Position numbers and translations under genes: made by a program. Positions 1 to 64,000 of a DNA stretch of 64,000 bases are shown one piece after another. Origin of the DNA: a virus; IMG/VR virus record IMGVR_UViG_3300021490_000001, positions 1 to 64,000 of that record. The stretch is one strand, 5' to 3'. Position 1 is the stretch's first letter. Each line of letters begins with the position of its first letter. The notes beneath the pieces were generated by a model. It saw only the letters and a list, made by a program, of their open reading frames with translations, ran no database searches and had not been told where the DNA came from.

Positions 1-195
1 ATTGAAAAAAAAGTAACAGAAATTATCTATAAAATTAATGGGAAATACTATCATCAAAATTCAATTGTATTAAATAACACTGTAGTAGGTAATACAAATC
101 CCATAAAATTAACCAAAAAAGCGTACAAATCAATAACAGAAGATATGTTTGAATGGATTCTTAGAAGAAGCCTTATAGAATTAAATATTAGGTGA
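1..195 (+). CDS. Hypothetical protein, C-terminal part (cut by window edge)
   Basis: Frame 1 is open from base 1 to a TGA at 193-195 and gives 65 residues, rich in Lys, Ile and Asn like the neighbours. The start lies outside the window. Its last codons form the GGTGAT ribosome binding site of the next gene, so the two are translationally coupled. I recognise no family. Confidence 0.6.
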   Translation: MEKKVTEIIYKINGKYYHQNSIVLNNTVVGNTNPIKLTKKAYKSITEDMFEWILRRSLIELNIR

Positions 196-200
196 TGAAC

Positions 201-1358
201 ATGCCACAGGATATTTGTAATCACTGTCTTCGAACAATTGAAGATAATGATGTTGAAATTTTTAGGGGTAATAAGTATCACACTGAATGTCTTAATATGC
301 TCACTGTACGCTGTGTCAATTGTGGTACAAGACTCCTTAGAATAGAGTCACACGAATTCCATGATCAAGTTTATTGTGAAACTTGTTTTAATGTCCTAAC
401 TTGTATTTGTGATAGATGTTCAGAAAGAATTTTTTGCACAGATGCATATCAGGACTCTTATGGAGATTATTACTGCCATGACTGTTTTGAAGAAAGATAT
501 GATGATGACTCTGACGATGATTCTGATGATGACTCGGATGATTGTTGCTATTTAAAGACTCATCCACGCACTCATCCTTATGTTACAAAGATATGGAAAC
601 ATCGAAAGAAAATAAGAACCTTTGGAGTAGAATTAGAAACTAACTCTAACTTTGAAACTCCGAGATACTTTTCCAAGGTATTTGATGGTAGTATTAATGG
701 TAAAGAATATGTGTCGTATATATTACCATATAATGAAATTGGTTTTAGAGTGATAAAAAACTTTGAAAAAGTAGCTAAAGATAATTCTGTCCATGTTGGA
801 AACGATTGCGGGTATCATTTGCATCTTGGAGGCTATCGAAATACTTATATTAATATTAAGAAAGTATGGCTTGGTTACTTGATGATGGAAAATTTATTCT
901 TTAGTATGGTACCACAAAGCAGAAGAAAGAGTTCATATTGTTATAGATTTTCAAAAGACTATACTGTAGATAGTATACTAAGGCAAAATAATTTACCGAG
1001 ATTATTATCACATTTTTATGAATCGCAAATTAGAATTAAGAAAAATACACCAAAAGATAATTACCATCGTAAAAGATATTATTTTGTTAATCTTCATGTT
1101 TGGCTATCGAGACAAACTATCGAATATAGACTTCACTCTGGAACTACTAATTCCGAAAAGATTCTATTATGGGCTGAAATAAACAAACGATTTACTGATT
1201 GGCTTACATCGAAAACAACATCAATCAATGATGTATTATCATTAACAGAAGAGAAGTTCTATAAAATAGTTGGTAATAAACTAAAAAATTACATACTTAA
1301 GCGAATAAACAAATTCGGTAGAGCCAAACATGAAACGATAATAATCAATGAGAGGTGA
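201..1358 (+). CDS. Amidoligase (COOH-NH2 ligase family) with N-terminal LIM-like zinc domain
   Basis: 385 residues. Residues 6-95 hold many paired Cys/His (CNHC, CVNC, CETC, CDRC, CHDC) resembling LIM-type zinc knuckles. Residues 101-114 are an Asp/Ser linker. From about 140 comes the amidoligase core seen in the Amidoligase_2 family: FGVELE at 141-146, DGSINGKEYVS at 162-172, CGYHLHLG at 203-210 and a later EYRLHSGT. These enzymes are glutamine-synthetase-like ATP-dependent ligases that join an amine to a carboxylate on peptides or small molecules. The start at 201 is chosen because GGTGAT lies 4 bases upstream, although ATG 195 is also possible. The next gene is a class II glutamine amidotransferase, a known partner. 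Function from motifs; the substrate is unknown. Confidence 0.8.
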   Translation: MPQDICNHCLRTIEDNDVEIFRGNKYHTECLNMLTVRCVNCGTRLLRIESHEFHDQVYCETCFNVLTCICDRCSERIFCTDAYQDSYGDYYCHDCFEERYDDDSDDDSDDDSDDCCYLKTHPRTHPYVTKIWKHRKKIRTFGVELETNSNFETPRYFSKVFDGSINGKEYVSYILPYNEIGFRVIKNFEKVAKDNSVHVGNDCGYHLHLGGYRNTYINIKKVWLGYLMMENLFFSMVPQSRRKSSYCYRFSKDYTVDSILRQNNLPRLLSHFYESQIRIKKNTPKDNYHRKRYYFVNLHVWLSRQTIEYRLHSGTTNSEKILLWAEINKRFTDWLTSKTTSINDVLSLTEEKFYKIVGNKLKNYILKRINKFGRAKHETIIINER

Positions 1359-1363
1359 TTTAA

Positions 1364-2506
1364 ATTTGTCAAATACATTTAATTAAAACATACAAAAAAA
1401 ACAAAGATGGAAAACTAACTTCTGAAAAGCTAAACGATGAAGATGCACGAGCGTTTAATACACTCATGCTCCAGGGAAGTAAAACTAATAATGATTCGTT
1501 TGGGTATTTTACGCCTGAACGAACAAAAAGGATAGCTAATGAATACAAATCAAGAAGTTATCAAGATATTATAAATGCCCCTTTTGTAGTTGGGCATAAT
1601 CGATTTTCTACTAAAGGAGCAAATACAAAAAAGAATGCACATCCATTCCAATCAAATAGATTCATTTGGGTACACAATGGAATTATAAACAATGATGAAC
1701 AACTTAAAAAACGATTCAAGTTAAAAATAAAAGCAAAAGTAGATTCAGCGATCATTGGACATGTAGTAGAGCATTACGCTAAAAAGGAAAAATCTATTGA
1801 GAATGCAATAAAATCTGCAATTGAACAAATATCAGGTGATTACTCTGTATTTCTATATGACAAAATAACAAGGAGATTATTCTATTTTAGGAACTCATTG
1901 AGAACATTTGAAACCGCTTTGCTATATGAAAAGAAAAACAATCGATATATTCTAATTGGCTCAACAAATGGAGAGAACATAGATAAAGTATATACAAAAC
2001 AACTCCTTGGATTCAATATCAGGAAAGCAGAAGTGCTATCAAGAAAAACGATAATGCCCAACGCCCTATTTGAAGTGAATGGAAATGGATTTGAACATCT
2101 AGCTAATTTTACACCAGCTAAAAATGCATATCTATATCCATATAACTCTTTTTATAATGAAAGAGCGAATTCATGGGAAGATGATCTTATATACAGAACA
2201 AACGAAAATTACACTGATTGTGGAAATATGACCGAACAAGAAGAAGTACTTAATTATAATATTATAGAAAGATTAAGATCTATAGTAGAGAAACTTGGTT
2301 TTGATCTGATAGTAACTCCGCAAGTGGATATACTTGAAAATAACACTGAACATGTATCTGGTGTATTTATATCTGGAAAAGATACTGAAGAATTTATGGA
2401 TATATATAATGAATATTTTACTGATTTAAAAGACTCAACAATGGATGCAAATAGTGTAATTACTTTCATAAATGATGTCCAAGATTATTATGAGAGAGCT
2501 ATCTAG
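1364..2506 (+). CDS. Class II glutamine amidotransferase, ATT start codon
   Basis: 380 residues. The N-terminal nucleophile domain has GHNRFSTKG (77-85), NAHPF (91-95) and HNGIINN (104-110), the hallmarks of PurF/GlmS-type glutaminase domains that release ammonia from glutamine. These enzymes need Cys as residue 2, exposed by Met removal. The first in-frame ATG (1466) would delete this residue. Reading back in frame, the codons ATT TGT CAA follow a TAA stop directly, and GGTGAT lies 5 bases before ATT. Starting at ATT gives Met-Cys-Gln-Ile, so ATT 1364 is almost certainly the start. The rest of the protein (about 200-380) is not recognised. It probably feeds ammonia to, or works with, the upstream amidoligase. 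Confidence 0.85.
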   Translation: MCQIHLIKTYKKNKDGKLTSEKLNDEDARAFNTLMLQGSKTNNDSFGYFTPERTKRIANEYKSRSYQDIINAPFVVGHNRFSTKGANTKKNAHPFQSNRFIWVHNGIINNDEQLKKRFKLKIKAKVDSAIIGHVVEHYAKKEKSIENAIKSAIEQISGDYSVFLYDKITRRLFYFRNSLRTFETALLYEKKNNRYILIGSTNGENIDKVYTKQLLGFNIRKAEVLSRKTIMPNALFEVNGNGFEHLANFTPAKNAYLYPYNSFYNERANSWEDDLIYRTNENYTDCGNMTEQEEVLNYNIIERLRSIVEKLGFDLIVTPQVDILENNTEHVSGVFISGKDTEEFMDIYNEYFTDLKDSTMDANSVITFINDVQDYYERAI

Positions 2507-2521
2507 TAAAGAGGGATAATT

Positions 2522-2962
2522 ATGTGTGCAAAATCTATATGTCAAAAATCGTTTACAGCCTATATAAAAAAAGGACTTCAAAAGTCTAATATCGTTATAA
2601 AAGATAAAGATAAGCTTCGATACGAAATAACTAGAAAATTACGAGTAGAATCAGATTATGGATTGTATGTTGAGTATCATTTTAAGATACGATCTTTGGA
2701 ATCATCTTCTTATATTCCATGTGATATATTCCATTATAAGATCCCTACCATTGACTCTCTCTCTGTTAATGGGATTGAACGCATACTTAGTAATAGTATA
2801 ATTACCTCCTGTAAACTTTCGAGTTCATATAGCAGTAAGATAGTACTAAGACTTAAAATAAACTTAAATGAACTAAGTAAAGCACTTCGAATGCTCAATA
2901 AGGCCATGACATCAATTGTTCCTGAGATAATAGAAAAAACTATAACTTATAGAGGTGATTAA
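2522..2962 (+). CDS. Hypothetical protein
   Basis: 146 residues preceded by a GAGGG-type RBS. It follows the amidotransferase by 15 bases and abuts the next gene, whose RBS lies in its last codons. It starts MCAKSICQ, so Cys2 is present, but no glutaminase motifs follow. The predicted character is mixed alpha/beta with no membrane segment. Family not recognised; the context suggests the same operon as the amidoligase pair. Confidence 0.65.
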   Translation: MCAKSICQKSFTAYIKKGLQKSNIVIKDKDKLRYEITRKLRVESDYGLYVEYHFKIRSLESSSYIPCDIFHYKIPTIDSLSVNGIERILSNSIITSCKLSSSYSSKIVLRLKINLNELSKALRMLNKAMTSIVPEIIEKTITYRGD

Positions 2963-3424
2963 ATGTTTATTATTTTTGAAGAGACTGTATCTAAAAATAA
3001 CACAAAATATCTTGTTGTATCGATTAATCTTGAAAAAGATAAACTCTATAAACATTACCAAAATCATTACTTTGGCATAGCAACTAAAATGTCCGGGACT
3101 TCAAAAAAGTACTATATACCTACACTTAATGACTGCATTGCAAAATCGAGTGGTTTAAAACACCTTGATTATGTATATGATTATTCCATTGATATTTCAA
3201 ATTACACAGCCAATGAAATCGAACAATTGAAAAAAGAATTAATCCAAGGAATCGAAAGACTTAACAAAGAAAATAAAGAATTTTATCAAAGGTATGTTAA
3301 ACCTGTTAAACTTTCTGGAATGTTTCAAGTAGACTTTAAAAAGAACAAAATTAAACTACTTAAAAAAGATAAATCTAAGACCTCAAAAAAAAGAAGTAAG
3401 CAACTAAAGAAGGAATCAAAATGA
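2963..3424 (+). CDS. Hypothetical protein with Lys-rich tail
   Basis: 153 residues with RBS GAGGTGAT five bases before ATG. The globular part covers about residues 1-115. The last 35 residues are very Lys/Ser-rich and may bind nucleic acid. Its end overlaps an ATG at 3421. Family not recognised. Confidence 0.65.
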   Translation: MFIIFEETVSKNNTKYLVVSINLEKDKLYKHYQNHYFGIATKMSGTSKKYYIPTLNDCIAKSSGLKHLDYVYDYSIDISNYTANEIEQLKKELIQGIERLNKENKEFYQRYVKPVKLSGMFQVDFKKNKIKLLKKDKSKTSKKRSKQLKKESK

Positions 3425-3641
3425 ATATAAAGTAGATGTTCCACTATGGACAGACATTCAAGTAATAGTTGATGCGAAAAACAAATATGAAGCAATGGAC
3501 TTAGCTGTAACTAAACTCTTTAATCAAGATAGACCAGTAGAACAAAATGATCTCTTATTTGACTTTGATAGATTCACTGATGATTGTTTATATGATCATA
3601 CAATAGATGCCTTTGTTAAAGAAATGAAAAAAAGAAAATAA
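3421..3641 (+). pseudogene. Small acidic ORF with apparent 1-base loss after its ATG
   Basis: From 3423 to the TAA at 3639-3641 one frame is open and looks coding (begins EYKVDVPLWTDIQVIVDAKN, ends in a Lys-rich tail), about 72 residues. It has no start: the frame is preceded by TAA at 3405, and the next ATG is deep inside. An ATG with a good AAGGA site sits at 3421 but in another frame, and reads only four codons to TAG. Adding one base after ATGAA would fuse ATG to the coding frame. So this is either a frameshifted gene, an assembly indel or a gene with an unusual start. Family unknown. Confidence 0.45.
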
Positions 3642-3685
3642 GGAAACATACTTAAAGAGATGTACTTAACTTAAGCTAAGATAAA

Positions 3686-3699
3686 CAATTTATAAAAGT
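3686..3699 (+). promoter_or_regulatory. Candidate TATA box
   Basis: AATTTATAAAAG in a gene-free stretch after 3641, with A-rich sequence before it. It predicts a transcript start near 3718 and a leader of about 60 bases for the SWIM gene. It argues against the upstream start at 3703. Confidence 0.4.
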
Positions 3700-3780
3700 A
3701 TCTTGAAAAATATAGTAAAGATAGTACAAGTTAGCCCTCACTTCATTTATCACTTTAATTTTCTTTATTTGGTTGATTGT

Positions 3781-4035
3781 ATGACATCTCAATTGGCATA
3801 TACCATAAGAAAAGCTAAATACTTTGCAGTATCTAATCGAATGGCTTGTAAGACCATTGGTTCTAGCCTTTATTTTAAAGTAGGAAGAGAAGAAGTCATA
3901 CTTTACGAAGATGGACGAGTAAGCTGTACATGTAAGAATCAAACAATAAATTCTAAATTTGGATCTTATTGTGCTCACATATTTGCAGCCATTTGGAAAT
4001 CAATTGAACTATGTAAAGACATAAGGAAGGTGTAA
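3781..4035 (+). CDS. SWIM zinc-finger protein
   Basis: 84 residues from ATG 3781, which follows GGTTGATTGT. The C-terminal half carries CTC, a 12-residue gap, then CAH (CxCx(n)CxH), the SWIM zinc-binding pattern used in DNA or protein binding, for example in Rad51-associated SWIM proteins. The 110-residue version from 3703 would begin at the predicted promoter and is less likely. A second SWIM protein is encoded at 11315-11674. A role in recombination is only inference. Confidence 0.7.
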   Translation: MTSQLAYTIRKAKYFAVSNRMACKTIGSSLYFKVGREEVILYEDGRVSCTCKNQTINSKFGSYCAHIFAAIWKSIELCKDIRKV

Positions 4036-4037
4036 TA

Positions 4038-4253
4038 ATGAGTCAAACTTGTTTTCCTATAACCTGCATAGGCAAAGCAGATATAATTAATACATTCAAA
4101 AGCAGACCAAACTTTGAAAAAATAAAGGCACGAGTAGAATCATTAACAGATTCCGAAATGGAATACTTAGCAAGCAAAATGGCAGATGATTATTGTAATC
4201 AGCTATTTTGGTCTAGCTTAGAAATAATATTTAATGATCTTTATGTAAAATGA
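4038..4253 (+). CDS. Hypothetical protein
   Basis: 71 residues, two bases after the SWIM gene, with RBS AAGGTGTAATA before ATG. Mostly helical, two Cys near the N-terminus. Not recognised. Confidence 0.6.
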   Translation: MSQTCFPITCIGKADIINTFKSRPNFEKIKARVESLTDSEMEYLASKMADDYCNQLFWSSLEIIFNDLYVK

Positions 4254-4257
4254 TACT

Positions 4258-4698
4258 ATGAAAGTAGAATGCTTAAAATCTGTAATTAGACTCAAATTCC
4301 ATAAGTTTGTCTTAATACTTGATGTCATTGAAGATGAACTATATCTAAGTGGAAATCGAATAGACAAAAACAGGTCAGTTAGAACATATAATAAAGCATA
4401 TATAAAAGAAAATACATGCAAGTATCCTAAGAAAACCATTCTTCAATTAGCTTTTAATAATGAAGTCTTAATTGTAGATTATTCTGATAGTGGTAAATTC
4501 TACTTCCGTTATTGGAATTCCATAAAAAATTTCTACAAATGGAGACATGAAGCCACTGATACTTATATGTTTAAAAAGGACTGGAAAACTAAAAATAAAG
4601 TCTTTTTTAAAAATGACTTTACAATACCTATATATACTTGGGAATCCAAGACTGAACCACAAAATAAGGTTACTACATATGAAACCAATATTAGTTAA
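4258..4698 (+). CDS. Hypothetical protein
   Basis: 146 residues rich in aromatic and Lys residues, following the previous stop by four bases. The 3' end overlaps the next gene by 20 bases. No clear SD is seen, so translation may be coupled to the upstream gene. Not recognised. Confidence 0.6.
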   Translation: MKVECLKSVIRLKFHKFVLILDVIEDELYLSGNRIDKNRSVRTYNKAYIKENTCKYPKKTILQLAFNNEVLIVDYSDSGKFYFRYWNSIKNFYKWRHEATDTYMFKKDWKTKNKVFFKNDFTIPIYTWESKTEPQNKVTTYETNIS

Positions 4699-4933
4699 AG
4701 AAGTAACAAGCAAAGCTGGTGGAATAATCAAAGTTATATCATTTAGCTCTGACATGTATCAAGTGATATCTGGATATCTAAATGATCTTAATGAAATGAA
4801 TGTCATTAGAGATGTTAGATTGCATGTTTCAGAACCGGAATTAATATATGATGAAATAACAAATTCCAAAGTATTTTTGCTTGCTTTGAATAAATGGAAT
4901 TTTTCAACAGAACTCGAACATAGGTCAATGTAA
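4679..4933 (+). CDS. Hypothetical protein
   Basis: 84 residues from ATG 4679, with AAGGTTA about 8 bases upstream. The longer frame from 4547 lies wholly inside the previous gene and is rejected as the start. Ends one base before the next ATG. Not recognised. Confidence 0.55.
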   Translation: MKPILVKEVTSKAGGIIKVISFSSDMYQVISGYLNDLNEMNVIRDVRLHVSEPELIYDEITNSKVFLLALNKWNFSTELEHRSM

Positions 4934-5302
4934 ATGTACAATATGTATTGCGCTATTGGGATTAATAAGAATTCAAACTATAAGATAGAAAAAGTTGTTA
5001 CTACAGACTTAAATGTAATACTATCCTTTGATATAATCATTGCATTTACAATTATTAAATATACTCGTAAAATCAAAGCCCATATGGACTATGATACTTA
5101 TTTAGACTACTGGTTTAAAACACATGATGAAAATGTAATAGTAAATAGATCTTTAAATAACATTAATACACAAGCATATACACTTAGTGAATTAACTGAA
5201 ATAAGAAATCTAATAACGAGAATAGATTCATATACTAAAGACATATACATAAAGAAAAGACTTAGAACACTATATACAAAGCTATTCGGTGGAATCAATT
5301 AA
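4934..5302 (+). CDS. Hypothetical protein
   Basis: 122 residues; ATG directly follows the previous TAA. A hydrophobic patch lies around residues 28-45 (VILSFDIIIAFTI). The C-terminal half is helical and charged. Not recognised. Confidence 0.55.
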   Translation: MYNMYCAIGINKNSNYKIEKVVTTDLNVILSFDIIIAFTIIKYTRKIKAHMDYDTYLDYWFKTHDENVIVNRSLNNINTQAYTLSELTEIRNLITRIDSYTKDIYIKKRLRTLYTKLFGGIN

Positions 5303-5540
5303 ATTATCTGATTATATCTATTTGATAAAGTGTGCTAACTGCAAATCATTTAGATTTTTCGAAATTCGAAATAAACCACCAACGAAGGTTACTTGTTTGA
5401 ATTGCAATAAGAGGCTGACTTTCTTGACTAAGAAAGGATATCTTAACTCTATGGTCGTAATCAAACGAATAGAAAAATATAAATACTATCAAATACACAA
5501 TAAAGGCCTATTAATGAAAAAGATGATTGGTGATCAATAA
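5289..5540 (+). CDS. Zinc-ribbon protein
   Basis: 83 residues with a GTG start inside the end of the previous gene. CANC and CLNC, about 22 residues apart, form a four-Cys zinc ribbon. The tail is basic. Its stop shares an A with the next ATG (TAATG), so it is coupled to the next gene. Likely nucleic-acid binding, by inference only. Confidence 0.65.
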   Translation: MESIKLSDYIYLIKCANCKSFRFFEIRNKPPTKVTCLNCNKRLTFLTKKGYLNSMVVIKRIEKYKYYQIHNKGLLMKKMIGDQ

Positions 5541-5659
5541 TGGATGAAGTACAACTTAAAAACATGAAGCAGGCAATGATAGAAAAAGGAAACTGGAAAG
5601 AAGTATCCAAAATAAACAAGATGTTAGAAATGCATGGATACAAAATCAAAGGTGATTAA
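5540..5659 (+). CDS. Small hypothetical protein
   Basis: 39 residues, ATG overlapping the previous stop as TAATG. Its final codons contain AAAGGTGATTAAATG, the RBS and start of the next gene. Amphipathic helical composition (KNMKQAMIEKGNWKEVSK). Its tight fit between two genes supports it. Confidence 0.55.
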   Translation: MDEVQLKNMKQAMIEKGNWKEVSKINKMLEMHGYKIKGD

Positions 5660-6037
5660 ATGCATTTTAGTTGGGCAGTACAGCAGATGAGAGAAGGAAA
5701 GAAAGTAAGACGCAAAGCATGGGATTCTCCGGAAAAAATAGATTATATTAAAATAAACAAAAATACTAAAGGACTCATTACGAATAATGCAGATGATAGA
5801 ATCTTCTATCTATCAGATTATGACGCGACAGATTGGGAACTCTTTGAAGAACCAAAAACTTTAAGTGATATTGTAATCAATGATTCTGATTATGAATACA
5901 TCTATGCTCACTACAAAGAAAAAGATATCAAGGAGTTCATTAAAAAGCTAGAGAAAGAATTTTGTGATGGGAATTTACAAAGCACAAAAGAAATACGAAA
6001 AAAGCTTTATGAACTTGCAGGAGAGAGATTTAAATAA
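5660..6037 (+). CDS. DUF2829/Tad2-like protein (possible anti-Thoeris)
   Basis: 125 residues with RBS GGTGATTA before ATG. The N-terminal 62 residues follow the DUF2829 pattern: an F-x-x-A-x-x-x-M-x-x-GKKVRRKAW opening, a central beta segment and a closing ATDWELFEEP. Phage DUF2829 proteins include Tad2, which sequesters the signalling molecules of Thoeris defence. Residues 70-125 are an added helical region. The match is by eye. DUF2829 members also occur without known anti-defence activity, so the function is a guess. Confidence 0.55.
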   Translation: MHFSWAVQQMREGKKVRRKAWDSPEKIDYIKINKNTKGLITNNADDRIFYLSDYDATDWELFEEPKTLSDIVINDSDYEYIYAHYKEKDIKEFIKKLEKEFCDGNLQSTKEIRKKLYELAGERFK

Positions 6038-6195
6038 GCTCTAAAATCATATATTACATATTTGGAGGACTAATAGCATCTGCTATCCAAATATCGTTTA
6101 TGGATATGATATTGGCATCCATCATACTCATAAGCATGAACATAATTTATGATTATAATCAAAAAAAAAGAAATAAGGTGATAACATGCAGGTAA
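6034..6195 (+). CDS. Possible small membrane protein with non-ATG start
   Basis: The frame 6034-6195 directly follows an in-frame stop and gives 53 residues dominated by a hydrophobic stretch (YYIFGGLIASAIQISF, then ILASIILISMNII) with a basic tail. No ATG precedes the hydrophobic part. ATA 6034 lies about 8 bases after GGAGAG, and ATG 6085 would give a 36-residue version. The alternative is non-coding spacer. It overlaps the start of the next gene. Confidence 0.35.
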   Translation: MSSKIIYYIFGGLIASAIQISFMDMILASIILISMNIIYDYNQKKRNKVITCR

Positions 6196-6782
6196 AAGGA
6201 GTAATTAAAGCAGTAGCGAGGGAAGCCAAAGAATTCGATGGTATCAAGAAACGAGGAGTATTAATTTCGAATGATACCGGAGAGAAATGGTATGATGTAG
6301 TCTATGAGGATTCCGAAAAAGACTATGACAAATTATTTGACTCTATTTATGTTAGAGGAAATGAAATAGAAGCAGAAGTCGAAGGAGCAAAAAACTTAAC
6401 TATCGTAACTGTTACAGGAAAGCAAGAACTTTCTTCTAAACCTAAAGGAGATAGTTTAACATTTGACGAATTGCTAGCTGAAGCAAGGAACAAGTATCCT
6501 GATCTTTGCATGCATACTATTGAAAGCGAAATTATACAGAATGTCTTAGTATCAGACAAAATGGGAAATCAAAAAGAAACAACATTAGCCATATCGAAAG
6601 TAAGATTAATTACTGATAGAACAACAGAAGCCAAAGTTGTTGAGGCAATAGGAGATGCGTGTTCCCAAAATGTAAATAAGGAAATAGCACCATCATTTAT
6701 AAGAATGGCTCAAACTAGAGCTTACTCACGAGCATTAAGATTCCTATTGTGTAAAGGAGTAACAGAGGCAGAATTAAAATGA
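6186..6782 (+). CDS. Single-strand annealing/ssDNA-binding-like protein
   Basis: 198 residues, RBS AAGGTGATAAC. Residues 1-75 look like an OB-type beta barrel (KGVIKAVAREAKEF..). The C-terminal part ends with MAQTRAYSRALRFLLCKGVTEAEL, matching the closing motif (TRAxxRALRxxxxxGVTxxEEL) of Rad52/Erf-type annealing proteins and their ssDNA-binding relatives. The likely role is viral recombination or replication. The stop overlaps the next start by 4 bases (ATGA). Family placed by motif only. Confidence 0.55.
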   Translation: MQVKGVIKAVAREAKEFDGIKKRGVLISNDTGEKWYDVVYEDSEKDYDKLFDSIYVRGNEIEAEVEGAKNLTIVTVTGKQELSSKPKGDSLTFDELLAEARNKYPDLCMHTIESEIIQNVLVSDKMGNQKETTLAISKVRLITDRTTEAKVVEAIGDACSQNVNKEIAPSFIRMAQTRAYSRALRFLLCKGVTEAELK

Positions 6783-7885
6783 AAATATTGCTCCCCAAGC
6801 AAATCGAGACTTGTTTAATACCTTCAAGTTATAAGACTATTGGCTATAAGGAAACAGAAGACTTGCTTAATTATAAAGATGAATTTGATTGCATTGTTAC
6901 TTATCCAATCGATGGTGCTAAACTTAGCTTGATCGAACATTTCTCTAAAGCCAAAGAATTTATAGTACTTGGATCCGGTAAAGAGAACATTGATTATGAA
7001 ACTGCTAAGGACAAAGGAATAAATGTAATCTCTCTTGAAGGAGTAAACGAATATGCTGTTGTCGAATGGTTAATATTTCATTATCTTTTGTATAAAAGAC
7101 AATTAGATGTATACGGAACGATAACAAAACCAACTCTTAATTTTCTTAAAGAGAGATATTCTCAAACAATCCCGGTTATTACAGGACTAGGCTTTATTGG
7201 ATTTGGTAATATAGCTAATAGATTCTTACAGTCAATAGAATTAGTACATACACAGGTCTATTACTTTGATCCATATGTAACTAAAGATATTGGAATAAAA
7301 GTAAATTCTATTAATGAAATATTTAAGAATTGTAGTGTTATCATAGTTTCAGTTCCTTTTGTTAAAGAAACTACAAACTTAATAGATTCAAACTCACTTA
7401 AAGATGTATCTCATAAGATTGCTCTATTATCGATTTCACGATATGAAGTAATAAACTGGGAATCATTGATTCCTTATAAGAATAGGTTTAACTTTATTGC
7501 TCTTGATTGTCTTCCAGATGAATACTTGATGCTAAAGAAAAATACTAAAATAAATAATAATCTTGCTGTATTTGAAATAGCTAAAACAACCCCAGTAGCA
7601 ATTACTCCGCATATTGCAGGAAGAACATTTGAAACAAATCTTAAAATAGCTACAGAACTTAATGGTCACTTTCTTGGCAAATGGAATGCGAAAAACTTCC
7701 CTAAGGTTCAGGATTATATTAAGAACTTGTCTATTATAGAATTGCATAATCTAAATGAACAACTCTATAATAAGACAAAGACGAAGTCGATTTTAAATGC
7801 AAGAGATGAAGCTAGAATAAAACTAGAAGGAATTATAAATGAACAAACGAAACTCAGCACTTACAAGACTAAGAACATTAAGTAA
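6779..7885 (+). CDS. D-isomer-specific 2-hydroxyacid dehydrogenase-like protein
   Basis: 368 residues. Middle Rossmann domain with ITGLGFIGFGNIANR (GxGxxG type), an acidic FDPY at the end of the second strand, SVPFVKETTNLI, LLSISRYEVI (Arg of the catalytic triad), ALDCLPDE and TPHIAGRT (catalytic His). This is the layout of D-lactate/phosphoglycerate/formate dehydrogenases, which reduce 2-keto acids with NAD(P)H. The length fits, with about 40 extra C-terminal residues. Unusual inside a viral early operon. The substrate cannot be told. It overlaps its neighbours at both ends. Confidence 0.75.
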   Translation: MKILLPKQIETCLIPSSYKTIGYKETEDLLNYKDEFDCIVTYPIDGAKLSLIEHFSKAKEFIVLGSGKENIDYETAKDKGINVISLEGVNEYAVVEWLIFHYLLYKRQLDVYGTITKPTLNFLKERYSQTIPVITGLGFIGFGNIANRFLQSIELVHTQVYYFDPYVTKDIGIKVNSINEIFKNCSVIIVSVPFVKETTNLIDSNSLKDVSHKIALLSISRYEVINWESLIPYKNRFNFIALDCLPDEYLMLKKNTKINNNLAVFEIAKTTPVAITPHIAGRTFETNLKIATELNGHFLGKWNAKNFPKVQDYIKNLSIIELHNLNEQLYNKTKTKSILNARDEARIKLEGIINEQTKLSTYKTKNIK

Positions 7886-8252
7886 GTATAATATTCCTGG
7901 TTCCATGCTCAAGAGACCAAAAAATGCAATTTATATTAGCACCGCCAATGATCTAAGACATGAACTTGGAAAATTTATGATCTGTTGGATGCTAGCTAAT
8001 GGAACGAATATAGATTACTATTGGAAAGATGTTAGAAAATCCATTCTTCAGTTTTGTAAACTCGATCTAAGCGAATTTACTTTTCCAAATGAATCCAAAC
8101 AATATATAACCGAAGCAGTAGATCGTAATCATAAACGAAGAGATATAGTTGTGCTCGATGATGATCAAGCTATAGAAGTCGTGTATAAACATAAATCTCG
8201 AAAGTTACTTTCAGAATATAAAAAAGCCAATGTAGATTATTATGAAATTTAA
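7839..8252 (+). CDS. Hypothetical protein, possible PD-(D/E)XK-like fold
   Basis: 137 residues starting 47 bases inside the previous gene. The C-terminal part, HKRRDIVVLDDDQAIEVVYKHK, resembles the D-(x)n-E-x-x core of restriction-endonuclease-like folds. The usual Lys after the Glu is replaced (EVV), so it may be inactive or not a nuclease at all. Overlaps the next gene by 11 bases. Confidence 0.5.
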   Translation: MNKRNSALTRLRTLSKYNIPGSMLKRPKNAIYISTANDLRHELGKFMICWMLANGTNIDYYWKDVRKSILQFCKLDLSEFTFPNESKQYITEAVDRNHKRRDIVVLDDDQAIEVVYKHKSRKLLSEYKKANVDYYEI

Positions 8253-8577
8253 ACCTAATGCAAAGACAAAAGGTCCAAATTACAATTATAATGATCGACA
8301 TAGGATGCATATTATAATGATCTCAAGATTCGGTAGCAAGAGTAAAGACATACGATTGGTTACTCTTACAAAGGGAGAGGAAAAGCAAATAGATGATGGT
8401 GTACTTAACCTAGCAGATATCGTTGAAGACAGCCTTGACTTAGGTTCTGGAGACTCTTGGTCTGAAATCGAAGTCAATAATCAAAATATTAGTACATTTA
8501 CTGAATTGTTATTTCTATTAAAGAGTATTGAAGACAATAAAGATTACTCTATACTAACAGTAAAAAGGAGAGAATAA
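8242..8577 (+). CDS. Hypothetical protein
   Basis: 111 residues, overlapping the previous gene by 11 bases and ending 1 base before the next ATG, whose GGAGAG site is in its last codons. Strongly acidic centre (DGVLNLADIVEDSLDLGSGD). Not recognised. Confidence 0.55.
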   Translation: MKFKPNAKTKGPNYNYNDRHRMHIIMISRFGSKSKDIRLVTLTKGEEKQIDDGVLNLADIVEDSLDLGSGDSWSEIEVNNQNISTFTELLFLLKSIEDNKDYSILTVKRRE

Positions 8578-8578
8578 T

Positions 8579-8701
8579 ATGCCAATTCCCATTGATCCAA
8601 ATCGAGATCCGCTATATGCTTGTCGAATATGTAATGCTATCTATAGAGGAATAACTGCTGCAAGGAACTGTGAAGAATCACACTTGAAAAAAAGCGATTG
8701 A
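8579..8701 (+). CDS. Small zinc-finger-like protein
   Basis: 40 residues preceded by AAGGAGAGAATAAT. CRIC, 12 residues, then C-x3-H give a C2-CH zinc knuckle. Its TGA overlaps the next start as TTGA. A plausible DNA- or RNA-binding peptide. Confidence 0.55.
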   Translation: MPIPIDPNRDPLYACRICNAIYRGITAARNCEESHLKKSD

Positions 8702-9081
8702 AAATGATAAAAACAAATAAGCAAATATTGAGAAAAGAAATATCAAGAGACCTAAAAGACGGTATTGAGACCGTGAAAAATAAGTATTTCGAGCAAATGG
8801 TAATTACAGATGATGAGTATAACGAAATTTACAATATTTTCTGCGATGGAGATTATGAAATGGCATATTATGCCGGATTAAGTGTTGATATCTATGGAGA
8901 CATTGTTTCAATTGATATAGATACCCTGATAACTGCGTTGGCTGGGTGTATCAAAGATACTTCTATGATAGACGAACAATACAATCGTAGTATCTTTATT
9001 CAACTTAGAAAAAAACTAATCAAGTGGAAAGGATATACTCTGTATATTGAAAAGGCGATGAATGACAAAAAAGGTGAATGA
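8698..9081 (+). CDS. Hypothetical protein
   Basis: 127 residues from TTG 8698, which overlaps the previous TGA; ATG 8704 is an alternative. Mainly helical, with several acidic Tyr-rich turns. Followed by T-rich tracts at 9130-9170 that look like an archaeal terminator. Not recognised. Confidence 0.6.
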   Translation: MKMIKTNKQILRKEISRDLKDGIETVKNKYFEQMVITDDEYNEIYNIFCDGDYEMAYYAGLSVDIYGDIVSIDIDTLITALAGCIKDTSMIDEQYNRSIFIQLRKKLIKWKGYTLYIEKAMNDKKGE

Positions 9082-9085
9082 AAAA

Positions 9086-9151
9086 ATGAATGAAGAACGG
9101 AAAGATAACTATGACTTTGTTGGCAATTGTGCTTTTTTTTTGCGATTGTGA
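9086..9151 (+). pseudogene. Truncated copy of the WG-repeat gene start
   Basis: GGTGA then ATG 9086 opens a 21-residue reading frame. Its first 13 residues (MNEERKDNYDFVG) nearly repeat the start of the WG protein at 9905, and the DNA identity is high over about 45 bases including the RBS region. It then breaks into a T-rich tract and stops. Best read as a remnant left by duplication or recombination. Confidence 0.55.
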
Positions 9152-9177
9152 TGTGTTTTTTTCCTCGCAAAGCCTAA
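9130..9177 (+). terminator. T-rich putative terminator with short inverted repeat
   Basis: Runs of nine and seven T with TTTGCGA and TCGCAAA arms around them, downstream of the 8698-9081 gene. Archaeal termination commonly uses oligo-T in the non-template strand. Confidence 0.45.
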
Positions 9178-9236
9178 GAGGAAATCAAAGTTTGCGAAGG
9201 TAAATGAAAAAAAAGTAATGAAAACAGGTGGAATTG

Positions 9237-9800
9237 ATGAATGACAAAATAATAACACAAGAGGATTTGGATGAAAACAACAGCCTTGATGAACTAAAAT
9301 ATGATGGTGGGCGAATTATCTTTGGAGAAAATTTAGGGGTTGTGAAAATCAAAAAATCGTTAATCTGTAAATTTTCTATTTTTGCAAAAGCAGGCACTGG
9401 CATCGAAGCAGGCGAGGGTATCGAAGCAGGCGATGGTATCGAAGCAGGCTGGAGTATCAAAGCAGGCGAGGGTATCGAAGCAGGCTGGGGTATCAAAGCA
9501 GGATGGGGCATTAAAGCAGGCTGGGGTATCAAAGCAGGCTGGGACATCGAAGCAGGCGAGGGTATCGAAGCAGGCTGGGGTATCAAAGCAGGCTGGGGTA
9601 TCGAAGCAGGCACTGGCATCAAAGCAGGCAATGGCATCGAAGCAGGCTGGGGCATCATAACATTATTTCGTGGCAGGATAATTGCAAATTTCATTTCATG
9701 CCATAGAATAGCTACCGGACTACATATCCATGAAGAACAGGAAATCAAAGCAGAAATCAGGAAAGGAACTATTATTTTAGGGAAGGTGTCTAAACCATAA
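9237..9800 (+). CDS. Hexapeptide-repeat (GI-x-AG-x) beta-solenoid protein
   Basis: 187 residues from ATG 9237 with AGGTGGAATTG upstream. Residues about 55-140 consist of some 15 copies of a six-residue unit such as GIEAGW, GIKAGE, coded by an 18-base DNA repeat. The regular Ile/Gly/Ala spacing predicts a narrow beta-solenoid. Flanking segments (N-terminal 50, C-terminal 45) are not repetitive. Similar repeat proteins accompany WG-repeat proteins in phages and bacteria. Role unknown. Copy number is likely to vary by slippage. Confidence 0.65.
   Translation: MNDKIITQEDLDENNSLDELKYDGGRIIFGENLGVVKIKKSLICKFSIFAKAGTGIEAGEGIEAGDGIEAGWSIKAGEGIEAGWGIKAGWGIKAGWGIKAGWDIEAGEGIEAGWGIKAGWGIEAGTGIKAGNGIEAGWGIITLFRGRIIANFISCHRIATGLHIHEEQEIKAEIRKGTIILGKVSKP
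9384..9660 (+). repeat. 18-bp tandem coding repeat
   Basis: About 15 tandem units around GGTATCGAAGCAGGCTGG with third-position and Glu/Lys (GAA/AAA) changes, all in frame with the solenoid protein. Units are 18 bases with no spacers, so this is not a CRISPR. Confidence 0.85.
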
Positions 9801-9838
9801 CACAAACAACAACACACTCGGAGTAATCTTCTTGGGCT

Positions 9839-9863
9839 GAGGGGGGTGCATCTAACCCCCCTC
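9839..9863 (+). terminator. G/C-run hairpin
   Basis: GAGGGGGGT, seven-base loop, ACCCCCCTC: a perfect 9-bp stem after the hexapeptide gene and before the WG gene. There is no long T-run, so it may be a transcript end, a boundary or a protein site. Related G6/C6 hairpins occur at 56920 and 59727. Confidence 0.5.
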
Positions 9864-9904
9864 ACTATTGAAAAAGACACAAAAAAAAGAAAAAGGCGAT
9901 GAAA

Positions 9905-10744
9905 ATGAATGAAAAATGGAAAGATAACTATGACTTTGTTGGCTATTTTTCAGAAGGGCTTGCAGAGGTTAAAAAGAATGAAAAATATGGATTTAACAAT
10001 AAGAAAGGAAAGACTGTAATTCCATTAAAATATGACTATGCTGATTCCTTCTCAGAAGGGCTTGCATTGGTTAGAATTAATGAAAAACATGGATTTATTG
10101 ACAAAAAAGGGAAAATCGTAATTCCATTAAAATACGACTTTGTTGACTCTTTTTCAGAAGGATTGGCAGGGGTTGAAAAGAATGGAAAATATGGATTTAT
10201 TAATAAGAAAGGGAAAATTACAATTCCTTTAGAATATGACCTTGCTGGCTTTTTTTCAGAAGAAGTAACATGGGTTAAGAAAGATGGAAAATACGGGTTC
10301 ATTAACAAGAAAGGTAATGTTATAATTCCATTGAAATATGATGATGCATGCCATTTTTCAGACGGGCTAGCATGGATTAAGGAAAATGGAAAAGAAGGAT
10401 TTATCGATAAGAACGGGAAAGTAGTAATTCTATTAGAATATGATCAGGTTTATACTTTTTCAGATGGGCGTGCATTGGTTGAAAAAGATAAAAAATATGG
10501 ATTTATTGATAAGAAAATGAAACTCGTAATTCCATTGGAATATGAGGATGCTGAGTCTTTCTCAGAAGGACTTGCACGAGTTAGAAAAAATGGTAAAGAT
10601 GGATTTATCGACAAGACTGGAAAAATTGTAATCCCATTAGATTACGATGATGTTGGTCCTTTTTCAAATGGAAAGTCCTGGGTTCTGAAAAATGGTAAAG
10701 AATATTTTATTGATAAAAAGGGAAATGTAAAATGGGACGAGTAA
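9905..10744 (+). CDS. WG-repeat protein
   Basis: 279 residues from ATG 9905 (GGCGATGAAA upstream; ATG 9899 also in frame). Composed of about eight 33-34-residue repeats with FSEGLAxVxKNGKYGFI(D/N)KKGKxVIPLxYD, the WG_beta_rep (KWG) pattern, predicted to form stacked beta-hairpins. No signal peptide. Members of this family are often surface or interaction proteins of unknown function. The paralogous fragment at 9086 shows recent duplication. Confidence 0.75.
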   Translation: MNEKWKDNYDFVGYFSEGLAEVKKNEKYGFNNKKGKTVIPLKYDYADSFSEGLALVRINEKHGFIDKKGKIVIPLKYDFVDSFSEGLAGVEKNGKYGFINKKGKITIPLEYDLAGFFSEEVTWVKKDGKYGFINKKGNVIIPLKYDDACHFSDGLAWIKENGKEGFIDKNGKVVILLEYDQVYTFSDGRALVEKDKKYGFIDKKMKLVIPLEYEDAESFSEGLARVRKNGKDGFIDKTGKIVIPLDYDDVGPFSNGKSWVLKNGKEYFIDKKGNVKWDE

Positions 10745-10787
10745 AGGGAATGTTTAAAAAAAAGGCGATGAAAAAAAAGGTGATTGA

Positions 10788-11025
10788 ATGGCAGAAGACC
10801 TAGTAAATCATCTACCTCACTATGAGAAAGGCGGGATTGAGACAATAGATTTTATTAAGGCGAAAGGATTGTATAAAGATTTCTACCTTACCCAATGTCA
10901 TCAAATATATTTCAAGAGCAAAGTATAAGAGAAAGGAGCTTGAAGACCTTAAAAAAAAAGCAAAATGGTATCTAAAAAGGGCAATCTCATTATTAGAAAA
11001 AAAACTGAAACATCAGGCTCTGTAG
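10788..11025 (+). pseudogene. DUF3310-like protein, interrupted by a +1 frameshift
   Basis: ATG 10788 (GGTGATTGA upstream) reads NHLPHYEKGGIETIDFIKAK, the N-terminal signature of phage DUF3310 proteins, then runs out of frame after TACCTTACC. In the +1 frame from 10894 the family continues: NVIKYISRAKYKRKELEDLKKAKWYL-type residues, ending at TAG 11023. An extra C in ACCC (10891-10893) explains the break. The 3' end overlaps the tRNA by 10 bases. Could be a true mutation, an assembly indel or a recoding site. Confidence 0.7.
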
Positions 11026-11092
11026 TCTAGTGGACTAAGACATGGGAATAGTAGATACCCCCAAGACTCTGGTTCGAATCCAGACGGAGCCT
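11016..11092 (+). tRNA. tRNA-like gene with abnormal anticodon arm
   Basis: Acceptor stem GGCTCTG/CGGAGCC, D arm GTCT-AGTGGACTA-AGAC and T arm TCTGG-TTCGAAT-CCAGA are all canonical, with T as discriminator and no encoded CCA. The segment between D and T arms has 26 bases and does not form a normal 5-bp/7-base anticodon arm. TGGG/CCCA leaves a 13-base loop, while GGGAA/TACCC with an A-A mismatch leaves TAGTAGA without U33. The anticodon is therefore not assigned. It could be a degenerate tRNA, one with a tiny intron, or a tRNA mimic. Confidence 0.65.
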
Positions 11093-11114
11093 TTAAGAAA
11101 TAGGAGGAATGACT

Positions 11115-11297
11115 ATGGCATTAACATTCGAAGAAACAAAAGAAATGGAAGAACTTAAGCAATTACACAAAAAAGAACTTGCAGAGATATCATTGCAAAA
11201 TGCAAAAGAAGAACACGAAATGAAAATGAAACGACTAGAACTAATGCTTAAGATAGCACAGGCAGGTGGAATCTTTAAAGAAGAAGAAAAAAATTAA
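11115..11297 (+). CDS. Small coiled-coil protein
   Basis: 60 residues from ATG 11115, 7 bases after GGAGGA. An upstream in-frame ATG at 11109 lies too close to the SD. Almost entirely heptad-like Glu/Lys/Leu helix. Function unknown. Confidence 0.6.
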   Translation: MALTFEETKEMEELKQLHKKELAEISLQNAKEEHEMKMKRLELMLKIAQAGGIFKEEEKN

Positions 11298-11314
11298 ATA
11301 CACAAGCGATTAAA

Positions 11315-11674
11315 ATGGATTTTCTAGTGTATCTTGATTATGTCGATTTAGACCTACAACCCAAGCTAATTGATAAGGATGACAAGAATCGATATGCGCG
11401 AGCTTCTTTTCTGTCAATTGATAAAGTTTTTAAGGTAAAGAAGTCTTTATATTTGTTTGAAATTAACGAAAAAATTGTCATAATCGATACTGCCAGTATG
11501 AAAGCACACTGTTCCTGTATGGATTTTGCTAGCAGACGACATAGTAAAAATCGATACTGCAAGCATATTTATCGTGCAGTAAGATGGTTAGTTGAGTCAA
11601 AAGATAAATCCATTAAGATAACTTCAAATCAATTTGTTATTGAAAGATTCTCTAATCTCAAATTCCTTCGTTAG
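11315..11674 (+). CDS. SWIM zinc-finger protein (second copy)
   Basis: 119 residues. CSC at residues 67-69, then after about 14 residues CKH: the CxCx(n)CxH SWIM pattern, inside the segment KAHCSCMDFASRRHSKNRYCKHIYRAVRWLV. Homologous in layout to 3781-4035 but longer at the N-terminus. Start at 11315 has no clear SD. Possible recombination or transcription partner, unproven. Confidence 0.7.
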   Translation: MDFLVYLDYVDLDLQPKLIDKDDKNRYARASFLSIDKVFKVKKSLYLFEINEKIVIIDTASMKAHCSCMDFASRRHSKNRYCKHIYRAVRWLVESKDKSIKITSNQFVIERFSNLKFLR

Positions 11675-11809
11675 AGCGATTTTAAGAAACTTTTATCTTT
11701 AATTGATCAAATATATGTAATTAAGATTAAATTTCCTGTATGGAGCTAATATTAGCTATAGTAATGAACTCTAATGTTTAAAAGAAGGACATGCTTAAAA
11801 ATAGACTAG
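11675..11809 (+). other. Intergenic stretch without recognised gene
   Basis: AT-rich spacer with weak TATA-like motifs (CAAATATATG near 11708) and a short ORF at 11791 (11 residues). A promoter for the 11810 gene is plausible but not clear. Confidence 0.3.
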
Positions 11810-11992
11810 ATGATATTCATAAATAAGGAAAAGATTAAGAAACAAATTGAGAAATTGTATAACTTAAATGTAGACATAGCCCTTAAATTCATTACTATGA
11901 AAAAGGAACCAACGATTAGGGACATGCTATATATTAATCGATTAATCGAAAGTATAATCAAAAAACTAAGAGAGGCGACTGAAGATGAATGA
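11810..11992 (+). CDS. Small helical protein
   Basis: 60 residues, Lys/Ile-rich, with no clear SD. The 3' end overlaps the next gene by 8 bases and contains its GAGGCGACTGAAG site. Not recognised. Confidence 0.5.
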   Translation: MIFINKEKIKKQIEKLYNLNVDIALKFITMKKEPTIRDMLYINRLIESIIKKLREATEDE

Positions 11993-12191
11993 TGATAATG
12001 CAAGGACATTAGCTATTGAGATATTGGATCTCTTCGAGGACTTGCTAAATCAACATGATATAACTATTCCTAGTCCAGATAGATGTGGAAACCAAGAAGA
12101 AGCCAGACTGTATGGAGATATATACTATGCTCTTGAAGATCAAATAACAGACCTAATAAAAAGAAACAAGAATCTTAAAAATAAAGTTTAG
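11985..12191 (+). CDS. Small acidic helical protein
   Basis: 68 residues, acidic first half and basic C-terminus. Overlaps the previous gene by 8 bases and precedes the RadC-like gene by 10 bases. Not recognised. Confidence 0.5.
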   Translation: MNDDNARTLAIEILDLFEDLLNQHDITIPSPDRCGNQEEARLYGDIYYALEDQITDLIKRNKNLKNKV

Positions 12192-12201
12192 TGGTAGTCC
12201 A

Positions 12202-12603
12202 ATGAAAGAAGTTATAATCTTAAAAGAGTCAACTGGAGTTATTCGAGAAGCTAGAGATATCTTCAAAAATATCAAGGAAATGAATATAGATTATGCTCAA
12301 GAGAACTTTATTGTCTTTTTCCTTGACTCCAAAAATAAGATTATCAATGCTGAAGTATTATTTAAAGGTGGCTTAAACTCTTGCCTAATCGATCCTAAGA
12401 CAATATTCAGAATAGCATTATTACATAACTCAAATGGGATAATCGTGGCTCACAATCATCCCTCTGGAGATCTAACGCCCTCTGATGAAGATAAGAATAT
12501 CTATGAGTCACTACAAATGTCAGGAGAGTTCTTAGATCTCCGTTGTATGGATTCGATCATATTCAATGAAAAAGAATATTATTCAATGAATTCCAGCAAA
12601 TAG
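12202..12603 (+). CDS. RadC/JAB-domain protein
   Basis: 133 residues covering one complete MPN/JAMM domain. HNHPSGDLTPSDED (84-97) gives the HxHx10D zinc site, and Glu51 after the second strand fits the upstream Glu. RadC proteins occur widely in phages and mobile elements. Their reaction is not settled; JAMM enzymes are metalloproteases or deubiquitinases. The N-terminal HhH region of full RadC is absent. Confidence 0.85.
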   Translation: MKEVIILKESTGVIREARDIFKNIKEMNIDYAQENFIVFFLDSKNKIINAEVLFKGGLNSCLIDPKTIFRIALLHNSNGIIVAHNHPSGDLTPSDEDKNIYESLQMSGEFLDLRCMDSIIFNEKEYYSMNSSK

Positions 12604-12614
12604 ATATATATAAT
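12603..12614 (+). promoter_or_regulatory. TATA box for 12636 gene
   Basis: ATATATATAATT right after the RadC stop, centred 27-28 bp before ATG 12636, which has no SD. Fits a leaderless archaeal transcript. Confidence 0.5.
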
Positions 12615-12635
12615 TAACTTTACCTTTAATACATA

Positions 12636-12932
12636 ATGTCCTCGCAAAAAGATCTGGTTGAAATTCCAAAGCCACTTTGGGATCTTGCCATTACTGTTAT
12701 CGATGAAGCTACATCTACTGAATTGTTTAAATATATGCCTGTTACGGAGTTTAGTTTTACTAGACTATACGATAAGGTAACTATCAGGGCTTCGTTCGAT
12801 TTAATGACTTTGGAAGATCTAACTATTTTAGATAAGTATGTTACTGTTCTTCTTCCTAAATCCAAAGGCATAGTAAAAGAGAAATTGAATAAATCGAAAC
12901 AATATATCTGTGATCATTATGTCAATGATTGA
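12636..12932 (+). CDS. Hypothetical protein
   Basis: 98 residues, probably leaderless. Balanced alpha/beta composition, no motif recognised. The 3' end overlaps a small membrane-protein gene by 14 bases. Confidence 0.6.
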   Translation: MSSQKDLVEIPKPLWDLAITVIDEATSTELFKYMPVTEFSFTRLYDKVTIRASFDLMTLEDLTILDKYVTVLLPKSKGIVKEKLNKSKQYICDHYVND

Positions 12933-13071
12933 ATGGTTAATGCTGTTAGCTACTCTGCTATTTATAATTTATTTTTCAGATACCATTCTATGGATATTCT
13001 TTTGGATTCTTATCATAATCATATTTGGAATCTGTGGAATAGTATCTTTCATTGGTGGTTTGTTTGATTGA
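12919..13071 (+). CDS. Small two-segment membrane protein
   Basis: 50 residues from ATG 12919. Two hydrophobic stretches (about 4-17 and 20-46) are separated by FSDTIL, with a short acidic end. A viral small membrane protein; a holin-like role is possible but unsupported by anything else. Confidence 0.5.
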   Translation: MSMIEWLMLLATLLFIIYFSDTILWIFFWILIIIIFGICGIVSFIGGLFD

Positions 13072-13258
13072 TGTAAGACATAGACTATGCAATAGACCGA
13101 TTGACTATCATAGAGATTATACCTCTTTTTCAAATAAATCTCCGATCCATGCAAGGAAAATGAAAGATGGAACATTCGAAGTTACAATTTATGACTGGAC
13201 TTTTAAATTAACAGAAAACCAGAGATGTGTATTAGTTTGGAAACTAAACAAAGCGTAA
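13064..13258 (+). CDS. Small basic protein
   Basis: 64 residues from TTG 13064, 5 bases after GGTGGT, overlapping the previous stop; an alternative TTG lies at 13052. Arg/His-rich N-terminus, beta-rich C-terminus. Not recognised. Confidence 0.45.
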   Translation: MIDVRHRLCNRPIDYHRDYTSFSNKSPIHARKMKDGTFEVTIYDWTFKLTENQRCVLVWKLNKA

Positions 13259-13416
13259 TCAAACGAGTAAAGCAATGGATGCTTGAAATGTATGATGAGG
13301 CTACTAACTCCAGAATACAGAATTACAATGATCTAAAAAAATATGAAGAAGGTGGAGCTAAGATTAATGCACTTAATGATTTATGGAAGAAGTTTACTAA
13401 AGAATTTGTAGACTAG
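13225..13416 (+). CDS. Small helical protein
   Basis: 63 residues, overlapping the previous gene by 34 bases; the start is uncertain (ATG 13225, TTG 13237 or ATG 13278). It ends 4 bases inside the convergent gene on the other strand. Not recognised. Confidence 0.45.
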   Translation: MCISLETKQSVIKRVKQWMLEMYDEATNSRIQNYNDLKKYEEGGAKINALNDLWKKFTKEFVD

Positions 13417-13778
13417 TTTAATCGATAGTTAAATTCTTTTCCGATTCGTTTGATGTTCACGCTATTCTCAAGGATGTGTAATCTGTTCATTAGCTTCTTG
13501 GTAGAATCGATTGTTATCCCTAAATTGTATGCTAGTTCATATACGCTTATATAACGATCGCTGTGAGACTTTAAGTATTCTAAGGCTAATTGTTCCTTTT
13601 CTTTCCATTCTTCGCTGTAATGGCTTGTATCGACTCCCTGTACTGTATCCTTAATGACTATTAACTTTACCGGAGTATCTTTGTCTAATTTATCATAAGA
13701 AGTATAAGGAATTGAGATTCTGGTTCTTCCATCGGATCTCTTTCGTATGATCCCATTTATGTAAGTTACATCATCCAT
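13413..13778 (-). CDS. Putative transcription regulator, AbrB-like arm plus wHTH
   Basis: 121 residues. Residues 6-45 (NGIIRKRSDGRTRISIPYTSYDKL..) resemble a swapped-hairpin AbrB-like arm. Residues 60-118 contain a winged-helix pattern (LEYLKSHSDRYISVYELAYNLGITIDSTKKLMNRL). The gene stands alone on the minus strand between two plus-strand blocks. A TTTTTAAAGA box at about 13799-13808 lies some 25 bp before ATG, so a leaderless message is likely. A candidate switch regulator, by inference from position. Confidence 0.6.
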   Translation of the reverse strand: MDDVTYINGIIRKRSDGRTRISIPYTSYDKLDKDTPVKLIVIKDTVQGVDTSHYSEEWKEKEQLALEYLKSHSDRYISVYELAYNLGITIDSTKKLMNRLHILENSVNIKRIGKEFNYRLN

Positions 13779-13826
13779 ACAGATATTTAAAAACTAATCT
13801 TTAAAAACCTTTTTTGAGGTGATTGC

Positions 13827-14012
13827 ATGTTTGGAGTAAAACAGAAAATTAAATGGTTAAGTTCGAATACAACAATGGATATAGAGAAACAATTCGATGA
13901 ATTCTTCGAATCTACAATAGTAGCTGGAATACTCGAAGTAACTCCTTTGGTTAAAAAAGATGGAAGAATATCTAAATTCATGCTTGTAGTTCGATATATA
14001 CCAAAAAGTTGA
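13827..14012 (+). CDS. Hypothetical protein
   Basis: 61 residues with a strong GAGGTGATTGC site. Divergent from the regulator at 13413-13778. Not recognised. Confidence 0.6.
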   Translation: MFGVKQKIKWLSSNTTMDIEKQFDEFFESTIVAGILEVTPLVKKDGRISKFMLVVRYIPKS

Positions 14013-14016
14013 TCTT

Positions 14017-14346
14017 ATGACTTTGTGTATCAAATGCAGAAGGAATCCAAGAGTAAAAGGAAGAAGAGTATGCCAAAAATGTATAAATAAATCTAAAAGA
14101 TTACTTTATGCAACTGATAAAGAATTTCGAGAAAGAGAATCGAAACGAAATATAAATTATCAGCGTAAAAAGATTAAGAACGATCCTTCCTTTAGAAAAC
14201 ACAAGAGAGAGTATACTGCTTACTGGAGATCTAAACATAACGATAGATATATTTTCCTTCAGGCAAGATCTGCATTCAATCGATTAAGCCCTTATTACCG
14301 TAAGAAATTTCTTAAGGAATTTAACTTACATTTGAATATACTTTAA
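14017..14346 (+). CDS. Zinc-binding basic protein
   Basis: 109 residues. CIKC and CQKC near the N-terminus form a zinc knuckle, followed by a very basic helical region. The layout resembles small phage HNH/endonuclease VII-type proteins, but I see no HNH residues. The 3' end overlaps the convergent fibre gene by 26 bases. Confidence 0.55.
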   Translation: MTLCIKCRRNPRVKGRRVCQKCINKSKRLLYATDKEFRERESKRNINYQRKKIKNDPSFRKHKREYTAYWRSKHNDRYIFLQARSAFNRLSPYYRKKFLKEFNLHLNIL

Positions 14347-14629
14347 AGCTAGAGATACTAGAATGATATGTTCCGGAAGCTATTACTACTTTTGCCTGTA
14401 GAGTCCATGTTCCTGTTTGATCTAAATCTCCTGCAACTGAAGTACAATATATTTTACCATCGGTACCATCTGTTTCAAATATGCCAGATTTTGTAATAAT
14501 TGTTCCATCTGGCTTTTGAAATATTATTTCTTTTGTTGTTGCACCTGAGATATCTTCTGCTGTTGTTCCATTTTTTATAGTTAGCAAAAACTTTGTTCCT
14601 ATATCATTTAAATGTATTTCTTCTACCAT
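14321..14629 (-). CDS. Baseplate/fibre-associated Ig-like protein (BppU N-domain-like)
   Basis: 102 residues forming one beta-sandwich: HLNDIGTKFLLTIKNGTTAEDISGATTKEIIFQKPDGT, then a strand set ending GTWTLQAKV. This matches the N-terminal domain of phage BppU/DUF2479 baseplate proteins. It is the last gene of the late transcript and overlaps the preceding gene by 1 base. A virion structural role is inferred. Confidence 0.55.
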   Translation of the reverse strand: MVEEIHLNDIGTKFLLTIKNGTTAEDISGATTKEIIFQKPDGTIITKSGIFETDGTDGKIYCTSVAGDLDQTGTWTLQAKVVIASGTYHSSISSFKVYSNVS

Positions 14630-16404
14630 TATAATTCCACCTCAAATTCCTTTTGTTTGTCAATATATACTGTGATACTCCTTTCTTTATCGATATATAA
14701 AGTATATGAAACTACATCTATAGATTCCATTATCATAAAATTGGAAGTTTTGGTTATACTATTTGTTCCTTTGACTATGAAATCAGATGACTTTTGGATG
14801 CTATAAACTGCATTGATTATAAAATCGGATGTCTTTTCTATTACTCTTGATGCGTTAATATAAATATCAGAAGTCTTATTGATATTTCGTGTTCCCTTTA
14901 TGGTTAAATCTGAATTTAGTGAAAGGTCAAATGCACCCTTTATAACAAAATCAGAGTTTAGATCTAATGATTGAATCGCATTGATCACAAATTCTGAAAA
15001 TTTATATGTGCTTTGTGTTCCTTTGATTACTAAATCAGAAGTTCTTGTTGTGCTTACAGCTCCTTTGATTACGAAATCTGAATTTTTTGTTATATCGAAT
15101 GTGTCCTGTATTATCAAGTCACTTGTTTTAGTTATCGATAATGTGCCTTTGATTGTAAAATCAGAGTTTTTGTAAACTGTATATTCTGCTTCTATTATGA
15201 AGTTTGAGGTCTTATTTAAGGAGTTCGTTCCTTTTATAGTTAAATCTGAATTTTTAGTAAGCTGAATGGTATCCTTAATTGAAAAGTCGGAAGTCTTAGA
15301 TATATCAAATGTATCAACTATGAAAAAGTCGCTTGTTTTTGATACATCCTGTGTTCCTTTAATTACAAAACTTGAAAATTTGTAAGTTGATAATGTTCCT
15401 TTTATTACTAAATCGCTTGATATTGACTTATTATTTGATGCTTCTTTAATTACAAAATTAGAAGTCTTGTCTATACTGAAAGTATCTGCAATTGTAAAAT
15501 CACTTGTCTTTGTTGTTTCTAATGTTCCTTTAATTACCAATTCGGAATATTTGAAGGTGCTTTGTGTTCCTTTAATTACAAGATCTGAAGTTTTTGATGT
15601 AGATAATGTTCCTTTGATTACTAAATCCGAATCTTTCTGTATTGTGTAGACTTCGTTAATTACTAAATTGCTTGTCTTTGTTGTTGTTAATGCTCCCTTG
15701 ATTGTAAAGTCTGAATTCTTATAAACTGTATATTCTGCTTCTATTATGAAATTTGAAGTTTTAGATAAAGATTGCGTACCTTTGATTATGAAGTCCGAAT
15801 TCTTGGATACCTGTAATGTATCCTTGATTGATAAATCTGATGTTTTATTAATACTAAAAGTGTCTGCGATTGTAAAATCACTTGTCTTTGATGTGCTTTG
15901 TGTTCCTTTGATTACAAAATTTGAAAATCTATAAGTACTATTTGTTCCTTTAATTACTATGTCTGAATTCTTTGTGGTTTGAAATGTATCGGTTATTATA
16001 AAATCAGATGTTTTAGAAGTGCTTACTGTTCCTTTTATTGATATATCTGAGTTCTTAGTAACTTGTAAACTTCCTTTTATTACTAAATCAGCATTTTTGG
16101 TTAAATCGAATGTATCTTTAATTGTAAAATTACTGGTCTTTGAAGTGCTTAATGTTCCCTTGACTACTAAATCAGAAGTCTTTGAAGTGCTATTTGTTCC
16201 CTTGATTGTAAAATCTGATGTCTTGGAGAACTGAAATGTTACGATTTGAATTCCAGGAAATTTTATTTCTGAACCACTTTCGCTTGAACTTTGGATTACT
16301 GTATAAGGTTCTCCATTATTCCAATATTTTAATTCAACTAAATTATCGTCAGGTATTATTGGCTGTCCATTTAACCAAAACTTTAATGTGCCATCAAGCG
16401 CCAT
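14629..16404 (-). CDS. Repetitive fibre protein (about 30 copies of a 17-18-residue repeat)
   Basis: 591 residues from ATG 16404 (GTGATAAAT upstream; GTG 16413 is an alternative). After a 50-residue head (DGTLKFWLNGQPIIPDD..), nearly the whole protein is a repeat of the type KTSDFTIKGT-x-S-T-S. Alternating polar and Ile/Val residues predict a long beta-solenoid or triple-stranded fibre. About 60 C-terminal residues are non-repetitive. Its position next to other fibre genes suggests a tail fibre. I know no named family for this repeat. Confidence 0.6.
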   Translation of the reverse strand: MALDGTLKFWLNGQPIIPDDNLVELKYWNNGEPYTVIQSSSESGSEIKFPGIQIVTFQFSKTSDFTIKGTNSTSKTSDLVVKGTLSTSKTSNFTIKDTFDLTKNADLVIKGSLQVTKNSDISIKGTVSTSKTSDFIITDTFQTTKNSDIVIKGTNSTYRFSNFVIKGTQSTSKTSDFTIADTFSINKTSDLSIKDTLQVSKNSDFIIKGTQSLSKTSNFIIEAEYTVYKNSDFTIKGALTTTKTSNLVINEVYTIQKDSDLVIKGTLSTSKTSDLVIKGTQSTFKYSELVIKGTLETTKTSDFTIADTFSIDKTSNFVIKEASNNKSISSDLVIKGTLSTYKFSSFVIKGTQDVSKTSDFFIVDTFDISKTSDFSIKDTIQLTKNSDLTIKGTNSLNKTSNFIIEAEYTVYKNSDFTIKGTLSITKTSDLIIQDTFDITKNSDFVIKGAVSTTRTSDLVIKGTQSTYKFSEFVINAIQSLDLNSDFVIKGAFDLSLNSDLTIKGTRNINKTSDIYINASRVIEKTSDFIINAVYSIQKSSDFIVKGTNSITKTSNFMIMESIDVVSYTLYIDKERSITVYIDKQKEFEVEL

Positions 16405-16409
16405 ATTTA

Positions 16410-18101
16410 TCACGCAGTACTTAAGTCATCAACAAATATATTACCTGCTATGCTTCTGCATTTTATTCTTAATTCAAGAACTCCATCTTCTGTGATATCT
16501 GTTGATGATGCAGTAAGACTTTTCTGCTCATAAGTATCTGGTACACTTGGAGTTATTTCAGTCCATCCTGTAATTCTTTCACCCATGAAATAAATTGCTC
16601 CTTGAACATCTCCATTACCAAATGAAGTATCTTTTTTAATATAAGCAGACAGTGTTTGTTCAACTCCACTATCTGCTTTAAAAAAGAAAGACTGGCTGAT
16701 ATAATATGTTGCTGATGTAGGACTATATTTAAGGCATTGTGTGCTTCTTGCATTTGCTGTATCTCTATAAGTTACTCCATATTCGTAATAGCATCTATTG
16801 TCGCCTGATGTTTTGAAGTGCTGACATTTAGCGCAAGGATAATCTCCATAATGTTTTCCTGGTTCTGTATAAACATCTCCGCTTGAATTTCCTGTTCCTG
16901 AATATTTATTGATGGTGTTGTTGGAACTGGAATATAACCGAATGCCATAGTTACTATTGTTATTACAAGTTGGAGTAGTTATGGTATTGTTGTCGGAATA
17001 GTTAGACATGTAAATACCGTTTTGATTGATATTACAAGTCGGAGTGGTTATGGTATTATTGGAAGAGTAAGACATGTAAATGCCGTAGTTGCTATTACTA
17101 TTACAAGTCGAAGTAGTGATAGTATTATTGGAAGTGTAAGCCATGTAAATGCCGCAGAAGCTGTTGTTATTACAAGTCGGAGTAGTGATGGTATTATTGG
17201 AACCGGAATTTAAGTAAATACCGTATTTGTTGCTATTACAAGTCGGAGTGGTTATAGTATTATTGAAAGCGGAATATATGTAAATACCGTGGTTGCTGTT
17301 ACTATTACAAATCGGAGTGGTTATGGTATTATTGGAACCGGAATAAAAGTAAATGCCTATATCCGCACTGCTATTAACAACAGGCGTTATTATTTCATTA
17401 CTTAAACAACTACTTAAATACCATGCTTCATCACCAGCACTTAACAAACTAGCAGAAGTAACTTTCCAATTATCACAAGATGACATATAAATACAATTAT
17501 CATATCTTAAGAAATGCAAACGCTCTATTTCAATATAATCTTTACTGCTTGCATATAATCCACGGCCATATCGATTAGCAAAAGTAGAGTGCATTTGCCT
17601 AAAATAGGTTTGTCCATTTTGCGTTGTAGTTCCTAAATCCCATCCGCCTGATATTTTTAATCTGCTTGCAGTTGAGCTTCCTGAAGAGGAAACTGTTTGA
17701 ACTGCTGTTGAAGTTGCTGCTGCTTCTCCTGTGCTTGTTACTCCTAATTTATAGCCAGTAACTCCTGATTCTGTCGTACCTGGATATTTCTTATATAGAA
17801 CAGCATTTGTATTATCTGTAATTGTTACAATTTCATAATATTGACCATCACCGCCTTTGACAAAATCACCAATAGCTAATTCGGTAGTGAATAGCGTCCC
17901 TGAACCTGTTACTGCTGTGCTACCAGCTGTAAATCCTAAAGTCCCTGTTAAGGCTGTATCAGATGGACTTTTGGCAACTCTGACTTCATCACCACCCGTA
18001 AGACCAGTTGATGCTTGTGTAATGGTCTTGTATGGATTTCCTGACGAACCATCGCCTGTAGAGTCATCACCATTTGTAAAATCACAGTAAACAATTGTCA
18101 T
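16410..18101 (-). CDS. Beta-helix tail-fibre/spike-like protein (NosD-type repeats)
   Basis: 563 residues. The N-terminus, YCDFTNGDDSTGDGSSGNPYKTI, is typical of right-handed beta-helix virion proteins. Residues about 230-400 hold eight copies of a 23-residue NNTITTPTCNSNSNYGIY repeat (NosD/CASH type). The C-terminal 100 residues look like a carbohydrate-binding beta-sandwich. No signal peptide, unlike the 18377 protein, so a virion spike binding host surface glycan is the best guess. Confidence 0.65.
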   Translation of the reverse strand: MTIVYCDFTNGDDSTGDGSSGNPYKTITQASTGLTGGDEVRVAKSPSDTALTGTLGFTAGSTAVTGSGTLFTTELAIGDFVKGGDGQYYEIVTITDNTNAVLYKKYPGTTESGVTGYKLGVTSTGEAAATSTAVQTVSSSGSSTASRLKISGGWDLGTTTQNGQTYFRQMHSTFANRYGRGLYASSKDYIEIERLHFLRYDNCIYMSSCDNWKVTSASLLSAGDEAWYLSSCLSNEIITPVVNSSADIGIYFYSGSNNTITTPICNSNSNHGIYIYSAFNNTITTPTCNSNKYGIYLNSGSNNTITTPTCNNNSFCGIYMAYTSNNTITTSTCNSNSNYGIYMSYSSNNTITTPTCNINQNGIYMSNYSDNNTITTPTCNNNSNYGIRLYSSSNNTINKYSGTGNSSGDVYTEPGKHYGDYPCAKCQHFKTSGDNRCYYEYGVTYRDTANARSTQCLKYSPTSATYYISQSFFFKADSGVEQTLSAYIKKDTSFGNGDVQGAIYFMGERITGWTEITPSVPDTYEQKSLTASSTDITEDGVLELRIKCRSIAGNIFVDDLSTA

Positions 18102-18106
18102 CTATA

Positions 18107-18358
18107 TCACTCCGTAGTTTCTTCATCTACCGTAATTTCCTTGTTTATCTTAGATTTTAGTACTAAGTATCCTGCTTCCAAATCATTGATTCGCTTTATT
18201 TCATTTTTTACTGTTTGGTCAAAGTTATTGTTAATATCGACCATGTGAACAAATGGATATCTTTTTGTAAACGACTTTTTGCCATTAAAGAACTCTACAT
18301 CTACAATTAGTTCATCTTCTTGTTTTTCTACATTAGCAATTTTAGCTTTGTATTTCAT
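18107..18358 (-). CDS. Hypothetical protein in fibre cluster
   Basis: 83 residues with RBS GAGGTAATAAC before ATG. Beta-rich first half (KIANVEKQEDELIVDVEF), helical second half. Five bases before the spike gene. Possibly a small fibre-attachment protein; not recognised. Confidence 0.5.
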   Translation of the reverse strand: MKYKAKIANVEKQEDELIVDVEFFNGKKSFTKRYPFVHMVDINNNFDQTVKNEIKRINDLEAGYLVLKSKINKEITVDEETTE

Positions 18359-18376
18359 GTTATTACCTCTCTTTAT

Positions 18377-21300
18377 TTATATTGAATTTATGGTTAGTCC
18401 ATAATCGAAACCACCCATTGTGAAAACAGACGAGTTATATCCCCGTTTACACCATACTTGAAATGATCCACCTGGAGCTACTGTGCTTCCTATGTTTTGA
18501 AAAGTCTGTGTTAAATTAATATGAGAAGTATAGGCATTATTATCTGCACAGCTATCTACAATATTTTGATATGCAAGAGATGTATTCATTTGCACTTGTC
18601 CTGTGGCAGAACCATTGTTTGTGCAATTAATAAGTGGAATGCTATTTGTTTGACCTGATGCGTTTACCCAGAGCCAATTTGAATTTGTTGGTGGGTTATC
18701 TAAATCAATCAATGGCCTATATACTATTTGACTAATACCTGAGCCTAATGAACAATCTAGATCTGGTATGCCATTATCTATTGTAAAATTCTCATTGAGT
18801 AAATTAGAAGAACATCTGCTTGTAGTATCGCAATTTGTAAGATTTAATTTATAAATTCCATCATCTACAAGACTTGTATCAAAAGAGACATTAATCTCTA
18901 ACCCACCATCTGAAAAACTTCCATTTATTGTGTAATTGAAAGTTCCGTCAGTATTTCTAAGAGTTAAGTTTCCCGTTACTACATCTCCATTTGCATCTTT
19001 TCCTAAAAGACAGCCAATATCTATTGTAGAACTATAAGTTCCATTTTTGTTCTTATCACCATTAATATGAATTATTTGTGGTTTTCCAGGAGCATACTGA
19101 ATAACTCCAATTTCGTCTGTAGTAACTGAACTCCAACCACAATTTGAAAGATTATCGCAAGCATATATTTTATAAGTAATTTCATCTATATTATTATGAA
19201 TCTCTGAAAGCCAAACAACACCAGTTCCGCTATGTTGTGTAAATGTAGCTCCATCATCTGAACTTGTGTATAGCATTCCTGAAGTGTTCATACTAATATT
19301 TCCTATTAATGTTGTATCATCTGAATATTTTAAATCCCAATTTTTAACAGCATTTGCAGTTGTTACAAAACCAAAATAACTTATTTCTGTAGCTTTTACA
19401 GTTCCTATTGTTTCGTTTTCATCTATATAGAAATTTAGTTCATAGTAACTTACATTGCTCCTTGTGTAACTGTAACTATCTGTGGTTTCGATATTCCCAA
19501 GATAAACACAATTTGTAGAGTCTGAAATGCTGAGTCCATCTGTTTTTTTCGTTTCATTGCAATAATAAATTAATGAGTCTTTGTTTGAATTCGTTCCATC
19601 GATATAAAATAATACTTGCATAGTTGAATTAGATTCAATATCTCTATAATGGATTTCTGTTATTGCGGGATTATTATTATAATAACTTAGAGTATCTATT
19701 CCCATAGATTCTAATGTTGTTTTATCTAATGGAAAAAATTGATGGAACAAGCCTCTAACATCTGGTTTAGTGAAATTATAAACTTTCCAACCTGAACCAT
19801 TACTTGAACAAGTCAGATGCCCACAGGAACAATCATGCACGCTCCATTCCCAAATGTTATCAAACAAACTTTCAAACCATTTACTTTCATTCCTGTGTTC
19901 TGCTCTTTGTTCGTTATATGCTCCTCCTGCTTTGGTATTTGAAGGAAATCTCCATGAGAAGTTAAGATTGTTTTCTGTCGTATGATTGACAGTAGTGGCT
20001 ATTAATATGCTGGAATCATTAAGTCCATCTGTATCGGAACAATTGTATAAAATAGTTATTGAACCTGTACTGGAAGTGTTTATATCTGCAGGACTCTGAG
20101 AAATGAAGGTACAATTTGGTGGTAGATTTGGAACATATTCATCACTTAATGGAAGCCAGTCAATGTTTCCATTTGTTAAGTTATAATAATCATCACAGAA
20201 TCCATCAGTATTTGAATCAGTGCAAGTATCTGAATAATCATTTCCTGTTGAATTTGTCCAGTAGTTTCCACCGATTTGTGTTCCAATACTATATATTCTG
20301 GTTCCTGTTTGTTTTGTCGTGTTCCAATTGTTTGCATAAACTGTTCCAAACTTAACATTATCCGTCTGATTGAAAAGATTATTGTAAATGAGATTTACTT
20401 CTCCATTTCCTGCACCATTCATGTAAAGACCGTAAGTATTGGAATAGATTCTATTATCGTATATTGTGTTATTCGTGGCTGTTGTATCGAGTTGAATACC
20501 ATAATAGTTTGAATGTATTGTGTTATTGTAAATAAGATTATCATCGTCACTAATAAAAAGCCCGACATCAGAAGTGCCACTTTGTGAATATATTGTGGAT
20601 TCTTTTATTGTGTTTAAGTTTCCGTTTATATAAATACCGTCATCAGTATTTGAATTAGCGATTATGTTTGTAAATGTGTTTGAATTTGAATAATAACTGT
20701 AAATACCATTATAATTATTTGAATTAGCGATTACATTTGTAAATGTATTTGAATCTGAATAAGTACCATAAAAACCATAATTATTAGAATTAGCACTTAT
20801 ATTTGTAAATGTGTTTGAATCTGAATTATAACTATAAAAACCATAAGTATTTGAATTAGCTGTAATGTTTGTAAATGTGTTTGAATTTGAATTATAACTA
20901 TAAATACCATCATCGGTATTTGAATTAGCAGTTATATTTGTAACTGTATTTGAAACAGAATAATAACTGTAGATACCCCATTCCATATCGGTAAATTGTG
21001 AATTAGATATATTTGCTCCTTGTGTCGCAATTAAAAAGAACCCGTTGTTTTCTGTTCCTGTTCTATCCATAACTAAATTAGATACATTTGAATTATCAGC
21101 ACCGCATAAGATTATTTCAGACACATTATTAGTCCAATCCTGAATATTTACAGATGAATTATAAAACAATATTGGCTTTTCTTCTGTTCCTATAACATTA
21201 ACAAATTCTGAATTACAATCAAGTGCAGTTCGTGTGGTTACATAGTAAAAATCAGCTAATACATTGTCTTTTATAGTAATATTTGTAAATGTGTTTGAAT

Positions 21301-22867
21301 CTGAAATATAACTGTAAATACCATAATTATTTGAATTAGCTGTAATGTTTGCAAATATATTTGAATCTGAATAATAAATGTAAAAACCATAATTATTTGA
21401 ATTAGCAGTTATATTTGTAACTGTATTTGAATCTGAATAAGAACATGAAATACCAAAAGTATTTGAATTAGCAGTTAGATTTGTAACTGTATTTGAATCT
21501 GAATAATAAGTATAAATACCATTATCAGGATTTGAATTCACTGTATTATTAGTCAAATTATTTCCATCAGCGTAATATAAATAAATTCCATTAGTGTCCC
21601 AATCACTAACAACACAATTCTTAATAGTCACATTCGTGGTTTCAGCAGATGCTCTCTTGACATAAATCCCATAATCTGCTACATCATCACCGTCAATAGT
21701 AAATCCTGCACAATCGAGAGTTACATCATTTGCACTGATGTTTATGCAGTAGCTTGTAGAAGAACCTGTAATGCTTTGGTTCATGGTATATGTTCCTGCT
21801 TGGTCTAATACCATACAGCCAGAAACAATCGGATCTATCTCAATGTCAAGAATTGTTATGTTGAACTTATCTGTTGCCCACATAGGATAATCAAATTCAT
21901 AAGTTATAGTATGGTTTCCTTTAGTTAGTGATTTCATTTTTTTCAATGTGATTTCCTTGGTGGTACCTTTATTATTAACAATATCAGGAATCTTATCGTT
22001 TAACTTACTAAGATGTTTGTCTAATGTTACAACTTTCTTTGTAAATGGTCTCTTTTTGAAAGCCAGACCTGGATTCAAATCTTGTACTTTTGCAGGAGTA
22101 TCAGACTTGTATTCGATATCAACAGCTAACGAACAATGAACTGTGTTATTTTCTCTAGCAACGCAATGTGCACTATTGGGTACCTTTAATGAATATTTGT
22201 CTGATTCATACTTCCAATAATTCGTAGTTATATATTGCGAAACATTAGTTATCTCATGTGTTTCACTTGATTCGTTTATCGCCTCTATATAGCCCGCAAA
22301 TACTTCTTCAGTTACAAATGTTAATCCTGCTTTCCATATAGGGTCAATATCTACATAATCATCTAACATAAAAGACCACTTGATTGTATCTTCTGGTTTT
22401 TTATGGCCTACTAATTGTATTTTATTAACCTTTTTTCGTTCCCAACAATCTCCATCTTTAATGGGCCTGTATTTATTGCCATAAGTAGGTACATTCCAAT
22501 CTACTTGAATGTCATAAGGAACCCAAGAACCATTATCAAGAAGTTTCTGTGTTGTTATGATATTATCTATCTTATTCAAATTTACATGAAGTGTTCTGCT
22601 TCTGGCTACCTTTTTAAATAAAGTTTCGTTTTCATATTTGGTATTGTTATAATCAGCAAAACACACACGCCAATAAGAAGTGGTTACATTAATATAAGAA
22701 TTACATTCAGAACCGCAGGTTATGTCACCAGTGTAATTATAAGTTACACCCTTAAGATTAAAAAGAACTCCAAATAAATCTGTATAGGTCATTAATCCAC
22801 CAGATGCCACAATTACAACTAATACTGTTGCTGCTTGCTGCCAGGTAAATTTGTTCATTTCAATCAT
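18377..22867 (-). CDS. Giant membrane-anchored or secreted beta-helix protein (NosD/CASH repeats)
   Basis: 1496 residues. A hydrophobic segment at about 9-30 (AATVLVVIVASGGLMTYTDL) acts as signal anchor. Next comes a beta-sandwich region to about 350 with KKRPFTKKVV-type strands, then two runs of right-handed beta-helix repeats (SDSNTFTNITANSNNYGIY) separated by a linker, and Ig-like modules to the end. There are very many N-x-S/T sequons, as in archaeal secreted glycoproteins. It lies in the late operon, overlapping its upstream neighbour. Either a virion spike exported before assembly or a protein placed on the infected cell surface. Confidence 0.65.
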   Translation of the reverse strand: MIEMNKFTWQQAATVLVVIVASGGLMTYTDLFGVLFNLKGVTYNYTGDITCGSECNSYINVTTSYWRVCFADYNNTKYENETLFKKVARSRTLHVNLNKIDNIITTQKLLDNGSWVPYDIQVDWNVPTYGNKYRPIKDGDCWERKKVNKIQLVGHKKPEDTIKWSFMLDDYVDIDPIWKAGLTFVTEEVFAGYIEAINESSETHEITNVSQYITTNYWKYESDKYSLKVPNSAHCVARENNTVHCSLAVDIEYKSDTPAKVQDLNPGLAFKKRPFTKKVVTLDKHLSKLNDKIPDIVNNKGTTKEITLKKMKSLTKGNHTITYEFDYPMWATDKFNITILDIEIDPIVSGCMVLDQAGTYTMNQSITGSSTSYCINISANDVTLDCAGFTIDGDDVADYGIYVKRASAETTNVTIKNCVVSDWDTNGIYLYYADGNNLTNNTVNSNPDNGIYTYYSDSNTVTNLTANSNTFGISCSYSDSNTVTNITANSNNYGFYIYYSDSNIFANITANSNNYGIYSYISDSNTFTNITIKDNVLADFYYVTTRTALDCNSEFVNVIGTEEKPILFYNSSVNIQDWTNNVSEIILCGADNSNVSNLVMDRTGTENNGFFLIATQGANISNSQFTDMEWGIYSYYSVSNTVTNITANSNTDDGIYSYNSNSNTFTNITANSNTYGFYSYNSDSNTFTNISANSNNYGFYGTYSDSNTFTNVIANSNNYNGIYSYYSNSNTFTNIIANSNTDDGIYINGNLNTIKESTIYSQSGTSDVGLFISDDDNLIYNNTIHSNYYGIQLDTTATNNTIYDNRIYSNTYGLYMNGAGNGEVNLIYNNLFNQTDNVKFGTVYANNWNTTKQTGTRIYSIGTQIGGNYWTNSTGNDYSDTCTDSNTDGFCDDYYNLTNGNIDWLPLSDEYVPNLPPNCTFISQSPADINTSSTGSITILYNCSDTDGLNDSSILIATTVNHTTENNLNFSWRFPSNTKAGGAYNEQRAEHRNESKWFESLFDNIWEWSVHDCSCGHLTCSSNGSGWKVYNFTKPDVRGLFHQFFPLDKTTLESMGIDTLSYYNNNPAITEIHYRDIESNSTMQVLFYIDGTNSNKDSLIYYCNETKKTDGLSISDSTNCVYLGNIETTDSYSYTRSNVSYYELNFYIDENETIGTVKATEISYFGFVTTANAVKNWDLKYSDDTTLIGNISMNTSGMLYTSSDDGATFTQHSGTGVVWLSEIHNNIDEITYKIYACDNLSNCGWSSVTTDEIGVIQYAPGKPQIIHINGDKNKNGTYSSTIDIGCLLGKDANGDVVTGNLTLRNTDGTFNYTINGSFSDGGLEINVSFDTSLVDDGIYKLNLTNCDTTSRCSSNLLNENFTIDNGIPDLDCSLGSGISQIVYRPLIDLDNPPTNSNWLWVNASGQTNSIPLINCTNNGSATGQVQMNTSLAYQNIVDSCADNNAYTSHINLTQTFQNIGSTVAPGGSFQVWCKRGYNSSVFTMGGFDYGLTINSI

Positions 22868-23276
22868 TCCTGTTATCTGTATCCTTCATAAGCAGGAAGT
22901 CATCGACTTCGATTACGCTTTTGAAGTTAGTATTGTTTTTGGTCTGTTGATAACCAAATAGAAATTTAATAGTTCGGATTTCTTTTCCTGTTTCGATTTC
23001 TTTTATTATCGTAGTTCTTGCTACAAAAATTAGTCTTTTGTTCTTATCGAGAACTAAACCTATGTTCCATGGTATCAAAAAGAATTGTTCTATGTAAGAG
23101 CTGATTTTATTGTAATCAGATGGCTCGATTTTAGGTTTATCAATTAGAATCTTAGAGTTGATATAGTCTGCTATCTGTCTCCAAGGCAGTTCTTTACCTT
23201 CTAAGGTGTCTCCGTTTGTTAATTTTACCCTCCATAGTGGGTCTATGGACATTACTTTGTTATAGTCTAATGGCAT
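22860..23276 (-). CDS. Hypothetical late protein
   Basis: 138 residues, with GAGGCAATCC before ATG. Alpha/beta composition with strands RVKLTNGDTLEGKEL and RLIFVARTTII. Its stop overlaps the start of the giant beta-helix gene. Not recognised; a structural or chaperone role is inferred from position only. Confidence 0.5.
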   Translation of the reverse strand: MPLDYNKVMSIDPLWRVKLTNGDTLEGKELPWRQIADYINSKILIDKPKIEPSDYNKISSYIEQFFLIPWNIGLVLDKNKRLIFVARTTIIKEIETGKEIRTIKFLFGYQQTKNNTNFKSVIEVDDFLLMKDTDNRND

Positions 23277-23353
23277 TGGATTGCCTCCTATGATATTGAA
23301 TTATCGAAATTCTTTCCTTTTGTTCCATACTGTTTGTGTTTCAAATCATTCTT

Positions 23354-23902
23354 CTATGACCTACTCATTTTTTTTAGTTTCTTTTGGCCCAGCGGAAACC
23401 AAGATGAACCAAGATAGTATCTGGATGACTGACAAGCTCTGCATAGTATTCGCAGGTTTTTTAGTTGATTATTGAAATGATCTCCATCCCTGTGATGTAC
23501 ACATAAATTCTTTTCTGTATGGCAAATATCGCATCTTTTTGGCAGGTTTTCCATTGCCAATTTTTTATATGCTTTAGTGTTTTTGCTTTTGCCTGTTGTT
23601 GTTTGCGCATTGAATATTTTCTTTTTTGTTTCATCTGAATGATGTTTTCTCAACATTGATCTTGGGTTGTTTTCTGTCATAAATTTAGACTTCTTGCGTT
23701 TCCATTCTTCTGTTCGTGGCTTCTTCAAATAATTTGATTCACAGACCTTTTGTGCCTCACTTAAGGTTCTTGACCTGATTTTGTATTTCTTTAAATAATA
23801 TCTTACAGCATTTTGTGCGCATCCAAGTTTAGATGCGATTTGCCATGTTGAAAGCTTATCATTTAAATACCATTTTTTCAGTTGATCTTTAGTTATTAGC
23901 AT
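23354..23902 (-). CDS. HNH homing-type endonuclease with HTH domain
   Basis: 182 residues. An N-terminal helix-turn-helix (STWQIASKLGCAQNAVRYYLKKYKI) is followed by a NUMOD3-like segment (HHSDETKKKIF). The C-terminal HNH has CDIC, VHHRDGDHFNNQLKNLRILC and RACQ (zinc Cys pairs, catalytic HH, Asn). Such genes are mobile and cut alleles lacking them. It sits between late genes with its own TATA-like CATTTAAATAGC about 27 bp before ATG, consistent with an insertion that does not rely on the operon. Confidence 0.8.
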   Translation of the reverse strand: MLITKDQLKKWYLNDKLSTWQIASKLGCAQNAVRYYLKKYKIRSRTLSEAQKVCESNYLKKPRTEEWKRKKSKFMTENNPRSMLRKHHSDETKKKIFNAQTTTGKSKNTKAYKKLAMENLPKRCDICHTEKNLCVHHRDGDHFNNQLKNLRILCRACQSSRYYLGSSWFPLGQKKLKKMSRS

Positions 23903-23936
23903 ATATTTTATTTGTTGCTTAAGCTATTTAAATGTA

Positions 23937-24449
23937 TTATTGTTCGTCCCATTGAAAGGTTATGGTTAGCTGTGCATGAGGACCTACAGGAGCATCTGTA
24001 TCAACATATATCTGAGATACGATATAGTCGCTGTATCCCGTTGATGTAAGACTTCCTGTCAATGAACCGCTTATACCGATGTTTGCTGTTCCAGGATCTG
24101 ATGTTGGAAATGTCGTATCTGCTTTGGTAGACTGTGTATTTACTGGAGTAGAATATGTTTCTGCTGTATATCCTGATGTTACCAGATTTGCTTTCATTGT
24201 TCCAGATGAACCTAAAGATAATGTTCCTGCTGATTTCCATACTTGCAGATTATCGATTTTCGTTGATGTTCCCATATCGGTTACATTGTATCTATTCCAT
24301 TTTTCATAGCTATAAGTACCTCGTGTAATTGGGTAATCTGCTGGCACAAGGTTTACTGCATCTGTGCTTCCATAATTAATGTTAGATACACTTGCAGTAA
24401 TTGTTTCACCCGCACCATTAGATTCGCTTATACTTACTGTTGCTGCCAT
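23937..24449 (-). CDS. Virion structural protein (beta-rich)
   Basis: 170 residues, Thr/Ser/Gly-rich beta composition, RBS GGAGGAATTTAA before ATG. Ends QLTITFQWDEQ. Resembles phage tail or decoration beta-sandwich proteins in composition, but no family is recognised. Confidence 0.5.
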   Translation of the reverse strand: MAATVSISESNGAGETITASVSNINYGSTDAVNLVPADYPITRGTYSYEKWNRYNVTDMGTSTKIDNLQVWKSAGTLSLGSSGTMKANLVTSGYTAETYSTPVNTQSTKADTTFPTSDPGTANIGISGSLTGSLTSTGYSDYIVSQIYVDTDAPVGPHAQLTITFQWDEQ

Positions 24450-24460
24450 TTAAATTCCTC

Positions 24461-24856
24461 CTACTTCTTTTTTCTTAAGTCTCTAACATCTTGTTTTATT
24501 TCGCTAATCGAGAAGCTAATACTCTTATTGCTTGCGTTTATTTCTGCTGTATGTACTTCAAGACCATTTATCATTTTAGTTAGTGACCTGATTTCTTTTT
24601 GTGTGTTGTTCATTACTTCGATTATTTTACTATCCAGACTTGATTTCGTATGTTCAAAATCTTTTCTGAGACACTTATGGTCAGTTTTAATAATTTTCAG
24701 CTCTTTAGTTGATTGATTTTTATGTGTATTAAGTTCTTTTATTATCGCTTTATGATTCAATGAAAATAAAAACGCGATAAAGGATAATAATAGTAACGAT
24801 ACAACACTCATAGGTTTCAACTCTACTGGAACCCATGTAAACAAACTCTCTATCAA
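24461..24856 (-). CDS. Membrane-anchored coiled-coil protein
   Basis: 131 residues from TTG 24856, seven bases after GGTGAT. One membrane segment at about 16-35 (SVVSLLLLSFIAFLFSL), then a long coiled coil to the C-terminus. The plan fits holin-, spanin- or pilot-like proteins of the lysis or entry machinery, but nothing more specific can be claimed. Confidence 0.5.
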   Translation of the reverse strand: MIESLFTWVPVELKPMSVVSLLLLSFIAFLFSLNHKAIIKELNTHKNQSTKELKIIKTDHKCLRKDFEHTKSSLDSKIIEVMNNTQKEIRSLTKMINGLEVHTAEINASNKSISFSISEIKQDVRDLRKKK

Positions 24857-24888
24857 ACAATCACCAATATATTTTAATGTGTATATCT

Positions 24889-25308
24889 TTATTCTTCAGT
24901 ATAATATACAATAACTCTTGTTACAGCACTTCCTACTGAGTATGTTATGTTCGTAAGCCTTAGTACTTCATCAACATCACCAACTACATTTATATTTGGC
25001 ATACTTATGAATAGTGGGCTACTTGTATTAATATGTCGATAACTGCATAGTATTTTAGAGTCGTCTGTTGTATGTCCTGTTCCGAATGCAATCGTTCCTC
25101 TTACTGTTGAAGTTAAGTCTGATAAGACTGTACCGCTAATACAAAATCCTAATACTCTAATTTTTTTTCCTGAAGCGGGTGTCAAATCATCTGTTCCTGC
25201 TGAAGTTGAAACTCTAAGTTCTTTAGTTGACATCTCTACGGGAATGATTCGTTTAGCATGGTTTGTGTCTTCATGTTCATGAATTTCAATTACATCTTTT
25301 GATGTCAT
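24889..25308 (-). CDS. Virion structural protein (beta-rich)
   Basis: 139 residues, RBS AAGGTGATCTAA before ATG. Strand-rich with GTIAFGTGHTTDDSKILC and VTRVIVYYTEE. The composition is like minor capsid or decoration proteins. Five bases downstream of the 25314 gene. Confidence 0.5.
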   Translation of the reverse strand: MTSKDVIEIHEHEDTNHAKRIIPVEMSTKELRVSTSAGTDDLTPASGKKIRVLGFCISGTVLSDLTSTVRGTIAFGTGHTTDDSKILCSYRHINTSSPLFISMPNINVVGDVDEVLRLTNITYSVGSAVTRVIVYYTEE

Positions 25309-25313
25309 TTAGA

Positions 25314-25727
25314 TCACCTTAATTTTTCAAGGAAAGACAAGATCTTCTTTCTGTTTTTTCCTTTGAGTTCCATACTTATTAGCAAATCGATATCAGCCGA
25401 CTTTAAGTCCATGCTCTTTAGTTTTTTCTTTATAGTATATGTATTTTGATTTAAGTAGAGACTGGCTTCCTCTTCATTGTCAAGAAGTCTGTCTATTGGT
25501 TTCTTTTCTTTCTTTTCTTTTTTTTCTGTTTTTACCTGTATTGGTTTTTCTACTTTTTTCTTTAATGCTTTTGGCTCTTCTGCTGGCTTTGTGTCTTCGA
25601 CAAGTATTCTGCCTAGATCGATATACATCTGGAGCCCATTGTTCAGTTCAGCTACATCTACGCTTTCGCCTGGGTGAATAATTTTGTTCTCAATAGAAAA
25701 TGTTATGTTCCTTGCTGTTAATTTCAA
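25314..25727 (-). CDS. Hypothetical late protein with charged linker
   Basis: 137 residues from TTG 25727, four bases after GAGGTGAC; GTG 25736 is possible. Residues 1-45 form a small beta domain (HPGESVDVAELNNG) like the N-terminus of phage head-closure or fibre-cap proteins. There is a Lys/Glu linker at 50-80 and a helical C-terminus. It is the first gene after a shared 20-bp element and a TATATATAA box, so a late sub-operon may begin here. Confidence 0.45.
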   Translation of the reverse strand: MKLTARNITFSIENKIIHPGESVDVAELNNGLQMYIDLGRILVEDTKPAEEPKALKKKVEKPIQVKTEKKEKKEKKPIDRLLDNEEEASLYLNQNTYTIKKKLKSMDLKSADIDLLISMELKGKNRKKILSFLEKLR

Positions 25728-25749
25728 TATGGTCACCTCTAAAGTTACT

Positions 25750-25781
25750 CTTTATTATATATAAGAAGTGTTGGTTATTTA
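25750..25781 (-). promoter_or_regulatory. TATA-like box plus 20-bp element shared with the portal upstream region
   Basis: On the minus strand the 20 bases at 25781-25762 (starting TAAATAACCAAC, ending CTTCTTA) are identical to 38983-38964, upstream of the portal gene. Here they are followed directly by TATATATAATAAAG. A shared late-promoter or regulator-binding site is inferred. Confidence 0.5.
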
Positions 25782-25785
25782 TTAG

Positions 25786-26487
25786 TTAGTTTTTTTGCTT
25801 AACCAGAATCTTGAAGATGTCATCTACTTTTCTATTTCGTAAATTTTCTTCTGTTGTTTTATTCTGATTGTATCTATATCCTTTGTGTTTGATTGCGATT
25901 ATTCCAAATAGATTTATGTTCTGGCCTGTTTTCCTAAACTTATTAAGTAAGTAGATATTGAAATCATAAGTGAATCTGGAAACTAATTCAAACATGTCAT
26001 AATAATTGAACCGTTGTTTATGCATTATATCCGGAATTCTATTTTCTATAGGTACTGTTATTAGGATCCTTCCTTTGTCTTTGCACTTTTTGAATAACTC
26101 CATCATAATCTCATGTGGCTTATCTACATGTTCTAATACTTCAAAGCAACTTACATTATCGAAATAGTTATTTTGAATATCCTTGAGGTTATTATATAAA
26201 ACTGCTTTGTTCTGTAGCTTGGCTTTCGCTATCGAGAGAGCTTCTTCTGAGATATCATAACCGCTTGGTCTGAGGTTATTGCCAGCGCATAATGATAGAA
26301 ATATACCATCACCACAACCGTAGTCCAGAATATTTTTGCCTGCTGTTCGTTCTAAGGCCCAGATAAATCTATGATCTGGTTTCATTATTCTAGGTTCCCA
26401 TGGAGTATAACATCGTTTATAATCTTCATTATAAGCTAATTTAATATATTTCTCTTCGTTTTCATTTTTGACATTATATCCTTTCAA
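25786..26487 (-). CDS. Class I SAM-dependent methyltransferase
   Basis: 233 residues. ILDYGCGDGIFLSLC (motif I), GYDISEEALSIAKAKL (acidic motif II), FDNVSCFEVLEHV (motif IV) and a GRILITVPIE strand: the UbiE/Methyltransf_11 layout. Last gene of the glycan module, overlapping the deacetylase-like gene by 4 bases. The target is probably a sugar or glycolipid on contextual grounds. Confidence 0.8.
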   Translation of the reverse strand: MKGYNVKNENEEKYIKLAYNEDYKRCYTPWEPRIMKPDHRFIWALERTAGKNILDYGCGDGIFLSLCAGNNLRPSGYDISEEALSIAKAKLQNKAVLYNNLKDIQNNYFDNVSCFEVLEHVDKPHEIMMELFKKCKDKGRILITVPIENRIPDIMHKQRFNYYDMFELVSRFTYDFNIYLLNKFRKTGQNINLFGIIAIKHKGYRYNQNKTTEENLRNRKVDDIFKILVKQKN

Positions 26488-27215
26488 TGTAAATCACCTG
26501 GTGGAGTTAATTTTACTCGTTCATTGAACCAGCGCATTTCATCTTCAATGTAATATGATGGATTTAACCATGCTTTATCAGATACATGTCTGCTTACCTG
26601 ATTGAGTTTTAATATATTTCCATATTTACCAAGAGCAAGATCATTTAAATTTCCCACTTGGTTAGATAAAATCCATCGAAGATACTTCATTATTTTATGT
26701 ACTCTATCTGGCATTTTGCATTCTGGATTTATATGAGATTCCAAAATGGTTCCATACCAATCAATTGCATCCTTTTTGAACCAATGTATCTTTGCTTCTA
26801 AATGCGCCCAAGTACAATTGAGTTTGGCTAATGCATCAAGAGTTGCTGAATTCCATTTATAAAATGGTGGCTTGAATCCCCAGTATTTTGGCATGTAAGG
26901 TTTGAGGATATCTAAAGATTTACCATATAATTCAAGCTGTTCTTCGTACGATTGATAACCTTCAAACTTGGTTTTAGTTGTACATCTCAAATGATGATAG
27001 CCATGCATGGCTATATGCACCCAATCTTTGTGAGCTTCATACCAGTCATTCCATGCTCTTGAGTCATTTAGTTTATACTTTGAATTGTTCTCCCATACTG
27101 GAACTGTAAAAGCTGTGACTTCAAGTTGAGGGAATTCCTCTTTTAGTACATCGAATGTAGTAGTCCAGTAATCCAAAAACTTTGGGTTTAGATCATCTGT
27201 TGTAATATAAATCAA
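26484..27215 (-). CDS. Polysaccharide deacetylase (NodB/CE4)-like protein
   Basis: 243 residues. ITTDD at 4-8 replaces TFDD, HGYHH at 71-75 gives the HxxxH metal pair, and WGFKPPFYKWN fits the RxPxG-like motif 3 with Lys for Arg. CE4 enzymes remove N-acetyl groups from glycans. Motif departures suggest altered substrate or weak activity. It overlaps the dehydrogenase-like gene and the methyltransferase by 4 bases each. Confidence 0.65.
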   Translation of the reverse strand: MIYITTDDLNPKFLDYWTTTFDVLKEEFPQLEVTAFTVPVWENNSKYKLNDSRAWNDWYEAHKDWVHIAMHGYHHLRCTTKTKFEGYQSYEEQLELYGKSLDILKPYMPKYWGFKPPFYKWNSATLDALAKLNCTWAHLEAKIHWFKKDAIDWYGTILESHINPECKMPDRVHKIMKYLRWILSNQVGNLNDLALGKYGNILKLNQVSRHVSDKAWLNPSYYIEDEMRWFNERVKLTPPGDLH

Positions 27216-27991
27216 TTTAAATCCTCCTTTATACGATTCTGATTTGCATATCTTGTATTTGAATCGAGAGCTGCTAAGATCATGCGTGATTTGTAGACAA
27301 AATCGTTAATTAGTTCCATGTTTTGTCGTACGCATGTTCCTCCAATATAGTTTGATTTAATGTCTGGTCTTAAGCCAAGAATCTTTTGCGTTTCCTCACC
27401 AAACTCTCTAACTAATTTGTGGTTTATATTATATCTATTACAGATTCTTTCTGCTTCCTGTGCCCATGCTATTAAAATACCATATTGAGTTGTATCTAGA
27501 AGTTTAAGAATTTCTGTAACATAATGATGTGTATTGTGAACTGTCTTGACTTTTAATCCCATGCCTTCGAATATTTTTCTAGCTGATATTAATGCTTCCC
27601 CATCTCTACCTGAAATCCATTTCGTATACTGTCGAATATGTTCATTAATTAGATCATGCTGTCCCCTGACTGGTGAATGAACAACTTTAGCACTTGCTTG
27701 TTTTTCTAATTGCAGGCATGTTCCTGGAACTACAGTTGAGTTTATTATTAATAATTTTGGCTTGAATCGATTTGTATATTCAGTTACGATCCTTACGAAT
27801 TTCCTGGAATAATGCAGGTTGATTAGTAATACATCTATTGAATCCACAGTCAAGGCATCAACTCCTGTGACTTCTTTCATAAGATCTGTTTTTAAATCCA
27901 GACCATGGACTTCATATTGTCCGCTTTCTTTTGCTAAGTTATATAATGCAGCTCCTGTTACGCCTAATCCGATAAAAAGTAATTTCTTCAT
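27212..27991 (-). CDS. UDP-sugar dehydrogenase-like NAD-binding protein, short form
   Basis: 259 residues from ATG 27991 (GGAGGAAGATCTATT upstream; overlaps the previous stop as ATGA). GLGVTGAAL at 8-16 is a Rossmann loop. Residues 65-120 and the helical centre (EILKLLDTTQYGILIAWAQEAERIC) resemble the first two domains of UDP-glucose/GDP-mannose dehydrogenases. The third, sugar-binding domain and a clear catalytic Cys are missing. It may be a different oxidoreductase or a degenerate one. Confidence 0.55.
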   Translation of the reverse strand: MKKLLFIGLGVTGAALYNLAKESGQYEVHGLDLKTDLMKEVTGVDALTVDSIDVLLINLHYSRKFVRIVTEYTNRFKPKLLIINSTVVPGTCLQLEKQASAKVVHSPVRGQHDLINEHIRQYTKWISGRDGEALISARKIFEGMGLKVKTVHNTHHYVTEILKLLDTTQYGILIAWAQEAERICNRYNINHKLVREFGEETQKILGLRPDIKSNYIGGTCVRQNMELINDFVYKSRMILAALDSNTRYANQNRIKEDLN

Positions 27992-28242
27992 AATAGATCT
28001 TCCTCCTTGATATTGAAAAAATATTGAATCCAATTTGGTGTATTAAGCCAATAGTTAATAATATGTCTTTCGTTTTGAGATGTATCATGAGAATCAAACG
28101 CTTTAATCCATTTGATAGCCTCTGCTTTTAGAGCTTCTTCAGTGATAGTATGATTCATACCACAGGTAGCGCATATGCTTCCTTCAATGCCTTGGTGCAG
28201 TTCGCAGCCAATTAAGTCATTTAATGTTTTTGGTCTTATCAT
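27988..28242 (-). CDS. Hypothetical protein
   Basis: 84 residues. CELHQGIEGSICATCGMNH gives three Cys and two His that could bind zinc. Overlaps both neighbours (ATGA with the downstream gene). Not recognised. Confidence 0.5.
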   Translation of the reverse strand: MIRPKTLNDLIGCELHQGIEGSICATCGMNHTITEEALKAEAIKWIKAFDSHDTSQNERHIINYWLNTPNWIQYFFNIKEEDLL

Positions 28243-28384
28243 TTTTCTCCTCTAATTGCAAGATCACTAAACCAATACTAGAAGATGCATCTAGTATTAA
28301 CTTGAACTGTTCGTTTGTTAATGGATACTCTGCATCTATGAATTCATTGAGATAATCATAGATTCTTCGTAGTTCTAACATCAT
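28217..28384 (-). CDS. Small helical protein
   Basis: 55 residues if started at ATG 28384 (GGTACAAG about 18 bases before it); a 77-residue form from 28450 lies further inside the glycosyltransferase gene. Acidic helix with an FKLILDASSSIGLVIL stretch. Not recognised. Confidence 0.4.
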   Translation of the reverse strand: MMLELRRIYDYLNEFIDAEYPLTNEQFKLILDASSSIGLVILQLEEKNDKTKNIK

Positions 28385-29309
28385 CAAGTAGTTTCTTGTA
28401 CCTTTCTTTTGAGTTTTTCCAGTTGAAATATTCGACTTTGTCATAGGCATAGTCTATCACCTTTTGGTAAAATTCTCCATCTTCAGAGAGTTTTTTAAAT
28501 AGAGATGTTATTGTTTTCACATCATATTGGTCTACGCTAGTATAAGGATAAAGAACCTGGTGAGAATATACCTTATCACATCCAACTAATGGAACCTGCA
28601 AGCAGGCAGCATCACATCCTATGCGTCCATACGAATAGCCATCATACGAATCGTAAATCCAATATGATTCCTTTAATAATTTTATAAAATCAGGAAAGGG
28701 CATATATGGAATTATGTTGTCATATAAGCATTTTGTGGCTCTGAAACGAGGATCTTCCTTTTCCATGTATCCTACGAGAGATAATGATTTATTCGATTTA
28801 TGCAAGTGGATCCATGGCATTAGTACATTGTTATCGTATCTATGGTATATAATCGAGATATGCTTGAATTTATTATCTGTGCCAAATCGTTTAAGCAAAT
28901 GAGTTTCACAAGGATGAGGAATTAAATGTATTTTCCTATCAAGAATATGTTCCATTAAGTTTTTAGCTGTTGGAGTTGTAGCAAATATTCCATCACAGGA
29001 ATTCACAGAATGCTTAAAGGCAAAAGGGTGCTCCATCGATTTAGTCCATAATTCAGGCGAATGATCATGATTTCCAATTAATATAGTAGAAGACCCTTTA
29101 AGGCGTTCTTTTATGTCAGAAAGCATCTGTATATCCATTGGATCCAGATTCACTTGTATGACATCATAATCTTCGAGATTGTCTTTGACTGTATTGTAAT
29201 CTTTACAGTCGCCATTGAATAATTTAATCCATTGATAGCAACCAGTCATCGTTGGCTTTACATCTATAAGATTCTGGAATACCTTAAAAGCAGTAAATAA
29301 ATATTTCAA
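28356..29309 (-). CDS. GT-B-like glycosyltransferase
   Basis: 317 residues from TTG 29309 overlapping the previous TGA (TTGA). The N-terminal half has GNHDHSPELW and FATTPTAKNLMEH. The C-terminal half has LIPHPCETH, the ISIIYHR strand, SLVGYMEKEDPR and YDGYSYGRIGCDAACLQVPLVG, resembling the sugar-nucleotide-binding half of GT4-type enzymes with a Glu/Asp-poor E-x7-E region. Likely adds sugar to a virion or host glycan. No signal peptide. Confidence 0.55.
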   Translation of the reverse strand: MKYLFTAFKVFQNLIDVKPTMTGCYQWIKLFNGDCKDYNTVKDNLEDYDVIQVNLDPMDIQMLSDIKERLKGSSTILIGNHDHSPELWTKSMEHPFAFKHSVNSCDGIFATTPTAKNLMEHILDRKIHLIPHPCETHLLKRFGTDNKFKHISIIYHRYDNNVLMPWIHLHKSNKSLSLVGYMEKEDPRFRATKCLYDNIIPYMPFPDFIKLLKESYWIYDSYDGYSYGRIGCDAACLQVPLVGCDKVYSHQVLYPYTSVDQYDVKTITSLFKKLSEDGEFYQKVIDYAYDKVEYFNWKNSKERYKKLLDDVRTTKNL

Positions 29310-29446
29310 GATCTAGCCTCTTTGATTTTTTCTATGGTTACCTTTAGATAGTCGCCTTCGTCTATGTTATTCAGTGCTCGTATCGTATCAGGAATTCTGA
29401 CTCGTTTGCCTTTTTGAAGTCTTGCATAAAATGTAGAATGTACCAT
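29306..29446 (-). CDS. AbrB/SpoVT-type DNA-binding protein
   Basis: 46 residues: STFYARLQKGKRVRIPDTIR followed by ALNNIDEGDYLKVTIEKI. This is a complete swapped-hairpin AbrB domain (VxxKGRVTIPxxIRxxLxIxxGDxVxV pattern). It leads the glycan module and has its own TATA box 26 bp upstream with no SD, so its message is probably leaderless. It may autoregulate the module. Too short for most gene finders. Confidence 0.75.
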   Translation of the reverse strand: MVHSTFYARLQKGKRVRIPDTIRALNNIDEGDYLKVTIEKIKEARS

Positions 29447-29466
29447 AGATACTATTATGAATCTTA

Positions 29467-29478
29467 GATATATAAATC
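29467..29478 (-). promoter_or_regulatory. TATA box of glycan module
   Basis: GATTTATATATC on the minus strand, centred about 26 bp before ATG 29446, just after the upstream terminator. Confidence 0.6.
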
Positions 29479-29484
29479 TAATGG

Positions 29485-29519
29485 AAAAAAAAGAAAAAAA
29501 AGAAGGGTGATTAACCCTT
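29485..29519 (-). terminator. Terminator after the capsid genes
   Basis: On the minus strand AAGGGT-TAATC-ACCCTT (spanning the stop of 29511-29972) is followed by CTTTTTTTTCTTTTTTTT. A stem plus T-tract separates the head module from the glycan module. Confidence 0.7.
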
Positions 29520-29972
29520 CGTAAATTCTATTACTGCAGTTACCATAGATGCTGTTGTTACAGTTGGAACTTTTAGATAGAAACCTTCAGTTTCAGCTAT
29601 CGAGATTGCAGTTGTAGCGGAGTTTGTTTGATACGTAGCATCTGCTGTTGTAGTTCCTGTGGCTGATAGTGCTACTGAAGTTGTTCCTGCTGCATTCTTT
29701 TTAACTAGATATGCATCTAGTTCAGAAACAGCTGTACCAGTACTTCGCCAGGTTACACCAAGCTTTGTGATTGTTATGGCTTCTCCAGGAATAAAGCAAG
29801 CTGCTTCTCCACCTAGAAATGTATCTGCTGCTGTTGGTGTAGCCAAGTTGAGTGCCATATAATGTTTTTTAACAGCAGTTACTACATCTCCAACACTCAC
29901 GCTGTCATCTTCTAGTATACCTGCACCAATAGTTTTTTTATTTTGTAATGGTAGTTTTAGTACTCCACCCAT
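29511..29972 (-). CDS. Capsid decoration or minor head protein
   Basis: 153 residues directly after the major capsid gene. Ala/Thr-rich beta composition with GEAACFIPGEAITITKLGVTWRSTG and SIAETEGFYLKV, typical of virion beta-sandwich decoration proteins. Ends at a terminator. Function inferred from position. Confidence 0.55.
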   Translation of the reverse strand: MGGVLKLPLQNKKTIGAGILEDDSVSVGDVVTAVKKHYMALNLATPTAADTFLGGEAACFIPGEAITITKLGVTWRSTGTAVSELDAYLVKKNAAGTTSVALSATGTTTADATYQTNSATTAISIAETEGFYLKVPTVTTASMVTAVIEFTKG

Positions 29973-29981
29973 CTAAATCAC

Positions 29982-30878
29982 CTAGATGCCTGTTAATGTG
30001 CATACTGCATCTGGTCTTACAACTGCTATGCCGACTCTTTCGAATGCCTGAACTTTTGTAGTGTGTTTATCTTGGTCATCGAACATGTTGATCGATACGG
30101 GCATTGCTTCGCCTACTTGGTATGCTCCACCTGGTCCTCTCTTTAGGATTATAGCTGTATCTTCTGTGACTTCTGTGCATTCGATAATCTTAAGTCCCAT
30201 GAAGAAAGGTAGTACTCCTGTGCTTACAGTTTTCTCAGTTAGACCATTCCATAGATTTTGGGAAACGATTGTGGTTAGTTCTTCTGCATTTGTTGGGTTA
30301 AGAAGAAGTGTGTCCGCTTCGTATCCTTTGTTTTTGATTAGTCTCTTTGCCCTGCGTATGTTTTGCACGGGATCAGCTGTTGTAGAGCTCCATACACCTT
30401 TTGGATTAGCGTAAGTACTTCCTGCATCTGCAATCAATCGTGTAACGATTACACTGTCTTCTTTCTTTATGACTTTGGTTACAGCTTGTTTAGACTGAGC
30501 AGCCCTAATTGCTAGTTTTGATAGGTGGTCTGCTTCCCATGTTAGCTGGAATCCTTTACCATATTTCTTGATGTTCACTACGCTTTCTGTTGCATCTGCA
30601 TCGTCATATACGAAGTCTGCTCCTTCGCCTACCTCTGTTGCATCGCCTAGATCAGAAAAAGGGTAAAAGTAATATTTGGTAGCTCCCTGATCTTTTAGTT
30701 TTTCGACCATACAATATTGTCGAAGTCGTGCTATGTCTTCTAGTTTTTCAATCGCTGCATCTCTGATTACTTCTGAAACCTTTCGCGGAATCGAATCAGT
30801 AGTTACAGTGAAGGAAAAGTCCTTTCTCTTAAGAGAGAAGCTTTTTTTCTCTGGAGTTGTATCTGTCATTTCATTCAC
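29982..30878 (-). CDS. Major capsid protein, HK97 fold
   Basis: 298 residues. FTVTTDSIPRKVSEVIRDAAIEKL begins the N-arm. A central part with DATESVVNIKKYGKGFQLTWEADHLS and a helical spine (VIKKEDSVIVTRLIADA) follows. Next are NIRRAKRLIKNKGYEADTLLLNP and a C-terminal AFERVGIAVVRPDAVCTL (P-domain/beta strands). This order is that of encapsulin-like and HK97-type capsid proteins. Context is decisive: portal, protease, scaffold, decoration, then this gene. No separate N-terminal delta domain; the scaffold is the separate 31306 gene. Confidence 0.85.
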   Translation of the reverse strand: MNEMTDTTPEKKSFSLKRKDFSFTVTTDSIPRKVSEVIRDAAIEKLEDIARLRQYCMVEKLKDQGATKYYFYPFSDLGDATEVGEGADFVYDDADATESVVNIKKYGKGFQLTWEADHLSKLAIRAAQSKQAVTKVIKKEDSVIVTRLIADAGSTYANPKGVWSSTTADPVQNIRRAKRLIKNKGYEADTLLLNPTNAEELTTIVSQNLWNGLTEKTVSTGVLPFFMGLKIIECTEVTEDTAIILKRGPGGAYQVGEAMPVSINMFDDQDKHTTKVQAFERVGIAVVRPDAVCTLTGI

Positions 30879-30880
30879 CT

Positions 30881-31306
30881 CTACTGAAGCCTCAAGTCAA
30901 TTACTGCAGTTGTATCTGTAGTAGTTGCTGGTATAACAACGGGTCCAAGATAGTCACCGCGTATTCCTATTCCTGCAAATGTGGTTCCATAGGTTGCAGC
31001 TACTGTTGCTAAGCTTGCTGTTGTGGCAGATAGGATCATCCTTGCTCCAGCAGTTGTTGCAGCACCATCTGCGGTTACGGTTACTTTAGCTAACCCAGAA
31101 GTCTGGACAGTTAGTTCTGCCGATTCTGCTGTCGAAGTTGTGTCCTTGCCCACTACGACTACACCAATTACTGAACCGGATACGCTTTCACCGACTGTTC
31201 CTGTTCCATTGTCTGCTAAACCGGAGCTGTATATCACTATACTTCCTGGAGTTATAGCAGATGTCGTTGAAGCGGAAGTTATTGTTATATTAGATGGTAG
31301 GGACAT
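30881..31306 (-). CDS. Capsid decoration protein (DUF2190-like)
   Basis: 141 residues of Thr/Ala/Gly-rich beta barrel (SGSVIGVVVVGKDTTST.., AELTVQTSGLAKVTVTADG), as in phage lambda gpD/DUF2190-type head decoration or stabilisation proteins found just before the major capsid gene. Stop-start overlap with the scaffold gene. Confidence 0.6.
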   Translation of the reverse strand: MSLPSNITITSASTTSAITPGSIVIYSSGLADNGTGTVGESVSGSVIGVVVVGKDTTSTAESAELTVQTSGLAKVTVTADGAATTAGARMILSATTASLATVAATYGTTFAGIGIRGDYLGPVVIPATTTDTTAVIDLRLQ

Positions 31307-31935
31307 TAGTCATCACCCTCCGTTAGTTCTTTAAGTTCTTTTTTAAGATCGTCTGCCTTGAGACCAGCACTTTCTCTTGTTGATATTCTGGACTTTAGGT
31401 CTTTGATCTTAGACTCGATTTCTCCGGTTTTAGCTTTTTTGAGTTCTTTTCCTTTCAATGATGCTTTTCCGTCCTCAGTTTCCTCAATGGCTTCAACTCT
31501 AGACTGAAGTGCATTAATTGCAGTAAGGTCTAGTTTCTGATACTCTTTTGCCATGTCGGTAGCTTTTTCCTTAGAATAGAGTTCTTTTTTTAGTTCGAGG
31601 TTTACGAGCTTGTTTATTTCTGCAGCTTTTTCTTTCTGCTCGTATTCACTGACTTTCTTAGAAAGTTCAGTTTTTTCTTCGACTAGGGAATCAACCTTTT
31701 CCTTTAGTTCTTTGATTTCATCCTCGTTTTCTTTTTCTTTTTCATCTTTTTTTGGTTTGGGATATCCTTCAGGATATGGGTATTCTTCTTTTTTCTTTTT
31801 CTTTGCCAAGCCCTCAATAAGAGCTGCTAGGTCTTTTTCGATTTTTGCCAGCCTGTCTTCTACGCTAGCAGAATCACTTCTAGGAGAATCTCCATCAGTG
31901 ATCACATCATCGAATAGATCGTTTACGTTTGTCAT
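31306..31935 (-). CDS. Capsid scaffold protein
   Basis: 209 residues, highly charged. Acidic N-terminus, Pro/Lys/Tyr segment (EEYPYPEGYPKPKKDEKEK), then a long Lys/Glu coiled coil. No globular motif. The position between the protease and the decoration/capsid genes and the coiled-coil nature are those of phage scaffolds that the protease digests. Confidence 0.75.
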   Translation of the reverse strand: MTNVNDLFDDVITDGDSPRSDSASVEDRLAKIEKDLAALIEGLAKKKKKEEYPYPEGYPKPKKDEKEKENEDEIKELKEKVDSLVEEKTELSKKVSEYEQKEKAAEINKLVNLELKKELYSKEKATDMAKEYQKLDLTAINALQSRVEAIEETEDGKASLKGKELKKAKTGEIESKIKDLKSRISTRESAGLKADDLKKELKELTEGDD

Positions 31936-31999
31936 GATTACATAACAAAGTGCAGACTATATTAATGCTAACATTCTCTGTGTCTCATTTATATAGGAA

Positions 32000-34900
32000 T
32001 TAGTACAGAATTGTGCATATGTCACAAGCTGGTTCCATGACTAATGCTGCATGTCCCCATCCTATAATCTTTATTGCTATTTCATTATTGGAATTGTCTT
32101 TGTAGGAATCTGTCCAGCAACGCATAGAGACGCCACGTATTTGTCTTGTGGCAAGCTGTTTATTTACTTCGCTGTTGGTTATCTTGAATTTTATTATCAT
32201 TGCTTTGAGATCATCGTCCCATCGAGAGCTAAGTATCTTGCCTACCTGATGGATTACATCATCCGAATGATCTCTTACTATATTAAGTCCATTTGGTTTT
32301 GGTGCATTCTTTACGACCTCCTCAGAATAAGTAATGCCATTCCATACTCCAGGAGCAAATCCTATTGCTTCCCATGTATCATTAGTTTCCTTGCTTAATT
32401 CTCTTATTGTAAAGGAATGGCTTTGCCATGCTGTAGTCTTAGGAGCATCTGTATCTTTTTTTAGAATCCAAGTTTTGTTTTGTCTTGTGGCTGTATATAT
32501 TCCTTTAAGTTTCCCTGAAGTAAACTTAATTTGTTTAAGATCAGATGTGTCTTTCAATATAGTTGCTGTTCCACTTGTAAGTTTTCGTATCCATGCTGGT
32601 GTATTCTTAGTCCGATTTTCTGGATGACCTGGCTTCAGTTCGCCTGAATATGTGAACATATCTATATTTTTATCATGTCTTAATATTCCTGCCACTGTGT
32701 TTGTATCTATTAGATTGTGCTGTAGGATAAAATGACTGTATGTGTCTTTGCCTGGTTCTTTTATCCTTAAGTCATACACTTGTTTTGATGGACCTTTTCT
32801 TATTACGACTGGCCCTTTCCAATATCTATGCTGAAGGACATATTTAGCAGAGTTAGCATAATTTAAGGCATTTGTATTTATCTCATTAGAGAATCCGAAA
32901 GTGTCATTATCATTCGCTAACATCGAAACAGATCTACCTTTTGTTAATCTCTCTATCCATGATTCCAAATGAGGTTCAAGCTTAATTGATTCCTCGCTGA
33001 AATTCGTAATTAAGAGATTAGGTATATTATATTTTACTGCATTTTGTAAATTGGTTTTTAGGCTAGCAGTTTTGGCTTCTTGCGTCACAACATTTCTTGC
33101 ATCTAGGATCAAGACATCTATGCCATTTCCTTTAAGTAATTCTTCATTTGAGTGATCTAATGCATAAGCGAATGAGCAAGGGCCTATATCTATTTTTAAT
33201 GCAGTCGCTTCTTTGCCAATTGCTTCTATCTTAACTCCTGTAAGTGTTAAATGTCTATCAAATACATGGATCTCATTAGGATAGTTTAATCTTTTGAGTT
33301 CCGCTTCCATTTCCTTAGTCCCATAAATTGGGATGTCTATTTTATTCTTAAGTGCCCCAATATGTTTTGGGCTTATTCCTGTAAGGATTATTGCATCGGG
33401 ATTGTCTTCTTTGAGTTTGCCTAAATAATCGATTCCTGCATTTATCCTAATTTTTATTTTATCTGTAGATAATAGCGCGCTTGTATTTAGTTTATGAGTT
33501 TTTGATTGCTTTCCTGAGCCTAAAGTACCATACCAGAAGATAGTAGCATTGGAGATATTATAGTCTATCAACATAGCTTTCTGTATAGGAAACGGTTGTT
33601 TCTTGATAGCATTAATCAGATCTAATCTTATTTGCTTTCTTTTACTTCGTTCATCATAATTCCAATACTGATATTGCTTTGGAATCTTAGATGCTAATTT
33701 CTTAGGGATCGCTTTTATTCCTTTCTCTGGCACATAGTCTTTGTTTATACTTCTTAGTGTAAGCATATAAGGAGGAGAATTAGAAGGAAAACCCATCCAT
33801 GTGAAATATCCTTCTGGTGTTTTTTTCCATTCGGATTTGTTCTCTAATTCTCTGAATGAGAACTTACCATTGAGTAACTTTCCATCGAAAAAGTATTCAT
33901 GATATTGGCTTTTTTGCGCTCCATACTGCACAGTGCCTTTATCTACTATTATAAACTGTCCTGCTTCCTTTTTTGTTGCGCCTATTTCACCTGGTTCAAC
34001 CCATCCTTCTGCAGTAAGCCATTCAATGGGTTCTACTTGTTTTAGCTTGCAGTTGAACTTAGTTAATGGATTGTGGAACTTGTCATCTACTATAGGTTTT
34101 ATTTCTTTATTGTACAATTCTTTAGCATCTTCGAAGGAAGTAGCATCTCTTGAGAATCCTTTGGGAACAAATAAAGTATATCCTATTAGGTGTTTGTCGC
34201 TAAATTGTATGCGAAGATCGAGATGTACGCTACGCCCACGTGCGTGTGCGTGTATTACATAATTATACGTTTTAGATTCATCTGGTATTTTAAGGTAGAC
34301 ATCAGAGTAATCGAGTTTCTCTTCTGTTTTTTCCAGATCGAAGAGTGAACGCGCTGATTTTGGCATTCTCTTCTTTTCTTCTGTTCCTGTTGTTTCTTGA
34401 ACTATTTCTTTTACTCGTTTGATAGAGAATGCATCTTCTTTTCCTCTATGTCTTATGACTCTTGGACTCCACCAGTTGAACCATAGTTTTCCTTTATCAT
34501 CATATTGTGATATTTCTACTACTATTACTTCTATTGTTTCTCCTTCTTTTGCGTCTATATTTGTATTAAATGTTCTGCCTATGTATGCTTCATCTTTAGG
34601 AGAACCAACAACACAGTCGTAGAAGAATGTATTTTCTGTGCCAGCTACTTTATGTTTCTTTTTTATTCTGGCAAAGATCGAAACTTCATTTTTATATTTA
34701 AGGACTTTATCTGTCTTCCCATCAAAATCATAAATGTGTGAAGGCATCTTGATCATAGCTCCTTCGCTTCCTGGAAGTTTTGATTTCTTTTCTATTGCAT
34801 TCCTTACATCATCAAGATCTTTAGCTATAATAGGATCTGTGTGAAATATATTTTTTCCCTTAAACTTGTAGATATATTCCAATCTTATGGAGTATGGCTC

Positions 34901-37744
34901 TTTAACTAATTCTTTTCCATTGAAATAAAGCGTATCGTATACATGCGCTTGGAGATATTTCTCATCTGGTGATACTTCTTTTGAATGAATAATGCCTGAC
35001 GTGACTGCCCTTGGCTGATGTTTTCCATCTTTATATAATTCTATTTCAAATTCCGCTTCAAAGTCACCGTTTATTTTAAGGAACTGCTCCTTTAGGGTAG
35101 GAACCTTATTGGTAATAATATTTCCTTCATCTGACCATATATTTATTTTTTCATTAATTTTATGGACTTGGGCTCTTATGCCATCATATTTCTTTTCTAT
35201 GTATAATCCATTTTCTTCTAATTCTTTTTCCCATTCTGGTTTGGATTTGATTACATTGATTACACTCAAAGGAGTATATATCTCTTCTTTTGATCGCCCA
35301 TGAGTTGGCTTAGGCATTGTATGGAATTTTCCTAACTTGAAACCTGGGTGGGATAAATTTTTTGGACTGACTAATTCCCATTGGATTCCGATACTACCTA
35401 GACATTCCATTGTGTAATCTGTTAGATCAGAAGCTATGAGTAGGCTTACGGAATTTTCATCCAATAGCTTAAGGACATCTTCACGTATATTAGAGGTTAT
35501 TTCTTGTTTGGTTCCATCAGGGCATACCAGAAATTTAGCAGTAGCAAAAGATGCAAGATTACCTGCCTTATCGATTAACTGCCACTTTGCCTCTGTATTA
35601 TCGACCAGGCTCATTTCATGTAATCTATGGTCTGTATTTGGAACAAGTTCTAAATCCCAAATTGGGTAATGATTAGTAAATGGGCCATGAAGTGTATCAT
35701 ACAAAAAATGCACTCTTGGTCTTAATTTTTCAGGAAGTGCACGTAAGATTCTGAATTTAAGTGCTCTGTCTTCATTTGGGTTTTCAGGTTCCTCTTTTTT
35801 AATAAGTATGTCTATATCGCCTGTTGTACCTTCTTTCTCATGGGTTGCAACGCCACCAACTATATATACATACGGTTCAGCTAATTTAATATTACCTTGG
35901 AAATGTGGCAAAATATCCTTGATAAATATTCGTTCTCCATCTACTTTGCCAGATGGATTTACCCGCACATAACGGAAGTTAGTTAAGTCTCTTGTTCGTT
36001 TATGTAATGCAATGATTTTATTATAAAATTGTCTGGAATATTTTTTCATTTTATTAGAGTGAAATTTTGTTCCTCTTCTTGTGAGTTCTTTGTATACTTT
36101 AAGTCCTATGTCTGTTAATTCTTTTAGTGAATATTTTGTCTTCTGGCCTTTTAGTGCATTTACATATTCGTTTGATAGGAATCTCCAATCATCTTTTAGT
36201 TGTACTGTTTTTCTTGATTTTGGAGTATAATCGGATATGTTTTTTGTATATTGTAGATTCTTTTCTCTTATGAATGGCAGAATCGAATCTTCTGGCTTCA
36301 TTGTTCCAAGATATTTTAGTGTGGCATCATCGAGTGCATCTTGATAGTGGTGCGTGAAATGTCTCCTTTCAAATTCCTTAGTTATTCTATAATGTGCGTT
36401 TACTAGATCAGCCATCTCTTTTCCGCTTGTTATACCATGCCTTAGATAGTTTCCAAAAGCAACATGGAGTTTGAAATGAGTTCCAATTACTTGAGAATCT
36501 GTATATCCTTCAAGCAATTTTGTAGTTATGCTTGGCGTCTTGATTAAATCCTGTTCAAGATGAGCATCAAGAGAGTCTATCTTATTGATTTTTATTTTAT
36601 GATCTAAATAAGGAACAATTTTATTATGAGTTGATATTATTTGCTCCATAGTCCAAGAAGCGACATGTTTCCCTTCGCTGAATTTTCTTGCCATTCTGTG
36701 TAAGTTATAATGCACTTCATATAATGAGTCCTCATTCATTAAAGACGGTTCTGTTAAATTTTTCATTAAGTAACGTGGGAATATTAGCTTATACCATTTC
36801 TTAGAGTCTTCTTTTTTGTATGTTGAAGAGGTATCCTTTAGAACAAATCCTTCAATGGACTTATTCTCTGTGGCTTTAATTATGTCCTTAAAATTCTCAT
36901 AGGATTTTATGGTGAGATATTTTACTTTTGAAATGTATTTTTTATCGCTTACCTTTTCAAGTTTCATTTTTCGCTCATATAATAACTCTTCTGTATGATA
37001 AGTTCCGTTTGTATTTAGTATGTCAAATACCTTTACCCTTAATGATTTATCTGGTGTCGTTATGTCTTTGTTTGAAATTATCGAATATACATCTTTTCCT
37101 GTATCTGAGATTAGTTCTCCATCGAGGATTAATATGTCATAGTTTAATTGCTTTACTTCATCTAAAATGTGCTGAATTTTATTATTTGGAATTCTATTTC
37201 CAAAAAAAGTATATGCAGAAACTTTGTTTAGGTCCTTGTGTATTTGTATTCTTATTCCATCTTCTTTCTTTTCAAGAATAAGATTAGCGAAATCTAAGTC
37301 TTTCATGTCTTCATAGCAGAAGAATTCGTTTGATATGTTGTTTATCTTATCCTTAAATGGCTTAATGGGCTGAACAAATTCTATATTCGTGCTTGTAAAG
37401 TTATTGAATGCAGGAATGTCAGCATAAAAACCTTTCTCTAAGTTGGCGTTTATTTTCACCGGTGCAGAGAACTTGAAGATAGATTTGATTGCATATTGAT
37501 AAAAGATCTTGGTCTTTTGCCTGAATTCCTTTTTAAGATTATATGTATAAATTGCTTGTTGTAATTTGCATTCTTTAGGGGTGCTTAGTGAGAGTATAGC
37601 TAAAGCATGTTTATTTTTTACAAATACTAAGTCTTTGTTTATGGCTTTTCGAGAATATATTTTGGAAATAATCTCTTCTTTACCATTCAATCGATTTTGT
37701 ACAAGTTGAAAAACTGTGTTGTCTATTCCTATCATAATTTTCAC
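32000..37744 (-). CDS. Giant fusion: two DNA ligases, Pol-beta NTase, two LigD-PE-like domains, MBL fold and prohead protease
   Basis: 1914 residues. Ligase 1, about 140-400: KEDGIR (Lys160), LDGE (207-210), EGFVLK (298-303), KWYKL. Helical region 400-600. Nucleotidyltransferase 620-720: GG 630-631, GDID (Asp643, Asp645), Asp697. Ligase 2, 820-1105: EKKYDGIR (Lys852), EAEFEIEL, SEGAMIK, KVLKYK and an OB end with WWSPRVIRHR. Phosphoesterase-like 1, 1159-1330: HAHARGRSVHLDLR. MBL fold 1400-1595 without its metal residues (TGISPKHIG for THxHxDH). Phosphoesterase-like 2, 1632-1765: LQHRYWKGPVVIRKGPS, YDLRI. Capsid protease 1770-1914: DHSDD (His1826), QVGKI, RGVSM (Ser1873), XkdF/S78-like. It sits between portal and scaffold, overlapping the portal stop by 4 bases. 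Probably processed in the prohead; processing and activity are inferred. Confidence 0.85.
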   Translation of the reverse strand: MKIMIGIDNTVFQLVQNRLNGKEEIISKIYSRKAINKDLVFVKNKHALAILSLSTPKECKLQQAIYTYNLKKEFRQKTKIFYQYAIKSIFKFSAPVKINANLEKGFYADIPAFNNFTSTNIEFVQPIKPFKDKINNISNEFFCYEDMKDLDFANLILEKKEDGIRIQIHKDLNKVSAYTFFGNRIPNNKIQHILDEVKQLNYDILILDGELISDTGKDVYSIISNKDITTPDKSLRVKVFDILNTNGTYHTEELLYERKMKLEKVSDKKYISKVKYLTIKSYENFKDIIKATENKSIEGFVLKDTSSTYKKEDSKKWYKLIFPRYLMKNLTEPSLMNEDSLYEVHYNLHRMARKFSEGKHVASWTMEQIISTHNKIVPYLDHKIKINKIDSLDAHLEQDLIKTPSITTKLLEGYTDSQVIGTHFKLHVAFGNYLRHGITSGKEMADLVNAHYRITKEFERRHFTHHYQDALDDATLKYLGTMKPEDSILPFIREKNLQYTKNISDYTPKSRKTVQLKDDWRFLSNEYVNALKGQKTKYSLKELTDIGLKVYKELTRRGTKFHSNKMKKYSRQFYNKIIALHKRTRDLTNFRYVRVNPSGKVDGERIFIKDILPHFQGNIKLAEPYVYIVGGVATHEKEGTTGDIDILIKKEEPENPNEDRALKFRILRALPEKLRPRVHFLYDTLHGPFTNHYPIWDLELVPNTDHRLHEMSLVDNTEAKWQLIDKAGNLASFATAKFLVCPDGTKQEITSNIREDVLKLLDENSVSLLIASDLTDYTMECLGSIGIQWELVSPKNLSHPGFKLGKFHTMPKPTHGRSKEEIYTPLSVINVIKSKPEWEKELEENGLYIEKKYDGIRAQVHKINEKINIWSDEGNIITNKVPTLKEQFLKINGDFEAEFEIELYKDGKHQPRAVTSGIIHSKEVSPDEKYLQAHVYDTLYFNGKELVKEPYSIRLEYIYKFKGKNIFHTDPIIAKDLDDVRNAIEKKSKLPGSEGAMIKMPSHIYDFDGKTDKVLKYKNEVSIFARIKKKHKVAGTENTFFYDCVVGSPKDEAYIGRTFNTNIDAKEGETIEVIVVEISQYDDKGKLWFNWWSPRVIRHRGKEDAFSIKRVKEIVQETTGTEEKKRMPKSARSLFDLEKTEEKLDYSDVYLKIPDESKTYNYVIHAHARGRSVHLDLRIQFSDKHLIGYTLFVPKGFSRDATSFEDAKELYNKEIKPIVDDKFHNPLTKFNCKLKQVEPIEWLTAEGWVEPGEIGATKKEAGQFIIVDKGTVQYGAQKSQYHEYFFDGKLLNGKFSFRELENKSEWKKTPEGYFTWMGFPSNSPPYMLTLRSINKDYVPEKGIKAIPKKLASKIPKQYQYWNYDERSKRKQIRLDLINAIKKQPFPIQKAMLIDYNISNATIFWYGTLGSGKQSKTHKLNTSALLSTDKIKIRINAGIDYLGKLKEDNPDAIILTGISPKHIGALKNKIDIPIYGTKEMEAELKRLNYPNEIHVFDRHLTLTGVKIEAIGKEATALKIDIGPCSFAYALDHSNEELLKGNGIDVLILDARNVVTQEAKTASLKTNLQNAVKYNIPNLLITNFSEESIKLEPHLESWIERLTKGRSVSMLANDNDTFGFSNEINTNALNYANSAKYVLQHRYWKGPVVIRKGPSKQVYDLRIKEPGKDTYSHFILQHNLIDTNTVAGILRHDKNIDMFTYSGELKPGHPENRTKNTPAWIRKLTSGTATILKDTSDLKQIKFTSGKLKGIYTATRQNKTWILKKDTDAPKTTAWQSHSFTIRELSKETNDTWEAIGFAPGVWNGITYSEEVVKNAPKPNGLNIVRDHSDDVIHQVGKILSSRWDDDLKAMIIKFKITNSEVNKQLATRQIRGVSMRCWTDSYKDNSNNEIAIKIIGWGHAALVMEPACDICTILY

Positions 37745-38955
37745 ACATTTGTATCTTCTATAGCCAAGGCTTTTTTTACTGCCTTTGATCCTTCTTCTCT
37801 TGTTATTAGACCTGCTCTGACTGCTTCTGTTAAGTAGCTGATTTTATAGTTGTTTATTTCTGCTCTTTCTTTTTCGTTGTCAATCGAGAGTGTATTCCAC
37901 CCTAGATCTGGTATATTGAATAATCCTCTTCTTATACAGGCATTAGTGAATATTTGAAGCTCTATGCTTGATGAAACAGTCTGCTGAAGCTGGACTATTT
38001 CTTTTTCTGACTGTTTGATCAAAAATTCGAGAGAGCTTCTATTGAGATTTTTACCTTTAGGTAATAGTGTTTCTTTTGGAACTCTTAGGCAACCGGAAAT
38101 AGAATCAAGTATGTTCTCAAAAATAGGAGTGAAATCAGGGAAGTTCTTCTTTTCACCTATTAGTTTTATCTCTAGGTTATCTGTTGATGAGATAATAGAG
38201 GTTCGCTTAAAATTTTTAAGATCTTTATGTAAGTCTTCTAAGTCTTTTTCTTCTGCTTCTTTTAGTGTTCCATGAAGAGAAGGATTAGAGTACTTGTCTA
38301 TGGCTTCATCTGAGGATTTTTCTGCTGATCGTTTTGAGTATAGTCTATGTAACATTGGTTCTATTAGTCCTATACCATGTATGTTATCCTCAATTGACCA
38401 GAATTTTAAGTGCATTACTTGGTCTGGTCTTAGGATTATCGTTTTACTTTGGTACTTATTTATGGTTTGTTCATATCGAATTATTTTTCCTTTTTTGTCC
38501 CATTTGGGTTCTATCGTATCTGGATTGATATACGCTGTATCTACTATATTATTTCCTGCCCAGATCAATTCTAGATAACCATCTCCATAACCTAATGCAT
38601 CCCCTATTGTTTTTCTAAGATTTGGCTTAAATGTTTTGCTTGTGATTATCTTAGTGCAGATTTCAGACTCTTTTGTAAATGCTGGTCCTGGAACGGTAAA
38701 AAAGCCTGTTCCAAGTATAGCCTGAACTAGTAGATTTATTCCTGTAAATACCATTGGATCCTTGTATCTGTAATACTGAAGATCTTCAAATGGAGCTCGA
38801 TTATAGCTACTAGTTAAAAGATAGCTATTGAAATCTTCTGTATTTTCGCCCATAGAAACATAAGTTCTCTTTTTAGGCAATGGCCTGGGCTTAAATCTAT
38901 TAAACATAATATTGACTTTTTTTGATATATCCCTGTTTAGAGAACTGAGCTTCAT
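37741..38955 (-). CDS. Portal protein
   Basis: 404 residues, the usual size of HK97-family portals. Includes DPMVFTGINLLVQAILGTGF, DALGYGDGYLELIW, AYINPDTIEPKWD, LRPDQVMHLKFWSIED and HGIGLIEPMLHRLYSKRSAEKSSDEAIDKYSNP (stem/wing helix), then IISSTDNLEIKLIG and CLRVPKETLLPKG. It forms the dodecameric DNA channel at one capsid vertex. It overlaps the giant protease fusion by 4 bases. Confidence 0.85.
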   Translation of the reverse strand: MKLSSLNRDISKKVNIMFNRFKPRPLPKKRTYVSMGENTEDFNSYLLTSSYNRAPFEDLQYYRYKDPMVFTGINLLVQAILGTGFFTVPGPAFTKESEICTKIITSKTFKPNLRKTIGDALGYGDGYLELIWAGNNIVDTAYINPDTIEPKWDKKGKIIRYEQTINKYQSKTIILRPDQVMHLKFWSIEDNIHGIGLIEPMLHRLYSKRSAEKSSDEAIDKYSNPSLHGTLKEAEEKDLEDLHKDLKNFKRTSIISSTDNLEIKLIGEKKNFPDFTPIFENILDSISGCLRVPKETLLPKGKNLNRSSLEFLIKQSEKEIVQLQQTVSSSIELQIFTNACIRRGLFNIPDLGWNTLSIDNEKERAEINNYKISYLTEAVRAGLITREEGSKAVKKALAIEDTNV

Positions 38956-38963
38956 AGATAAAT

Positions 38964-38998
38964 TAAGAAGTGTTGGTTATTTAATTGTTGTTATTTAT
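38964..38998 (-). promoter_or_regulatory. Putative late promoter/element before portal
   Basis: On the minus strand CTATATAAATAAC (about 38998-38986) is a TATA-like box, followed by the 20-bp element identical to 25781-25762. The portal ATG lies 9 bases further and has no SD. Transcription may therefore restart here, giving a near-leaderless portal message. Confidence 0.45.
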
Positions 38999-40502
38999 AT
39001 AGTAATGCGATCGAATCAAAACGAGGTATCCTATCTGTTGAATCATTGTTCATTATTACCTTTATTCGTGGATATCTTCCAGCATTGATTATAGTATGAA
39101 CTTCTTTTAGATTGACTGATTCCCATATGTTTGATGCAGTGAATGCAACATAGAATTTACAATTATCTGTTTTATAATCTGCATTTGTCTTTATCATGCA
39201 TTCTGTTGGTGTAAAGCTTAATACAGAACTTGGTGAAATCCAAGTGCCTGTGCTTCCAGAAATTACAGCTAATTCTGTTTTTTCATTGTTGTTGCTAGTT
39301 ATATTTGTAACATTAGAACTTGATGGATCTATATCACTACTTGAATCAAAGGTATAATTGATCGAATATTGCATTCCCTCTTCTTGAATATCCTTAAGGG
39401 CTCCTTTTGCTTTATCATTTAATTCCAATATGCTCGTACTTAAATCACTTGGTCTCTGGGCATAATTAAATGAAGTAAGCAATCCCTGTTCATTGAGTGT
39501 TGTTGTAAATGAGACTATATCTTTCCATCCATTTACTCCATCATAAGGTGAGACTACTCTGAGTTCATAACCGGGTATTTGATTAACTAATCCAATACAT
39601 CTTCCGCGTCCCATATTTTTTTCAGCACTTAATTCATTTAGTCTTTGAGTTGCCCTTACTATTAGCTGTTCATTAGTATAAGCTAAATTATCGTTATATA
39701 TATCTTCCTTGTCGCTTGATCCGGTAGATACAGTAGTTAAATTTGGCAATCCATCGATTCTTGCTCCTGATGCATATATCTTATTTCGGATAGTCGTTGA
39801 ATCGAATATATTATTCAAAGAGATTAAATTCATTGCATATGCAACATATTCTGTACTATTTTGCCTTCCTGCTCCTGTTTTCTTAAAGAAGTAAAAATCC
39901 TTGAATGTATTTCCTTTGAGGAATAAATAACATCCACAATACTCAGCTACAGTCCGTAGGCAGTCCATAACAGACTGACCAACGAATTTAGGGGCTAAAG
40001 TATCCGCGATAGCATCTACATTCGTATATGTAAATCCTGTAGTGTAGGTATCTATTATATCCTTTATGATATAATCTCCTGTCTGTGCGCTTGTATAGCT
40101 CTTCCAGACGAAGATCTTATGCAGGTCATAGGTATAATCATAGCTAGTTAAAGTTACGAATCTACCACTTGTGCTTAGATCTAGAGAATATTTTTTGACG
40201 GTTCCTTCGAACTGTTGAGTTGTCGCATCCTGGAAATCATAATAGATTTTAATCACTGCATCATTTTCTATCTTGTCTGTAAAGTAGCCATTCTTGTTGA
40301 CTAAGACCACATTAGATGACCATGATCTAGCGTCTGCATTAGCGGATACGCTAATTGATTTGACATAATCTGAAATGTCCGTTAATGTGGAATCTATCAT
40401 CAGCTCTACTTTTCTATATGGTCTATAGTATTCACCTGGAACGAATACTCTTCCATCTACTGATTTCTTTATAGGGCTTGAACTTATTGAATTAACTGCC
40501 AT
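38991..40502 (-). CDS. Baseplate hub/tail-associated protein (gp27/Tal N-domain-like)
   Basis: 503 residues from ATG 40502, overlapping the previous stop as TAATG. The N-terminal 330 residues have the hub pattern of phage tail proteins: YRKVELMIDSTLTDISDYVKSISVSANADA, GYFTDKIENDAVIKIYYDF, FEGTVKKYSLDLS, ILELNDKA. The second part (from about 390) is a beta-sandwich possibly binding sugar. It follows Dit and a giant adhesin, as Tal does in siphoviruses. Confidence 0.65.
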   Translation of the reverse strand: MAVNSISSSPIKKSVDGRVFVPGEYYRPYRKVELMIDSTLTDISDYVKSISVSANADARSWSSNVVLVNKNGYFTDKIENDAVIKIYYDFQDATTQQFEGTVKKYSLDLSTSGRFVTLTSYDYTYDLHKIFVWKSYTSAQTGDYIIKDIIDTYTTGFTYTNVDAIADTLAPKFVGQSVMDCLRTVAEYCGCYLFLKGNTFKDFYFFKKTGAGRQNSTEYVAYAMNLISLNNIFDSTTIRNKIYASGARIDGLPNLTTVSTGSSDKEDIYNDNLAYTNEQLIVRATQRLNELSAEKNMGRGRCIGLVNQIPGYELRVVSPYDGVNGWKDIVSFTTTLNEQGLLTSFNYAQRPSDLSTSILELNDKAKGALKDIQEEGMQYSINYTFDSSSDIDPSSSNVTNITSNNNEKTELAVISGSTGTWISPSSVLSFTPTECMIKTNADYKTDNCKFYVAFTASNIWESVNLKEVHTIINAGRYPRIKVIMNNDSTDRIPRFDSIALLYK

Positions 40503-43500
40503 TACCAACAACTCACACAGTCACTGCAACAGGCTGATATGTTGTAGGTTATATCAGGATAGGTTCCACCTGCTGTACAGCTAAAATAATCTCTCCACAA
40601 CCATAAGCCATTTGAATCTAAGGAGTCTAATGTTAAGTATCGAGTCAGAGTTTCAGTTAGCAATCCTCCGTCATTCTTAGAGCTTGTATTGCTTATTGTT
40701 TCATTGATACATGAGTTTGGCTGGGTATCGAATCTGATTGCATAATCCGCTCTATGCGTGCTAAGAGATGATATGTTCATTATAGGGATGCTCGATGTCT
40801 GACCAAATGGAGTCACATTTTTTGAGTTGCTAGTTAGAGGCATATAATCTATATTTTCGATTAATCTTGGAAGAGTAACATCGAAATTGCTCCAAATAAT
40901 CTTTGCTGTGTGAGAATTATTGCTGGCATAGTAATTAACATTGCCATCAAAGTGGGCGGTTATAGTTACATTATCATCCCCATAATAAGATATGTTCAAG
41001 TTAGATAAAGTTACATTGCCCCAATAGTTAGCAGTGATGTTTAGAGGGATATCTACATTTTTTTCGTTTTTGTTATCCACATAATCTTGGAATTTAGTTT
41101 CATTCAATTCTATTGGATTATAGGTATAATTTATTTGGATATCTGAATATGTTAGATACCCAGGAGTTAAAGATGAAAAGACAATGGGAATATTGCATGC
41201 TGGTGATTCGCAGTTATTGGAGTTGATATATTGTTGTATACTTGTGGCATTTAGATCTATGTTTTTAGAATCATTAAAATCACCAGACATAGAATATTCT
41301 ATGTCTTCGTCTGCTCCTATATTGATTGTCACATTAGAAGGATATGATTTGGTATAGGTGTACTTATGAATCACATTATTTGCGTAATCACTGACATAAA
41401 AATAATCACCATCATTTTCGATACCAGATATTTTATATGTAGTAATCGAGCCAAAGCAGGAATCAGTTTCACTTAGATTAGATGTATAATATCTGGAGAT
41501 TCCTGTACCATAATCATTACTTTGGGTATAGATATAGTTATTAGATTCAAATGTGCCATAGGTTAGATATGCAGGTAATCTATCACTATTTAGTCTCCAT
41601 ACATTTTGATATGTGATTTCCGTTCCATCAACATTTCTTTTGGTAAGTTGGAAATACGTAAACATATGATATATTTCATTAAACTCCATTAAATATAGAT
41701 AACCATCATCTCCATATTCTATATCATAGAGTAGTCTTGGAGCTGTAAATAGTTCTTTGATGTATGTTCCATTTTTCCATAGTAAATGTGTTTTATTTGT
41801 TGATGTTTCAGTTATAAAATAATGTGTGCCATTACTTGTAATTCCATAGGCACCGTCTATTGTACTATTGAAGCTAGTTTGATAAGTTCCATCAGTATTG
41901 TATTCAAAGACGATTCCATTATCCCCTACAATTTGGATCCTACCAGTGGAATCGAGATTCATACCACGAGGAGTACCTACCCTAGAGATATCAAATGAGT
42001 CATTGATATTTGTTCCAATAGGGGCTTCAGCTCCAGTTAAAGTCAAATTAGATGTTTCTATTGTTGCATCTTTAGACATTCGAATATATCGAATACTTGA
42101 TTGAAATTCATTAACAAGCATGGCTTCTGTTTCATGATAAGTAGAGTCTTTGAGATTATATTGATAGCTATAATTCTCAGTTAAGTAGCCTGGTAGCTCT
42201 ATGTCAGCAATCGAATCATTATTATAATCTACATTTAGATCTAAACGATAATAAGAAAATACACCATTTTGGGGTGCAATATGCAACCCCAATTCAAAAT
42301 TAATTATTTCATAGTCTAAAAAATTATATAGTATAATAGGCTTTGGAAATGTATTGCTAGTCCATCCAGATTCAAATCGAGTATCTCGTTCCCAACAAGT
42401 ACCATTCCACTGATAAACTTGAAAGGTTGTTCTGGAAGTTGTTATAATTCTGCTAATTTCTAGTCCTTCTATACTTTTAAATGTCTCAGAATTTTGATAT
42501 AAATAACTATCAGATGAAGGTAAACCACAAACTTTAGTTGTATCCTCAATCCAAGTAGATCCATTATAGTAGTAGTTTCTATATCCTACAGCATCCGCAT
42601 TATATGAACTAGTCATCATTGTCCAATTATTTTCATTGTATAAGTTATAATCTACATTAGCAGCAGTTACCCATAATCTATCATGTATTCCGCTAAAGAT
42701 AGAATTATTAACGTTCCATCCAGTTCCATTCCATGTATAACCAGACCAATTTCCAGTATACAAACCAACAAATAAATGAGTATTTCCATCACCAGAAAAA
42801 TTAAAGTTAAATTCCGGATTAATCCATTTTTCTGGATTATATAGCCCATTAACCAGCGTTGAATTTTCTTCCCAACAAGTACCATTCCATTGATAACCAA
42901 TATATGAATCAGAATCATAATGAGCTAATATTAATGTCCATTTTTCGTTCCCTGAGAAATTATACATTATATCTCCAGCATCATATGAATCTTCAGGTAC
43001 TCCGCATCCAAATGTTTCGTTTAATTCCCATTTTTTAAATCTAAGATGCGTATTACCACTTATATTAATATATGCAGATTTAATTTGAGAGTAATTACTT
43101 AAAGTAAACCATGCTGTATCATTCTCAAATTCATCACTTATAAATTCAGTAGTTGAATCATTAAACTCATCTAATGTTGCATCTGTAGTCCAATTATATT
43201 CCACAGTTCCATTTGAGCAGATATAGTCATCACCGTAATTCGTAGAATCGATATCAAGGCAAATTGTCTCATTGATAAGGTCTCCAGTAGAATTTGTTAT
43301 ATTTGCTTTGAGTTCTGCCACATGACCTAATTCATAATATCTATCCTGGCTTAATCCATTTAGATATAGCGTACTCACTGAATTATTTGGTATTAGTTGT
43401 TGAACGGTCGTAGTCATATTAGACTTGCTTGTGTTTTCAGTTCCATCTCCTGCCCAGAATTCTGCTGTCAGGTTATCCCAATAAGTATAATTTCCATACC

Positions 43501-46249
43501 CAAGAGTTGCGATTAGTGTGTTTGTGTTGTTGGTAACTTCTGTTGAATATATTCCGCCGACTTGTGCATCGTTCTTGTAGAATTGAACATATCCTGTTAA
43601 TGTATCTCCGCTGCTCGGGTCTGTAATTGTCAAATTTACCAACCAATCTGTGTTGTTGTAGACCGTGTCTGGACTTGTGGCATTTGCTATAATTGTCGGT
43701 GGAGTATTAACCGTAAAATATTGGGTTGTTTCATTCATATTTCCTGCTGTGTCATTTGCATAAATTGTAATGTTATTTAGTCCTTCTATTGCAATTATTG
43801 TTGTGTTTGATATCCCATTGAATCCATAGAAAACACCATAAGATTCTCCTGCAATAAGATACCAAATACCACTTTTTTGAAATACTGTTGGAGCTGCATT
43901 CCCTCCAATGTCAGGAAGATTATCCACAATTTTATTATCTGATTGCCATTGTGTTCCTGTCCAATTATAACCAATAAAATTGCCTACATATTGTCCAACA
44001 ATTAAATACCATGTATCGTCTTTATAAAATACATCAGGCGAATTTCCATTCCCACCAGACAGACCGTTTATAATTCCTGTATCGTTTTGCCATTCACTTC
44101 CTACCCACTTAAAACCATAAAATACGTTATTATTTCCTGAAATTAAATACCATGTTCCATCTTTTTGAAAAACAGTAGGTTTTACTGTGGTTAATGAGGG
44201 AATTGTGAGACCCGTAATAATAGCAGAATCAGATTGCCATGTTGAACCTGTCCAATTATAACCACTAAAATGTGTTGAGTATTTTCCTACAATAAGATAC
44301 CAATTGTCATTTTTTTGAAATATTGTTGGGTTTGAATTCATTCCAACATCGCCAAGACCTGATACTATTGCTGAATCAGACTGCCAAGTTGAGCCAGTCC
44401 AGTTGTAGCCATTGAAAACGCCATCCATTTCACCTGCAATAAGATACCATGTTCCGTCTTTTTGAAAGACTGTTGGTACTGACTTGTCGCCAACATCGCC
44501 AAGACCTGATGTTATTGATGAATCGGACTGCCATTTGTTCGGAAAGCTAATATTACTTCCACCATTCAAACTATATGCTATCCAATCTAAACTTTCATCA
44601 GTACTCCAATTTAAATCAATATCCGTATAATTATAGGTAATATTTTCCGGAGAATCAATTGTTATTGTTGGGGGGGTGTTGTCATGTGTTTCTTCTTCTC
44701 CGAAATAGTAAGTCGGTTCTGCTGTTGTATATAATGCTCGTAATTCAGATGCAGAAAGAGTTCTATGATATATTCTAAGCTCTTCTAAACTTCCCTTTAA
44801 ATAGTCACTAGTGTCTTGTTTTTTCCCTATTTGCAATTTGTATGAATCTCCATCCTGTCTTATTTTTCCAGTGTGAGAATAAGAACCCTGAGGAATACCA
44901 TCTAAGTAATTGTATCCAATATCATTAGTATCATCGAAAGTAAAAGATAATAAATGCCAGTCATTATCAAACCATGATCCATTACTTAAACCGCCGCGAA
45001 CTCCACCCGTGTTTTCCCATTGGATAGCCATTTTATGATCAACATTATACCATCTAATCCAAAAGTTATAGTGTCCAGAGGAATACCATGAAGATAAAAA
45101 ATGATTGTAGTGTGAAGTATCGCTTAATTTTGTCCAAAAAGTCACTGTCCAATTGTTTGTATTTAACATATTTGATATTGAACAAAGAGTTATGAGATCA
45201 TTTCCATCGAAACTATATGCGCCATTCGAATCTCCTCTCCAACCAGTTGAAAGTGTTGCCCCGCTTACTGCACCGTTGCAGCTGCCCACCCTATCTATTG
45301 CATCACCATCGAAAGTGTAAAAATTCTTTATGTCTTCACCGAGCGTTTTATCTGCATCACTTGTAGTTTCAGCACTATCATTCCCATAATACATATAGAT
45401 TGTTGTGTTTGAAGTGTTCGATATTTCAGGGACTTTAACCCAAACAATTGCGTTTGTGCTTGAAACAGTCTTTTCAATCCAGTAGTCTACTTCCTGCTCT
45501 GTTGTATCATTAAGCCAGGTAAATCGCAGGTCTTTGAAAGTTGAATTCATCTTGCCTGAAACGTAATCAACATCCAATTTCAACTGATAATTGTTGGATA
45601 CATTCAGTCCTGTCCCGTTAATCTGAATTTTTTTTCTGTAAGCAAAGGATGAGTTAAACCATGTGGGGTCAAATAATCTTACATTATATGTTTCATCATT
45701 AGAATTTATCCTGTATTTAACAGTCAGCTTGCCAACATCTCTCCATTTGTATTTGTATATCCTGGAATAATAATTTCCTTCATCCCATTCAACTTTCATT
45801 TTATGGCCAAAACTTTGTGGACTTTTTATATCATTTATTGTTTCTCCTGTATAAAGCAAATCTGTTACATCATATTGCAGTATCTTACCTATTGCATTAT
45901 GCACTTGTATCCTATGCTCTACAGGAAACAATTCTACATCTGTAGTATTCGTTAGAAATTTATATGTTTCATTTACGGTTATGTTCTGCTTATAAAGAAC
46001 ATTGCGCTTTATGATTGTATAATCGCCATCGGATGAGTTTATTACTTCTCGATATTTGGCTCTCATTTTCTTAGTTCCATCGAATAGATTAACCCATTCA
46101 GTTCCGCTTACAACCCATTGCTCATTTTCCCAAACCTTGAAAATAGATTTGGTTGGCTGTATATCTATTCTAACTGAATCTGGCAACATAATGTAAATAC
46201 TGCAAGTCAGTATTACTAAAATCAATAGTCCTATATGATATTTTTTCAA
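40502..46249 (-). CDS. Giant secreted adhesin with DUF2341, LamG and propeller repeats
   Basis: 1915 residues. Signal peptide or anchor at 4-24 (YHIGLLILVILTCSIYIML). DUF2341 begins at WFNSSFAYRKKIQING (about 192), followed by LamG/concanavalin-like (FYTFDGDAIDRVGS .. EELRIYHRTLSASEL). Then come about six repeats of the type NWYLIVGKY..YNWTGSTWQSDSAI (propeller or FG-GAP-like), Ig-like domains, more repeats with WNGTCWE, and an NHL-like propeller. Dozens of N-glycosylation sequons. It lies between Dit and the hub gene with 4-base overlap, which suggests a tail adhesin. The signal sequence suggests export. Both readings stay open. Confidence 0.65.
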   Translation of the reverse strand: MKKYHIGLLILVILTCSIYIMLPDSVRIDIQPTKSIFKVWENEQWVVSGTEWVNLFDGTKKMRAKYREVINSSDGDYTIIKRNVLYKQNITVNETYKFLTNTTDVELFPVEHRIQVHNAIGKILQYDVTDLLYTGETINDIKSPQSFGHKMKVEWDEGNYYSRIYKYKWRDVGKLTVKYRINSNDETYNVRLFDPTWFNSSFAYRKKIQINGTGLNVSNNYQLKLDVDYVSGKMNSTFKDLRFTWLNDTTEQEVDYWIEKTVSSTNAIVWVKVPEISNTSNTTIYMYYGNDSAETTSDADKTLGEDIKNFYTFDGDAIDRVGSCNGAVSGATLSTGWRGDSNGAYSFDGNDLITLCSISNMLNTNNWTVTFWTKLSDTSHYNHFLSSWYSSGHYNFWIRWYNVDHKMAIQWENTGGVRGGLSNGSWFDNDWHLLSFTFDDTNDIGYNYLDGIPQGSYSHTGKIRQDGDSYKLQIGKKQDTSDYLKGSLEELRIYHRTLSASELRALYTTAEPTYYFGEEETHDNTPPTITIDSPENITYNYTDIDLNWSTDESLDWIAYSLNGGSNISFPNKWQSDSSITSGLGDVGDKSVPTVFQKDGTWYLIAGEMDGVFNGYNWTGSTWQSDSAIVSGLGDVGMNSNPTIFQKNDNWYLIVGKYSTHFSGYNWTGSTWQSDSAIITGLTIPSLTTVKPTVFQKDGTWYLISGNNNVFYGFKWVGSEWQNDTGIINGLSGGNGNSPDVFYKDDTWYLIVGQYVGNFIGYNWTGTQWQSDNKIVDNLPDIGGNAAPTVFQKSGIWYLIAGESYGVFYGFNGISNTTIIAIEGLNNITIYANDTAGNMNETTQYFTVNTPPTIIANATSPDTVYNNTDWLVNLTITDPSSGDTLTGYVQFYKNDAQVGGIYSTEVTNNTNTLIATLGYGNYTYWDNLTAEFWAGDGTENTSKSNMTTTVQQLIPNNSVSTLYLNGLSQDRYYELGHVAELKANITNSTGDLINETICLDIDSTNYGDDYICSNGTVEYNWTTDATLDEFNDSTTEFISDEFENDTAWFTLSNYSQIKSAYINISGNTHLRFKKWELNETFGCGVPEDSYDAGDIMYNFSGNEKWTLILAHYDSDSYIGYQWNGTCWEENSTLVNGLYNPEKWINPEFNFNFSGDGNTHLFVGLYTGNWSGYTWNGTGWNVNNSIFSGIHDRLWVTAANVDYNLYNENNWTMMTSSYNADAVGYRNYYYNGSTWIEDTTKVCGLPSSDSYLYQNSETFKSIEGLEISRIITTSRTTFQVYQWNGTCWERDTRFESGWTSNTFPKPIILYNFLDYEIINFELGLHIAPQNGVFSYYRLDLNVDYNNDSIADIELPGYLTENYSYQYNLKDSTYHETEAMLVNEFQSSIRYIRMSKDATIETSNLTLTGAEAPIGTNINDSFDISRVGTPRGMNLDSTGRIQIVGDNGIVFEYNTDGTYQTSFNSTIDGAYGITSNGTHYFITETSTNKTHLLWKNGTYIKELFTAPRLLYDIEYGDDGYLYLMEFNEIYHMFTYFQLTKRNVDGTEITYQNVWRLNSDRLPAYLTYGTFESNNYIYTQSNDYGTGISRYYTSNLSETDSCFGSITTYKISGIENDGDYFYVSDYANNVIHKYTYTKSYPSNVTINIGADEDIEYSMSGDFNDSKNIDLNATSIQQYINSNNCESPACNIPIVFSSLTPGYLTYSDIQINYTYNPIELNETKFQDYVDNKNEKNVDIPLNITANYWGNVTLSNLNISYYGDDNVTITAHFDGNVNYYASNNSHTAKIIWSNFDVTLPRLIENIDYMPLTSNSKNVTPFGQTSSIPIMNISSLSTHRADYAIRFDTQPNSCINETISNTSSKNDGGLLTETLTRYLTLDSLDSNGLWLWRDYFSCTAGGTYPDITYNISACCSDCVSCW

Positions 46250-46602
46250 GTGATCACCTTAAGTATGATTGTAAAGTCCCTGAATGTAGCATGCGTATCA
46301 GCATTATGAGGTATATTAACCGATTCAACTTGGACAGTCAGGTCTCCATTATCTGTATCATTATAGCTTACTGAATCGAGGCTGTCAGCATATCCCTTAA
46401 GCGTAGCCATATCAGCTTCTCGATTGGCTCCAAATAATCTTCCTTTGAGCGTTATTACATTGCTCATTACTGATACTACCTGTGTCTGTGGTGCTGTCCT
46501 TCCTGGAATAGGTTGAGCCGGGACTAATTTCTTATTTGGCCTGTCTACTATATTACAATATAAACTTACTGAACCTAGTGTTACTGATGTGATCCTTGTC
46601 AT
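46246..46602 (-). CDS. Distal tail (Dit)-like or tail-tip protein
   Basis: 118 residues, beta-rich, directly after the tape measure and overlapping it by 4 bases. ITLKGRLFGANREADMATLKGYADSL and a final FRDFTIILKV resemble short Dit/gpM-like or LysM-less baseplate proteins. Assigned largely by position. Confidence 0.55.
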   Translation of the reverse strand: MTRITSVTLGSVSLYCNIVDRPNKKLVPAQPIPGRTAPQTQVVSVMSNVITLKGRLFGANREADMATLKGYADSLDSVSYNDTDNGDLTVQVESVNIPHNADTHATFRDFTIILKVIT

Positions 46603-49541
46603 ACTATCCCCTTAGCTTCTCTTAGTTTGTTTAATATCGAATCTGATATTGTCTCTCCGATTGATTCCTGGTCTGACATCGAGACTCCTGTAAATGTATT
46701 GTTAACTATTAAAGTTACTTCGCCACTTCCTGCATGTTCTTTAGCTATAACCCTTTCTCCTTTTTGGACAGCAATTATTCTATCAGATGTTATAAAACCA
46801 CCAGAGTGAAAATAATCCCTATATGGAGAATCTTCCTCAGGTGTAAAACCTCTTTTCTTTAATTCAGTAGCAGCGCCATATGCTCCTGATCCTCCTGATC
46901 TGAGCATGTCAAACAGATCTGCATTAGAATAGTCAGCCCATGTTTTGGAAGGCCCACGTGGCTCAGTAGGAACACGACTACTTCTACCTCCTCCACCTCC
47001 AGTTGCTTCACCTATGTTTACATCATAGCCTCGTAATTCAATAATCTTATTTATTGTCTTTACCATAGCAGAATATAAAGTAATAGTTTGACCTTCTAAG
47101 GTTCCTAAAGCAGAAGTGTATTTTTCTGCATTTTCTCTTGCTACCTTATATAGTGTAGTAGCCTTACTTATGGCTCCATTTACATCTTCTGTTCCATTGA
47201 ATAATAAGTCATTGGCTTTTAGATAGTTATCTTCTATTTCTCTTACATTCAATTGGATTTCTCTTCTCATAGCTCCGAATGACAATTCATATTGCATCTG
47301 AAGTAATTGGACGCTTGCATTAGCTTCATCGAGTTTTATCTTCTTTTCTTCAAAGGCGATCATCTCATCTTTGTGGGCTAGCTGGAAATCCAGAGACTTT
47401 TTTTGCTGTTCTTTATTTAGTTCCATCAATGCTTTGGCTTCTGTTTCATACATGACAGTTCCTTTGGAATGTTCTAATAACCTTCGTTGGATCGCTATAC
47501 CCTCAAAACCAGAGCGAAATTCAGTAAGTTTTTGTGCTGATAATGCCTTACCGTAAGTTGAAGTAGGACCATAGTTTAACATCATTTCTTCCTGGAGTTT
47601 CATGGCATTAATCTGGCCTGCAAATATTTCTCTCTCTGCTCCTATTTGACCAACGAATCTTGCTTGAGTAATTGCCCCCATCGTAGATTCTGCGTTTTTT
47701 AGAAGCTTGTTATATATACTGGTTTGAATATTTACGGATTTCTGTTTCAATTCTAAGGCGTTTAGAGTTCGTTCTTGGTTTATTAGAGCTTGAACCCCTT
47801 CTTCATAAGTTAAGTCAAGCCCAGCAAATATCGCTTCTTGCGTCTCTTTAGCTTTTTCTGATGCAGCTATCATTTGAGGAATACTTACCTCTACAGTCTG
47901 AAGCATCATTTTAGCCTGAGCATCGTATGCTTTAAGAAGACCTCTAGCTATCTGGAGAGCTTCAGCGTCCTCCATTCCGAATTTTTCGGCTATTTCTTTT
48001 TGCAATTCTTCTACGCTTCTTTTTGCGCTTGTGAAACCAAGAATTGTTTCCCTTAGACCTTTGGTTAAGTCTCTTGCAGTTTCATATTGTCCAGCCTTAG
48101 TAGCCTGTTGAATCTGCATAGTCATTGGCTGGAATACATCTTCAGCCATAAATCCAAGCCAAGCAGCCATTTCGGAATATTGCTGCATTCCCTGAACTTG
48201 CATTGCTTTACCTATGCCCTGAGTTAATTCATTGCCTATCTTAGATCCAAGACCTTCAATTGCTTCACCTATAGCAATCTTTCCAGGTCCTGTCGTCATT
48301 GCTCCTATTAAGGCACTAGCTCCAAGAGCTCCGGAAGTCCACAGCGCACCTGTTTTCAATACTCCCAATAGGCCTCCTTTACTGCCTGCGGAAATGGCTA
48401 GGCCTCCAATTCTTCCTCCTGCTTCGGCAACTAGTCTTCTTTGCAGTGCTGGATCTTCTATTCCTTTACCAACTAATTTTGGACCTAAAAGAGGGATTGC
48501 TCTGATTAATTCTTTAATGGAATTAGAATTTTTAGCTGTTTCTTTTATTACTTTAGTTGCGACATTAGTAGTGGCTGAGGCTTCTTTTGATCCGAGATAT
48601 GGTGTTTGTGTAAACATCTTAATGCTCTCAGCACGAAGTTGAGCTGTAGTTAATCCAGATGTAGGCCCTAATCCTGCTGCTCTTCTTGCAGCAGATAATT
48701 CCTGGCGAGTTAGAGCCAACGCATCCTTATGCTTAACTTCAGCTTTAATCAGTTCGTCTACATTGGCAGAAGCTGTGCGTCGTGCTGCACTAAGCTCATT
48801 CTGTTGTTCGGCTAATGTCCTGTAATATTTTTTGATATCAGAGTTTATTGAGGATATACCCTTGCTGATTTGTCTTTTATCAACAAATAGATTTCCTTCG
48901 CCTCCTTTGTTCTTCAATAAATCATATAATGCAGAGCGATCCGCTTTCGCTTTGGAAATCATTCCTCTTGTTTTATCGATCTCTTCAATCATTTGAGCCT
49001 GCGTTCCTGTCTTCCAGCTTGCTTTTATATCTGTAATTTCTGTTCGTATTTTGCTGATCTGCTTTTCGAGTTGAACTTGTTTTTCCAGGTTCTTAGTCGT
49101 AAATGATTCTAAACTAGCTGACTCTTTTTCTATCTTGAACATATCTTTCAATGATTTAAGAGCTTTTTCCCTGGTAGCTAAGGCTTTAGCTTCATCAGCA
49201 GCATTTATGGCTGTAGTTGCACTTTTAGAAATGTCAGATAGTTGCCCTACAGTTTTTGCTGCTTTGATCGATTTTAATCCTTTATATGCACTATAACCAA
49301 TTATTGATGCATCTATTACTGCACCGCCAAGTTGCATTTTTCCAAGCTCAATTAGCGGTGGGACTACTTTAGATACTTCAGAAGCAAGGCCAGAGTAGGC
49401 ACGCAAGGATTTCTCATTAGCGGAGAGTTGGTTTCTATTCATTTCTTCCAGGATTCGAATCATTTCTGCTTCTGTATTTCCTGTAATGTTATTCCCTATA
49501 GTATCTGCATCTATTATCCTGCCTTTAAATGTCTCTGCCAT
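46599..49541 (-). CDS. Tail tape measure protein
   Basis: 980 residues. Mostly helical with long coiled coils at about 100-300 and 480-800, a hydrophobic Gly/Ala stretch near 375-420 (GGLLGVLKTGALWTSGALGASALIGAMTTG) and a C-terminal beta-type end with HSGGFITSDRIIAVQKGERVI, a motif common at tape-measure C-termini. It follows the G/GT genes and sets tail length; at about 0.15 nm per residue the tail would be near 145 nm (estimate). Confidence 0.85.
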   Translation of the reverse strand: MAETFKGRIIDADTIGNNITGNTEAEMIRILEEMNRNQLSANEKSLRAYSGLASEVSKVVPPLIELGKMQLGGAVIDASIIGYSAYKGLKSIKAAKTVGQLSDISKSATTAINAADEAKALATREKALKSLKDMFKIEKESASLESFTTKNLEKQVQLEKQISKIRTEITDIKASWKTGTQAQMIEEIDKTRGMISKAKADRSALYDLLKNKGGEGNLFVDKRQISKGISSINSDIKKYYRTLAEQQNELSAARRTASANVDELIKAEVKHKDALALTRQELSAARRAAGLGPTSGLTTAQLRAESIKMFTQTPYLGSKEASATTNVATKVIKETAKNSNSIKELIRAIPLLGPKLVGKGIEDPALQRRLVAEAGGRIGGLAISAGSKGGLLGVLKTGALWTSGALGASALIGAMTTGPGKIAIGEAIEGLGSKIGNELTQGIGKAMQVQGMQQYSEMAAWLGFMAEDVFQPMTMQIQQATKAGQYETARDLTKGLRETILGFTSAKRSVEELQKEIAEKFGMEDAEALQIARGLLKAYDAQAKMMLQTVEVSIPQMIAASEKAKETQEAIFAGLDLTYEEGVQALINQERTLNALELKQKSVNIQTSIYNKLLKNAESTMGAITQARFVGQIGAEREIFAGQINAMKLQEEMMLNYGPTSTYGKALSAQKLTEFRSGFEGIAIQRRLLEHSKGTVMYETEAKALMELNKEQQKKSLDFQLAHKDEMIAFEEKKIKLDEANASVQLLQMQYELSFGAMRREIQLNVREIEDNYLKANDLLFNGTEDVNGAISKATTLYKVARENAEKYTSALGTLEGQTITLYSAMVKTINKIIELRGYDVNIGEATGGGGGRSSRVPTEPRGPSKTWADYSNADLFDMLRSGGSGAYGAATELKKRGFTPEEDSPYRDYFHSGGFITSDRIIAVQKGERVIAKEHAGSGEVTLIVNNTFTGVSMSDQESIGETISDSILNKLREAKGIV

Positions 49542-49739
49542 TTACTTCGCCTGTTTTTTAAACTGCTCGATTATCTTCCTAGCTCTCGCTTGCTCTTCCT
49601 CTATTCTTTTCTTTTTCTCTGCTTTTTCGAAATCGAGGTTATCAAGGAACATAAGCCCAAGGATATCACAGGCTCTTTCTTTTCTTACCTGCGAAGGAAG
49701 CCATCCGCATTTATCTCTAAAATATTGATATGTTTTCAA
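49542..49739 (-). CDS. Tail assembly chaperone T-part (made by -1 frameshift or TTG start)
   Basis: 65 residues if started at TTG 49739. The frame extends upstream without stop across the end of the 49736 gene, and reads EAIPEELKTYQYFRDKCGWLPSQ across the junction. This matches the lambda G/GT arrangement, in which a -1 ribosomal shift appends T to G. Ends Lys-rich. Confidence 0.65.
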   Translation of the reverse strand: MKTYQYFRDKCGWLPSQVRKERACDILGLMFLDNLDFEKAEKKKRIEEEQARARKIIEQFKKQAK

Positions 49740-50044
49740 TTCTTCTGGGATAGCTTCTTTCGAAAATTAACAGGCTTAAATGCATAGATCTCCAACCAAA
49801 GGCTGGTTCCCTCCTGGAAGGTCAAACTCTTTAGGATTTCATTTTTTTCCTGCTCAGATCCTATTATGGATGCTTTTACATGGGACTCAATTTGTTTGTC
49901 TGTCTCACTATTTAATTTTATATACTCGCTATAGTTAAGACACCTGAAAGTTACACTAAAACCATCATTGAAAGTAATGGTTCTAGTTCCATCAGGGTTG
50001 TCTTTTAGTTTATAGTCTGCATCCTTAATTGCTGGTTCAATCAC
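49736..50044 (-). CDS. Tail assembly chaperone G-part
   Basis: 102 residues from GTG 50044 with GAGGTGATTGA before it. GTRTITFNDGFSVTFRCLNYSEYIKL and a helical C-terminal half fit the small chaperone before the tape measure. Its end (CGAAAGAAG region, about 49758-49766) is a candidate slippery site for shifting into the 49542 frame. Confidence 0.7.
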   Translation of the reverse strand: MIEPAIKDADYKLKDNPDGTRTITFNDGFSVTFRCLNYSEYIKLNSETDKQIESHVKASIIGSEQEKNEILKSLTFQEGTSLWLEIYAFKPVNFRKKLSQKN

Positions 50045-50055
50045 TCAATCACCTC

Positions 50056-51087
50056 TTAACTCCATGGAGACGCATCTGAATTGTAGATATGGCAACTATC
50101 GAGAGCTAATGGTCTGATTGCCATAGCAAGTGTAATAGGGGTATTGCCTACGTCCTTAGTAAATCCAGGAGTATCAATTATTGAGTTTTTGAATCCTATA
50201 AAGATTTCGTCTTTTGTTGTAGTTGCACTACGAGTCATTGTGATATTGAAATTAAAGTCAAAGATAGTTGTGCCTTGTGCCTTGGTTGTGGTTTCAACAC
50301 CACCTGTGGTTCCTGTAAAGAACGCATCATAGTGTTTTCTGTCTGTGAAATCTACATTAAGGATTGCATTGTAATTTCTTCCCTGCTCATGGATTGCAGA
50401 GATGCATCGTTCGTCTCCTGTATCAGTGCAATACATTTTTGGATTAAGATCATTATCGATTGTGACTTCCCAGCGATTTACATTTTCGAATACTTCAGCT
50501 ACTGTAGTTGCAGCATTATTTGTCTTGATAACACAGTGATGCCACCTGAAAGGCTCTACATCCGGTGCGCTTGCTGTAAGGACAGTAGTTGCGATTCTCA
50601 TATCTTGGGCTATGAAATCAACATTCTCTGTTACAAAACCACCTGAGTCGCCTGAGATCGAATATCTGCTAACTTTGCATCCTTCATATTCTCTAGAGAA
50701 TCCACTACCTGCTACCTGGTCATACAAAGTAAACGAAGGGATTTCATCCTTCTCTGCGATTGTATGGTCATAGTAGTCTGCGGTTGTTGTTCCGACAGGT
50801 GAGCTTGTTACGCTTCCAAAGGCCATTTTCAAAAACCATCCATCACTTAGCCATTGTGAAAAAGAATCAGAATAGCTAAGAGGCCCTAACTGAGGTTGTG
50901 GCATGTTTCTTGTATTTACTCCATCAAAGAATCTCTGATCACTGAATCCTTTGTTTTCTGAGCCTGCTGGTCCTGAAATAGGGAACCTTAACTTAGTGGC
51001 TGCTGCTGTTGTAGCTGTTCCATAAGTTGCTTCTTCTGCTACAAATATCTGGCCTGAATAGCCAAATGCTGGTCGTGTAATTGTCAT
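50056..51087 (-). CDS. Major tail tube protein
   Basis: 343 residues, beta-rich: YSGQIFVAEEATYGTA start, YYDHTIAEKDEIPSFTLYDQVAGSGF, CKVSRYSISGDSGGFV and a C-terminal ITLAMAIRPLA. This is the lambda gpV/phage tail-tube pattern, enlarged by an Ig-like insert (VNRWEVTIDNDLNPKMYC). Next to tail terminator and G/GT genes as expected. Confidence 0.8.
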   Translation of the reverse strand: MTITRPAFGYSGQIFVAEEATYGTATTAAATKLRFPISGPAGSENKGFSDQRFFDGVNTRNMPQPQLGPLSYSDSFSQWLSDGWFLKMAFGSVTSSPVGTTTADYYDHTIAEKDEIPSFTLYDQVAGSGFSREYEGCKVSRYSISGDSGGFVTENVDFIAQDMRIATTVLTASAPDVEPFRWHHCVIKTNNAATTVAEVFENVNRWEVTIDNDLNPKMYCTDTGDERCISAIHEQGRNYNAILNVDFTDRKHYDAFFTGTTGGVETTTKAQGTTIFDFNFNITMTRSATTTKDEIFIGFKNSIIDTPGFTKDVGNTPITLAMAIRPLALDSCHIYNSDASPWS

Positions 51088-51323
51088 TTCTTATCCTCTC
51101 CTATTTTTGGATTTGTGGGTTTAGTCTTTTCCACTTTCTTTTCTGATTTGGTTTCTATATGCTTGGCGATGAATCTTTTGTCTTTTACTAATTTGCCTAA
51201 TTCATCCGGAACTGTCGCTGATACTCCAGGCTCCATATTAAGCCATGTTATTTTTTTTGATGATGGATGTACTAAACCCAATATTCGTTTTCCTTCACCT
51301 TGTTTTAGTTTGATTTCAAACAT
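51084..51323 (-). CDS. Small late protein
   Basis: 79 residues. An N-terminal small beta domain (KKITWLNMEPGVSATVPDELG) is similar in shape to the start of the 25314 protein. Lys/Glu-rich tail. Sits between tail terminator and tube with 4-base overlap. Function unknown. Confidence 0.5.
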   Translation of the reverse strand: MFEIKLKQGEGKRILGLVHPSSKKITWLNMEPGVSATVPDELGKLVKDKRFIAKHIETKSEKKVEKTKPTNPKIGEDKK

Positions 51324-51325
51324 GT

Positions 51326-51784
51326 TTAACTCCTCCAGATAAATAGATTGAAATATGTTCTATTGAAATACATCTTGCTCTGCGGATCGAAATCAAAAGC
51401 CAATCTTAGCGTCGGGGCTCTTGTTATGCTTGTGATTCCAGGGATGCTTGTTGAGTTCGACTCGATGTAGTTCATGACCTGATCCCAAATTCTGTTTAAT
51501 AGCTTAGATCCTCCATATTCAACTTCATTTATTGTTCCCTTAACTCCACCTCTCACCAGGATATACATTCTAAGTATGACATTCATTGGCTGGACTGTAG
51601 AGCCCATGTGCATCCGTCCTGGAGTCTCTTTATCCCATATGAAATAAATCCTTGGAGTTTTGGCATTCTCTTCGTATGCACCATAATATATCCAATTCTT
51701 ATCCGTTCTATGAATCGGATCTTCTACATTATCACGCAAACCCTCAAGGAGGTTGTCTACAGCTTCGCTAATGTAGTCTGTCAT
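51326..51784 (-). CDS. Tail terminator/completion-like protein
   Basis: 152 residues. An alpha/beta fold with PRIYFIWDKETPGRMHMGSTVQPMNVILRMYILVRGG and a terminal YFNLFIWRS strand, the general look of gpU/tail-terminator proteins. The location before the tube gene is right for a neck or terminator protein. Family not confirmed. Confidence 0.55.
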   Translation of the reverse strand: MTDYISEAVDNLLEGLRDNVEDPIHRTDKNWIYYGAYEENAKTPRIYFIWDKETPGRMHMGSTVQPMNVILRMYILVRGGVKGTINEVEYGGSKLLNRIWDQVMNYIESNSTSIPGITSITRAPTLRLAFDFDPQSKMYFNRTYFNLFIWRS

Positions 51785-51786
51785 AT

Positions 51787-52695
51787 TTACCAGTATGGAT
51801 TTCCAGTAGCTTCAAGTCGAGATGAAAGCATCTTTCCTCTTGCCCTTAGTGCCTTTTTGATGTAATATTCATATTGTGCTTTATTCCAGTCTGTAGTTGC
51901 TCCTTCCATTTTAAGTGCGGGTTCAGGAGTATCACCATAATGTCCTGATTTGATCAGGCTCATCGTAAGGTGAGCAACAGCAGACTGAATTAAAGAGTAT
52001 CCTGCATCTGTAGACACCCATCTTCTACCGCTATCTCTCTCTGCAATCAGCGATGCTTTGGTTACGCTGGTCGTGAAAGCACTTCTTGAGATTTCTTTTC
52101 CAGTGCCAACTTCTGATTCAGTAATCGCGGCGAATTCAGCTGGCGTTACGTAGTTTTTAGTGTGGAGAGAGAAGAATAATTGATCAACCCAGAAGCGCCC
52201 AATAGACGTTCCTGTAATGACTTTTATCTTTGCATGGCTGGCAGTTGATGGTGAAGTTGTGGATATTTCTGAACGAGTCCAGTCTGAGTAAGAATATATT
52301 TTATCTCCTTCATCGGAGCTTATTAAGGTGCCTTCATTCGTATACCAATCAATCTGTCCCATGATGTATCCGCTAGAGGAATATGACTTAAGCCAGCATC
52401 TCATATCATAAGTTGAGCCTGCTGTGATTGGCACATTAAATTGTGTTCTTAAACCGGAAGAATAAATCGTAGATCCCTCGCTGTTAATTTTAAACATGCG
52501 CGTGCCTTCAATGGGCCTTACTTCATAAGTGGTGCCAACATCGAGATTTTGTTCCATTGAAAATATTGGTGTGGCTCCTGTAGTCGAATAAAAAGATTCG
52601 TATCCTTCAGGAACATCAGCATCAGTTGCGCTTATAATTTCAAAATTGCCATTATTAAGAATATTCAGGTCTATTTCTCTTGCTTGATAATTCAT
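51787..52695 (-). CDS. Head-tail connector-like protein with carbohydrate-binding-type domain
   Basis: 302 residues. Residues 10-180 form a CBM4/9-like beta-sandwich (LNNGNFEIISATDADVPEGY .. GRFWVDQLFFS). Residues 185-302 are helical: FAAITESEVGTGKEISRSAFTTSVTKASLIAERD, QSAVAHLTMSLIK, YYIKKALRARGKMLSS, like gp6/gp15-type connector adaptors. A connector with a surface sandwich would expose a binding module at the neck. Function inferred. Confidence 0.5.
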   Translation of the reverse strand: MNYQAREIDLNILNNGNFEIISATDADVPEGYESFYSTTGATPIFSMEQNLDVGTTYEVRPIEGTRMFKINSEGSTIYSSGLRTQFNVPITAGSTYDMRCWLKSYSSSGYIMGQIDWYTNEGTLISSDEGDKIYSYSDWTRSEISTTSPSTASHAKIKVITGTSIGRFWVDQLFFSLHTKNYVTPAEFAAITESEVGTGKEISRSAFTTSVTKASLIAERDSGRRWVSTDAGYSLIQSAVAHLTMSLIKSGHYGDTPEPALKMEGATTDWNKAQYEYYIKKALRARGKMLSSRLEATGNPYW

Positions 52696-52721
52696 ATATT
52701 TCGCCTTGCTTGGCTAGGTTT

Positions 52722-52744
52722 GTGGCTGGGCATAGCCCAGCCAC
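52722..52744 (-). terminator. Perfect 10-bp hairpin between holin-like and connector genes
   Basis: GTGGCTGGGC-ATA-GCCCAGCCAC. No T-run follows on either strand, so it may stabilise RNA or attenuate rather than terminate. Confidence 0.5.
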
Positions 52745-52756
52745 GAAGGTGATACA

Positions 52757-53071
52757 TTAAGGGATGATGTCTCTTACTTTCGCTTTAACAGCTTTGGTTG
52801 TATTCTGAGTTATATGAACAAGTCCAATTGCTGCGAGGAAAGGGGTGAGATTAGAGACTATGTTTGCAGCCTGTTCATATGGCACGCCTTGCACCGCTGC
52901 TACTATTCCTATCATAGCCCCATAGATGGCTGTGTTCCTAAGTTTTTCCATCTCAAAGGTCATCTTAGGATTCTCAAGTTTCTTCTTCATATACGGAGCT
53001 AATCCGCAAATTATGCCTGCTGTTGCTCCATATACTACAGGCCATAGACCTGCTATAATAGATATATCCAT
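52757..53071 (-). CDS. Holin-like membrane protein
   Basis: 104 residues, RBS AGAGGTGTAAAT. Hydrophobic segments at about 3-24, 48-62 and 75-90 with charged linkers. Size and membrane count are like phage holins, but no lysis enzyme is identified nearby. Confidence 0.5.
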   Translation of the reverse strand: MDISIIAGLWPVVYGATAGIICGLAPYMKKKLENPKMTFEMEKLRNTAIYGAMIGIVAAVQGVPYEQAANIVSNLTPFLAAIGLVHITQNTTKAVKAKVRDIIP

Positions 53072-53117
53072 ATTTACACCTCTAAAGGTTTATGGTTATA
53101 GTTAGAGTGCATTTTAT

Positions 53118-53414
53118 TTAATTGTTATCTTTAATTGCCTGATCGAGAAGGATCATAGAATCGATAAGCTGCGTGCCCTCTTTAGAAGTCGAATAATAGT
53201 TGGAGATCTTATGGTTGTAATATCTATTCTTTTTTTCTATCAAACCAAGATCAATCATTTTAGAAACCATGTTATAGGTATTACTGGAATGAAAATGGAA
53301 TTTCTTTATTATACTTCCAATAGAATTAGGCTCGATCATTCTGATTTCCTTTAGTAACGTAAATGGCTTAGTTCTAAAGAATGGATTGGTATATGAGTTC
53401 CGGATCTGAATCAC
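53118..53414 (-). CDS. Winged-helix DNA-binding protein
   Basis: 98 residues if started at GTG 53414; the first start is uncertain because it lies inside the nuclease gene. NPFFRTKPFTLLKEIRMIEPNSIGSIIKKFHFHSSNTYNMVSKMIDLGLIEKKNRYYN-type helices and wing (quoted in part here) match a MarR/ArsR-like wHTH. A possible late-gene regulator. Confidence 0.55.
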   Translation of the reverse strand: MIQIRNSYTNPFFRTKPFTLLKEIRMIEPNSIGSIIKKFHFHSSNTYNMVSKMIDLGLIEKKNRYYNHKISNYYSTSKEGTQLIDSMILLDQAIKDNN

Positions 53415-53739
53415 CCAAAGCCACAAATGGCTTATTTCGAATATCGCATTTATTCAAAATTGAGGAATACATTAGCGATTGTTTCTTGGCTTTTAAATAA
53501 TTATTATATGTATTTCTGCTTTTAATCTCTCCAACTAAGTAGTAGTCTTCAAGCTCATAGATGATGTCTGGTTCTTTGCGGGAATCGCATCCGTATTTTT
53601 TAAAGGAAATCCTTAATGGAGTTTCAGCGCAAATTCTCATGATTTCACAGCATGAGATTCCTAATGGTTTGAGAAGCTCATCTGTAGGAAATCTATATTT
53701 ACTTACTATTCGATCATGTGTTCTGCTAGTTGACCTCAT
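53374..53739 (-). CDS. PD-(D/E)XK nuclease
   Basis: 121 residues. EPDIIYELEDYYLVGEIKSRN carries Asp58 and the E-x-K pair Glu71/Lys73, followed by KKQSLMYSSIL with a helix Gln, the core of restriction-endonuclease-like folds (Holliday resolvase/Cas4/RecB type). Three conserved Cys near 30-51 are notable. It may act in packaging, recombination or degradation of host DNA. Overlaps the wHTH gene by 41 bases. Confidence 0.65.
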   Translation of the reverse strand: MRSTSRTHDRIVSKYRFPTDELLKPLGISCCEIMRICAETPLRISFKKYGCDSRKEPDIIYELEDYYLVGEIKSRNTYNNYLKAKKQSLMYSSILNKCDIRNKPFVALGDSDPELIYQSIL

Positions 53740-53951
53740 AAATACTTCACTCGGTTCCTGGTATATATTTGCTTTTCCAGGACATTAAGAGTTTCCATCA
53801 TGTCTCCCAAACATCTATATGCATTAATTGTATTTATAGATTCCATCACTTCACTTGGTGTATTCTCGCTTTCCATATACTCTCTGCAAAAGGCTCTTTG
53901 TATGGGATCGCACTCCAGTCTCAAGCAGAATGGATTTCCACATTTTTTCAT
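53736..53951 (-). CDS. Zinc-finger protein
   Basis: 71 residues from ATG 53951 (AAGGTGCAAGTA upstream). CGNPFC, C and FCREY near the N-terminus give four Cys. Helical C-terminus. Overlaps the nuclease gene by 4 bases. Not recognised. Confidence 0.5.
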   Translation of the reverse strand: MKKCGNPFCLRLECDPIQRAFCREYMESENTPSEVMESINTINAYRCLGDMMETLNVLEKQIYTRNRVKYL

Positions 53952-54376
53952 TACTTGCACCTTAGTTTGCTTATGATTTCATCCTGTAGTATATATTGCT
54001 CTACTTTCTTTGTCAAATCGAAGTCCTTTTTGTCCAAATAATTCATGAGCTCTTTTTTATGATATTGATTTTCTGATTCGCGCTCAATCAGTTCAAGGAA
54101 TCTCATATATGTCTTATCAAGGACTTCAAGAGCAATAACTGCCATTTCATGCCTCTGAGCTATCAGGCTGTTAGGCATGGTATGATTTTCCTTAATATAC
54201 CTATAGATGTAGTTCGTAATTCCTTCTAATGGTTTTAGAGCTTTTTCAAAAGATACTTGAGAGTCTTGTTCATAGAACAAAGGCAAGCGCCTTAGTCCAA
54301 TTTCCACATATGCGCTTGCATCTTCGTTGAGGACTCTTTTGCTAGGAAACATTTTTTCCATTTGATTCTCGTTCAT
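53951..54376 (-). CDS. Hypothetical helical protein
   Basis: 141 residues from ATG 54376 with GGTGACCAG upstream; the longer frame from 54436 is rejected. Helical with a YIYRYIKENHTMPNSLIAQRHEMAVIALEVLDKTY core. Not recognised. Confidence 0.55.
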   Translation of the reverse strand: MNENQMEKMFPSKRVLNEDASAYVEIGLRRLPLFYEQDSQVSFEKALKPLEGITNYIYRYIKENHTMPNSLIAQRHEMAVIALEVLDKTYMRFLELIERESENQYHKKELMNYLDKKDFDLTKKVEQYILQDEIISKLRCK

Positions 54377-54380
54377 CTGG

Positions 54381-54752
54381 TCACCCATATATTTTATTAG
54401 TCTGCTCATCCTCTGCAGTATGAAAATTCTCGTCAATTAATTCGTCATATTCTTCATTTTCAATTAATTCTATTTCTTTTTCTAATAGCTTATAGTCTTC
54501 ATTGGTTGTAAAAGAAGGCAAGCCTTTCTCGTTTAGATAAAATGTGTAGTGTTCTTCATTGGCTCGCTTTCCAAATTGATAGCCCCGATAGTTATTAAGA
54601 AACGATTGTCCTACATGTATTGCAGACTCTATATTAAACATATTCTCAAGATTGTCATCACCGAGTTTGCTCAATCGTTGAAATTCGGACTTGGAATTCA
54701 TGGCTAATGCATAGATTCTATCAAGGAAATCTTCTTTGGTTATTTTTTGCAT
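54381..54752 (-). CDS. Hypothetical protein, leaderless
   Basis: 123 residues; ATG 54752 has no SD but CTATATAAAT 26 bp upstream. Acidic C-terminus. Ends 4 bases before the next ATG. Not recognised. Confidence 0.6.
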   Translation of the reverse strand: MQKITKEDFLDRIYALAMNSKSEFQRLSKLGDDNLENMFNIESAIHVGQSFLNNYRGYQFGKRANEEHYTFYLNEKGLPSFTTNEDYKLLEKEIELIENEEYDELIDENFHTAEDEQTNKIYG

Positions 54753-54773
54753 ATATAATTAAGGAATTGCTTT

Positions 54774-54783
54774 CTATATAAAT
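54774..54783 (-). promoter_or_regulatory. TATA box for 54381-54752
   Basis: ATTTATATAG on the minus strand, centred about 26 bp before ATG 54752. Confidence 0.6.
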
Positions 54784-54790
54784 GTGTTCC

Positions 54791-55024
54791 TTATAACACA
54801 ATAAAATCTTCCGTTATCGACTGTGTCATTATGGGAAGCCCAAACAGGCTCTGCACCGAATGTCGCTTTTCACCTTCTTCAGTTATCCTCATTAAGTCTC
54901 TGCAATGGATGTTGAGTTTCGCAAGGAATTCATGGCTGACTATTATGTGAGTGGGCTGTTCTGCCTTGTATTCCTTAAAGGTCAATAATACTTTCTGTAT
55001 CCTTTCAATTGGATCTCCTTTCAT
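54791..55024 (-). CDS. Hypothetical protein
   Basis: 77 residues with GTGGTTAA before ATG, overlapping the upstream gene by 4 bases. VLLTFKEYKAEQPTHIIVSHEFLAKL and a C-terminal FGLPIMTQSITEDFIVL; the latter resembles the end of some phage capsid or tail proteins. Not recognised with confidence. Confidence 0.5.
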   Translation of the reverse strand: MKGDPIERIQKVLLTFKEYKAEQPTHIIVSHEFLAKLNIHCRDLMRITEEGEKRHSVQSLFGLPIMTQSITEDFIVL

Positions 55025-55332
55025 TTAACCACTTTGAATTTCTTCTCAAATTCTTCAGGCGAATAGATGCCTGTTGAAAACGCCAAATTAACTATCCAAT
55101 CTTTATCTCTAATTTTATATCCATCTTTTCCATAGGCATCATAGATATAGAATGTATAGTCTTCATCTTTGAATACTTGTATTTTCGTATCGCATATCTC
55201 TAAAGTGCACTTGACGATGCTCGCTTTGGAGTCCTTCGTTTGTTTGTCTGCAAGCTTTTTAGCCTTCGCCTCATCGAACTGAAATGCAGTTCCATTTGTT
55301 GTTAGTTCTGTAGTTACATTTATCGGTTTCAT
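55021..55332 (-). CDS. Hypothetical protein
   Basis: 103 residues, alpha/beta, with IQVFKDEDYTFYIYDAYGKDGYKIRDKDW. Overlaps both neighbours by 4 bases. Not recognised. Confidence 0.55.
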   Translation of the reverse strand: MKPINVTTELTTNGTAFQFDEAKAKKLADKQTKDSKASIVKCTLEICDTKIQVFKDEDYTFYIYDAYGKDGYKIRDKDWIVNLAFSTGIYSPEEFEKKFKVVK

Positions 55333-55517
55333 TTTAATTCCTCCTTTAATGCCTTGAAAGTATCAAGGGCTTCCTCGGATGTTCTTCCTGAGACTTGAAG
55401 TGTCTGGGTTTTTATATCTGACAGTCCTTTGCGTTCTTCCTTGTTAAAATAAATCGTAGGGAGATTTTTGTCTATATATTCAGTCTTGTGAATTACTTCC
55501 TTATTTGGCTCTTTCAT
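55329..55517 (-). CDS. Small protein
   Basis: 62 residues, charged, ending in a helix (SEEALDTFKALKEELK). Overlaps both neighbours. Not recognised. Confidence 0.5.
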   Translation of the reverse strand: MKEPNKEVIHKTEYIDKNLPTIYFNKEERKGLSDIKTQTLQVSGRTSEEALDTFKALKEELK

Positions 55518-55716
55518 TAGATCCCTCCAGTATCTGCTTGATTAACTTATGCTGCTCTTTGACTAAGTCGGTTTCGCATAATCGATCGGCTTCGCATTTG
55601 CAATACAATCCAGCGTATCCCAAAACTGCCAAGTTTCTTTTAGTGTTGCACAGTTTGCATTTATCGTATTCATCCAACAGTTTCCTTGCTCTTCCTATCT
55701 GGTCTATGGCTTTCAT
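55501..55716 (-). CDS. Zinc-binding protein
   Basis: 71 residues: CKLC, 16 residues, CKC and C further on. A small zinc ribbon, probably nucleic-acid binding. First clear gene of this small-gene block. Confidence 0.55.
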   Translation of the reverse strand: MKAIDQIGRARKLLDEYDKCKLCNTKRNLAVLGYAGLYCKCEADRLCETDLVKEQHKLIKQILEGSNERAK

Positions 55717-55775
55717 GGTATCCCTGTCTCGATTGATTCCTGATTAGTATGGCCTGGGTCGTGTTGGGGATTCAT
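55713..55775 (-). CDS. Possible 20-residue peptide
   Basis: ATG 55775 to a TGA that overlaps the next ATG (ATGA). Only the overlap supports it. The rest of 55776-55910 shows no convincing gene. Confidence 0.25.
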   Translation of the reverse strand: MNPQHDPGHTNQESIETGIP

Positions 55776-55910
55776 CGTAGATGCACATCACTCCCGGTTC
55801 TGTATCTAAAGGACAAGGTTCACCCCTCTGGTTTAGAGCATCGTCTTTTGCTTTCGCATGGATTCAGGTCATCTGTTTTAGAGTTCTTAATTTTCTATAT
55901 CTATGGTTCC

Positions 55911-56057
55911 TTAGCTCCTCTCAATGCAAATCGCCAAGAGGATTATGAATAATAGTATCGGAATCGCCTGTGAAGCTTGAGATATATCGCCTGCTAGGTC
56001 TATCAGTGTTAGGATACAGATCAGACACACTCCAAGGGTTGACATCCAACTATTCAT
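55911..56057 (-). CDS. Small two-segment membrane protein, copy 1
   Basis: 48 residues (starts MNSWMSTLGVCLICIL) with two hydrophobic segments. Its first segment, L-x-C-I-L-T-L-I-D, is shared with the 56141-56308 protein, and the DNA around GTATCCTAACACTGATAGAC is almost identical. So these are tandem paralogues. Confidence 0.55.
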   Translation of the reverse strand: MNSWMSTLGVCLICILTLIDLAGDISQASQAIPILLFIILLAICIERS

Positions 56058-56140
56058 ATTAACCACAATACTAACCACAATCTGCGCATCTGGTCAGCCA
56101 GCATTTTTATGAACAGGACACCACACATTTCTTTATTCAT
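56054..56140 (-). pseudogene. Decayed copy of tiny zinc-ribbon gene
   Basis: The DNA matches 56310-56390 (TGTGGTGTCC..CATAAAAA..GCTGGCTGACCAGATGCGCAGATTGTGGTTA), but single-base losses, one in an A-run, put WCP-H and the C-A-D-C-G end in different frames. A 28-residue frame remains open and overlaps the next start. Confidence 0.5.
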
Positions 56141-56308
56141 TTAGATTCCTCCCAGCGCTCCCAGCGCATATGCTATCACCATGCAGAGTGTTAAGAGTAG
56201 CATAAGAAGCATCGCCTTGTAAAGTTTAGGTATGTCGCTGATGGCTATGTCTATCAGTGTTAGGATACAGACTAGATACCATCCAATGACTATCAGGCAA
56301 TTAATCAT
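56141..56308 (-). CDS. Small two-segment membrane protein, copy 2
   Basis: 55 residues (starts MINCLIVIGWYLVCILTLID), two hydrophobic segments and a Gly-rich end. Ends inside GGGAGGAATCTAAATG, which serves the downstream copy. Paralogue of 55911-56057. Confidence 0.55.
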   Translation of the reverse strand: MINCLIVIGWYLVCILTLIDIAISDIPKLYKAMLLMLLLTLCMVIAYALGALGGI

Positions 56309-56309
56309 A

Positions 56310-56390
56310 TTAACCACAATCTGCGCATCTGGTCAGCCAGTATTTTTTATGAATAGGACACCACACCAGGCCTTTAATCTCTTTCTCCAT
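56310..56390 (-). CDS. 26-residue zinc-ribbon peptide
   Basis: Ends WCPIHKKYWLTRCADCG: Cys-x2-His and Cys-x2-Cys in 17 residues make a minimal zinc ribbon. Leaderless: TATA box 26 bp before ATG. A decayed copy lies at 56054-56140. Confidence 0.55.
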   Translation of the reverse strand: MEKEIKGLVWCPIHKKYWLTRCADCG

Positions 56391-56410
56391 AGTTAGAATT
56401 GGTGAGTTTT

Positions 56411-56422
56411 CTTTATATATCT
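56411..56422 (-). promoter_or_regulatory. TATA box, minus strand
   Basis: AGATATATAAAG centred 26 bp before ATG 56390. Possibly the main promoter for the small-gene block running left. Confidence 0.6.
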
Positions 56423-56469
56423 ATGGACTATCAGAGACTATGTATCTGTTAGGATTTAGTCTAATGCTC

Positions 56470-56559
56470 TCACTTGCATGGTCCTAGTCTTCGTCCGCCT
56501 TTTCTTCTGCTTGGATATCTGCTTCTTTTTCTTGGACCTCTTCCATCTCTGTCTGGCAT
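56470..56559 (-). CDS. Small Arg/Gly-rich peptide (DUF5320-like ends)
   Basis: 29 residues beginning MPDRDGRGPRKRS and ending GRRLGPCK, with GAGGTGACACT before ATG. The MP-x-x-DG-x-GP opening and G-R-x-G-x-C ending recall DUF5320-type small proteins of archaea and anaerobes. It has its own TATA box at 56605-56613. Confidence 0.5.
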   Translation of the reverse strand: MPDRDGRGPRKRSRYPSRRKGGRRLGPCK

Positions 56560-56604
56560 AGTGTCACCTCTGCTTATCTTGAATGTTAATTATTGGTATA
56601 GTTT

Positions 56605-56613
56605 CTTTATATG
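56605..56613 (-). promoter_or_regulatory. TATA box for 56470-56559
   Basis: CATATAAAG on the minus strand, about 51 bp before ATG, leaving a leader of about 25 bases that carries the SD. Confidence 0.55.
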
Positions 56614-56640
56614 TCTGTGTATCCTCTCAGAGTCCTTTCC

Positions 56641-56890
56641 TAAAAATTTGGGTGTGCTCAAGTGAGTTTGTACTCATTGGGTTTGTACTCCTTGGGTTTG
56701 TACTCTCAGAGACCATTCTTGAAATTTTGGTGTGCTCGACGAGTGACATATAGTAATAAGTAGAAAAAAGTTGACTGAATTCTGAGAGATGTATAGTCTA
56801 TAGTAAGTACATATCACATTGCGCGCGCATGCATAGCGATCCATTGGTTCATTGGTTCCGTTGTTGTAGTGGGCATTGGCGCATTTAATT
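56641..56890. other. Intergenic stretch with short direct repeats
   Basis: Contains GGGTTTGTACTC-type direct repeats (three near 56670-56712), a GGTGTGCTC repeat (near 56651 and 56731) and a GCGCGCGC run near 56822. No gene recognised. Part of the divergent control region. Confidence 0.4.
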
Positions 56891-56895
56891 AATTC

Positions 56896-57118
56896 CAGGC
56901 GCTAAGGCGCTTAGTGAATGGGGGGACACCCCCCGTAACCCCCCCGATAAAAGTTGTCCTCAGCAAGTGTCTCGTTCGTGGTTAAGAGGTTGGTTCTCAC
57001 TTGATGCGTTGGTGAGTGAGAACCAATTTGCATTCATGAATGGGGCGGTGCTGAAAGCAGACCAGAGCCCGGGGCCCCTACCCCAAACTCTGGCAGAGCG
57101 GGCGCTAAAGACGCCCGC
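56896..57118. other. Inverted-repeat cluster (candidate origin or control region)
   Basis: In order: GGCGCTAAGGCGCTTA (about 56899); GGGGGG-ACA-CCCCCC at 56920-56934; 12-bp perfect arms TTGGTTCTCACT (56990-57001) and AGTGAGAACCAA (57015-57026); CCAGAG/CTCTGG (57062-57067, 57088-57093); GCGGGCG/CGCCCGC (57098-57118). It is GC-rich and lies between leftward and rightward transcription. No convincing gene covers it; both-strand ORFs here are low-quality. Confidence 0.6.
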
Positions 57119-57150
57119 ATATTTATCATCGGAGAGGGGCACCTTTAATT

Positions 57151-57195
57151 GAGGTTTGCGGTTGGCAGTTCTATTAAATATAAACCGCAAACCTC
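57151..57195 (+). promoter_or_regulatory. 13-bp palindrome enclosing a TATA box
   Basis: Arms GAGGTTTGCGGTT (57151-57163) and AACCGCAAACCTC (57183-57195) enclose TTAAATATAA (57174-57183). Placement of a TATA box within the palindrome suggests an operator for a dimeric repressor controlling rightward transcription, which would start near 57204. Confidence 0.6.
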
Positions 57196-57246
57196 ATTAA
57201 CCCATTCATTCATGCAAACTGCGCTCCGCTTGCCTCTATCTGGTAA

Positions 57247-57302
57247 TCTCTCTCTCACAAAAAAAATTGGTGAGAGAGAGAGGTAAAAACCTCTCGGGAG
57301 GT
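57247..57302 (+). promoter_or_regulatory. Mutually exclusive hairpins in the 5' leader
   Basis: Hairpin A: 57247-57258 with 57270-57281 (12 bp, CT/GA-rich). Hairpin B: GAGAGGT 57278-57284 with ACCTCTC 57289-57295. Hairpin C: ACCTC 57289-57293 with GAGGT 57298-57302, which covers the SD GGGAGGTG of the next gene. A blocks B; B blocks C. So A plus C would be translation-off and B alone translation-on, as in riboswitch or attenuator designs. Confidence 0.55.
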
Positions 57303-57309
57303 GTTCACC

Positions 57310-57411
57310 ATGAGTTTAAAACAGAAAACATATGAACTGCAGATGAAATTAATTCGTCTGCAAAAGGCGCACGCAATGCGTCACACAGATTATGAGCTGG
57401 AGGTTGATTAA
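57310..57411 (+). CDS. 33-residue helical peptide
   Basis: Starts MSLKQKTYELQMKL; SD GGGAGGTG six bases before ATG lies within the hairpin leader. One amphipathic helix. It ends one base before the next start, and may be a leader peptide or an early small protein. Confidence 0.55.
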   Translation: MSLKQKTYELQMKLIRLQKAHAMRHTDYELEVD

Positions 57412-57412
57412 T

Positions 57413-58012
57413 ATGTTATCTCCACAGCAGAAGCTACAGAACAGGTTGAATTCACTTCTGCCTGATTTGAGGAAAACGACCAGGTTTAGCCCTGAGTCGA
57501 TCAGCTTCCTTCGGGTGGCTGTGCAGATGGGTGAACCGTCTGCTGTTCAGCGTGCGCTGGACAGGTTGGAAGCACTGGATGACTTTGTCATGGGTGCTAC
57601 TGGTCTGGCGCAAAAGGTGGAGAGTTTTACTTTGTATGACCTCCATCTAGACCGAATCGAAGCTGAAGCAGACTCGATAAGATCTGCTCTTCTTACCTCT
57701 CCTGAGAAGGCTCAGGCAGAGGCTGAGAAGGAAGACAGACTTCAGAAGATGTCTGGGTTGGATTATTCAGACATCTACGGACAAGAACCCTCATGGGAAC
57801 CTGTTGGAGCTACATCGAGAGCTCAGGCTTTCCGTCAGGGTAAACTCCAGTCTCGAACAGCTGAGCGGGACAGAGAGTTCACCGAGATGGAGATTATGCA
57901 TGAGCAGAGTCTGTTTGATTCTGCTTATCCGCATGAGACGCTTGCGGATAGAGAAGAGCGTCTCAAAAAGGAAGAAACTCCGACATTGGAGTCATTCCTA
58001 AGTTTCTTGTAG
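57413..58012 (+). CDS. Hypothetical protein of the GC-richer island
   Basis: 199 residues from ATG 57413 (GAGGTTGATTAAT upstream). Helical, Glu/Arg/Ala/Leu-rich, with few of the Asn/Lys/Ile residues that dominate elsewhere, so base and codon use differ from the rest. N-terminal LLPDLRKTTRFSPESISFLRVAVQMGEPSAVQRALDRLEAL-type region. No family recognised. It may be a replication initiator or packaging factor, given its location, but nothing shows this. Confidence 0.6.
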   Translation: MLSPQQKLQNRLNSLLPDLRKTTRFSPESISFLRVAVQMGEPSAVQRALDRLEALDDFVMGATGLAQKVESFTLYDLHLDRIEAEADSIRSALLTSPEKAQAEAEKEDRLQKMSGLDYSDIYGQEPSWEPVGATSRAQAFRQGKLQSRTAERDREFTEMEIMHEQSLFDSAYPHETLADREERLKKEETPTLESFLSFL

Positions 58013-58038
58013 GGCTTGTCCCTACTTTCTTTTTTTTT
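58010..58038 (+). terminator. Intrinsic-type terminator
   Basis: TAGGG-CTTGT-CCCTA overlapping the stop codon, followed by CTTTCTTTTTTTTT. Confidence 0.65.
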
Positions 58039-58042
58039 ATAT

Positions 58043-58186
58043 TTAGGCGCTCTATGCAATTGGTGAGCGCGAATAAAGGCTTTTGGTGTACTGCACACGG
58101 AGGAGGTTGGTGTCCGCAAGGGCAAATAAAGTTTTCCCCTCCGGGTCGCTAGCGCTAAAACTTTATAAGCCCTTGCTCTTCCGTGT
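58043..58186 (+). ncRNA. Structured leader cassette, copy 1
   Basis: Element 1 (58043-58070): GCGCTC, loop TATGCAATTGGT, GAGCGC. Element 2 (58095-58186): three stacked stems, ACACGGA/TCCGTGT, GCAAGGGC/GCCCTTGC (58116-58123, 58169-58176) and ATAAAGTTTT/AAAACTTTAT (58126-58135, 58157-58166), closing a 21-base loop that starts CCCCTCCGGGTCGC. The loop CCTCC could pair with the GGAGG of the next gene. The cassette is repeated at 58661-58809 with compensatory stem changes. Confidence 0.6.
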
Positions 58187-58216
58187 AGGGTTAAAGAAAG
58201 TCAGGAGGAGGTCTGA

Positions 58217-58507
58217 ATGAATATTAAATTTATACATAATTGGGGCGGAAAGCTGGATGCAAAGAAATTCACAACCATACGGAGAAATCCGTATTGGTTA
58301 GATAAACGTGGAGAGATTCATGTTTATCTAAAGGGAGAATATTATGCTAAAAGAGAACTCGTTGATGTTATTAGAGTTCCTTTTGGCACAATCGACAGGT
58401 CTGTTGTTGAAGCAGATACAGGACTGTCTTATGAAGCTTCTCTTAAGATTTTTGAGAGCTTCAGAATAAAAGAGGATACGATGGTTTGTATTCTCTTTTT
58501 TGAATAA
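58217..58507 (+). CDS. ASCH/PUA-like domain protein
   Basis: 96 residues, SD AGGAGGAGG five bases before ATG. KFTTIRRNPYWLDKRGEIHVYLKGEYYAKRELVDVIRV follows the ASCH pattern (ligand/RNA-binding beta-barrel with TIRR), and the C-terminal EADTGLSYEASLKIFESFRIKEDTMVCILFFE matches the closing helix and strand (quoted in pieces). ASCH proteins bind RNA or modified bases. It follows a structured leader RNA, so autoregulation is possible. Confidence 0.6.
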   Translation: MNIKFIHNWGGKLDAKKFTTIRRNPYWLDKRGEIHVYLKGEYYAKRELVDVIRVPFGTIDRSVVEADTGLSYEASLKIFESFRIKEDTMVCILFFE

Positions 58508-58508
58508 C

Positions 58509-58523
58509 TTTTCTTTTTTTTTC
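58509..58523 (+). terminator. T-rich terminator
   Basis: CTTTTCTTTTTTTTTTCTCC just after the ASCH stop codon. Confidence 0.5.
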
Positions 58524-58617
58524 TCCTGTGGAGGTCACCTTGACTTCCACTGGAAAAAAACGCGCCTGCCTTGGTTATATTGGGGAAGGCAGGCGCTCTA
58601 CACTTCCACAGGAAGTG
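58524..58617. other. Inverted repeats downstream of ASCH gene
   Basis: GCGCCTGCCTT (58562-58572) pairs perfectly with AAGGCAGGCGC (58586-58596). CACTTCC-ACA-GGAAGTG is at 58601-58617. CTCCTGTGGAG and AGGTCAC..GTGACCT lie around them. The motif TTCCTGTGGAA/TTCCACAGGAA recurs here and nearby. No gene. Confidence 0.55.
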
Positions 58618-58660
58618 AAGGTGCCAGCCAGTGTGACCTACATTTCCTGTGGAACTTGAG

Positions 58661-58809
58661 TTAGGCGCTCTATGCAATGGGTAAGCGCTTAACCTACCAA
58701 CCATACATACCTTACCTACCCATCGGAGATACACGTTGGTGAGCGGGATGAGGCATATAAAGTTTTCCCCTCCGGGTCGCTTCGCTAAAACTTTATTAGC
58801 CCCACCCGC
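58661..58809 (+). ncRNA. Structured leader cassette, copy 2
   Basis: Same order as copy 1: TTAGGCGCTCTATGCAATG..TAAGCGC (58661-58688), then stem ATAAAGTTTT/AAAACTTTAT (58757-58766, 58787-58796) closing a 20-base loop with the same CCCCTCCGGGTCGC. The outer stems differ in sequence but pair (GCGGG/CCCGC, GGC/GCC). Upstream of a gene with a GGAGG SD. Confidence 0.6.
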
Positions 58810-58894
58810 CAGGGAGAGCACATAACATTTAAGAATTAAATGTGTATGGTGTTTACTCACCCTCTGCACATTTAGATAAAGGAGGATGAGTGAT

Positions 58895-59107
58895 ATGAGT
58901 GATATATTAGAAAATCTTCAGCACAATAACTATGGTTATTGTGATTGTGGATTGAGATTAACGCTTCTCGTAAGAGAGGCGGGTGTGTCTTCCACATACC
59001 CACAGGAGGGCTGGAAAGTGTACGATCATAAGGTGATGTGTTCTTCCTGTGATGTAGAAGAAATTAGGCACCTTGAAGAAGAAGGGTGGTATGTGGTAGG
59101 CTGGTAA
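58895..59107 (+). CDS. Zinc-binding protein
   Basis: 70 residues from ATG 58895, nine bases after GGAGG; ATG 58886 abuts the SD and is less likely. CDC near residue 17 and CSSC near 50 suggest a zinc site. A C-terminal EEGWYVVGW. Not recognised. Confidence 0.6.
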   Translation: MSDILENLQHNNYGYCDCGLRLTLLVREAGVSSTYPQEGWKVYDHKVMCSSCDVEEIRHLEEEGWYVVGW

Positions 59108-59126
59108 ATTTCCGTAGGTGAAAAAA

Positions 59127-59477
59127 ATGAAAACAAAAACATTAGATGTTAAGAGTATAACGGTTAGCTATTTCCCTGTGGAGGAAATAACTGACATGCT
59201 AGAAAAGGTGAAAAAGGAAGTTTCACCTTTTTTGAAGGAACTTCCACGTTTTATTAATCAAGTGGAAGTTCAGATAAAAGGAACGAGCCCACAGATGGAA
59301 GCGTGGGCGAATGTTTCGATTAAACTGTATATATTCGATACGTCTAGAAATGAATATATCTCCGAGAAAAGCATAAACTGTAGATGGAGCTATAAACGGA
59401 AGATATCTAGAGATCTCTTCCTGAATGATATAGACTCCTTTGAAGGAGTCGAGTCATATTGTAAGAAGTTAGCTTAA
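59127..59477 (+). CDS. Hypothetical protein
   Basis: 116 residues from ATG 59127 with GTAGGTG upstream; GTG 59118 possible. Alpha/beta with strands QVEVQIKGTSPQMEAWANVSIKLYIF. Not recognised. Confidence 0.55.
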   Translation: MKTKTLDVKSITVSYFPVEEITDMLEKVKKEVSPFLKELPRFINQVEVQIKGTSPQMEAWANVSIKLYIFDTSRNEYISEKSINCRWSYKRKISRDLFLNDIDSFEGVESYCKKLA

Positions 59478-59509
59478 TCGATTAAGCAGTAACTCTATTA
59501 GTATATAAG

Positions 59510-59700
59510 ATAGTATATAGTATATAGTATGTATATGTTATGTATATGTTATGTATATGTTATGTATATGTTATGTATACAGTATATATAGTATATATAT
59601 AGTATGTATATATATAGTATGTATATATATAGTATGTATATATATAGTATGTATATATATAGTATGTATATAGTACCTACCTTATAGAGTATGTCATACA
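59510..59700. repeat. AT-rich tandem repeats
   Basis: About four copies of an 11-bp unit (ATGTATATGTT) near 59530-59575, then about five copies of a 15-bp unit (AGTATGTATATATAT) near 59600-59676. Non-coding. Easily melted DNA: a possible unwinding element or an assembly-prone microsatellite. Confidence 0.75.
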
Positions 59701-59726
59701 TATAGGTAGAGTAGAGTAATGTTGAG

Positions 59727-59745
59727 GTGGGGGGTAACCCCCCAC
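59727..59745. other. GTGGGGGG-TAA-CCCCCCAC hairpin
   Basis: Perfect 8-bp stem with a 3-base loop between the AT-rich repeats and the next promoter; kin to the hairpins at 9839 and 56920. Confidence 0.6.
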
Positions 59746-59783
59746 ATTCTTGCGCTTATTGATGTACTCAGTAAATCGATAAG

Positions 59784-59793
59784 CATATAAAGA
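59784..59793 (+). promoter_or_regulatory. TATA box with upstream ATCGATAAGC element
   Basis: CATATAAAGA centred 26 bp before ATG 59814, preceded by AAATCGATAAG, and GCTTATTGAT further up forms an inverted repeat with ATCGATAAGC. Nearly the same arrangement (TTGCGCTTAT, AAATCGATA, TATATAAAGA) precedes 60163. Confidence 0.65.
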
Positions 59794-59813
59794 TAATAGT
59801 ACACTTTTCTTGT

Positions 59814-60086
59814 ATGAATTCCAGAAAGACGCTTCAAATTGATGAAGACCTAAAAATGCGCTTTGATAAAATCAGAGGCAGTAGCGCCAACAGCAAAATG
59901 GCACTATTGCTGGATGTATACACTAAAAAGATAGCAGAAGAAGACAATGTATACAGATTAATCAATGCGCACATGATAGACTTAAAAGGACAGCTCAATT
60001 CATATCACAAAGATATTAAATCCTTAAGTGAGAGGATATACCAACTAGAACAAAACATTAGAGGTAAAATAGAAATGTTAAGATAG
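59814..60086 (+). CDS. Putative RHH-type DNA-binding coiled-coil protein A
   Basis: 90 residues, leaderless. Residues 1-40 (KTLQIDEDLKMRFDKIRGSS..KMALLL) resemble a ribbon-helix-helix (beta strand, two helices). Residues 50-88 form a coiled coil. Paralogous to 60163-60450, which shares FxKIRGxSxNxKMxxLL. Both may bind the shared palindromes in their own promoters. Confidence 0.6.
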   Translation: MNSRKTLQIDEDLKMRFDKIRGSSANSKMALLLDVYTKKIAEEDNVYRLINAHMIDLKGQLNSYHKDIKSLSERIYQLEQNIRGKIEMLR

Positions 60087-60131
60087 CTATAAACCCTTGC
60101 GCTTATGCAAGTAGTAATACCAAATCGATAG

Positions 60132-60141
60132 CTATATAAAG
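60132..60141 (+). promoter_or_regulatory. TATA box for protein B
   Basis: CTATATAAAG centred 26 bp before ATG 60163, preceded by CCAAATCGATAG. The upstream CTTGC..GCAAG pair is a small hairpin. Confidence 0.65.
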
Positions 60142-60162
60142 AATTAGTATTAAAATATAGAC

Positions 60163-60450
60163 ATGGTTATTCAAAAACACATAGTAGTCTCTGAAACGAT
60201 CTGGAATTCATTTCAGAAAATCAGAGGCAAGAGCCACAATGACAAAATGCTCAATTTGCTAAATAGTACTACCAAAACAGTAGCAAAGGAAGAGATTATT
60301 ACTAAATTATTAACTGATCATATGGAAGACATTAAAACAATCCTTGAAAGGCAAAATAATATCATAGAATCTCAAGCTAGAGACATACAGAATTTTCTCG
60401 ATAAAGCTGGATCTTTAATGAGCTATATCGAGAATCATACTGGATATTAG
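60163..60450 (+). CDS. Putative RHH-type DNA-binding coiled-coil protein B
   Basis: 95 residues, leaderless. IVVSETIWNSFQKIRGKSHNDKMLNLL aligns with protein A; long coiled coil to the C-terminus. Followed by inverted repeats that may end the transcript. Confidence 0.6.
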   Translation: MVIQKHIVVSETIWNSFQKIRGKSHNDKMLNLLNSTTKTVAKEEIITKLLTDHMEDIKTILERQNNIIESQARDIQNFLDKAGSLMSYIENHTGY

Positions 60451-60460
60451 ATACATTATG

Positions 60461-60538
60461 CTCTCAGACCTCCTGAGAGGCTTGTAGTTAAACGATCAGG
60501 TTTCTAGGTATAAATACCTACCTTCCCCCCTGATCGTT
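60461..60538. terminator. Nested inverted repeats after protein B
   Basis: CTCTCAG/CTGAGAG at 60461-60479, then AACGATCAGG (60491-60500) with CCTGATCGTT (60529-60538) enclosing TAGGTAT-AA-ATACCTA (60505-60520). No T-run; could be a terminator, RNA element or operator. Confidence 0.5.
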
Positions 60539-60640
60539 CCTCTATGAGCTCCTATGGAGGTTATAGGTATATCCTCTACTCAATATACCTCTAGAGGATA
60601 TTTGATTTTTGGTAACACATACTGTTGTTTTCTATGGGTA

Positions 60641-60817
60641 CTACACTACGAAACGGAAGCAGTAGGACTTGTGTAGATATAATTAACTTATTTACATTAT
60701 GAAACGTAAGTAGGACTTGTAAATAGTGTAATTACCTTATCACATTACGAAACGTAGTAGGGCCTATGAATAATGTAACTAACAATTATTACAAAATGTA
60801 AAGTAATGGGATTTATA
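60641..60817 (+). repeat. Four tandem covarying stem-loop units
   Basis: Units near 60641-60676, 60691-60723, 60737-60773 and 60786-60817. Each has an outer stem, an inner 4-5-bp stem (CTAC/GTAG, TTAT/GTAG, TTAC/GTAG, ATTAC/GTAAT), a loop GAAACG.. in units 1-3, and a GGAC/GGCC/GGGA bulge 3' of the inner stem. Stem bases change while pairing is kept. Together with 60539-60640 they fill the gap before 60867. Confidence 0.6.
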
Positions 60818-60866
60818 ACTTTGCCAAATCGATAGTGGTTGGTTCAGTTGGGTAACTGGAGATCAA

Positions 60867-61004
60867 ATGAAACAAAAAGAATATCAAGGAGAGGAAAATC
60901 TGTTTCGATTTCTAGCTGAGATGACTTTCCTTGATGTGAATAAACTTAGAAGATATTACCGTGAATGGAACAATGTTAGTAACAATTTCAAGGAAAGTGA
61001 TTAA
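60867..61004 (+). CDS. Small helical protein
   Basis: 45 residues, ATG preceded by CTGGAGATCAA. Charged helix (GEENLFRFLAEMTFLDVNKLRRYYREW). Directly followed by the next ATG. Confidence 0.5.
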   Translation: MKQKEYQGEENLFRFLAEMTFLDVNKLRRYYREWNNVSNNFKESD

Positions 61005-61577
61005 ATGATAAACTGTGCTGTTAGAACTACGAGCAAAAAAGAGAGAGAACGAGTTGAACAGATATGTGCTCAATATGATATCTCCTGGGAGTTAGGTATT
61101 AAGCCACCGTCTGGAGTTTATAGTACTAAAAAAGCTGTATACTTTTGTATAGGACGGTTTCTTTCATATACGTATAAACTTAATGTAGCTAATAACAAAT
61201 ACATAAAAGCAAATAGGGAAGTTTATTCTTATGATGACTTTGTTTTCTACTTTGATAAATCGAAAATGAATGCTATGAAAGGATCTATTGTTCAAATTAA
61301 AACTGCAAATGAATTGTATAAAGTAGAAAGTGTTTGCTCTAAGTATAACATTTACTGGGATCACAATTATTGGCTAAGCAACAAATGGATAGCTGATGGG
61401 TTACATATCGACTTTAATTGTATAAACAAAGGTAAAGAATTTTATATCTGCATTGATAATGCATTGACATTTACTCTTTCAATTTCCACTGAAAATAAAG
61501 ACTTACCTATGTATTCAGTTAAAGAATTTGTAAAGAAATTTGATAAATTCTTGGAGAACAAAAGTGAACTGGACTAG
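61005..61577 (+). CDS. Two-copy small-domain phage protein (family with 62187)
   Basis: 190 residues with two similar domains, about 1-90 and 100-185, each of the type C-x-V-x-T..VExIC-x-x-Y-x-I-x-W .. FYxCI-x-x-x-L .. YS-x-x-EFVxKFD. The first domain of 62187-62789 is the same. Compared with that protein this gene appears truncated: one A too many in AACAAAAGTG (about 61559-61564) shifts the frame, and the homologous C-terminus continues in another frame downstream. Confidence 0.6.
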   Translation: MINCAVRTTSKKERERVEQICAQYDISWELGIKPPSGVYSTKKAVYFCIGRFLSYTYKLNVANNKYIKANREVYSYDDFVFYFDKSKMNAMKGSIVQIKTANELYKVESVCSKYNIYWDHNYWLSNKWIADGLHIDFNCINKGKEFYICIDNALTFTLSISTENKDLPMYSVKEFVKKFDKFLENKSELD

Positions 61578-61587
61578 TCTTAGTACT

Positions 61588-61806
61588 ATGGACTATCTCT
61601 TTGGTAAGGAATTAAAAGATGAAGAAGCCAAAAAGATATTAGCAGGAAAAGCTTATCTATTCGGCTGGACTATATACAAGTAGATGATAACTAAAATGCA
61701 ACCTATCTATTCATGTTTATTCGAAGATATTCCGATGAAGTTCAAAACTGAAAAGTTTAAATTATCTGATAGTCTTTATGAATCTCATAAACAAAAACTA
61801 AATTAA
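61588..61806 (+). pseudogene. Shifted and TAG-interrupted C-terminal part of the 61005 gene
   Basis: Frame from 61563 reads VNWTSLSTMDYLFGKELKD.. and aligns with VNLTFTPSMDELFGIKLTN in 62187-62789. It meets TAG at 61681-61683, where the homologue has Asp in WFISKDMIT, then continues in the same frame with MITKMQ.. FKTEKFKLSDSLY to TAA 61806 (homologue: EKFKLSDSLF). So a frameshift and an in-frame TAG split one gene. ATG 61588 and ATG 61684 could restart translation. Confidence 0.6.
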
Positions 61807-61830
61807 GACAATTAAAAATGAGGTGATAAA

Positions 61831-62136
61831 ATGGCAGTAAAAAAAAGTCTGTTTGATGAACTATACGATAAAGCAGACGAAATTGTAAAAAAACTGAAGA
61901 AACCATTAACAAAAAAGGGAATTAAAAGAAAATTTTCTGCAGCATACGATGATGCGGAAAATAACAAAATAGATGCAGAACTTAAACTGCAAGATTTAAG
62001 AAGCAAGTTTAATGACTTCGATGTAAATGCAATATTAGAGCAAAAAATAATCATCGAGGAGAATATTGCACTGCAAGAGAAACTAGAACAGGAATATGAA
62101 GAACTGTTCGGAAAGAAAATGCCAAAAAGCGAGTAA
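61831..62136 (+). CDS. Coiled-coil protein
   Basis: 101 residues, GAGGTGATAAA before ATG. Basic N-terminus (VKKLKKPLTKKGIKRKF), then a long coiled coil. Followed by the hairpin AATTGGGGGAACTTCCTCCCTAATTT. Not recognised. Confidence 0.6.
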   Translation: MAVKKSLFDELYDKADEIVKKLKKPLTKKGIKRKFSAAYDDAENNKIDAELKLQDLRSKFNDFDVNAILEQKIIIEENIALQEKLEQEYEELFGKKMPKSE

Positions 62137-62186
62137 ATTGGGGGAACTTCCTCCCTAATTTTACTCCATTAAAGAATGGTGATACT

Positions 62187-62789
62187 ATGGAACATTGTAT
62201 TGTAAAAGTTGAGTCAGAAAACGAAGTAACTAAAGTCGTAGATATATGCTATAAAAATGGCGTAGAATGGCGTTCAAGAACAAAAGATTATATGCCATTT
62301 GATTTTAAGAAAGACAAAGAATGTTATTTGTTCGTTCAAAACACTATTATTTATGATATAAATGCTAAGAGTTATGCAATATGTAAATCCAAAAGAGATA
62401 AACAAAATATATACTCAGCCAAAGAATTTATTCGTAAGTTTGGTGAATCGAAATATAGAATCAAAACGAAAGAAGAATTCATTGAAGAGTTTGGTGAGAA
62501 TTGGAGATATCATGTAAATCTGACATTCACACCGAGCATGGATGAACTTTTTGGTATAAAATTAACAAATGATGAATATATTGAATTAGAACAAAAAGGA
62601 AATTGTTACATCCGACCTTGGTTTATAAGCAAGGATATGATAACTGAAGTGGATAAACCCATAAATCGTTGGGACAAAGCACGACTGTTTGAAACGATAA
62701 CAAAACCATTTAGATTAGAAAAAGAAAAATTCAAATTATCGGATAGTCTTTTTAAAAGAAAAAAGCCAAAACTAAATCAAGACAATTAA
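62187..62789 (+). CDS. Small-domain phage protein, intact member of 61005 family
   Basis: 200 residues, ATGGTGATACT before ATG. N-terminal domain as in 61005, middle with KTKEEFIEEFGENW, then SMDELFGIKL, and a basic C-terminus (EKFKLSDSLFKRKKPK). Likely the functional version of the broken 61005-61806 gene. Function unknown; such domains are common in phage early regions. Confidence 0.6.
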   Translation: MEHCIVKVESENEVTKVVDICYKNGVEWRSRTKDYMPFDFKKDKECYLFVQNTIIYDINAKSYAICKSKRDKQNIYSAKEFIRKFGESKYRIKTKEEFIEEFGENWRYHVNLTFTPSMDELFGIKLTNDEYIELEQKGNCYIRPWFISKDMITEVDKPINRWDKARLFETITKPFRLEKEKFKLSDSLFKRKKPKLNQDN

Positions 62790-62849
62790 ACCTGAATGTG
62801 AAATGAGTGGAAAGAAATGAATATAAGCAAATGACAAAAGGAATTAACT

Positions 62850-63017
62850 ATGATATGTCCAAATTGCGGAAAGGAGTATGAACCCATTCTTAAGCGCAAG
62901 CATCCAGAGATAAATATCTCAGATGAGTTTCCTGATGCCTTGCCAATCGAAAGGGAACAACTTATATCTGGCATCTGTTCAGATGATTGTTGGGATACTT
63001 GGATTATTGGAAAGTAA
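62850..63017 (+). CDS. Zinc-ribbon protein
   Basis: 55 residues: ICPNCGKEY at the start and CSDDCW near residue 43-48, four Cys in all. Probably nucleic-acid binding. Confidence 0.55.
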   Translation: MICPNCGKEYEPILKRKHPEINISDEFPDALPIEREQLISGICSDDCWDTWIIGK

Positions 63018-63172
63018 TTACCTCTGGCGAAAGATCGTACGACTTTGGGTGGTGCGTCCTTGCTGTCGAGATAAATGTGTGATCTGCATTTATTTGAAGG
63101 GACAGTAGGTTAAATGTGTTATAAAAAGACACCACACGATCCGCCAATAGAAAACAGTAGGAAGTAAAAATT
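63018..63172 (+). other. Gap with only very short ORFs
   Basis: Holds a 17-residue ORF (63113-63166, starts MCYKKTPHDPP) and a 19-residue Cys-rich frame ending at 63108. Neither is convincing. Confidence 0.3.
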
Positions 63173-63760
63173 ATGAAAATATTAATTTATCTAGTTGAAA
63201 CTTTACTTTTAATAACTGCATTCTGTTGTGGATATTACTGGTCAATCGAGAATCATGATCCTGAAATTCAGATAGAAACTGTAAATATATCTATAGAAAA
63301 CAAGACAGAGCTAAATCAATTGCAAAATCGAATTGCAGATGAAATCAAATTAAAAGAATACTATATATCTGAAGCTAAATACTATGAACTCAAATATTTA
63401 AGTGAAAATAAATTAGATAAGAACCCATTGTTTGAAGAAGTCTTTGCCTTTATTAAGAAAGATAAAACAGATCGAAATCTGTACTTAGACAAATCGAGAT
63501 ATGACTGTACACAATTTTCAAATACATTAATAAGAAATGCTTTCAAAGAGAATATATTAATGTGCGCTGTTGAAATAAACTATAACGAATCCAAAGGACA
63601 TATGATAGTAGCTGTGAATACTTCAGATAGGGGTTTGATTTACATTGAACCTCAAACAGATAAAATCGTTGAACTAACTTTTGGAAAAAATAAATGGATG
63701 AACCATGAACCAGAAGTAATTGGATGGGATAGTTGCTTTGAAAGAAAATTCAAAAGGTAA
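63173..63760 (+). CDS. Membrane-anchored papain/transglutaminase-like protein
   Basis: 195 residues. N-terminal membrane segment (ILIYLVETLLLITAFCCGYYW), coiled linker to about 85, then YDCTQFSNTLIR (candidate Cys), KGHMIVAVN (His) and YIEPQTDK (acidic residue before Pro), the Cys-His-Asp/Glu order of transglutaminase-like/NlpC-type folds. It would act outside the membrane, perhaps on the cell wall or S-layer for exit. Catalysis is inferred. Confidence 0.55.
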   Translation: MKILIYLVETLLLITAFCCGYYWSIENHDPEIQIETVNISIENKTELNQLQNRIADEIKLKEYYISEAKYYELKYLSENKLDKNPLFEEVFAFIKKDKTDRNLYLDKSRYDCTQFSNTLIRNAFKENILMCAVEINYNESKGHMIVAVNTSDRGLIYIEPQTDKIVELTFGKNKWMNHEPEVIGWDSCFERKFKR

Positions 63761-63765
63761 AGCTT

Positions 63766-64000
63766 ATGGAAATTAATGGATATAGAATTGATTTCGATAA
63801 ATCACTAGAGATGCACAAGAAAGATGCTATTGAACAGATCACTGAAGTAATTAAAGAACATGAAAAGTGGATACAACAAAATAAAAGCAAGACAATAGAA
63901 CTAACTGAAGCGCAATTAAAAAAGCTACTTGCTGATATCGAATCTGCTCTCGTCTTTAATGATTATTATATTTATGCTCCAGAAGAAATCAAAGGAATAA
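63766..64000 (+). CDS. Hypothetical protein, N-terminal part (cut by window edge)
   Basis: Starts at ATG 63766 (AAAGGTAAAGCTT upstream) and is open to the window end, 78 residues seen. Helical, Lys/Glu-rich (KDAIEQITEVIKEHEKW). Not recognised. Confidence 0.55.
   Translation, partial: MEINGYRIDFDKSLEMHKKDAIEQITEVIKEHEKWIQQNKSKTIELTEAQLKKLLADIESALVFNDYYIYAPEEIKGI

Follow-up and report, generated by a model that had tools for sequence, protein, structure and literature searches.

The window, a 64-kb stretch of a 72-kb virus record, carries on its minus strand a single open frame of 1,914 codons (32000-37744) with no internal stop, as had been stated in an earlier note made from the sequence. 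The frame lies among virion genes: its GTG start shares 4 nt with the stop codon of the portal gene upstream, a scaffold-like coiled-coil protein, a small decoration-type protein (called from its position) and the major capsid protein (MCP) are encoded downstream, and the large terminase is found elsewhere in the same record (L003:5545-6975). This gene order agrees with the placement between portal and scaffold that the earlier note had given. Pfam, family profiles and predicted folds together place at least two unrelated functional domains in the one chain, which we refer to as the polyprotein (Table 1). The virus is tailed and its host is likely archaeal, judging from related sequences: ANMV-1, the closest relative with an annotation, has an uncultured archaeon listed as its host, and a related contig, L017, belongs to a MAG labelled Euryarchaeota.

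Table 1. Features of the polyprotein, its neighbours and related portals. E-values for LIG1, NT, LIG2, OB, PE1 and PE2 refer to the polyprotein alone as search space; the family profiles, with the exception of that for LIG1, were built including the window sequence.
Feature	Residues	Position	Strand	Basis or remark
HK97-fold MCP		29982..30878	-	Pfam and PHROG matches
Scaffold-like coiled-coil protein, directly downstream of polyprotein		31306..31935	-	assigned from position and composition
Whole polyprotein gene	1,914 aa	32000..37744	-	GTG start
Prohead protease, assemblin/XkdF type (H1826, S1873)	1785-1914	32003..32392	-	iterative search, model
Low-confidence flexible linker, candidate processing site	1769-1780	32405..32440	-	AF2 model
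PE2, second LigD-PE fold without catalytic motif	1633-1764	32453..32848	-	family profile 1e-51
Degenerate metallo-beta-lactamase (MBL) domain	1384-1630	32855..33595	-	iterative search, family alignment
PE1, LigD 3'-phosphoesterase fold	1157-1360	33665..34276	-	family profile 9e-89; AF2 model
Ligase OB fold	1015-1130	34355..34702	-	family profile
LIG2, ATP-dependent DNA ligase nucleotidyltransferase domain	815-1014	34703..35302	-	family profile 2e-78
Segment without recognised relatives	713-814	35303..35608	-	no profile match for residues 713-805
NT, Pol-beta-like nucleotidyltransferase	600-712	35609..35947	-	family profile 1e-44
Helical repeat 3	499-580	36005..36250	-	iterative search
Helical repeat 2	412-477	36314..36511	-	iterative search
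Helical repeat 1	326-400	36545..36769	-	iterative search
LIG1, ATP-dependent DNA ligase nucleotidyltransferase domain (K160)	131-317	36794..37354	-	family profile 2e-17
ASCH/PUA-like domain	13-107	37424..37708	-	jackhmmer E 6e-15
Portal protein, directly upstream of polyprotein		37741..38955	-	Portal_Mu 4e-12; PHROG portal
Portals of relatives ending in ASCH-like domain		L021:500-2152, L023:7445-9259, L024:3838-5433, L025:2263-3852, L036:7472-9133

The amino-terminal domain is matched weakly by Pfam ASCH (best E 0.012). Behind it, the first ligase domain retains K160, the motif III Glu and the motif IV Glu-Gly, and no OB fold following it was detectable in the polyprotein with the family profiles. 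The three helical repeats are copies of one unit of about 65 residues. In the nucleotidyltransferase, the GDID triad read from the sequence earlier is borne out, with G630, D643 and D645 invariant in 30 of 30 sequences; Pfam ties the domain to Pol-beta weakly (E 0.014-0.022), and a sequence search of the PDB returned no match to it. Every domain named in the earlier note was recovered, but the ASCH-like domain and the helical repeats had been overlooked.

The two sets of ligase motifs noticed around Lys160 and Lys852 correspond to two matches of Pfam DNA_ligase_A_M (E 1e-40, compared with 2e-4 for the RNA-ligase match), with both lysines kept. The motif residues of LIG2 are nearly invariant across relatives (K852 in 45 of 46 sequences, E900 in 47 of 48 and E994 in 45 of 46), and K1016, in the first part of the OB match, is kept in all 46. 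The alignment of the ligase to PDB sequences extends across the ligase C-terminal domain, which supports the OB assignment. Like LigD, the polyprotein has a ligase nucleotidyltransferase domain with an OB fold and a catalytic Lys. A separate RNA-ligase gene is encoded in the same virus record (L003:704-1597, record 64704-65597, plus strand; PHROG 548, E 9e-31).

The earlier note had also described two LigD-phosphoesterase-like segments, and both folds were confirmed by comparison of the predicted structures with known ones, although the second is devoid of the catalytic motif. The PE1 profile found just three PDB sequences up to an E-value of 10, all of them LigD-type phosphoesterases at about 0.4 each, and the top six Foldseek matches of the PE1 AF2 model (pLDDT 92.9) were likewise LigD-type phosphoesterases (E 2e-7 to 3e-5), the next match standing at E 0.12. 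H1167, H1174, D1176 and R1178 are near-invariant in about 47 sequences and correspond to LigD H42, H48, D50 and R52, the first three forming the Mn triad. These are the first four members of the LigD catalytic set (H42, H48, D50, R52, H84, Y88); the H84 position is not conserved in PE1, and the Y88 position is occupied by W1242. Point mutants of LigD at H84 and at Y88 are inactive (PMC8656161). Because these two LigD-essential residues are missing, PE1 may be an altered enzyme. For PE2, the best profile match was 3p43 (E 0.002), and the first half of a model covering PE2 and the protease (pLDDT 88) matched LigD phosphoesterases. The segment between PE1 and PE2 belongs to the MBL family and, as had been noticed, lacks the metal ligands: the HxHPDH motif kept by most relatives in this family is lost, and Pfam returned no match to the window segment alone. 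The lack of an OB fold behind LIG1, together with the degenerate MBL domain, suggests that some parts of the polyprotein are binding modules or relics.

The C-terminal domain, proposed in the earlier note to be a prohead protease with His1826 and Ser1873, has the characteristics of such an enzyme: an assemblin fold, the invariant His and Ser, and a gene located between those of the portal and the scaffold and MCP. The second half of the PE2-protease model was matched by herpesvirus assemblin pUL26N (E 7e-3, probability 1.00), and in an alignment of 31 proteases, spanning window-like and XkdF-like kinds, H1826 and S1873 were the sole invariant positions. The domain thus resembles XkdF (Peptidase_S78_2) and the assemblin-type head proteases in position, fold and the two catalytic residues; unlike the former, it is not matched by PF14550, and the family link comes from iterative search and fold. 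PF14550 does match the C-terminal tails of the relatives L011 (1e-28) and L013/L028 (7e-14). Residues 1769-1780 are the sole run of at least three residues whose pLDDT falls below 50 in the PE2-protease model, and this predicted linker is a candidate site for cleavage by the protease. Profiles and folds together support the fusion of a capsid protease to DNA ligase and LigD-type phosphoesterase domains, as the earlier note had claimed.

The NT-LIG-OB-PE1-PE2 core is common to about 60 viral contigs and ANMV-1, the latter being the only match to the polyprotein in 50,697 phage records. Searches of viral contigs with the polyprotein alone or the ANMV-1 protein alone returned no close relatives; these were recovered only with an alignment of the two, in scans that yielded 13 and then 59 loci on partly overlapping contigs. 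Many relatives contain 300-1,100 additional residues or are split over two genes. The extra domains in 57 scanned segments included D12 adenine methyltransferases (12), MBL domains (11), inteins or LAGLIDADG sequences (7 to 9), segments resembling TGT, the queuine tRNA-ribosyltransferase (4), and C5 methyltransferases (2). Intein-like sequences break the MBL active-site motifs in L056 (inside HxHPDH; ORF 6677-11329) and in L053 (after THLG; ORF 6338-11422), a pattern seen in working enzymes. Inserts of 320-385 residues lie between domains in L060, L061, L064 and L068, several inserts in the family hold inteins or homing endonucleases, and in L015/L036 the ligase gene is interrupted within the ligase domain by about 2 kb (L036:10426-12547), possibly an intron or intein.

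We counted the linkage of the core to head genes in the 53 contigs with enough downstream sequence; the counts are of contigs, several of them near-identical, and not of independent events. The core is fused to the prohead protease in 13 contigs (in L034, PE2 only), so that the fusion sought in other viral contigs was found. A separate protease gene lies within 1.2 kb downstream in 33, the protease is further away in 6 and no protease gene is present in the stretch examined of 1. Fusion is not required, because the gap between core and protease is 21 kb in ANMV-1 and 2 to 8.4 kb in the five other distant cases. The MCP lies within 6 kb downstream of the core in 39 of 41 contigs. 'PROT' matches just behind the fused XkdF proteins were considered as second proteases, but they are probably scaffold coiled coils and were left out of the fusion count. 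The portal and the polyprotein also share a domain. The C-terminal 125 or so residues of the portals of L021, L023, L024, L025 and L036 are homologous to the ASCH-like domain of the polyprotein; the window portal lacks a tail of this kind, and the domain stands at the start of the window polyprotein. Across relatives it has been exchanged between the two proteins. This shared domain, and not noise, accounts for the matches of a portal HMM to many core proteins.

Comparison with known systems places the polyprotein closer to the polyvalent proteins with an assemblin tail than to LigD. Polyvalent proteins were defined by Iyer et al. (2017, J Bacteriol; PMC5512222), in whose main text the phage proteins are predicted to be packaged into virions, their assemblin-like peptidases are always C-terminal, and archaeal examples are scarce. 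The polyprotein shares with them a very long multi-enzyme chain encoded in the head operon of a terminase-portal virus, the C-terminal assemblin-like peptidase and a Pol-beta-type nucleotidyltransferase; Pfam found neither a zincin peptidase nor an ArdC-N domain in it. It differs from those described in the main text of PMC5512222, where a search of that text found no occurrence of 'DNA ligase', LigD or ASCH, in having a DNA ligase, a LigD-type phosphoesterase and an ASCH-like domain. Relative to that text, assemblin-tailed polyvalent proteins are known, and DNA ligase and LigD-type phosphoesterase as their passengers are new.

With LigD and the archaeal LigD-like phosphoesterases (3N9B, 3P43, 3P4H, 5DMP) the polyprotein has in common an ATP-dependent ligase, an OB fold and a phosphoesterase in one chain, as well as the fold and Mn-site motif of PE1. 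It differs from LigD at the H84 and Y88 positions of PE1, in its inactive-looking second phosphoesterase and in its terminal viral protease. No match to a LigD-type (AEP) polymerase was found in the polyprotein, the nucleotidyltransferase being Pol-beta-like, and Ku (PF02735) was absent from the window record and the records of 39 relatives, many of which are fragmentary. Some bacterial LigDs lack one or another domain. The 'complete DNA end-joining toolkit' of the earlier note is therefore too strong a description: no AEP polymerase was identified, no Ku was found in the 40 records, PE2 has no motif, PE1 is short of two catalytic residues and the MBL ligands are lost.

The 866-residue ANMV-1 protein AJP62006.1 (KP703175.1, annotated 'ATP-dependent DNA ligase') consists of the NT-LIG-OB-PE1-PE2 core, is 28-39% identical to the polyprotein over three matched stretches and is likewise encoded directly behind a portal gene. 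Unlike the polyprotein, it lacks LIG1, the helical repeats, the MBL domain and the protease, which has its own distant gene. The gene in front of it (KP703175.1 1913-3193), despite its annotation as a 'MutT-like phage hydrolase', encodes a portal by homology: its product matches that of L004, whose gene also precedes the core, at 46%, and iterative search links it to the window portal. We found nothing relevant in the open-access literature on an XkdF or head protease fused to a ligase or on ANMV-1 in connection with a ligase, nor is a core-protease fusion discussed in the ANME-1 virome paper. PaP1-like XkdF genes labelled 'DNA methyltransferase' were considered as a precedent for an enzyme-protease fusion and dropped, since the PaP1 gene encodes only 156 residues. 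This gene, gp048 (HQ832595.1 26524-26994), is annotated as an N6-adenine methyltransferase and is XkdF-like; the label, common to many Pakpunavirus records, was probably transferred.

We lean, with somewhat better than even confidence, toward the view that the polyprotein is a polyvalent protein, a multi-enzyme virion cargo that its protease steers into the prohead and sets free to act on viral DNA; that it is encapsidated, cleaved and ejected, and which DNA it acts on, we infer. The protease would enter the procapsid with portal and scaffold, pulling the attached enzymes in, and would then cleave the scaffold and itself, the latter near residues 1769-1780. This would release the N-terminal DNA-handling part (the ASCH-like domain, the ligases, the helical repeats, the nucleotidyltransferase and the phosphoesterase), which could remain close to the portal or bound to packaged DNA and enter the cell alongside the genome. 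Once delivered, the enzymes would mend breaks and nicks in the viral genome or seal its ends, most likely after ejection, and a ligase that arrives preloaded as enzyme-AMP would need no ATP to seal one nick. We favor this view because the core is fused to a prohead protease in 13 of the 53 contigs and lies within 1.2 kb upstream of one in 33 more, because the MCP is close downstream in 39 of 41, because the protease has the assemblin fold and invariant His and Ser, and because the ligase residues (48 sequences) and the H-H-D-R set of PE1 are near-invariant. The exchange of the ASCH-like domain with the portal argues in the same direction, as do the D12 and C5 methyltransferases of relatives, which likewise act on DNA, the inteins and homing endonucleases in inserts and MBL motifs, and the published accounts of assemblin-like peptidases at the C-termini of polyvalent proteins and of predicted packaging for the phage ones (PMC5512222, main text). 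Counting against it are the distance of the core from the protease in ANMV-1 and five other contigs, the two residues missing from PE1 and the absence of Ku from the 40 records. Genes with unrelated roles also tend to gather in late operons.

The head-operon position, the protease linkage and the domain common to portal and polyprotein would also suit enzymes that act while DNA is being packaged, either within the prohead or at the portal, fixing nicks and unligatable ends so that stalling of the motor is avoided, with no delivery to the next host; the methyltransferases in relatives could mark DNA while it is packaged. We regard this as unlikely, since the precedents for packaged and ejected enzymes are better (T4 Alt, P1 Dar and N4 RNA polymerase, reviewed in the main text of PMC5512222) and the long, changeable passenger lists resemble an arms race and not a fixed assembly step. 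It is quite doubtful that the late-made polyprotein works in the cytoplasm of the producer cell, the protease cutting it before joining the head and the fusion serving only to fix stoichiometry. This would leave unexplained why the partner is almost always a prohead protease and why a domain is swapped with the portal, although enzymes and protease are indeed separate genes in many relatives, including the 33 contigs with a nearby protease gene and ANMV-1.

A role in counter-defence, in which proteins or RNA are the targets modified by the nucleotidyltransferase and the ligase and phosphoesterase heal ends cut by host restriction or defence nucleases, seems to us improbable. The main text of PMC5512222 classes the Pol-beta nucleotidyltransferases of polyvalent proteins with protein-modifying domains, and methyltransferase passengers are compatible with anti-restriction; however, the ligases are far closer to DNA than to RNA ligases, and the virus has its own separate RNA-ligase gene. 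That genes were joined in error, or motifs over-read, has a negligible probability in view of the stop-free frame, the presence of the core in ANMV-1 and about 60 contigs, the fusion type in 13 and the confirmed folds. Misassembly of 32000-37744 in particular appears very unlikely from the contig comparisons because independent contigs share the core and the same type of fusion. Wrong folds and the lack of any relative, two of the three outcomes that the earlier note had set against its own reading, were looked for, and neither came true.

Returning to the cargo view, the roughly 50 contigs in which the enzymes are fused to or beside the protease suggest, at the level of sequence, that these viruses pack their particles with a DNA-repair kit. 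More tentatively, and with less than even confidence, we propose that the particles of a widespread class of tailed viruses, none of whose members in the phage collection searched is cultured, contain a Ku-independent machine for healing and joining DNA ends, steered in by protease fusion or linkage, that would mend the genome before viral genes are expressed. If so, viruses would bring along repair enzymes as protein cargo, which would directly answer how a long linear genome survives ejection into nuclease-rich hosts; polyvalent proteins would extend to probable archaeal viruses, and DNA ligase and LigD-type phosphoesterase would join their passenger list. The question has become testable, with the modules delimited, the catalytic residues named and virion fragments predicted by the fusion.

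Other genes of the window include one for an Amidoligase_2 protein, which also has a LIM-like match, and after it one for a class-II glutamine amidotransferase (192-2506, plus strand), possibly a pair for peptide or nucleotide modification. Large NosD/beta-helix proteins (1,496 and 563 residues) and a tail-fibre-like protein (14629-22867, minus strand) likely form a receptor-binding module, and a 281-residue protein (9899-10744, plus strand) consists nearly entirely of WG repeats (PF14903, E 1e-101).
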